Program-made: the position numbers and the translations under genes | The notes under the pieces: model-generated | What the model was told of the DNA's origin: nothing | Database searches by the model: none | The model's input: only the letters and a program-made list of their open reading frames with translations | Shown here: positions 1 to 29,425 of the stretch, piece after piece | Layout of the letters: the number at the start of each line of letters is the position of its first letter | How positions within the stretch are numbered: the stretch's first letter is position 1 | Source: a virus | Reading direction: 5' to 3' (one strand) | Length of the DNA: 29,425 nt | IMG/VR virus record: IMGVR_UViG_3300033992_000105 | Coordinates: 1 to 29,425 of that record

Positions 1-82
1 GTTGTATGAACCCGTACCAATTGTTTGCTCTTTATTACATATAAGTTCTAAAGAGCAAACAATTGGTACGGGTTCATACAAC
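1..82. repeat. Perfect 34-bp inverted repeat at the window edge (likely fold-back artefact)
   Basis: Bases 1-34 are the exact reverse complement of bases 49-82, with a 14-base spacer at 35-48. The right arm reads in frame into the downstream protein in the style of its other repeats, so it looks like the genuine sequence. The left arm begins exactly at base 1 and looks like a reverse copy of it. Fold-back ends of this kind are common at contig ends or in amplified DNA. A genuine terminal hairpin is possible but is not expected for a T4-like genome. Confidence 0.9.
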
Positions 83-3000
83 TTATCAACTCAAATTACA
101 AACGTAAGTTCTTCTTATGGTACTGTTGTAAACGTTGTTAAAAACGGATTGAGTGTATTACCTACATTAGTAACAAATACATCATCATCTTTAAAAGTAA
201 CAAATGCAAATCCTATAAGACAAGCAATATCAGCATCATCTTTTGATACTAATAAGATTGCAAGTGGATTTGATTTGATACTAAGTGTAATTGAAAATGG
301 AACATCTTTACTTCCAACAATTATATCAAATACATCGGCAAGTATTAAGGTAACTAACACACCACAAATAATAAGTGGAAGTGCGGCGGGAAGATTGCAA
401 GGTAAATTAATATCATCATCTTTATCTTTGGTAATTGATGTTTTATTAAGTAATGGTACAAGCTCAATTGGACTTAAACAATCAACATTCCCAATAGCAA
501 ATTCAAATGCAAAGATAAACTCAGCATATAATCTATTGGTAAGTAACTCTAAATTTATAGTTGATGAAACTATTGCTTATATGAGTTCATCTTGGAGTGG
601 ATTTGAATATACACAAAGTAAATGTGAAAGAGATTTGACTGGAATCCTTAGTGGTTCTGCATTTGACCTTTTATATGGTGGTAACTCAGCATCTTTGTTT
701 AATGGTAAGTTCTATTTTGATTTCCCATCTAAAGCAACTGGTTCACAATTAGACCAAACAATTACGGCAATCAAATACGCAAGTGGATTGGCTGAGAAGG
801 TTGTGTTGAATACTGTATTTACACACATATCAGCATCAATCAACCAACCAACATCAGCATCTTGGAATTCATTGAGAGAAAATAAGGCATTTATACAAAG
901 TGAATCAATCGCATATCTATCTTCTTCTTGGAGTAACTTTGGTTATAACGAAACTACTTGTAAGAGAGATATTGGATACGTTATAGATGCAGTAGCAACC
1001 GATTTACTATATGGTGGTAACGAAAGAAGTGTTGTAGCTGGAAGATACTATTATGATTTCCCATCACAAGCTACAAACGCACAATTAGAACCAACATTGA
1101 CTGGTGTAAGATACGCAAAAGGAACGGCTATGAACGTAGTTGTTAATAAGCAAGTATTTACGGCATCTTTGGAAGTTCAATACGCATATGATTTAATAAA
1201 AGCTAACAAACTATTCATACAAAGTGAAAGTATTGCATATGTAAATGTTAAATACCCTAACTTAGATTATAGTGAAAGTAAATGTTATAGAGATTTGGGG
1301 TATATCATTGATGGTGTTGCAACTGATTTACTTTATGGTGGAAATGAAAGAAGTAGAAAGAATGCAGATTACTATTATCAGTTCCCATCACAAGCTAACG
1401 GATTTGGTTCACAAGTGGTTGAAACAACTGATGCAATTAAGTACGCAGCTAGATTTACAACTGCATCTATTAGTAGTACATTAATAGCAGCACCTTCTAT
1501 TATACTTAATACTTTAGGAAATATTAAAGTAACAAACACTAACCAATATATTTCAGCATCATCGGCAACTTCTACTGAAGCAACAATACTATCAGCATCA
1601 ATTGCTATTGTAACAAACATAGTTGCTAACGGAACTAGTTCAGCAATAGTATCGGCATCATTAAGTTTACCAACATCATCTTATACAACGGCTGTAAGTA
1701 ATGATAATAGATGGATTGCATACGGAATACTAAAAAATAACATTTCATTCATACAGGATGAAACTATTGCTTACCTATCTTCTTCTTGGAGTACGGCATC
1801 TTACGATGAAAGTAAGTGTAGACGTGATGTAGGATTGATTATAAGTGGAGCAGCTGAAGATTTAGTATTTAACTCAAATTCAGCATCATTATTTAATGGT
1901 ATATTCTATTATCAATATCCATCACAGGCGCAGGGAGCACAATTGAACCAAACACTTGATGGAATAAACTACGCAAGTAAGTTAGCACAAAAAGTAATTC
2001 AAAACATAACTTATGTAACGGCATCGGCAATTGTATCAGCATCATACGCATTGATAAGAAAGAATAGAGAGTTTATACAAAATGAAACTATTGCGTATCT
2101 ATCTTCTTCTTGGAGTACGGCATCCTATATTGAATCAACTTGTAAAAGAGATGTTGGTCATATCGTAGATGCAGTTTCTACGGATTTATTATATGGTGGA
2201 AACGAAAGAAGTACAAACGCTGGGGTATTCTATTACTTATATCCATCGCAAGCGCAAGGTTCACAATTACAACCAACATTAGCAGGTGTTAATTACGCAG
2301 GACAACTTTCTAAGAATGTTGCGGCATCATTAACATTTGTGACAGCATCACAATTGGTATCAGCATCGGTTAATTTATTGAGAAAGAATAGAGAGTTTAT
2401 ACAAAATGAAACACTAGCTTATTTAACTGCTAGCTGGAGTACATTTGAGTATGATAAAGATAAGTGTAAGAGAGATGTTGGTTATATCTTAGACGGTGTA
2501 ACAACTGATTTACTTTATGGTGGAAATGAAAGAGGTGTATTCAGCGGGGAGTTCTATTACAAATATCCATCTAAAGCAATTATTGAAGGAGATGGTGATG
2601 GTGTTGGACAATTAGGACAAACAATTGATGGTATAAACTACGCAAGTAGAATAGCACAAAAGATTGTTAAGAATATAGTATTCCAAACGGCATCATTAGA
2701 AGCATCGGCATCATTTGATTTATTAAGAAAGAACAAATCATTTATAGCAGAAGAAACTATTGCATATGTATCTTCGTCTTGGAGTGGAGTATATTATAAT
2801 CAAACAACTTGTAAGAGAGATGTTGGATACTTAGTAGATGCAGCAGCAACGGATGTATTATATGGTGGACAAGAAAGAAGTGTGATAGCAGGACAGTATT
2901 ATTACTTATATCCTTCTAACGCAATCAATAAAGGTGTACCATCTACTCTAAATCAATTAGACCCAACTCTTACTGGTATCAGATATGCTGGAAAGTTATC

Positions 3001-4012
3001 TAAAAACGTAGTAATAAATCCAACGTATTTAGTACCATCAGCATCTTTAATAGATACTGCAAAATTATTGACAGATAACAAACAATTAATACAAAAAGAA
3101 ACTATAACATTCTTAAGTTCGTCTTGGAGTAACTTAAAATATAATGAAGCAAGTTGTAGTAGAGATTTAGGATTTATCATAGATGCAATCAGAACGGATT
3201 TAGTTTATGGTGGTAACGAAAGAAGTATTGAAGCAGGTTCTTATTATTATAAATTCCCATCAGTAGCAATTGTGGATAGTTATAGTGATAATAACGGACA
3301 AAAGAAACAAACAATAGATGGTATTAACTTCGCAAGAGGAATATCTGAAAAAATAGTAGCAAATACTTTACTAACTTATTTAGCACCAGCAACTAAGAGA
3401 AGACAGGCAGCTGAAAGATTAAAAGCTGGTAAAGATGAATTGAAACAAAGAGCAATTGGATACACAAATGGAGCATTTCCATATTTAGTATATAATGAGG
3501 CAAGTTGTTCGCGTGATACTGGATTTATTGTAGATGCGGCTGTAACTGATTTATTGTATGGTGGAAACGAAAGAGGAATTAGAGCAGCATCTTCTTACTA
3601 CGATGGACAATACGGAAGTGCAATAGCTGTGACTAGAGACCAATTATTAGAAACATTGGAAACAAATCGTTATCTAAGAACTAGAGCAGAGTTTATAGCA
3701 GCAGGTGCACCATTGGAAGCATTTGGTTCTCTAATTGTGGCAACGGGTATTGACTATTCTTATAATGGCAGTGGTGTGACATTTAAAGCACTTCCTCCAA
3801 ATCAGGGTGGTAGTGGTGTTGCAAATCCAATATATGAAATTACCGAATTGGGTGGAGGTAGAATCTACTTTACATCTGGTAATCAGGATGGTGACTTTAG
3901 AATTGGTACTGGTTTAAGTATTAATCAGGCAACTGGTACTCTTGTGGGTAGAACATTTAGTAAATCTCTATTCTCATTAGTAACTCCGTTCTCATTAGCA
4001 CTACAAATATAA
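2..4012 (+). CDS. Large repetitive virion structural protein, 5'-truncated (T4-like marine phage type)
   Basis: At least 1300 residues of a long, Ser/Thr/Ala-rich structural protein, probably of the baseplate or fibre region. It contains nine repeats of about 108-116 residues. Each has a helical opening ([DE/SE]-T-I-A-Y-x-S-S-S-W), a core C-x-R-D-x-G-x-I-x-D-A with D-L-L-Y-G-G-N-E-R-S, a Y-Y-Y-x-x-P-S segment, and a closing stretch similar to DGINYASKLAQKVIQN. Cores with one cysteine each fall near 620, 960, 1285, 1815, 2140, 2465, 2810, 3155 and 3505. A second module around K-V-T-N-T occurs near 195, 343 and 1523. The C-terminal 90 residues are non-repetitive, end in SLVTPFSLALQI, and resemble the ends of structural proteins in T4-like cyanophages. 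The apparent start at base 2 lies in the fold-back palindrome, so residues 1 to about 16 are probably false and the true N-terminus is missing. The exact role is unknown. Confidence 0.85.
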   Translation: MYEPVPIVCSLLHISSKEQTIGTGSYNLSTQITNVSSSYGTVVNVVKNGLSVLPTLVTNTSSSLKVTNANPIRQAISASSFDTNKIASGFDLILSVIENGTSLLPTIISNTSASIKVTNTPQIISGSAAGRLQGKLISSSLSLVIDVLLSNGTSSIGLKQSTFPIANSNAKINSAYNLLVSNSKFIVDETIAYMSSSWSGFEYTQSKCERDLTGILSGSAFDLLYGGNSASLFNGKFYFDFPSKATGSQLDQTITAIKYASGLAEKVVLNTVFTHISASINQPTSASWNSLRENKAFIQSESIAYLSSSWSNFGYNETTCKRDIGYVIDAVATDLLYGGNERSVVAGRYYYDFPSQATNAQLEPTLTGVRYAKGTAMNVVVNKQVFTASLEVQYAYDLIKANKLFIQSESIAYVNVKYPNLDYSESKCYRDLGYIIDGVATDLLYGGNERSRKNADYYYQFPSQANGFGSQVVETTDAIKYAARFTTASISSTLIAAPSIILNTLGNIKVTNTNQYISASSATSTEATILSASIAIVTNIVANGTSSAIVSASLSLPTSSYTTAVSNDNRWIAYGILKNNISFIQDETIAYLSSSWSTASYDESKCRRDVGLIISGAAEDLVFNSNSASLFNGIFYYQYPSQAQGAQLNQTLDGINYASKLAQKVIQNITYVTASAIVSASYALIRKNREFIQNETIAYLSSSWSTASYIESTCKRDVGHIVDAVSTDLLYGGNERSTNAGVFYYLYPSQAQGSQLQPTLAGVNYAGQLSKNVAASLTFVTASQLVSASVNLLRKNREFIQNETLAYLTASWSTFEYDKDKCKRDVGYILDGVTTDLLYGGNERGVFSGEFYYKYPSKAIIEGDGDGVGQLGQTIDGINYASRIAQKIVKNIVFQTASLEASASFDLLRKNKSFIAEETIAYVSSSWSGVYYNQTTCKRDVGYLVDAAATDVLYGGQERSVIAGQYYYLYPSNAINKGVPSTLNQLDPTLTGIRYAGKLSKNVVINPTYLVPSASLIDTAKLLTDNKQLIQKETITFLSSSWSNLKYNEASCSRDLGFIIDAIRTDLVYGGNERSIEAGSYYYKFPSVAIVDSYSDNNGQKKQTIDGINFARGISEKIVANTLLTYLAPATKRRQAAERLKAGKDELKQRAIGYTNGAFPYLVYNEASCSRDTGFIVDAAVTDLLYGGNERGIRAASSYYDGQYGSAIAVTRDQLLETLETNRYLRTRAEFIAAGAPLEAFGSLIVATGIDYSYNGSGVTFKALPPNQGGSGVANPIYEITELGGGRIYFTSGNQDGDFRIGTGLSINQATGTLVGRTFSKSLFSLVTPFSLALQI
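541..3600 (+). repeat. Nine tandem ~330-bp coding repeats (C-x-R-D ... D-L-L-Y-G-G-N-E-R)
   Basis: The E-T/S-I-A-Y openings fall near 567, 903, 1227, 1760, 2083, 2407, 2755, 3100 and 3440. The period is 323-348 nt, apart from one 533-nt step between copies 3 and 4 that holds an extra K-V-T-N-T module. Copies 1 and 4 share a variant core (I-S-G-x-A-x-D-L and N-S-A-S-L-F-N-G) in place of D-A-V-A-T-D-L-L-Y-G-G-N-E-R-S. This implies a higher-order duplication. Confidence 0.9.
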
Positions 4013-4038
4013 AAAAAGAAAAATAAAAAAATAAAAAA

Positions 4039-4956
4039 ATGGCAGAAGTTTTTGTACCCTTAAATCGGTTTCAGTCAGTAGTAACAGGATTGACTGGAGA
4101 GCCGGATGAAATATATACAACACCCGCTGGTGTATCATCAATTGTATTATCTTGTCAAATTACAAATAATAGTTTGGTAACACAGCCTGTTACTATATTT
4201 GTAACATCTAACAAAGAAATACCAATACCTGAATTTAGTAATGTATATAGTGGTAGTTCTTTTATAAGTTCTTCTGTATCTTTATTAAATTTTAGTGGTA
4301 GTTTTGCAAGCGCATCTTTATTACTTAATTCAAATAGACAATTTTTGAGAAAAGAAATAGCAGCATATACACAAAATCAAAATAGTTTATCGGAAACTCC
4401 ATTTACTTTTATATCATCATACTTTGAACAAAATACTTTAGATGATGTTGATGCAATAAAATATGATATCGTTAATAATACAACTATTAGAACGAGTAAA
4501 GCTGCAAAAGCTTATTTTGATAAGAATGGGGCATCTTTAATAGCTTCAGTTGAATACTCAGCATCTATCTTTGCATTGGATTATTTAAAAGTATTATCAA
4601 ATCAAATTATAAAAAACCAATCTGTAACTGGTTCTACTCTTTCACCATTATTATTTCAAAGTGGAGTTACTCAATCTGTATTGACGGGATTTAATAATGG
4701 AACGAATGCAGGATTATCAGCATCTTTATATGTTGTTAATTCTTTAGTAGATAGTATTAAAGCTACAATTGAATCTCCTGTATTTATTGAGCAGGAAGCT
4801 GTGAGATTAGTAACAAACGTAACAATACCACCCGCAGATTCACTTTCACCGGTAGTTTCTGGTAAGTTGGTATTGGAAGAAACATATGGTTTTATAGTAT
4901 CCGGCTCAACTGAATTAACTGTAGTCCTTTCTTTGCTAGAGAGTGCGAATGAATAA
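4039..4956 (+). CDS. Virion structural protein; small beta domain with an inserted decayed repeat
   Basis: A 305-residue protein 26 bp downstream of the large repetitive protein; the gap has no promoter-like motif, so the two are probably co-transcribed. The ends (residues 1-75: D-E-I-Y-T-T-P-A-G-V-S-S-I then I-T-N; residues about 265-305: S-G-K-L-V-L-E-E then T-V-V-L-S-L-L-E-S) match the beginning and end of the 110-residue protein at 16873-17205. The middle, about 190 residues, opens with LLNSNRQFLRKEIAAYT and later has YLKVLSNQIIKNQS. Both resemble the repeat of the upstream gene (LLRKNREFIQNETIAYL; YASKLAQKVIQN), but the C-x-R-D and L-L-Y-G-G core is gone. This suggests a small virion domain with a decayed repeat inserted into a loop. 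It has no signal peptide and no membrane segment. The start follows an A-rich leader without a Shine-Dalgarno sequence. Confidence 0.8.
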   Translation: MAEVFVPLNRFQSVVTGLTGEPDEIYTTPAGVSSIVLSCQITNNSLVTQPVTIFVTSNKEIPIPEFSNVYSGSSFISSSVSLLNFSGSFASASLLLNSNRQFLRKEIAAYTQNQNSLSETPFTFISSYFEQNTLDDVDAIKYDIVNNTTIRTSKAAKAYFDKNGASLIASVEYSASIFALDYLKVLSNQIIKNQSVTGSTLSPLLFQSGVTQSVLTGFNNGTNAGLSASLYVVNSLVDSIKATIESPVFIEQEAVRLVTNVTIPPADSLSPVVSGKLVLEETYGFIVSGSTELTVVLSLLESANE

Positions 4957-4973
4957 CGATAATATTATAGATT

Positions 4974-5004
4974 TAATATTTATAGTAGAAATTTCATATT
5001 TATA
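4974..5004 (+). promoter_or_regulatory. Putative phage promoter (two copies of an ATATTTATA motif)
   Basis: Two close copies, TAATATTTATA at 4974-4984 and CATATTTATA at 4995-5004, lie in the 67-bp gap. The second ends 19 nt before the start of the 3384-aa fibre gene. The same motif recurs in all the larger gaps of this window. The role is inferred from position only. Confidence 0.5.
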
Positions 5005-5023
5005 ACAAAGCTAGCAAGAACTA

Positions 5024-8000
5024 ATGGCAATAAGTAATCTTTTAACAGGTAGGGTAAGGGTAGTATCGCCTAAAAATGTAACATCTGACAGGTATCAATT
5101 TCTTGATTTATCTCAAGCGGAGCCTAATTTAGGAGTACCACCATTCTCAGCCTCATTATTAACAAATCCAGCTATAATAGTTTCGGATAGTGATGGTAAT
5201 AGAGGGTTTGCAAAGAAATTATTTTTAGAAGAGTTTTCTGGCTCGTTTTCAGGCTCATTTCAGGGAGATGGTAGTGGATTAAGAAATGTACCATCTGTAG
5301 TAGCACCATTTATAGCAAGTGGTTCTGCAACTGCATCGTTTAAATCTAACGGACTTAATATAAATACGGATACTATAATTGATGGTAATCTTTATGTGAG
5401 TAAATCAATTATAGCAGACCAAATTATTGTAAATATAGTTTCATCATCAATAATTTATTCGTCTGGTTCAAACATATTTGGTAATACTGATTCAAATATA
5501 CAACAATTCACAGGTTCTGTACGAATACAAAGTGAATTGATTGGTAATAATATTACTGGTTCTTCTTTTACTGGTTCATTTACTGGTTCATTTTTTGGAG
5601 ATGGTAGAGATTTATTTAATTTACCTCAAGCTACTAGATTATCAACTGGTTCTGTAACTGCATCAGTTTCTCCTCAATTTGGATTTAAAGTAGAATCAAT
5701 ATCGAGTGGTTCTCAATTTACTGGAAGCTTATTTGTAAGTGGTAATGTAACTGCAGATTTTTATTTTGGAGATGGTTCTAATTTATTAAATGTACCTTCA
5801 ACAGTAGCACCTAGAATTGCTAGTGGTAGTGTAACTGCATCAATCGCACCAAATACTGGATTTATTGTAAATACATTTGCACAATTTGAATTTCCTGTAT
5901 CAGCATCAATGTTTAGTGGTAGTGGTAGAGGTTTATTTGATATTCCTCGTTCTGCTCTTACACCCGATGCATTAACGGCAACATTAATAGCAACTGGTTC
6001 TATAACTGCTTCTGTAAGTCCTAATTATGGATTTAAAGTAGAAGCAGGTGAATTGGGTTCTCAGTTTACTGGAAGTTTATTTGTAAGTGGTGGAAACATA
6101 AGAGTTGAAACTGGTTCGTTTTTTAGTGGTAGTGGTGCTGGTTTAAAAGATATACCTCGTTCAGCATTAACACCGGATGCATTATTAAGTACTTTAATTA
6201 CAAGTGGTAGTGTAACTGCATCAGTATCGCCTAATTTAGGATTTCAGGTAATATCCGCAGAAAGTGGTTCAACCTTTACTGGTAGTTTATTTGTAAGTGG
6301 GGGTATTGAAATAAATTCTGGGTCATCTTATTCTGGTAGTGGAGAACGATTATTTGATATTCCTATTAAAGCATTAAAAGATTTAGACCTTACAAAAATT
6401 AGTAGTGGTAGTGCAACAGCATCTATTAGTCCTGATTTTGGATTTAGAGTAAATACGTTTTCTACATTTAGTGGAAGTATGATAATATCGGCATCTGCTG
6501 TTTATTATACATCGGAATCATTGGATACTGTTTTTAATGTAACGAATGGTGCCGATATTGCATATTCATTTACTGGAGCGGTTAGTGGACCTAACCCAGC
6601 TATAAATTTGGTAAGGGGTATAACATATACATTTAATATTAATGCAGCTGGGCAACCATTTTGGATAAAAACAGCAATTTCAACAGGTGGTGGTGATTTA
6701 TATAATACTGGTGTAACAAATAATGGAGCTGAAGTAGGTACGATTACATTCACTGTTCCGAATGATGCACCAAATATATTATATTATAACTCCGAATATC
6801 AGGCATCAATGCGTGGTACTATTAATATAGTTGATAGTCTTGTAAAAAGACCAGCAGAATTAAAAGTAATAGGATATACTAATATTATAGGTGATACTAG
6901 TATAACGGGTAGTTTGCTTGTTAAAGATGGCGCAACATTTAAATATTGGGTATCGGCATCGGTGTTTACTGGTAGTGGTGCTGGATTATATGATATTCCT
7001 CGTTCTGCATTTACTGGAGATTCAACTAGAATAGCAAGTGGTAGTATAACAGCATCTGTGAGTCCTGATTATGGATTTAGAGTTGAAACTGATTTAAGTG
7101 GGTCTACTAGATATGGTTCTCAATTTACTGGTAGTGTAGATGTAAGTGCAAGTTTTAGAGCACGTGATATAATTACTAATCTTATTTTTGCTAATGAAAT
7201 TAGTGGGTCTGATATTAGTGGTTCATTTCAAGGAGATGGTAGTAGATTAACAAATATTAACGTACCACCGCAAGTAGCAACAAAAATTGTTTCTGGTTCA
7301 GTAACTGCATCGGTTGCACCTAATATTGGATTTGTAGTTACATCTACCGAATTGGGTTCTACTTTATTAGGTCGTGTTGGAATTAGCGGAAGTTTATTTG
7401 TAAGTGGTAATATAGAACTAAATTCAGGTTCAGCATTTTCTGGTAGTGGGGCTAATTTATTTAATATACCTAGAACAGCTTTAACGCCCGATGCATTATT
7501 ATCAACATTTATAGCATCTGGTAGTGTAACTGCATCAGTATCACCTAACTTTGGATTTAAAATAGAATCTACTGAAAAGGGTACACAATTTAGTGGAAGT
7601 TTATTTGTAAGTGGAGCTGGAATATTTTTAAATTCTGGTTCATTTAGTGGTAGTGGTAAAAATTTATTTGATATTCCAATTTCAGCACTTTCTAATTTAG
7701 ATACATCAAAAATATTTAGTGGTAGTGTAACTGCATCAGTTTCTCCAAATAGAGGATTTGAAGTATTTGCAGCTACATCAAATTTTTCTGGTTCAATATC
7801 GGCATCTGTATTTAGTGGTAGTGGTGCTGGATTAACAAATATTCCATTTTCAGCACTTTCACAAGAATTATTCAGAATCACAAGTGGTAGTGTAACTGCA
7901 TCAGTATCTCCTGATACTGGATTTAAAGTAGAATCATCAGAAATTGGTTCTCAATTTACAGGTTCATTATTTGTTAGTGGTGGATACATTAGAGTTGAAA

Positions 8001-11000
8001 CCGGCTCATTCTTCTCTGGTTCTGGTGCTGGATTAAATAATATTCCTCGTTCTGCTTTAACTTTAGATGCATTAATATCGACTGAAATTAAAAGTGGAAG
8101 TGTAACTGCATCTGTTTCACCTGATGATGGATTTAGAGTAATTTCAATAGAAAGTGGTTCTCAATTTAGTGGAAGTTTATTTGTAAGTGGAGGATATATT
8201 AGAGTAGAGACTGGTTCATTCTTTAGTGGTAGTGGTGCTGGGTTATCTGATATTCCTGAATCCGCTCTATCATTTAAAATTAATAGAATTGCAAGTGGTT
8301 CGGCAACGGCATCTATATCACCCGATTATGGTTTTAGAGTAAACACATTTTCTGCAATTAGTGGAAGTTTTATAGTATCATCTTCAGCTAGAGAATTGGC
8401 TTATAGTGATATAGATACTGTATTTAACGTAACAAATGATGGTAGTAATTCGTATATTATAAGCAATAGGTTAGTAAGTGGTTCAAATCCAACTTTAACT
8501 TTAGTAAGAAATGTAAATTATACATTTAACGTAAATGCTTCTGGGCATCCATTCTTAATTAAAACACAAAGTGGACCAGGCCCTAGTAACACATACACTA
8601 CTTGGGTAACTAATAATGGTGATGATGTTGGTGTTATAACATTTTTGGTTTCTGGAAGTGCACCTGATACATTATACTATAATTGTCAGTTTCATGGAAG
8701 TATGGCAGGTACTATTAATGTAGTAGATGCATTATATGTTCCAGCTGAAATAAAATTAATTGGTGAAACAAAAGTAGAAGGTAATGTAACCGCTTCAATG
8801 TTTAGTGGTAGTGGTAAAGGATTATTTGATATACCACAATCTGCGATATCCGGTGATACCGTTAGAATTGCTAGTGGTAGTGTAACCGCATCTGTATCTC
8901 CTAATTTTGGATTTAGAGTAGCATCATTTGTAAGCGGTTCTGATTTTAGTGGAAGTATTAGAATAGATTCATCATCTTTCATATATTCATTAGGAACTTA
9001 TTTAAGAGAAATTCCTAGAGCAGCATTAACCGAAGATGCATTAGTTTCATCGGAAATTAAATCCGGCTCAGTAACGGCGTCTGTAAGTCCTGATTTTGGG
9101 TTTAGAGTAACAAGTCCATTCTCATCTTCAATTGATGAATCTGGTTCATTTACTACACAAATTGGTTCTAGATTTACTGGTTCAATTTCTATAAGTGGTA
9201 GTTTATTTGTAAATGATACAAGTGGTGGTTTATTTATAGAATCATCTTCATTCATATATGGCGTTGGTACTTATTTAAGAAATATCCCTCGTTCAGCATT
9301 GACAGAAGATGCGTTAATATCTACTGAAATTAAAAGTGGTAGTGTAACCGCATCGGTAAGTCCTGATTTTGGATTTAGAGTAATAGCAACTGATATAGTT
9401 AGTGGTTCTATTTTTGGTTCTCAATTTACAGGTTCCGTTGATGTAAGTGGAAGTATTAGAGCATTTACATTTTTAGGAGATGGTTCTCAATTAACAAATG
9501 TAGTAGCTGCAGCATCTCCATTAATAGCAAGTGGTTCGGCAACGGCTTCGGTAGCAAGTGGTGATACTTTTATAGTAACAACTGGAGCAACTGGTTCTGG
9601 TTTGGATTTTCAAATTGGTACTCGTATAACGGGTAGTGTGGATATTAGTGGTAGTTTAAAATCACAATTCTTTGTTGGTGATGGTAGATTTATTAGTAAC
9701 GTACAAGCAGCAGCTGCACCATTCATTGGTAGTGGTTCTGCAACAGCATCAGTTCAAAGCGGTGATTCCTTTGTAGTAACAACTGGAGCAACTGGTTCGG
9801 CCATTGGTTCTAGATTTACGGGTTCAATTGACGTAAGTGGTAGTGTTAGAGCATTCACATTTATTGGAGATGGTTCTCAACTAATAAATGTACAAGCATC
9901 AGCAGCACCTTTAATAGCAAGTGGTTCAGCAACTGCATCTGTACAAAGTGGAATACAATTTATTGTAACAACAAAGGGAAATTTCTCTACTGTAGGTTCA
10001 AACTCTGGCTCTTATTATGGTTCTGTATTTACTGGTTCTGTAATTATTAGTGGGTCAATATCAGCATCTCGTTACGATGGAGATGGTGGTGGATTATTTA
10101 ATATACCGGCATCAGCACTTGAAGATTTACAATTAGATAGAATCCAATCTGGTTCTGGTAGAGCAATTATAGACCCAGAAAAATTAGATGTAAACGTACC
10201 AATAACAGCAGCACTTTATATAGGTGATGGTGGTGGGTTATTTAATATTCCTGCAAACGCATTGCAAGACCTTAAATTAGATAGAATCATATCTGGTTCT
10301 GTTCAGGGTGTAATATCACCAAACAAAGGATTAGAAGTTAATACATCTGTTAGAATATTCTCTGGTTCATTGACTGTGAGTGGTTCGGTGTTTGTTAGTG
10401 GTGGAAATGTTATAGTAGCAAGTGGTTCAACATTTATTGGAGATGGTAGTGGTTTGACAAATATTAGTTTAGCAAATATATCATTTGAAACATTTATATT
10501 AAAGAGTGGTTCATTCACCGCATCAATTTCTCCTGATAAAGGATTTGTTGTAAACGCATCGGCTAGTATTTGGGGAGATGTATATGTTGGAAATAATCTA
10601 AGAGCTAATAAAATAACTGGAAGTACTTCAATATATTCTCCAATAGTAAGTGGGGGTTTATTGGGTACATACACATATCAGGGAAATGGACCAACTGCAA
10701 GTATTGATTACGATATTTTAAGATATGACCCAACTAGAGGACATTATATTCCTCAACCTGAAACTTCATTAACTGAAACAGTATCATTTAATAATGTTAG
10801 TAGTTTAACAATTGTACACAATTTGGGAATTAGATACCCAATGGTTCAGGTTTACGCAACTGGTTCGGAAGACCAAATTTTACCTGGCACAATAAAATCG
10901 ATTGATGATGATACTATTCAAATTCTATTTAGTGGATTGACTAGTGGACATGCCGTAATTGGTAGTGGTGGTAGTTTAATAAACGGAAGTATACCTGGTG

Positions 11001-14000
11001 ATAGAGTTATTGGTTCTGTACTTTCATCATCATATGCATTTATCGCAGAAACTGCAAGAAGTGTTACTGGATTTGATTCGGCATCATTATCAGCATTAAC
11101 TGATATTCAAAACTTAGTTAGAAATTCACAAACATCTTCAATGAGTGTGGCGTTTGCAGTTAATTCAACATTCGCACAAACTGCATCTTATGTAGCTAAC
11201 TTAGGTGAATTGGATTTGACTAACTATGTTAAAAATTCAGTAACATCTTCAATGACTGTTGGTACGGCATCTTTAGCAATTACCGCATCATACGCATTAT
11301 TTGCACAAAACGCATCGAATGTAGATACAACAAACTTTATACAAAAAACACAAACAGCATCAATGTTTGTTGGTACTGCTTCATTAGCATACACAGCATC
11401 TTACGCAATGTTTGCATTATCTTCTGGAAATACTGATACGGCATCTTTCTTACAAATTAATAAAGACCAAACAATTAACGCATCGCTTACAATTAGTGGT
11501 AGTATTGGTGTTAGTGGTAGTATAAGAATAGGTACATTAGCATCTGGTTCTTCTGATAATGTAGTTGTTTGGAATAGTGCAACAAAAATATTAGAAACAC
11601 GAAGTGTAGCAGGTGTGCAAGGTTCTTCTGGCTCAGCCGGTTCGGCGGGTACATCTGGAACTGAAGGTTCGGCAGGTTCATCGGGAACTTCTGGAACTTC
11701 TGGAACGGAAGGGTCGGCAGGTACTTCAGGAACTTCTGGTACAAGTGGTAGTGAGGGTTCGTCTGGAACTTCTGGAACGGAGGGTTCAGCAGGTACTTCA
11801 GGAACTTCAGGAACTTCTGGTACGGAAGGTTCAGCAGGTACTTCAGGTACTTCAGGTACTTCTGGCACATCGGGAACAACTGGTAGTGAAGGTACATCAG
11901 GAACTTCTGGAACATCTGGCTCTACGGGTAGTGAAGGTACATCGGGAACTTCTGGAACAGCCGGTAGTAGTGGTACATCAGGAACTTCTGGTACATCGGG
12001 AACATCTGGAACAAGCGGTACATCAGGAACTTCTGGAACAAGCGGTACTGCTGGTAGTAGTGGCACAAGTGGTTCATCGGGAACTTCTGGAACAAGTGGT
12101 ACATCGGGCTCTACTGGTAGTGCAGGTACATCGGGAACTTCTGGTAGTGGGGGTACTTCGGGAACAAGCGGAAGTAGTGGTAGTAGTGGTTCATCGGGAA
12201 CTTCTGGAACTACGGGAAGTGAAGGTACTTCAGGAACTTCTGGTTCAACCGGTACGGGAGGTTCATCGGGAACTTCTGGTTCAGCAGGAACTTCTGGGAC
12301 GAGAGGAACAAGCGGTAGTGGTGGAACTTCTGGCACAAGCGGAACATCAGGTACAAGTGGTGGAGAAGGTTCTTCTGGAACAAGCGGTAGTGGTGGTTCA
12401 TCTGGTACGGGAGGTTCTTCTGGAACTTCAGGCTCAGCAGGAACTTCAGGAACTTCTGGAACAAGTGGTAGTGATGGTATAAGTGGTACATCGGGAACTT
12501 CTGGAACGAGTGGTAGTAGTGGTACATCTGGTTCAACGGGTTCTTCTGGAACTTCTGGCACATCGGGAACTTCTGGCTCAACTGGTTCAGCAGGTACATC
12601 GGGAACTTCTGGAATTGATGGCACATCGGGAACTTCTGGCACAAGCGGCACATCAGGAACTTCAGGTACAACGGGAAGTGATGGAACGTCTGGAACAAGT
12701 GGTAGTGATGGTTCATCGGGAACTTCTGGTACAAGTGGCACATCAGGAACTTCAGGTACAACGGGAAGTGAAGGAACGTCTGGAACAAGCGGTACATCCG
12801 GAACAAGCGGTAGTGATGGAACTTCTGGAACAAGTGGTTCAACTGGTAGTGATGGTACAAGCGGTACGAGTGGTATTGGTACTGATGGAACGTCTGGAAC
12901 AAGTGGTACATCAGGAACAAGCGGTACTGATGGAACTTCAGGAACAAGCGGAATAAGTGGTAGTGATGGAACTTCAGGAACAAGTGGTATAAATGGAACG
13001 GATGGTACATCGGGAACTTCTGGTTCTGATGGAACTTCTGGAACAAGTGGTAGTGATGGAACTTCAGGAACTTCTGGTACAAATGGTAGTGAGGGAACTT
13101 CTGGAACATCAGGTACGTCAGGCTCCAACGGAACATCGGGCACAAGTGGTAGTAATGGCACAAGCGGTACATCGGGAACTTCTGGAACAAGTGGTATTGG
13201 TACTGATGGAACTTCAGGAACAAGCGGAATAAATGGAACGGATGGTACATCGGGAACTTCTGGTTCTGATGGAACTTCTGGAACGTCTGGTAGTAGTGGT
13301 ACAAGCGGTACAAGTGGCACATCAGGAACTTCTGGTTTAGATGGAACATTCTTTGGTAGTAGTGGTACTTCGGGAACTTCTGGTACAAGTGGTTCAAGCG
13401 GTACAAGCGGTACATCAGGAACTTCTGGTTTAGATGGGACATATTTTGGTAGTAGTGGTACGAGTGGTATTGGTACTGATGGAACTTCGGGAACTTCTGG
13501 TACAAGTGGAATCAATGGTAGTGATGGAACTTCTGGAACAAGTGGAATCAATGGTAGTGATGGAACGTCAGGAACTTCTGGTTTAGATGGAACATTTTTT
13601 GGTAGTAATGGAACAAGTGGAGAGAATGGTACTTCAGGTACTTCTGGAGCAGGTACTTCGGGAACATCTGGTACAAGCGGTACATCAGGAACTTCTGGTT
13701 TAGATGGGACATATTTTGGTAGTAGTGGTACAAGTGGAGAGAATGGTACTTCAGGAACTTCTGGAGCTGGAACTTCTGGCACATCGGGAACTTCGGGTAC
13801 TTCAGGAACGTCTGGTATAGATGGAACATATTTTGGTTCATCTGGAACTTCTGGAAGTGATGGAACTTCGGGAACGTCTGGAGCAGGTACGTCTGGAACT
13901 TCTGGTATGGATGGAACATCAGGAACTTCTGGTTTAGATGGTACATATTTTGGTAGTAGTGGTACTAGTGGAGAAAGTGGTTCATCGGGAACTTCTGGAG

Positions 14001-15178
14001 AGAGTGGTTCATCAGGAACTTCTGGAGAAAGTGGTTCATCCGGAACTTCAGGAACTTCTGGATTGGATGGTACACTATTTGGAAGTAGTGGTACTTCAGG
14101 AACTTCTGGTACAAGTGGAAGTAGTGGAACTTCTGGTACATCAGGAACTTCTGGTTCTTCTGGATTGAATGGTACAATGTTTGGTTCTTCAGGAACTTCT
14201 GGTACATCCGGAACTTCTGGAATAAGTGGTACATCAGGAACGTCTGGTACAAGCGGTACGTCTGGGACGTCTGGATTGGATGGTACATTATTTGGTTCAT
14301 CGGGTACTTCTGGAGTTAGTGGTACATCGGGAACGTCAGGTTCTTCTGGTACAAGTGGAACTTCGGGTACATCAGGAACTTCTGGAGTGAATGGTACAAT
14401 GTTTGGAAGCAGTGGAACTTCTGGAGCACAAGGAACTGGTGGGAGTGGAGGTTCTTCTGGTACTAGTGGTACATCATTTTATGGAGTTACATCAGGAACT
14501 TCCGGAACATCAGGAATTAGTGGTACTAACGGTTTAGCTGGTACTTCTGGTACAAACGCTCCGGGATTTTCATCGGGAACTTCTGGTACATCTGGGCAAA
14601 CTGGTACAAGCGGAACAAGTGGTACAAACGCTCCGGGATTTTCTTCTGGAACATCAGGAACTTCTGGATTAACTGGAACATCAGGAACGTCCGCACCTGG
14701 AATAACTTCTGGAACGTCTGGAACATCTGGATTTCAATTAACTGGTACAACTAATAATGGTTTACTTACATATGTTGATACACCTATTGGAGTTCAAGTA
14801 GAATCTGGAATATTATTTGATGGAACTACTTTATCGGTAACCGGTAATGTAGCATCTACAACATATAGAGAAACATATTCAAATCAAGGAACTGGTGGAA
14901 GCGTAACATTAGATTTATCTACGGCAAATAACTTTAGAAGACAATTTAATGGTACTGCAACAATATCATTCTCAAATGCACCAGCATCAAATGCATTTGG
15001 ATTTACTTTAGTAGTTGTAAATGCTGGGGCCTTTTCTATAACATGGCCTGTTAATGTTGATTGGGCAGGTGGAAGTGCACCATTATTAACATCGTCTGGA
15101 ACTGATGTTTTAGCGTTCTATACTTATGATAATGGTACAACCTATTTAGGATTCACAACTGGTAAAAATTTAAGTTAA
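5024..15178 (+). CDS. Giant tail fibre-like protein with beta repeats, cupredoxin-like domains and a collagen-like shaft (3384 aa)
   Basis: A giant fibre-type virion protein. Residues 1-75 form a non-repetitive N-terminus (TGRVRVVSPKNVTSDRYQFL), probably the virion-attachment part. Residues about 75-1860 hold about 22 units with an F-x-G-D/S-G-x-G-L-x-x-I-P turn, I-x-S-G-S-V-T-A-S-V-S-P-x-x-G-F-x-V and F-T-G-S-L-F-V-S-G. Two cupredoxin-like domains are embedded at residues 501-604 and 1131-1235. A small beta domain spans about 1912-1985 (V-H-N-L-G-I-R-Y-P-M-V-Q-V-Y), followed by A/S-rich units. Residues 2197-3235 are collagen-like Gly-X-Y, mainly G-T-S. Residues 3236-3384 are a C-terminal cap ending WAGGSAPLLTSSGTDVL then G-K-N-L-S. 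There is no S74 chaperone domain. The next two genes follow at 4 bp and 1 bp and probably form one transcript. The repeat types are common in phage fibres; the role in host binding is inferred. Confidence 0.85.
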   Translation: MAISNLLTGRVRVVSPKNVTSDRYQFLDLSQAEPNLGVPPFSASLLTNPAIIVSDSDGNRGFAKKLFLEEFSGSFSGSFQGDGSGLRNVPSVVAPFIASGSATASFKSNGLNINTDTIIDGNLYVSKSIIADQIIVNIVSSSIIYSSGSNIFGNTDSNIQQFTGSVRIQSELIGNNITGSSFTGSFTGSFFGDGRDLFNLPQATRLSTGSVTASVSPQFGFKVESISSGSQFTGSLFVSGNVTADFYFGDGSNLLNVPSTVAPRIASGSVTASIAPNTGFIVNTFAQFEFPVSASMFSGSGRGLFDIPRSALTPDALTATLIATGSITASVSPNYGFKVEAGELGSQFTGSLFVSGGNIRVETGSFFSGSGAGLKDIPRSALTPDALLSTLITSGSVTASVSPNLGFQVISAESGSTFTGSLFVSGGIEINSGSSYSGSGERLFDIPIKALKDLDLTKISSGSATASISPDFGFRVNTFSTFSGSMIISASAVYYTSESLDTVFNVTNGADIAYSFTGAVSGPNPAINLVRGITYTFNINAAGQPFWIKTAISTGGGDLYNTGVTNNGAEVGTITFTVPNDAPNILYYNSEYQASMRGTINIVDSLVKRPAELKVIGYTNIIGDTSITGSLLVKDGATFKYWVSASVFTGSGAGLYDIPRSAFTGDSTRIASGSITASVSPDYGFRVETDLSGSTRYGSQFTGSVDVSASFRARDIITNLIFANEISGSDISGSFQGDGSRLTNINVPPQVATKIVSGSVTASVAPNIGFVVTSTELGSTLLGRVGISGSLFVSGNIELNSGSAFSGSGANLFNIPRTALTPDALLSTFIASGSVTASVSPNFGFKIESTEKGTQFSGSLFVSGAGIFLNSGSFSGSGKNLFDIPISALSNLDTSKIFSGSVTASVSPNRGFEVFAATSNFSGSISASVFSGSGAGLTNIPFSALSQELFRITSGSVTASVSPDTGFKVESSEIGSQFTGSLFVSGGYIRVETGSFFSGSGAGLNNIPRSALTLDALISTEIKSGSVTASVSPDDGFRVISIESGSQFSGSLFVSGGYIRVETGSFFSGSGAGLSDIPESALSFKINRIASGSATASISPDYGFRVNTFSAISGSFIVSSSARELAYSDIDTVFNVTNDGSNSYIISNRLVSGSNPTLTLVRNVNYTFNVNASGHPFLIKTQSGPGPSNTYTTWVTNNGDDVGVITFLVSGSAPDTLYYNCQFHGSMAGTINVVDALYVPAEIKLIGETKVEGNVTASMFSGSGKGLFDIPQSAISGDTVRIASGSVTASVSPNFGFRVASFVSGSDFSGSIRIDSSSFIYSLGTYLREIPRAALTEDALVSSEIKSGSVTASVSPDFGFRVTSPFSSSIDESGSFTTQIGSRFTGSISISGSLFVNDTSGGLFIESSSFIYGVGTYLRNIPRSALTEDALISTEIKSGSVTASVSPDFGFRVIATDIVSGSIFGSQFTGSVDVSGSIRAFTFLGDGSQLTNVVAAASPLIASGSATASVASGDTFIVTTGATGSGLDFQIGTRITGSVDISGSLKSQFFVGDGRFISNVQAAAAPFIGSGSATASVQSGDSFVVTTGATGSAIGSRFTGSIDVSGSVRAFTFIGDGSQLINVQASAAPLIASGSATASVQSGIQFIVTTKGNFSTVGSNSGSYYGSVFTGSVIISGSISASRYDGDGGGLFNIPASALEDLQLDRIQSGSGRAIIDPEKLDVNVPITAALYIGDGGGLFNIPANALQDLKLDRIISGSVQGVISPNKGLEVNTSVRIFSGSLTVSGSVFVSGGNVIVASGSTFIGDGSGLTNISLANISFETFILKSGSFTASISPDKGFVVNASASIWGDVYVGNNLRANKITGSTSIYSPIVSGGLLGTYTYQGNGPTASIDYDILRYDPTRGHYIPQPETSLTETVSFNNVSSLTIVHNLGIRYPMVQVYATGSEDQILPGTIKSIDDDTIQILFSGLTSGHAVIGSGGSLINGSIPGDRVIGSVLSSSYAFIAETARSVTGFDSASLSALTDIQNLVRNSQTSSMSVAFAVNSTFAQTASYVANLGELDLTNYVKNSVTSSMTVGTASLAITASYALFAQNASNVDTTNFIQKTQTASMFVGTASLAYTASYAMFALSSGNTDTASFLQINKDQTINASLTISGSIGVSGSIRIGTLASGSSDNVVVWNSATKILETRSVAGVQGSSGSAGSAGTSGTEGSAGSSGTSGTSGTEGSAGTSGTSGTSGSEGSSGTSGTEGSAGTSGTSGTSGTEGSAGTSGTSGTSGTSGTTGSEGTSGTSGTSGSTGSEGTSGTSGTAGSSGTSGTSGTSGTSGTSGTSGTSGTSGTAGSSGTSGSSGTSGTSGTSGSTGSAGTSGTSGSGGTSGTSGSSGSSGSSGTSGTTGSEGTSGTSGSTGTGGSSGTSGSAGTSGTRGTSGSGGTSGTSGTSGTSGGEGSSGTSGSGGSSGTGGSSGTSGSAGTSGTSGTSGSDGISGTSGTSGTSGSSGTSGSTGSSGTSGTSGTSGSTGSAGTSGTSGIDGTSGTSGTSGTSGTSGTTGSDGTSGTSGSDGSSGTSGTSGTSGTSGTTGSEGTSGTSGTSGTSGSDGTSGTSGSTGSDGTSGTSGIGTDGTSGTSGTSGTSGTDGTSGTSGISGSDGTSGTSGINGTDGTSGTSGSDGTSGTSGSDGTSGTSGTNGSEGTSGTSGTSGSNGTSGTSGSNGTSGTSGTSGTSGIGTDGTSGTSGINGTDGTSGTSGSDGTSGTSGSSGTSGTSGTSGTSGLDGTFFGSSGTSGTSGTSGSSGTSGTSGTSGLDGTYFGSSGTSGIGTDGTSGTSGTSGINGSDGTSGTSGINGSDGTSGTSGLDGTFFGSNGTSGENGTSGTSGAGTSGTSGTSGTSGTSGLDGTYFGSSGTSGENGTSGTSGAGTSGTSGTSGTSGTSGIDGTYFGSSGTSGSDGTSGTSGAGTSGTSGMDGTSGTSGLDGTYFGSSGTSGESGSSGTSGESGSSGTSGESGSSGTSGTSGLDGTLFGSSGTSGTSGTSGSSGTSGTSGTSGSSGLNGTMFGSSGTSGTSGTSGISGTSGTSGTSGTSGTSGLDGTLFGSSGTSGVSGTSGTSGSSGTSGTSGTSGTSGVNGTMFGSSGTSGAQGTGGSGGSSGTSGTSFYGVTSGTSGTSGISGTNGLAGTSGTNAPGFSSGTSGTSGQTGTSGTSGTNAPGFSSGTSGTSGLTGTSGTSAPGITSGTSGTSGFQLTGTTNNGLLTYVDTPIGVQVESGILFDGTTLSVTGNVASTTYRETYSNQGTGGSVTLDLSTANNFRRQFNGTATISFSNAPASNAFGFTLVVVNAGAFSITWPVNVDWAGGSAPLLTSSGTDVLAFYTYDNGTTYLGFTTGKNLS
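6524..6835 (+). other. Cupredoxin-like domain, copy 1, candidate copper ligands lost
   Basis: Residues 501-604 of the 3384-aa fibre protein. The domain aligns with copy 2 along its length (D-T-V-F-N-V-T-N ... Y-T-F-N-[IV]-N-A ... V-T-N-N-G ... L-Y-Y-N ... G-T-I-N-[IV]-V-D). Positions that hold His, Cys and His in copy 2 are Gln544, Ser590 and Gln593 here; only Met596 remains. The fold call is by motif. Loss of metal binding is inferred. Confidence 0.6.
8414..8728 (+). other. Cupredoxin-like domain, copy 2, with a complete candidate type 1 copper ligand set
   Basis: Residues 1131-1235 of the 3384-aa fibre protein. Visible features are a Y-T-F-N-V-N-A strand followed by G-H1175-P-F, then L-Y-Y-N-C1221-Q-F-H1224-G-S-M1227. 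An upstream His, a later Cys-x2-His and a following Met is the ligand order of plastocyanin-like type 1 copper sites; plastocyanin itself uses a longer gap between His and Met. Similar domains occur in fibres of other aquatic phages. Metal binding is an inference. Confidence 0.6.
11612..14728 (+). repeat. Collagen-like Gly-X-Y coding repeat array (~1039 residues)
   Basis: Residues 2197-3235 of the 3384-aa fibre are almost entirely Gly-X-Y triplets, dominated by G-T-S, with G-S-S, G-S-D-G and G-T-D variants. In the DNA this is a 9-nt/18-nt repeat such as ggtacatcgggaacttctgg. The phase is broken by three G-I-G-T-D-G and three G-A-G-T-S-G sites, which are one residue short. It is also broken by ten [LIV]-[DN]-G-T-[FYLM]-F-G sites, which are one residue long. 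Near the end there are N-A-P-G-F-S-S elements. Collagen-like shafts of this kind form trimers in other phage fibres. Confidence 0.9.
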
Positions 15179-15182
15179 AGCT

Positions 15183-16085
15183 ATGGGAATATTTAGAAGA
15201 TTAGTAGAATCAGATGCATCGCAGGTTTTTCCTTTTGTATTTAAAGTAACAACAACTACTGCAAGTACAGTGTTTACTTGTCCTTTGGTAGATTATGGTG
15301 GATTGACACCATCTTTATATATTAATTGGGGAGATGGAAATACATCACCATTAATAACAGCATCAAATTCAGCAAATAGAATTCATACATACGCAAGTGT
15401 AGGAACTTACATAATTACTATAAGTGGATTTATGCCAGGATTTTCAGTAAATAATAATTCAGCAATTAGAAATCTTATTACTGAAATAGTACAATTTGGA
15501 ATAGTTGGGTTAAGAACAATTAATTTTTATGGTTGTCAAAACGTAACATCAATACCAAGCAGCGCATCTTTAAGTGCAGTGGGTGGATATACTGGATTGG
15601 ATGAAGTAGTATCTTTTTCCGGATTCATGCAAGCAACTAGAATTACATCAATACCAGCTGATATGTTTCAATATTCTACAAAAGCAACAACATTTTCAAA
15701 CACTTTTGCATCTGTATTAACATTAACAACAGTTCCATCTGGATTATTTAATAATGTACCAAACGTAACAACATTTGCATCTTGCTTTTTTGGTTGCACC
15801 GCACTAACATCAGTACCTTCTGATTTGTTTGACCAAAATACAACCGCTGTAAACTTTTCTGGTACTTTTTATAATTGTAGAGCACTTACAAATGTATTAC
15901 AATTTACATATAATACAAGCGTAACTATTTTTAATAATGTATATAATATGAGTAGTACGGTAAATTCATTATCTGGTACTGCTCCGGAAATTTGGAATAG
16001 AATACCAATTCCAGCCGGTACTAACGCATTTAATAATTGTACTGGATTAACAAATTTTGCATCAATACCTTCAACTTTTAAATAA
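15183..16085 (+). CDS. PKD-like plus BspA-type leucine-rich repeat protein (putative adhesin)
   Basis: A 300-residue protein that starts 4 bp after the giant fibre gene, so translation is probably coupled. Residues about 20-85 look like a PKD-type beta sandwich: I-N-W-G-D-G at 47-52, H-T-Y at 68-70, and G-T-Y-I-I-T-I-S-G at 74-82. Residues about 90-300 contain repeats of about 25 residues (I-T-S-I-P-A-D-M-F, L-T-T-V-P-S-G-L-F, L-T-S-V-P-S-D-L-F, with intervening F-x-x-x-F-x-x-C-x-x-L). These resemble BspA-type (DUF285-like) surface repeats. There is no signal peptide, as expected for a virion part. Both domain types mediate surface or glycan contacts in other proteins, so a receptor-binding or decoration role beside the fibre is plausible. 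That role is inferred from domain type and position. Confidence 0.75.
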   Translation: MGIFRRLVESDASQVFPFVFKVTTTTASTVFTCPLVDYGGLTPSLYINWGDGNTSPLITASNSANRIHTYASVGTYIITISGFMPGFSVNNNSAIRNLITEIVQFGIVGLRTINFYGCQNVTSIPSSASLSAVGGYTGLDEVVSFSGFMQATRITSIPADMFQYSTKATTFSNTFASVLTLTTVPSGLFNNVPNVTTFASCFFGCTALTSVPSDLFDQNTTAVNFSGTFYNCRALTNVLQFTYNTSVTIFNNVYNMSSTVNSLSGTAPEIWNRIPIPAGTNAFNNCTGLTNFASIPSTFK

Positions 16086-16086
16086 T

Positions 16087-16530
16087 ATGTATTTACGAAT
16101 TATAAACGATACGATTAACTATCCTTATACTATTAACGAGTTAAGAAATTCATATCCAAATACAAGCTTACCATCTGAATTAACTGATGAAGCTTTGATT
16201 GAATGGGATATGCATGTAGTACAACCAACTCCAATGCCGGTTGATTACACAAAAAATATTACCGAAGGAACTCCTACTTTAATTGATGGGGTTTATTATA
16301 AAAGTTGGAATCAAACTAATGCTACTTCCGAAGAAATTTCTTATAGAATAGAAAATCAATGGGAAGAAGTAAGAGTATTAAGAAATCAATTATTATCTGA
16401 GTGTGATTGGACACAATTAGCAGATATACCAACTGAAACGAAAGAATTGTGGACATCATATAGAGCACAATTAAGAGATATTACATCTCAATCCAATCCT
16501 TTTTCTATTAACTGGCCTGTGAAACCTTAA
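16087..16530 (+). CDS. Phage tail assembly chaperone-like protein (Phage_tail_APC type)
   Basis: A 147-residue protein that begins one base after the stop of the adhesin gene. The C-terminal part reads L-L-S-E-C-D-W-T-Q-L-A-D-I-P, then S-Y-R-A-Q-L-R-D-I-T, ending N-W-P. This is the signature of the tail assembly chaperone family usually found just downstream of a tail fibre gene. In this family the motif near the end is conserved and the N-terminal half varies with its partner. The probable job is folding or assembly of the fibre or adhesin encoded upstream, which lacks a chaperone domain of its own. I chose the Met at 16087 because the earlier in-frame Met at 16057 would overlap the upstream gene by 29 bases and add ten residues unrelated to the family. 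Confidence 0.8.
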   Translation: MYLRIINDTINYPYTINELRNSYPNTSLPSELTDEALIEWDMHVVQPTPMPVDYTKNITEGTPTLIDGVYYKSWNQTNATSEEISYRIENQWEEVRVLRNQLLSECDWTQLADIPTETKELWTSYRAQLRDITSQSNPFSINWPVKP

Positions 16531-16542
16531 AAGGAAATTATT

Positions 16543-16553
16543 TTATATTTATA
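16543..16553 (+). promoter_or_regulatory. Putative phage promoter, TTATATTTATA
   Basis: An exact TTATATTTATA lies 27 nt before the start at 16581, in the 50-bp gap that separates the two fibre gene groups. The identical 11-mer recurs at 25603 and 26113. An inverted copy, TATAAATATAA, sits at 16570-16580 directly against the start codon. Function is inferred. Confidence 0.5.
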
Positions 16554-16580
16554 CCTATAACAAAAAGTATATAAATATAA

Positions 16581-16859
16581 ATGGTAATACATAGTCCAAT
16601 ATTTTCTGGTTCAATTACACAAGCTTCAAATGCGTACGCAAATTTAAGTGGTTCATTTACTGGGTCCTTTACTGGTTCATTTAAGGGTACTATTGATGTG
16701 TCACAAGCATCATTTGATTATCTTAATGTAAATCAAAGATTATCAGTAAGCGGCTCCCAAAGTATTACGGGTTCAATATATTTAACTCAAGGTGGGTTTT
16801 TGGTAGATGGTGTAAACGTATTAGACTCTGCAATAGCATTTGCAATAGCATTAGGATAA
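16581..16859 (+). CDS. Short fibre-like protein (92 aa)
   Basis: A 92-residue protein made of the same short beta elements as the two giant fibres: F-S-G-S-I near the start, then tandem F-T-G-S, F-K-G-T-I-D-V-S, and V-S-G-S-Q-S-I-T-G-S-I-Y-L. It ends in a small hydrophobic tail (A-I-A-F-A-I-A-L-G). It is the first gene behind the putative promoter at 16543, and 13 bp separate it from the next gene. It may be a hinge or adaptor piece of a fibre, or the remnant of a larger fibre gene. The reading frame, the position in the operon and the shared fibre vocabulary support a real gene; I do not recognise a specific family. Confidence 0.7.
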   Translation: MVIHSPIFSGSITQASNAYANLSGSFTGSFTGSFKGTIDVSQASFDYLNVNQRLSVSGSQSITGSIYLTQGGFLVDGVNVLDSAIAFAIALG

Positions 16860-16872
16860 AAAATAAAACAAA

Positions 16873-17205
16873 ATGGCAAATACATTTAAAAATAGTATAA
16901 CAAGTTCAATAGGAATAACAGGTGTAAAAGTATATGAAGCACCGGTAGGAACTGCAGCAACAATAATTGGTGTAAACGTAGCAAATACGGCAACACAAAA
17001 TATATCTGTAAGTGTAATGCTTAGAGATAATGCTGGTAACAAATGTGTATATTTAGTAAAGAATGCTTTGATTGTACAGGGTAGTTCAAATGTTATGGTG
17101 GGTGGTGAGCAAAAAGTTGTATTAGAGGCTACTGACTTTATTTCAGTTACATCATCATTAGCAGCTTCGGCAGATGTAATTGTTTCGGTATTAGAATTGA
17201 CATAA
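16873..17205 (+). CDS. Small virion structural protein (110 aa)
   Basis: A 110-residue, beta-rich protein without a signal peptide. The start (I-T-G-V-K-V-Y-E-A-P-V-G-T-A-A-T-I-I-G-V-N-V-A-N) and end (G-G-E-Q-K-V-V-L-E-A-T-D-F-I-S-V-T-S then D-V-I-V-S-V-L-E-L) match the two ends of the 305-residue protein at 4039. It therefore looks like the uninterrupted form of that domain. Proteins of this pattern occur among structural genes of T4-like marine phages. It lies between a mini-fibre and a giant fibre and may join a fibre to the virion; that role is inferred. The leader is A-rich and has no Shine-Dalgarno sequence. Confidence 0.7.
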   Translation: MANTFKNSITSSIGITGVKVYEAPVGTAATIIGVNVANTATQNISVSVMLRDNAGNKCVYLVKNALIVQGSSNVMVGGEQKVVLEATDFISVTSSLAASADVIVSVLELT

Positions 17206-17221
17206 TAAAAAGATATATTAA

Positions 17222-20200
17222 ATGGAGTTTAACGGTAATAATCCTAATGGTTTAAATCAGACTAGTGTAAATAGTATATCACTTTTTGTAAGTGGTGCAG
17301 CTATATTAAACGCATCATCTGAATCTATAAGTATTGTAGGAAACTTCAGTGCTTCTAAAATACAAACGGATGAAATTGATTCATTTGGTAATAATCCGTT
17401 ACAAATAAAAGCAAACACACAAATTAGTGGTTCGGCTAATATTTCATCATCAATATCGGCATCTTTATTTAGAGGAGATGGTAGTGGATTATTCAATATA
17501 AACGCATCATCAATTGGTGATTTGGATAGATTAAAATCAGGTTCAGCAACAGCTATAATTTCTCCAAATAGAGGATTAGAAGTAAATACTGCAGTAACTA
17601 TAAGAGATTATCTTATTGTAACTGGTAGTGGTATTTTTAGAGGTGATGTAACTGTAGCTGGAAAAATAAATACAACTGAATTATTTGCAACATATATTTC
17701 ATCATCAATAATCTACGCAAGTGGAAGTAACAAATTTGGTGATGCACAAAACGATAAGCAAGAATTTACTGGTAGTGTAGGAATTACGGGCTCATTATCA
17801 TTTGGAATTGGTTCACTAAAACCAGATATAACAACCGATGATGTATTAGTTTATAATTCTACAACTGGTAGAATTGGTTTTAAAACAGCAGCGGCAACAT
17901 CAGGTACATCAGGAACTTCTGGAACTTCAGGTACAACTGGTTCGGCAGGTACATCCGGAACTTCTGGAACATCTGGCACGAGTGGAAGCAGTGGTACATC
18001 GGGAACTTCTGGAAGTAGTGGTACATCTGGCTCTACTGGTAGTGCTGGTACATCAGGAACTTCTGGTTCAACTGGTTCATCGGGTACAACTGGTTCGGCA
18101 GGTACATCGGGAACTTCTGGAACATCTGGCACGAGTGGAAGTAGTGGGACTAGTGGTAGTGCTGGTACATCAGGAACTTCTGGCACAAGCGGTACAAATG
18201 GTTCGGCTGGTACAACAGGCTCAGCTGGAACTTCTGGTAGTGGTGGTACAACAGGTTCAGCAGGAACTTCTGGCACACGTGGTACAAGCGGCACATCAGG
18301 AACGTCTGGTTCAGCAGGAACTTCTGGTTCGGCTGGAACATCTGGTACGAATGCATCGGCTGGTACATCTGGTGTAAGTGGTACAACCGGTTCTTCGGGA
18401 ACTTCTGGTGTAAGTGGCACTTCGGGAACTTCTGGCACAAGCGGTACTGCTGGTAGTGGTGGTATAACTGGAGGAGGTGGTACAAATGGAACTAGTGGTA
18501 CATCAGGAACTTCTGGTAGTGGTGGTACATCGGGAACTTCTGGAAGCAGAGGCACATCAGGAACTTCTGGTTCATCAGGAATAAGTGGAGCCGGTGGGGG
18601 TAGTGGTTCATCAGGAACTTCTGGTACAAGTGGTACATCAGGAACTTCTGGAAGTGGAGGTACATCGGGAACTTCTGGTATAAGTGGAGTACAAGGTTCA
18701 TCAGGTTCTAATGGAACTTCTGGTACTAGTGGAAGTAGAGGCACAAGTGGAACATCGGGAACTTCTGGTATAAGTGGAGTACAAGGTTCATCTGGAACTT
18801 CAGGAACTTCTGGTATAAATGGAGTGCAGGGTTCGTCTGGGTCTGCTGGTACAAGTGGAGTGAGTGGTTCTGCAGGAAGTAGTGGCACGAGTGGAACTTC
18901 TGGTGTGAGTGGTTCGGCTGGAAGTAGTGGTACGAGCGGAAGTAGTGGTACAAGCGGTAGCAGCGGAACAAGCGGTAGTAGTGGTACAAGTGGAAGCTCT
19001 GGAACTTCTGGTGTGAGTGGTTCGGCTGGAAGTAGTGGAACAAGCGGAAGTAGTGGCACATCTGGCACAAGCGGTAGTAGTGGAACAAGCGGTTCATCAG
19101 GAACTTCTGGAAGTAGTGGTACGAGCGGAAGTAGTGGTACATCTGGAACAAGCGGTAGTAGTGGAACAAGCGGTTCATCAGGAACTTCTGGAGTTAGTGG
19201 TACATCTGGCACAAGCGGAAGTAGTGGTACATCTGGAACAAGCGGAAGTAGAGGTACATCAGGAACTTCTGGTTCGTCTGGCACCTCAGGAACTTCTGGA
19301 AGTAGTGGTACATCAGGAACTTCTGGTTCAGCAGGTACATCGGGATTATTATCATTAACAGGTACAACTGATAATGGTGTAATCACATTAAACGGAACTG
19401 CTCCAAACGCAACCGTTGAAGCAAATTTAAGATTTGATGGTACTACATTAGCAGTAACTGGTAACGCTACAATTAGTGGTGACCTTACTGTAAGTGGTAC
19501 AACAACATATATTAATACAACAACTTTAAATGTAGGTGATAATATCATTACATTAAATGCAGATATTGGAGCAGCAACTGCACCAACTGAAAATGCTGGT
19601 ATAGAAGTTAAGAGAGGAAACGCAGCAACAAAACAATTTATTTGGGATGAGGGTAATGATAGATGGTCATTTGATGATAATACATATGTAAATGGAAATA
19701 TTCAGGGAACTGGTAACATTGTTATATCAGGTACAATTAATACTGGACAAGGTGTAACTGAGGTTTATTTAATGGACCAAAACGTAAGAACTACCGATGG
19801 TGTAACATTCGCAACCGTTAATACTGGACAGGGTGCTAACGAATTATACGCAATGAACCAAAATGTTAGAACAACTGATTCGGTTCAATTTGGTAGTACA
19901 GTTGGTGTAAGAAATACAACAGCAGCATCTAATAGTAATTTACAATTAGGAAATGATGTTTCTGTAAATGGAGCTGGAGCTGCATTATTTGGAAGTACAT
20001 ACGCGGCATCTGGTCAATATAGAGCAAATGGTGGATATTTTTATAGTAACTTAGCAGGTGGTTTAACATTACATGCAGAAGGAGCTAATACAATGTATTT
20101 AGCAACTAATGGTACAACTGGTATGCAAATGAACTCTACACAAAGAGTAGGATTTGGTACAACGGATTTTTCATACACAACTACCGATAACACATCAGTA

Positions 20201-23200
20201 ATTGATACAATATCAAATAACAGAATATTCATAAATGGATCTGTACAATTAATAAATAATAATGATGCCTTTGTAATTGGTAGAGGTACTTCAACTTTCT
20301 TAAGAGATGAAGAAATTGGATTTGGTTGGGGTGGTGGTTGGTATATGACAGATGGCACATACCTAAGAGTTAGAGGTGATAAATTCGTTTACAGTGGTGG
20401 AAATGCAAGATTTGATGGTACAATTTATGTGGGTGGTACAACATATTATATTAATAGTGGTACATCTAATTTATATTCATTAACTCTTAATAATAACGGC
20501 ACAAATATTACTATGAATGGTAATAGTGCAGCCGAAGGTATTAGAATGCAGGCTGTTAATTCAACTACATATCCTGTATTTTTAAGGTCAGTAAATCCAT
20601 CAGGTGGTGGGGAAACATCTCCTTGGATTTACAAAGAAGAATCTACACCTTGGGGTATTTGGCATAATAATCCAATAAACACAATTGATTTTACTAGAGC
20701 ACAAACTTCTGGTATTGAAAATAATGTTGGTGGTGGTACGAATACTGTAATGCTGAGAATGGATATGGCAAATGGTGATATGACAGCATATCGCTATATG
20801 TACGCACAAAGATATTACGATTATAGTGATAACGCATATTATTTAGACCCTAATGGTACATCAATATTATCTGTTTTAAAAACTGGAGGTAATATTTCAA
20901 CTAGAACTAATAATGGTTCAACATTATTTGGTATGTTTGTTCCGGATGGTAAATATTTTACTAGAAACTGGAGTGGAGCAGATGGTGGATTTATTTGGCC
21001 CGATACAACATATAGAAGTGGATTAAGTGATGCACCTATTGGTGATGTTGCATTTGCTGGTAGTAGTGCGTGGAGTGGGCATAGACAATCTGGATGGGTA
21101 GCAATTGACCCAACTAAAACTTATAAAGTATCAGCTTGGATTAGAGCAACATCTGGTAATCCATATTGTTATTTATCATTTACACAAGCAACTTATAACT
21201 ACGGACAACCTGATAATGGTGGATGGGGACAACCTTACTATTGGAATGGAGTTCCACCTGCTTCTTGGACTCAATATACAATGACAATCGGACCAGCTGG
21301 TTCTGGTGCTGGATATACTTGGTATGGATATGCAAAATTTATGCAATTGGGTTGGTTACACAATTATCTATATAGTGGATACAGTGGACAAGCTGAAATA
21401 GCAGGATTTAAAATCGAAGAATTAGATACAGCAATAGCAGCTGGGTCTGAGGCATTGGGTGATTTTTACGCTAATAGATTTATTGATAGAAATGATGGAA
21501 CATATCTTTTTGATGGAGATGGACAATCTCGTATAAATAGATTAAATATTAGTACAGGTCAAGTACAAGCTTCAAATAATGCTGGTGGTAGATTAAGGGT
21601 TTCATCTTATACAAATGGTGAAAGTGAAATTAACGGAAATACATATAACTTACATTTAGGACCTTATTCTACTAGAAGTGGTACTGGTTATTACGCTGGT
21701 ATTGCAATAAATGGTTTATTAAATTATAGTGGAGGTACTTCATATGATGTTGCACCACATATTTGGCTTGGAGCACAATATAGAGATACACCTGGTTCAG
21801 AACGTTCTGATTTTATTATAGGAATTAAATCTGGAACTGGTACATCTGGAACTGGTACTGATTTACCTCAAGTTAGAGTAAGAGTGGATTATGATGGTAT
21901 AATGACTGTAAGTAATAGAGTTACGGTATCTAATATATTCTCTGATTATCGTTATGATACTGGTGGTACATTTTTATATAGAGCAGGTAGTGGTGCTGGT
22001 ACAACAAGACATATAAATTTATCAAACTCTACAACTGACCCATCGCAAGCATCTGTTGATAGTGGTATTACTTGGGGACAGAGAACGGATAGCCAACCTT
22101 ATTATATGATTCATCCTAGAAATTATAGTAATGGATATTATTCTGGTAATCACTTACAATTAGCATGGCATACTGGTGTTGATATTGGAGCAGCATCTGG
22201 ATATGGTGGAACTAGATTCTTTAATAACTCACCATTTGCAGGAACTGAAATTGGTTCATTTGGTAAGAGTGATAATTATCTAAGAGCAGACTATGGTGTT
22301 TTGGCACCAAGATATTATGATATATCTAATACTGGATACTATTTTGATGGACTTGATGGTACTAATTTACAATACCTTAATGTTAATGGAAATTGGGGTA
22401 GTAATCCATTTGGTTCATCTCATGCACAACTTGTTATTACTGGTACTTACGCTTCTATATATCAAACATCAACTAATGGTAACTTAGGATATATGTTACA
22501 ACACATAGCTACCGATGGGGCATGGTATTTGTATGGTGGTAGAGGTGCTGTTAATGGAAGTAGTTGGGATTGGTCACAAAGAAACTATCCAACCCAAGAT
22601 GGTTCATATGTAGAATTTAGAACAAGTGCTAGAGCACCAGTATTCTACGATAGAGATGATACTGGGTATTTATTAGACCCAGCTACTAATGGAACTGCAT
22701 TGCGTATTTTTGGTATGGCTAGAATTGGTGGATGGACTGCCGGTAATTACAATGAAAACATTAGATTGGTAGATGCTCAAAATAATTACTCTGTAATTAC
22801 TTTTGGTGCTAGTGGTGAAGCTGGAGCTGGTAGATTTAATATATTAAAAAATCCATCTGACCAACTTGAACTTAGAAATGTATCATCTGCAACGTTTTGG
22901 TATTGGGACCAAGGTGGTACGGCATGGTCTACTACATCTATGAGAGCTCCGGTATTTTATGATTCGGCAGATTCAACATTCCGTTTAGATTTAAATTCAT
23001 CATCAAGATTAAGAAACTTATATGTTGGTGATTCTGGTAGTGATTGGGTAGATGAGGGGGGATGGGGTTCTCAAATCCACATTTCAAATGCACCCCACTC
23101 AATTTTAAGAGTGTATGCTAGAAATGAAGGAATTCAAACTGGTATATACTCTCACGTTGGTGGTTTATCAGCAGTTGGTAGTTTTACAAATCATAATCTT

Positions 23201-25147
23201 AGATTACTTAGAAATGGTGGAACTAGAATGTTATTATATTCTGGATACACATATTCAGAAGGATACTTTGAAGCAGCAGATTCATTAAGAGCACCATTGT
23301 TTTATGATAGTAATAATACAGGATATTATAGTGACCAAGCCGGAACATCATACTACAATATATTTGGTGCAAACAAAATGAGAGCAGATACCAATAGACA
23401 ATACGGAGATAACTCTGGCTGGTGGGCACATGACCCTTATGGATATGGTTGGGGTAAACCGTATGGTTCGTTCCGTTCATTGGAGGTATCAACTTCTGGT
23501 AACTTCTCTACGGAGCCGGCAATGTTCCGTATTCACCAATGGGGTTCTGGTTCTTGTGAGTGGTGGAAACCTCAAGGTACTACTGTTTACTTGAGAGAAA
23601 CTCCTGGTGGTGGTGGTTCTTGGTTTACTAGATATGTGATTGAGAGATATGCGGAAAATACTGAAAGTTTTAGAGCACCAATATTCTATGATTCTAATAA
23701 TACTGGATATTTTTTAAATCCTGATAGTATATCAAATCTTGCAATATTAAGAGTAACGGCAGCATCAAGTGGATATTCGGCAATGTTTGGACCATATACA
23801 TTATCTACGAATGGTGTTACAATGGTACTTGCAGATGATAATAGATATAGTGTTCAGGTAAACGCACCATATTATCCACACTTAGGAGTTTCAGCATATG
23901 CAAATAGTGGTAATGGTACACATGGTGCATGTTTATCATTGACTGGATTCAAAACAGCAGGTGGATATAGAAGATTTGTAATGGGAGTTGCAAACCAAAA
24001 CCCTGATGAATTATCATTTGGTTGGTTCGATAATGCAGATAACCCTCACTATGGAGTAGGTATTAACTGGTCATATCCCGCATCTGTTTGGTATGATACT
24101 GGACACAACTGGCATGCTAGAGGTTCGATGAGAGCACCAATATTCTATGATAGAGATAACACAGGATATTATACTGACCCTACTGGATATTCTCAAATGA
24201 GTTCTGGTGAATTCAATAACTATTGTAGAATAGCTCGTTTAGATTTTACTGGTGTTGGTGGTAACTCTGGACAAGGTACACACGGATATTCTATATACCA
24301 AGAAGGTGGTGGATGGGGTTATCCTTATCCGGATTTAAGAATTGGATATCATACTGGTATTAAATTGGGAGCAAACGCTGGTTCTTATGAAGGAACTAGA
24401 GTTTATTCTGATTACGATATGAGTGACTTGTGTATTCAATTAGCAGGTTCATCTAACTATTCATTTAAGTATAAGTGGATGTACACAGCTAACTATACTG
24501 GATTTTATGCTGGTGAGAACGGAGCACACTGGTATCCAAACAACGTTACTTATGGTTCGTGGAGAATGGAAGGTAATAGAAATGGTTGGTATGGTCATAG
24601 AATTGAATCATCTTACGCACCTCACTTAATGTTTGAAAGTGGTAATGGTGGTATCTACTTCCAAGACGATGGAAGGTGGATGTTCTATCATTCACACGGA
24701 AATAACTGTACTGGTATTGGAACATCATCAACAGCTGGTGGATATGCAATATATTGTAATGGTGGGGTTTACGCAACAGGCAACATCGTAGCATATTCGG
24801 ATATAAGAAAGAAAAAGGATATTGTTACAGTTGATAACGCTTTGGATAAAGTTTTACAATTAAGAGGTATTTACTATACTAAAATTTATAATGAAAGTGA
24901 TACTATTCCTGATGGTGGAGCTGATAAAAGACAGTTGGGAGTAATTGCACAAGAAGTAAATGAAGTTGTTCCTGAAGTTGTATCATACACAGAAGATTTA
25001 GATGAATATGCGGTGGCATATGGTAATTTTGCAGGTTTATTTATTGAAGCATTCAAAGAACAAAACGAAATTGTAAAAAAACAATCAGAAGAAATTAAAG
25101 AATTAAAAGAAATTTTAAATAATTTAATACTTAATAATAAAGGATAA
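17222..25147 (+). CDS. Giant tail fibre with collagen-like shaft and C-terminal S74 intramolecular chaperone (2641 aa)
   Basis: A host-contact fibre of 2641 residues. Residues 1-225 hold fibre beta elements shared with the 3384-aa fibre (G-D-G-S-G-L-F-N-I; S-S-S-I-I-Y-A-S-G-S-N-K-F-G; E-F-T-G-S-V-G-I-T-G-S-L). Residues 228-707 are collagen-like, 160 triplets. Residues about 708-1190 have fibre beta helices with T-G-Q-G-x-x-E-x-Y-x-M-x-Q-N-V-R-T-T-D repeats. Residues about 1190-2325 carry eight [FY]-Y-D-x-x-x-T-G-Y-x-x-D-P-type repeats, many led by R-A-P, separated by long Trp/Tyr/Gly-rich stretches that are probably the receptor-binding lobes. Residues 2524-2641 are a peptidase S74 chaperone domain: A-Y-S2526-D-I-R-K-K2531, then Q-L-G-V-I-A-Q-E-V, and a closing coiled coil. 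In the family such a domain drives trimerisation and cuts itself off at the conserved Ser, so the mature fibre probably ends near residue 2525. The start follows the small structural gene by 16 bp. Confidence 0.9.
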   Translation: MEFNGNNPNGLNQTSVNSISLFVSGAAILNASSESISIVGNFSASKIQTDEIDSFGNNPLQIKANTQISGSANISSSISASLFRGDGSGLFNINASSIGDLDRLKSGSATAIISPNRGLEVNTAVTIRDYLIVTGSGIFRGDVTVAGKINTTELFATYISSSIIYASGSNKFGDAQNDKQEFTGSVGITGSLSFGIGSLKPDITTDDVLVYNSTTGRIGFKTAAATSGTSGTSGTSGTTGSAGTSGTSGTSGTSGSSGTSGTSGSSGTSGSTGSAGTSGTSGSTGSSGTTGSAGTSGTSGTSGTSGSSGTSGSAGTSGTSGTSGTNGSAGTTGSAGTSGSGGTTGSAGTSGTRGTSGTSGTSGSAGTSGSAGTSGTNASAGTSGVSGTTGSSGTSGVSGTSGTSGTSGTAGSGGITGGGGTNGTSGTSGTSGSGGTSGTSGSRGTSGTSGSSGISGAGGGSGSSGTSGTSGTSGTSGSGGTSGTSGISGVQGSSGSNGTSGTSGSRGTSGTSGTSGISGVQGSSGTSGTSGINGVQGSSGSAGTSGVSGSAGSSGTSGTSGVSGSAGSSGTSGSSGTSGSSGTSGSSGTSGSSGTSGVSGSAGSSGTSGSSGTSGTSGSSGTSGSSGTSGSSGTSGSSGTSGTSGSSGTSGSSGTSGVSGTSGTSGSSGTSGTSGSRGTSGTSGSSGTSGTSGSSGTSGTSGSAGTSGLLSLTGTTDNGVITLNGTAPNATVEANLRFDGTTLAVTGNATISGDLTVSGTTTYINTTTLNVGDNIITLNADIGAATAPTENAGIEVKRGNAATKQFIWDEGNDRWSFDDNTYVNGNIQGTGNIVISGTINTGQGVTEVYLMDQNVRTTDGVTFATVNTGQGANELYAMNQNVRTTDSVQFGSTVGVRNTTAASNSNLQLGNDVSVNGAGAALFGSTYAASGQYRANGGYFYSNLAGGLTLHAEGANTMYLATNGTTGMQMNSTQRVGFGTTDFSYTTTDNTSVIDTISNNRIFINGSVQLINNNDAFVIGRGTSTFLRDEEIGFGWGGGWYMTDGTYLRVRGDKFVYSGGNARFDGTIYVGGTTYYINSGTSNLYSLTLNNNGTNITMNGNSAAEGIRMQAVNSTTYPVFLRSVNPSGGGETSPWIYKEESTPWGIWHNNPINTIDFTRAQTSGIENNVGGGTNTVMLRMDMANGDMTAYRYMYAQRYYDYSDNAYYLDPNGTSILSVLKTGGNISTRTNNGSTLFGMFVPDGKYFTRNWSGADGGFIWPDTTYRSGLSDAPIGDVAFAGSSAWSGHRQSGWVAIDPTKTYKVSAWIRATSGNPYCYLSFTQATYNYGQPDNGGWGQPYYWNGVPPASWTQYTMTIGPAGSGAGYTWYGYAKFMQLGWLHNYLYSGYSGQAEIAGFKIEELDTAIAAGSEALGDFYANRFIDRNDGTYLFDGDGQSRINRLNISTGQVQASNNAGGRLRVSSYTNGESEINGNTYNLHLGPYSTRSGTGYYAGIAINGLLNYSGGTSYDVAPHIWLGAQYRDTPGSERSDFIIGIKSGTGTSGTGTDLPQVRVRVDYDGIMTVSNRVTVSNIFSDYRYDTGGTFLYRAGSGAGTTRHINLSNSTTDPSQASVDSGITWGQRTDSQPYYMIHPRNYSNGYYSGNHLQLAWHTGVDIGAASGYGGTRFFNNSPFAGTEIGSFGKSDNYLRADYGVLAPRYYDISNTGYYFDGLDGTNLQYLNVNGNWGSNPFGSSHAQLVITGTYASIYQTSTNGNLGYMLQHIATDGAWYLYGGRGAVNGSSWDWSQRNYPTQDGSYVEFRTSARAPVFYDRDDTGYLLDPATNGTALRIFGMARIGGWTAGNYNENIRLVDAQNNYSVITFGASGEAGAGRFNILKNPSDQLELRNVSSATFWYWDQGGTAWSTTSMRAPVFYDSADSTFRLDLNSSSRLRNLYVGDSGSDWVDEGGWGSQIHISNAPHSILRVYARNEGIQTGIYSHVGGLSAVGSFTNHNLRLLRNGGTRMLLYSGYTYSEGYFEAADSLRAPLFYDSNNTGYYSDQAGTSYYNIFGANKMRADTNRQYGDNSGWWAHDPYGYGWGKPYGSFRSLEVSTSGNFSTEPAMFRIHQWGSGSCEWWKPQGTTVYLRETPGGGGSWFTRYVIERYAENTESFRAPIFYDSNNTGYFLNPDSISNLAILRVTAASSGYSAMFGPYTLSTNGVTMVLADDNRYSVQVNAPYYPHLGVSAYANSGNGTHGACLSLTGFKTAGGYRRFVMGVANQNPDELSFGWFDNADNPHYGVGINWSYPASVWYDTGHNWHARGSMRAPIFYDRDNTGYYTDPTGYSQMSSGEFNNYCRIARLDFTGVGGNSGQGTHGYSIYQEGGGWGYPYPDLRIGYHTGIKLGANAGSYEGTRVYSDYDMSDLCIQLAGSSNYSFKYKWMYTANYTGFYAGENGAHWYPNNVTYGSWRMEGNRNGWYGHRIESSYAPHLMFESGNGGIYFQDDGRWMFYHSHGNNCTGIGTSSTAGGYAIYCNGGVYATGNIVAYSDIRKKKDIVTVDNALDKVLQLRGIYYTKIYNESDTIPDGGADKRQLGVIAQEVNEVVPEVVSYTEDLDEYAVAYGNFAGLFIEAFKEQNEIVKKQSEEIKELKEILNNLILNNKG
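17903..19342 (+). repeat. Collagen-like Gly-X-Y coding repeat array (480 residues)
   Basis: Residues 228-707 form 160 triplets in unbroken phase, mostly G-T-S and G-S-S. The only break I see is a Gly-to-Ala change at residue 378 (G-T-N-A-S-A-G). There are no one-residue insertions like those in the other fibre. DNA units such as ggtacatcaggaacttctgg are identical to units in the array at 11612-14728. Confidence 0.9.
20801..24195 (+). repeat. Eight dispersed YD..NTGY..DP-type repeats in the fibre head
   Basis: Copies begin near 20801, 21467, 22299, 22630, 22940, 23286, 23671 and 24130. The pattern is [R-A-P or A-x-R]-x-[FY]-Y-D-x-x-[ND]-T-G-Y-[YFL]-x-[DN]-P with substitutions. The last five share R-A-P-[VIL]-F-Y-D. 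They are separated by unrelated stretches of about 100-280 residues, so they look like a recurring structural base carrying different loops. Confidence 0.8.
24791..25144 (+). other. Peptidase S74 / intramolecular chaperone domain of the fibre
   Basis: Residues 2524-2641 of the 2641-aa fibre. Ser2526 and Lys2531 have the five-residue spacing of the family's self-cleavage Ser-Lys pair. The downstream Q-L-G-V-I-A-Q-E-V-N-E-V-V-P-E-V-V segment and the C-terminal heptad stretch (K-Q-S-E-E-I-K-E-L-K-E-I-L) are typical. Cleavage at Ser2526 is expected from family knowledge. Confidence 0.9.
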
Positions 25148-25151
25148 TAAT

Positions 25152-25583
25152 ATGGCACTAATTAAAGATTATGAATTACCTGGAACTGGATTGGTTGCAC
25201 CAAACGCATACCACGTAGTTACAAATGTAAAAGTTGAAAAAAGAATTGCAGATTTCAAACAACCTGTTGATAATTCTAGACCAGATGGGTTGACACCAAT
25301 GGATAGAAGTGTAGGTAGTGAAGTTTATTGGAAAGCGGGATATACGGCAGAAGTAGCAGTAACTATTTGGAAAGATAGAGAAGCAAGAGATAATGATTCT
25401 ATTCCAATTGGATTTATTGGAAAAAATCCATCCGATAATAAACATGGTGTTACGGTTGGAACTGCTGGTATGGACCATAAGTGCGTATTTTTTTTAGAAG
25501 TACCATCTGAATTAGACCATATGGCACAAGCATATAGACATTTATTAACTACTGATTATTATAGTGGTTCATTGGAAGTTTAA
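25152..25583 (+). CDS. Conserved-looking small virion-region protein of unknown function (143 aa)
   Basis: A 143-residue soluble protein that starts 4 bp after the S74 fibre gene and is probably translated in tandem with it. It has no signal peptide, membrane segment or low-complexity stretch. The sequence is mixed alpha/beta, with a charged middle (V-T-I-W-K-D-R-E-A-R-D-N-D) and one Cys in D-H-K-C-V-F-F-L-E-V. An aromatic C-terminal end follows (A-Y-R-H-L-L-T-T-D-Y-Y-S-G-S-L-E-V). I do not recognise a family. Its place between fibre and tail genes suggests a tail or baseplate component. It may be a partner of the fibre, but nothing in the sequence proves this. Confidence 0.7.
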   Translation: MALIKDYELPGTGLVAPNAYHVVTNVKVEKRIADFKQPVDNSRPDGLTPMDRSVGSEVYWKAGYTAEVAVTIWKDREARDNDSIPIGFIGKNPSDNKHGVTVGTAGMDHKCVFFLEVPSELDHMAQAYRHLLTTDYYSGSLEV

Positions 25584-25602
25584 AAATAAAAAGTAAAAAT
25601 AC

Positions 25603-25613
25603 TTATATTTATA
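25603..25613 (+). promoter_or_regulatory. Putative phage promoter, TTATATTTATA
   Basis: An exact 11-mer in the 54-bp gap after the unknown 143-aa gene. It ends 24 nt before the start at 25638. It is identical to the copies at 16543 and 26113. Confidence 0.5.
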
Positions 25614-25637
25614 TAATATAAACACAAATAATTTATT

Positions 25638-26042
25638 ATGGGATTAACATATACGTGGGAACTAACCGCATTGAAAAAACAAAATTCTGAAAATTTTGAA
25701 AATATAGTTGTTGGTACTAATTGGAAACTAACTGGTACTGATGAAGATGGTAATTTTGGAATTTTTAATGGTGCAACGCCATTTACACCTCAAGATTTAA
25801 ATGGGGATGGATTTGTTGATTATCAGGACCTTACTGAAGATTTAGTATTAGGTTGGATTAAAAACCATGTAAGTGGTTCTACTGGAAGTAATTATATGAA
25901 TCATATAAACGGACAAATTCAAAAAGAAATAGATAATAAGAAATACGCTAGAATCGAAGTTGGTACAGCTGATTTACCTTGGTCTCCAACATCTGGAAGT
26001 AATACATACCCAACACCTTCTGGTTCTGTTCCGGGTTATTAA
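25638..26042 (+). CDS. Small T4-like phage structural-region protein with a dockerin/EF-hand-like loop (134 aa)
   Basis: A 134-residue protein that opens G-L-T-Y-T-W-E-L-T-A-L-K-K and carries D53-L-N55-G-D57-G-F-V-D61-Y-Q-D64. This fits the 12-position calcium loop of EF-hand and dockerin proteins, with acidic or Asn residues at positions 1, 3, 5, 9 and 12. Similar small proteins with this opening and loop are common in marine T4-like phages (I believe the DUF7936 type). Their function is unknown. The C-terminus is Pro/Ser/Gly-rich and disordered-looking. It has its own putative promoter upstream and a strong hairpin downstream, so it may be a single-gene transcript. Confidence 0.75.
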   Translation: MGLTYTWELTALKKQNSENFENIVVGTNWKLTGTDEDGNFGIFNGATPFTPQDLNGDGFVDYQDLTEDLVLGWIKNHVSGSTGSNYMNHINGQIQKEIDNKKYARIEVGTADLPWSPTSGSNTYPTPSGSVPGY

Positions 26043-26061
26043 TTGATTAAAACAAAATTAT

Positions 26062-26109
26062 AAATGTCCAAAGTGCAGATTTAATAATAAATTTGTGTTT
26101 TGGACATTT
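26062..26109 (+). terminator. 22-bp stem, 4-base loop hairpin before the tail sheath gene (likely terminator)
   Basis: Bases 26062-26083 pair with 26088-26109 without a mismatch: 11 Watson-Crick pairs at the base, then four G-U pairs interspersed with more Watson-Crick pairs, and loop ATAA at 26084-26087. A short T run (26107-26110, then a C and three more T) follows. The putative sheath promoter begins four bases later. It probably ends the upstream transcript. The stem is longer than a usual bacterial terminator. Confidence 0.7.
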
Positions 26110-26112
26110 TCT

Positions 26113-26123
26113 TTATATTTATA
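26113..26123 (+). promoter_or_regulatory. Putative phage promoter of the tail sheath gene, TTATATTTATA
   Basis: An exact 11-mer directly after the 22-bp hairpin and 58 nt before the sheath start. It leaves a longer leader than the other genes. Within that leader GTATTA (26127-26132) and TAATAC (26147-26152) could form a weak hairpin. Confidence 0.55.
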
Positions 26124-26181
26124 TGAGTATTAATGTAAGTAATTACTAATACGCAATTAAAATACAAATAGAAGAAACAAA

Positions 26182-28509
26182 ATGTCAGAAAGAATCGTAT
26201 CACCCGGCGTTTTCACAAGAGAAAATGATTTATCCTTCTTAGCACAAGGAGTAGGAGAAATTGGAGCAGCAATTATAGGACCTTTTAAGCAAGGACCTGC
26301 ATTCATTCCAACAATTATAAGAACACAATCAGAGTTCGAAGATACCTTTGGTACTCCTGATGGAACTTATTATAGTGAGTACGCAGTACAAAACTATTTA
26401 AGAGAAGCAGGACAAGTAACCGTAGTAAGAGTAGGTGGTGTTGGTGGTTACCAACAAGTAGCACCTTTAGCAATCTTTGCTTCTGGTTCATCCGCAACAC
26501 CTAAATTAGGTACTAAATTAATTGGAGTATTACACTCAACTAAAGCAGGAGATGAGGCAGTTGGTTTTACTGGAGCAACTGTTGTTAGTGATGATTCTAT
26601 TGATGGTTCTTTTGTAATCAATACATTAACTGCTGGAGTAAACATATCAGCATCAATTTTACCATCAGCTACTAATGATTTAGCAGATGTATTTGGTGAA
26701 TCTCCATTCGGAGCTAAATCAGCATATGCATATTCGTATTTTGAAAATATGGCTGGATACTATACTGGTTCTGCTGGAAATAACATTGTAATAACTAGAG
26801 TAGTATTACCAACTCAGGATTTTTCATATGATACAACCGAAGCACAAACGCCAATGGTTGTTTCTCAAAATATAAGTGGTGTTAGATATGATTTATTTAA
26901 CTTTGTAACTTTAGGACATGGTAATACATATAATACAAAATACAAAATTGGTATTTCGAATGTAAAAGCAGCTGGAGAAGATGGAGCAACTGATTATTCA
27001 ACTTTCACTGTAACAGTTCGTTCATATGATGATACTGATAAGAGAAAGACTGTAGTAGAAACATTTAATAATGTAAACTTAGATGCAGCATCTCCTAACT
27101 ATATAGCTAGAAGAATTGGTGATAGATATAATACAATTGATTCAGATGGTAAGATAACTGAAAATGGCGATTACTCAAACAGATCAAAATATGTAAGAGT
27201 AGTTGTATCAGCACCTGGTTCATTCCCAATATCAGCAGCACCATTTGGACATGGAGCATATACAAATCCAATTACAGCAACAAACGCTGCAGAATCACTT
27301 TTAGTACCTCCGGTAGTATATCAAACTAACTCAATTGGTAACACATCATCATCTCCAATATACTTTAGTGGATTTGATTTTGAAGGTATTGATGCTAAGA
27401 TAGATAATGCAGAATATTTAAAACCAATTCCTGTTGGAGCTCAAACTGGTTCTAACGTGGCTTTCGCATTTGATTCTCAATTGACTTATATAATGACTGG
27501 TTCTAAATCGGAAGATATGGTTAAGAGACAATTTGTATTAGCATTCCAAGAAGGTTTTGATGGTGTGAATCCAACTGTAGTAAAAGCTAAGGCTGGTGAT
27601 ACTGATTGGGGTAATGCAAATACGCAAGGATTTAATTGCGCATCTGGAACATCAACTGGTACTTTAGCATATTATAAAGCAATCAACGCAGTATCTAACC
27701 CTGATGAGTGGGATATCAATATGGTAGTAACACCTGGTATTATAAGAAGTTTACATCCATCAGTTGTAACTAAAGCAATTGATATGGTTGAAAGTAGACA
27801 AGATGCATTCTATATCGCTGATTTCAACGATTACGCTGATACAATAACTGAAGCAACGGAGCAAGCAAACTCGGTTGATTCTAACTATGTAGCAACTTAT
27901 TATCCTTGGGTTAAGACAATAGATACAAACACAAACAAATTAATGAGTGTTCCACCATCAGTATTAATGCCCGCTGTTTTCGCAGCTAACGATAGATTAG
28001 CAGCAGAATGGTTCGCACCTGCTGGTTTGAATAGAGGTGGTATCGTAGGAGCAGTAAGTGTATTAAATAGACTTACACACTCTGAAAGAGATACTCTATA
28101 TGAGAACAAAGTAAACCCAATCGCAGCATTCCCTGGACAAGGTATTGTAGCATTCGGACAGAAGACATTGCAAGATAAGGCATCAGCTTTAGATAGAATC
28201 AATGTTAGAAGATTACTTATCGTTCTTAAGAAGTTTGTAGCATCTACATCTCGTTATTTAGTGTTCGAACAAAATACATCTTCAACTAGAGCAAGATTCT
28301 TAAATACGGTTAATCCTTATTTAGAAGCTGTACAACAAAGACAAGGTCTTTATTCTTTTAGAGTTGTAATGGATGAAAGTAACAACACACCTGATGTAAT
28401 TGATAGAAACATATTAGCTGGACAAATTTTCTTACAACCGGCAAAGACGGCGGAATTTATCGTAATAGATTTCAACATCTTACCAACTGGAGCAAGTTTC
28501 TCAGCATAA
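26182..28509 (+). CDS. gp18: Contractile tail sheath protein (gp18 family)
   Basis: A 775-residue tail sheath subunit. It polymerises around the tail tube and contracts to drive the tube into the host. The N-terminus (E-R-I-V-S-P-G-V-F-T-R-E-N-D, then G-A-A-I-I-G-P-F-K-Q-G-P-A, then F-G-T-P-D and V-T-V-V-R-V) is the classic T4-like sheath opening. The C-terminal third (V-L-N-R-L-T-H-S-E-R-D-T-L-Y, N-P-I-A-A-F-P-G-Q-G-I-V, F-G-Q-K-T-L-Q, I-N-V-R-R-L-L-I, and an end in T-A-E-F-I-V-I-D-F) is the conserved contraction domain. It is about 115 residues longer than T4 gp18 (659). The extra length lies in the variable middle, roughly residues 100-480, which faces outward in T4. It has its own putative promoter and a preceding terminator, as expected for a highly expressed gene. 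The tube gene follows 51 bp later, matching the T4 order 18-19. Confidence 0.95.
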   Translation: MSERIVSPGVFTRENDLSFLAQGVGEIGAAIIGPFKQGPAFIPTIIRTQSEFEDTFGTPDGTYYSEYAVQNYLREAGQVTVVRVGGVGGYQQVAPLAIFASGSSATPKLGTKLIGVLHSTKAGDEAVGFTGATVVSDDSIDGSFVINTLTAGVNISASILPSATNDLADVFGESPFGAKSAYAYSYFENMAGYYTGSAGNNIVITRVVLPTQDFSYDTTEAQTPMVVSQNISGVRYDLFNFVTLGHGNTYNTKYKIGISNVKAAGEDGATDYSTFTVTVRSYDDTDKRKTVVETFNNVNLDAASPNYIARRIGDRYNTIDSDGKITENGDYSNRSKYVRVVVSAPGSFPISAAPFGHGAYTNPITATNAAESLLVPPVVYQTNSIGNTSSSPIYFSGFDFEGIDAKIDNAEYLKPIPVGAQTGSNVAFAFDSQLTYIMTGSKSEDMVKRQFVLAFQEGFDGVNPTVVKAKAGDTDWGNANTQGFNCASGTSTGTLAYYKAINAVSNPDEWDINMVVTPGIIRSLHPSVVTKAIDMVESRQDAFYIADFNDYADTITEATEQANSVDSNYVATYYPWVKTIDTNTNKLMSVPPSVLMPAVFAANDRLAAEWFAPAGLNRGGIVGAVSVLNRLTHSERDTLYENKVNPIAAFPGQGIVAFGQKTLQDKASALDRINVRRLLIVLKKFVASTSRYLVFEQNTSSTRARFLNTVNPYLEAVQQRQGLYSFRVVMDESNNTPDVIDRNILAGQIFLQPAKTAEFIVIDFNILPTGASFSA

Positions 28510-28528
28510 TATAGAAAAACAAAAAGTA

Positions 28529-28539
28529 GATATTTATTA
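28529..28539 (+). promoter_or_regulatory. Putative phage promoter of the tail tube gene (GATATTTATTA variant)
   Basis: A variant of the shared motif in the 51-bp gap between the sheath and tube genes. It ends 21 nt before the tube start. There is no hairpin in this gap, so the tube gene may also be read from the sheath transcript. Confidence 0.4.
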
Positions 28540-28560
28540 ATATAAAATAAACGGAATAAA

Positions 28561-29049
28561 ATGGCAGAAATATTAGAGTTTAATAAGATGTTCTATACGA
28601 ACTTCGAACCAAAAATGAAAAACCGCTACATCTTAGAATGGGATGGTGTACCGGGGTATATGGTTAAGGCAGCATCAAGACCTTCAATCCAATTTGAAAC
28701 AATCACTTTAGACCATATCAACATCAAAAGAAAGTTGCAAGGTAAAGGTGAGTGGCAAGATATTACAATTACTCTTTATGACCCAATTGTACCATCAGCT
28801 GCACAATCAGTAATGGAGTGGGTTAGATTGGGGCATGAATCAATCACTGGTAGACGTGGATACGCAGATTTTTATAAGAAAGATTTGGATTTCTATATGT
28901 TGGGACCAGTTGGCGATAAAATAGAACAATGGAAAATCAAAGGCGCTTTCATTCAGCAAGCAAATTTTGGTGATGTATCATTTGATTCTAACGAACCTGC
29001 AACAATTGAATTAACATTATCTTACGATTACGCTATTCTTGAATACTAA
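28561..29049 (+). CDS. gp19: Tail tube protein (gp19 family)
   Basis: A 162-residue tail tube subunit, essentially the same length as T4 gp19 (163). It stacks as hexamers to form the inner tube through which DNA passes. Recognisable parts are F-N-K-M-F-Y-T-N-F-E-P-K-M-K-N-R-Y near the start and a central A-S-R-P-S-I-Q-F-E-T-I-T-L-D-H-I-N followed by K-R-K-L-Q-G-K-G-E-W. Near the end are I-K-G-A-F-I-Q-Q-A-N-F-G-D-V-S-F-D and L-T-L-S-Y-D-Y-A. This is the usual pattern of T4-like tube proteins. It lies directly downstream of the sheath gene and is followed by a strong terminator. Confidence 0.95.
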   Translation: MAEILEFNKMFYTNFEPKMKNRYILEWDGVPGYMVKAASRPSIQFETITLDHINIKRKLQGKGEWQDITITLYDPIVPSAAQSVMEWVRLGHESITGRRGYADFYKKDLDFYMLGPVGDKIEQWKIKGAFIQQANFGDVSFDSNEPATIELTLSYDYAILEY

Positions 29050-29069
29050 TCTAAAAATAACAAAAATAA

Positions 29070-29096
29070 GGGGATTTCAAAAGAATCCCCTTTTTT
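29070..29096 (+). terminator. Rho-independent terminator after the tail tube gene
   Basis: Stem ggggatt (29070-29076) pairs with aatcccc (29084-29090) around a 7-base loop. Six T (29091-29096) follow directly. It lies 20 bp after the tube stop codon and should end the sheath/tube transcript. Confidence 0.9.
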
Positions 29097-29120
29097 ATGC
29101 TTTCTAATTTTTCAAAAATT

Positions 29121-29131
29121 ATGTATTTATA
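29121..29131 (+). promoter_or_regulatory. Putative phage promoter of the baseplate gene (ATGTATTTATA variant)
   Basis: A variant of the shared motif, just after the terminator and 27 nt before the start at 29159. A promoter is needed here if the terminator is efficient, which supports the reading. Confidence 0.45.
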
Positions 29132-29158
29132 TATACAAACTTAAAACAAAGTAAAGTT

Positions 29159-29425
29159 ATGACAGAAAAAACATACGATTTTCCAACGGAGGTATTAGAT
29201 TTACCATCAGGAGGAAAGATTTATCCAAAAGAGAGTCCTCTTTCATCTGGACAAATTACTATAAAGTATATGACCGCAAAAGAGGAAGATATACTTGCAT
29301 CAACAAATTTAATTAGAAAAGGAATAGTATTAGATAAACTATTTGAATCTATTATTGTAGATAACGTAAATCCAAATGATATTATAATTGGTGACAAAAA
29401 CGCTATAGTACTTGCAACTAGATTG
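29159..29425 (+). CDS. T4-type baseplate protein (gp26-like hub/assembly family), 3'-truncated by the window
   Basis: The first 89 codons of an open frame that runs off the window. The sequence D-L-P-S-G-G-K-I-Y-P, then L-S-S-G-Q-I-T-I-K-Y-M-T-A-K-E-E-D-I-L, then L-I-R-K-G-I-V-L-D-K-L-F-E-S-I-I, matches the conserved N-terminal half of the small T4-like baseplate family (gp26 type; members are usually a little over 200 residues). In T4 such proteins act in building the baseplate hub. The order here (tube followed by baseplate) differs from T4, where the portal gene follows gp19. The start is an ATG after an A-rich leader (aaaacaaagtaaagtt). The family call is by motif; the exact T4 counterpart is less certain. 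Confidence 0.7.
   Translation, partial: MTEKTYDFPTEVLDLPSGGKIYPKESPLSSGQITIKYMTAKEEDILASTNLIRKGIVLDKLFESIIVDNVNPNDIIIGDKNAIVLATRL

Follow-up and report, generated by a model that had tools for sequence, protein, structure and literature searches.

A predicted type 1 copper site in a cupredoxin bead within the tail-fibre shaft of an uncultured phage

In this work we describe a cupredoxin domain, encoded at positions 8417-8728 on the plus strand of a stretch of DNA from an uncultured phage, which probably carries a working type 1 (blue) copper site, forms a bead in the shaft of a long tail fibre and is probably used at the cell surface. The whole stretch, hereafter the window, comprises 29,425 nt (positions 1-29,425 of IMG/VR record IMGVR_UViG_3300033992_000105). 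The original prediction had placed a cupredoxin with a type 1 ligand set at 8414-8728, an extent that agrees with ours, and its assignment is supported by the sequence, the predicted fold, the pairing of ligand positions in a profile alignment with rusticyanin, conservation in relatives, and losses that affect at least two ligands at once. The geometry of the ligands, their occupancy by copper, when the metal would be loaded and what the site would do at the cell surface are inferred.

The gene (5024-15178, plus strand) encodes a 3,384-residue tail fibre in which shaft repeats bearing two cupredoxin copies are followed by a collagen-like SGTSGTSG stretch, recognised by PHROG collagen-like matches from about residue 2190. 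The domain at 8417-8728 is the second copy (residues 1132-1235) and has its ligands intact. A first copy, additional to the one named in the original prediction, lies at 6527-6835 (plus strand; residues 502-604); it is 54% identical to the second (E 1e-33) and is predicted to adopt the same fold, with Q544, S590 and Q593 replacing His, Cys and His and M596 retained. Both copies share their shaft-repeat flanks, SGSATASISPD-GFRVNTFS ahead and PAE-K-IG-T behind, and since they occupy an equal place in the shaft repeat the domain is a bead set among repeats deep within the chain.

Within the second copy the first candidate ligand, His1175 (8546-8548), falls in the GHPF of SGHPFLIK directly ahead of a strand, while the thiolate position Cys1221 (8684-8686), the second His position His1224 (8693-8695) and the axial position Met1227 (8702-8704; Gln in some relatives) all lie in YYNCQFHGSMAG, each on the plus strand. 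The histidine in G-H-P-F and the Cys-x2-His-x2-Met series were thus correctly located in the original prediction. Among the 3,384 residues there is no Cys other than Cys1221, and ligand positions account for two of the five His; the next two proteins of the window by length hold 7 Cys in 2,641 residues and 10 in 1,336. Shuffling produced the C-x2-H-x2-M motif once in 20,000 trials with the whole fibre and 37 times in 200,000 trials with the domain, a rarity which argues that it reflects more than chance.

Structure prediction yielded AlphaFold2 models with a pLDDT of 96.4 and pTM of 0.89 for copy 2 (117 aligned sequences) and a pLDDT of 95.7 and pTM of 0.89 for copy 1 (62 aligned sequences). 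The best structural match of copy 2 was to residues 24-134 of 2dv6_A, a Hyphomicrobium nitrite reductase (Z 11.2, 2.2 A, 94 residues), which was also the top match of copy 1 (Z 11.0, 2.4 A, 93 residues), and rusticyanin structures matched copy 2 with Z of 9-10 (1rcy Z 9.2, 2.5 A over 95 residues). In a Foldseek search, all 15 matches at E <= 0.001 were copper proteins, in loose superpositions with rmsd of 4.6-8.0 A. Its predicted model and these Z scores of 11.2 and 9-10 to copper proteins identify copy 2 as a cupredoxin beta-sandwich. His1175 (model residue 48) stands directly before strand 50-53, Cys1221 (residue 94) is the final residue of the next-to-last strand, 89-94, and His1224 and Met1227 (residues 97 and 100) lie in the loop preceding strand 101-107. 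A His before one strand, a Cys ending the next-to-last strand, and a His and Met in the next loop constitute the layout of a type 1 site, and sequence, model strands and rusticyanin alignment agree in placing the His, Cys, His and Met/Gln positions in this manner. Together, the residue set and the fold point to copper as the metal. We also observed that Pithovirus and Marseillevirus proteins named 'beta-sandwich protein' match the model in a viral structure library.

Profiles were needed to recover copper families by sequence, since copy 2 searched alone matched no copper family in Pfam or NCBIfam (PF00127 and the NCBIfam amicyanin, plastocyanin and rusticyanin models included) and no PDB chain. 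Profile A1 was built from 32 relatives, and because its rows were hand-picked and five ligand-deficient copies omitted, its invariant columns are not used as evidence; against the PDB it matched Cu nitrite reductase (5.8e-4), amicyanin (1.1e-3) and plastocyanin (2.9e-3), with the unrelated penicillin acylase at a similar value (2.1e-3). Profile A4, of 117 relatives with deficient copies included, gave weaker values (best 1.1e-3), and profile A3, of seven relatives, matched amicyanin (1.3e-4), rusticyanin (3.7e-4) and plastocyanin (6.1e-4). Phage proteins were absent from the PDB matches listed for all three profiles. The A3-rusticyanin alignment pairs all four positions, H-H (GhPfyik / GHSFDIT), C-C, H-H and M-M, with residues that we take to be the copper ligands of rusticyanin; in the amicyanin and plastocyanin alignments the first His of the phage domain stands two residues ahead of theirs, and only the rusticyanin alignment pairs it.

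Searches with the 117 relatives recovered copper families among curated models, with PF00127 matched by 18 (best 1.9e-5) and Cupredoxin_1 by 6 in Pfam (E <= 0.01), and amicyanin by 27 (best 3.2e-7), plastocyanin by 24, rusticyanin by 22 (best 8e-7) and pseudoazurin by 8 in NCBIfam (E <= 0.1). The commonest Pfam match at the same threshold was PF25489 (39 of 117, best 5.4e-7), the name of which is not that of a copper family. Membership of the window domain in this At5g54830-like family was rejected, as copy 1 scored 17.4 bits and the whole fibre 15.3 bits relative to a cut-off of 27, and copy 2 was unmatched.

Rusticyanin resembles the phage domain both in fold and in the H, C, H and M residues paired with the four phage positions, and the amicyanin sequence of the profile alignment shares the C-x2-H-x2-M loop. 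However, identity to these proteins is about 20%, their curated models do not recognise the window domain, the first His is out of register with amicyanin, and the phage domain is a fibre insert whereas rusticyanin and amicyanin are free electron carriers. Similarly, the three-domain Cu nitrite reductases (2dv6, 6tfd) provide the best structural match through their first cupredoxin region, which is there part of an enzyme, whereas no enzymatic domain was recognised in the phage fibre. We read the domain as a type 1 copper module that serves fibres and baseplate proteins as a bead, a known kind of module in a new context and subfamily.

Conservation of the ligands was examined among 308 distinct full domains from viral and phage loci. 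Nine were dropped, eight of them longer copies in the ORF after gp9 whose alignment stopped short of the Cys strand, and the ninth a copy whose N-terminus was junk; 199 formed a selected group of scan-target loci and fetched phage records, all HCHM (199/199) and kept out of the unselected count; and the remaining 100 were bystanders picked by no scan pattern. H-C-H was intact in 87 of the 100 bystanders, with Met as the axial residue in 77 and Gln in 10. All 40 distinct viral copies from a scan whose pattern fixed only the first His were HCHM, as were all 26 readable copies in the 19 fetched phage loci (two further copies being incomplete). In bacterial contigs, which were scanned with patterns that omitted the Cys, second His and Met and in one case included the first His, all 61 readable copies were HCH, with axial Met in 60 and Gln in 1, and two further copies were incomplete; the phage-record and bacterial copies were found through similarity to intact domains, so that intact ones are favoured in these two counts. 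All intact copies have either Met or Gln at the axial position, and Gln serves as the axial ligand of some blue copper proteins. The ten distinct HCHQ sequences, a natural variant of the site, occur in the ORF after gp9 (loci L161, L162, L166, L167, L169, L172, L174, L178, L183 and L196). When one copy was taken per 80%-identity cluster of bystanders (63 copies), the ligand columns ranked 3rd, 6th, 7th and 11th of 90 in conservation.

The original prediction had left open that the domain is a structural fossil of a host electron-transfer protein. On such a reading, a cupredoxin fold would have been taken over as a bead of the shaft, with ligands that are an ancestral legacy and bind no metal. 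In keeping with this idea, two Tyr columns outrank every ligand column in the 63 unselected clusters, and the ligand-poor copy 1 is predicted to fold equally well (pLDDT 95.7, Z 11.0), which suggests that the bead, and with it the shaft, probably does not need metal. The pattern of loss argues otherwise. Among the 13 deficient bystanders (13/100), the first His was lost in 7, the Cys in 11, the second His in 13 and the axial residue in 7, yet each copy had lost at least two of H-C-H and single losses numbered 0 of 13, whereas drift should give single losses. In 20,000 shuffles of the bystander losses single losses averaged 25 with a minimum of 14, and with one copy per cluster 0 were again observed against a shuffle mean of 21 and minimum of 10, although shared ancestry weakens these statistics on joint loss. 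On the best tree ligand loss requires 7 changes, 4 of them forced by well-supported branches, and an independent-pair sign test gave p 0.125, the pairs being too few for this test to reach 0.05. At other conserved columns deficient copies keep 115 of 143 residues versus 706 of 957 in intact bystanders, indicating that the loss is specific to the site. In an alignment of ligand columns, a check envisaged in the original prediction, the positions are hence kept together or lost at least two at once rather than varying freely, so that relatives conserve the ligands as a set.

Selection for metal binding best accounts for a site that is kept whole where present. The joint loss of ligands with retention of other conserved residues favours functional metal binding over a fossil, which we regard as unlikely for copy 2. 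The same losses bear on a further alternative, in which the lone Cys would form a cross-link, be it a disulfide, a thioester or some other kind, or the site would hold a metal other than copper, for instance zinc. The chain has no Cys besides C1221 and an assumed trimer could gather three, but all 11 unselected copies that lack the Cys lack the second His as well, two bystander copies retain the Cys with both His and the Met lost, and the axial residue is Met or Gln in every intact copy, making this explanation the most improbable of those considered here.

Copy 1 of the window (Q544, S590, Q593) is one of the deficient exceptions, and its family offers a closer view of loss within single fibres. 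The window fibre family comprises 49 ORFs (loci L003-L050 and the window, near-copies included), of which 46 have at least two copies. The first copy is deficient in 10 of these 46, a proportion in keeping with a fossil, while the second is HCHM in 46 of 46, a count that is partly selected because the second copy was mostly the target of the scan. Of the 25 distinct segments in this family, 24 contain no Cys apart from ligand Cys. This rule is not general: the 296 host ORFs of at least 400 aa that carry an intact copy contain 983 Cys in all, of which 361 are ligand Cys, and 124 of the 296 ORFs are without another Cys.

Relatives of the domain occur in phages and in bacteria. At E <= 0.001, tblastn matched 337 of 50,697 phage records, and the names of 332 of these begin with Synechococcus, Cyanophage or Prochlorococcus. 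Within PHROGs the domain matches the last ~109 positions of phrog_677, a baseplate wedge tail-fibre connector (1.5e-23). Nineteen phage records were fetched, hand-chosen from the at least 337 matches, with P-HM1 (E 0.2) taken from a looser list only; in nine of them the domain lies in a gene annotated as a gp9-type connector, and the nine gp9-annotated copies are HCHM. The others carry it under fibre, baseplate, virion structural or hypothetical annotation, with three records lacking annotation, and one of the fetched records with the domain, P-SCSP2, has a genome of 37 kb. The original prediction considered such a module unexpected in a fibre shaft, a view that needs qualifying given that the module recurs in cyanophage structural proteins. 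The window fibre differs from the cyanophage connector in that phrog_677 has 412 positions with the domain at its end, whereas the fibre has 3,384 residues and two inserted copies. Identification of the fibre itself as gp9 was rejected, since matches to the 412-position profile were confined to positions 303-411 for copy 2 and 289-411 for copy 1.

A scan of bacterial genome contigs gave 50 loci, some on short contigs that are possibly viral. The small bacterial carriers are read as secreted proteins, on the evidence of a lipoprotein-type start or a C-terminal membrane anchor in their sequences, while some other copies form C-terminal domains of larger proteins. Thirteen bacterial contigs (PS1 clade, OCS116 cluster, Rhodobiaceae and kin; loci L313-L316, L318-L323, L325, L334 and L335) carry a 422-449-aa ORF with two different cupredoxin copies, both HCHM. 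Cell and virus copies are intermingled on a poorly resolved tree with 10 changes, 2 of them forced by well-supported branches, and given so few resolved forks we make no claim on the direction of transfer between cells and viruses. Among the records listed, the tail sheath of the window is closest to that of Microcystis phage Mel-JY01 (47.7% over the whole length); an uncultured phage of 484 kb comes next (43.4%), and then Flavobacterium phages (46.7% over 62%). There was no cupredoxin copy in 38.4 kb around the Mel-JY01 tail sheath (best E 0.16), and none of the phage records named Microcystis matched the domain by tblastn.

We propose that His1175, Cys1221, His1224 and Met1227 would together hold one copper per intact copy and, as the fibre is outside the cell, that loading with copper would follow assembly or take place at lysis. 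At the cell surface the intact site probably acts as a module for adhesion or docking that is locked by metal, a role favoured because the carriers that can be placed are outer virion parts or secreted-looking bacterial proteins. Simple stabilisation may also be the role of copper in the fibre domain. Type 1 copper sites are electron carriers in known proteins, which would suit a redox module that senses or triggers binding by exchanging electrons with a host surface or periplasmic carrier; no partner was identified, and we hold this to be very unlikely.

Virion copper could alternatively act as a cargo or lure recognised by a host copper-uptake receptor, as has been proposed for iron in fibres with HxH motifs (PMC11705849). 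The location of the module in fibre and baseplate proteins would suit such a role. Against it, buried type 1 sites are not known to give up copper readily, and we consider a cargo or lure quite unlikely. Iron binding by HxH motifs in the tail fibre of Alteromonas phage R22Y is the closest published idea among the matches listed; there too a metal site is predicted in the tail fibre of a phage. It differs in metal and motif, and the abstract makes no mention of a cupredoxin (PMC11705849). Two other matches, PMC10792529 and PMC8115048, deal with subjects unrelated to the phage cupredoxin domain. The literature matches listed, which were mostly open-access and without bioRxiv preprints, contained no report of a virion cupredoxin domain or of a copper test.

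With hundreds of cyanophage records carrying a relative of the domain, virions may carry copper, and if intact copies bind it, many sequenced cyanophages have a metal centre in virion proteins that their records label as fibre connector, baseplate wedge or hypothetical protein. We suggest, tentatively and with considerable doubt, that many cyanophage virions are copper proteins, with type 1 centres in baseplate connectors and fibres, such that the metal would be needed for attachment or injection and infection would depend on the copper chemistry of the water. If true, phage adsorption would be linked to trace-metal chemistry in a manner testable on phages already cultured, for which the ligand-poor copy 1 of the same fibre represents a natural negative control.

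Several other proteins of the window have repetitive architectures. An ORF open at the window start (2-4012) encodes a fibre with repeats bearing a conserved CKRD..DLLYGGNERS motif; it matches phrog_4527, a short tail fibre, in nine stretches (2e-86) and, unlike the 3,384-residue fibre, holds 10 Cys. A 300-aa protein encoded at 15183-16085 has FxxCxxLTSVPSDLFDxN-type repeats and matches phrog_9915, a family of unknown function. Finally, a 2,641-aa protein encoded at 17222-25147 combines a collagen-like SGTSGTSG stretch and repeats of the unit RAPIFYDSNNTGYY with a Peptidase_S74 chaperone domain at its C-terminus.
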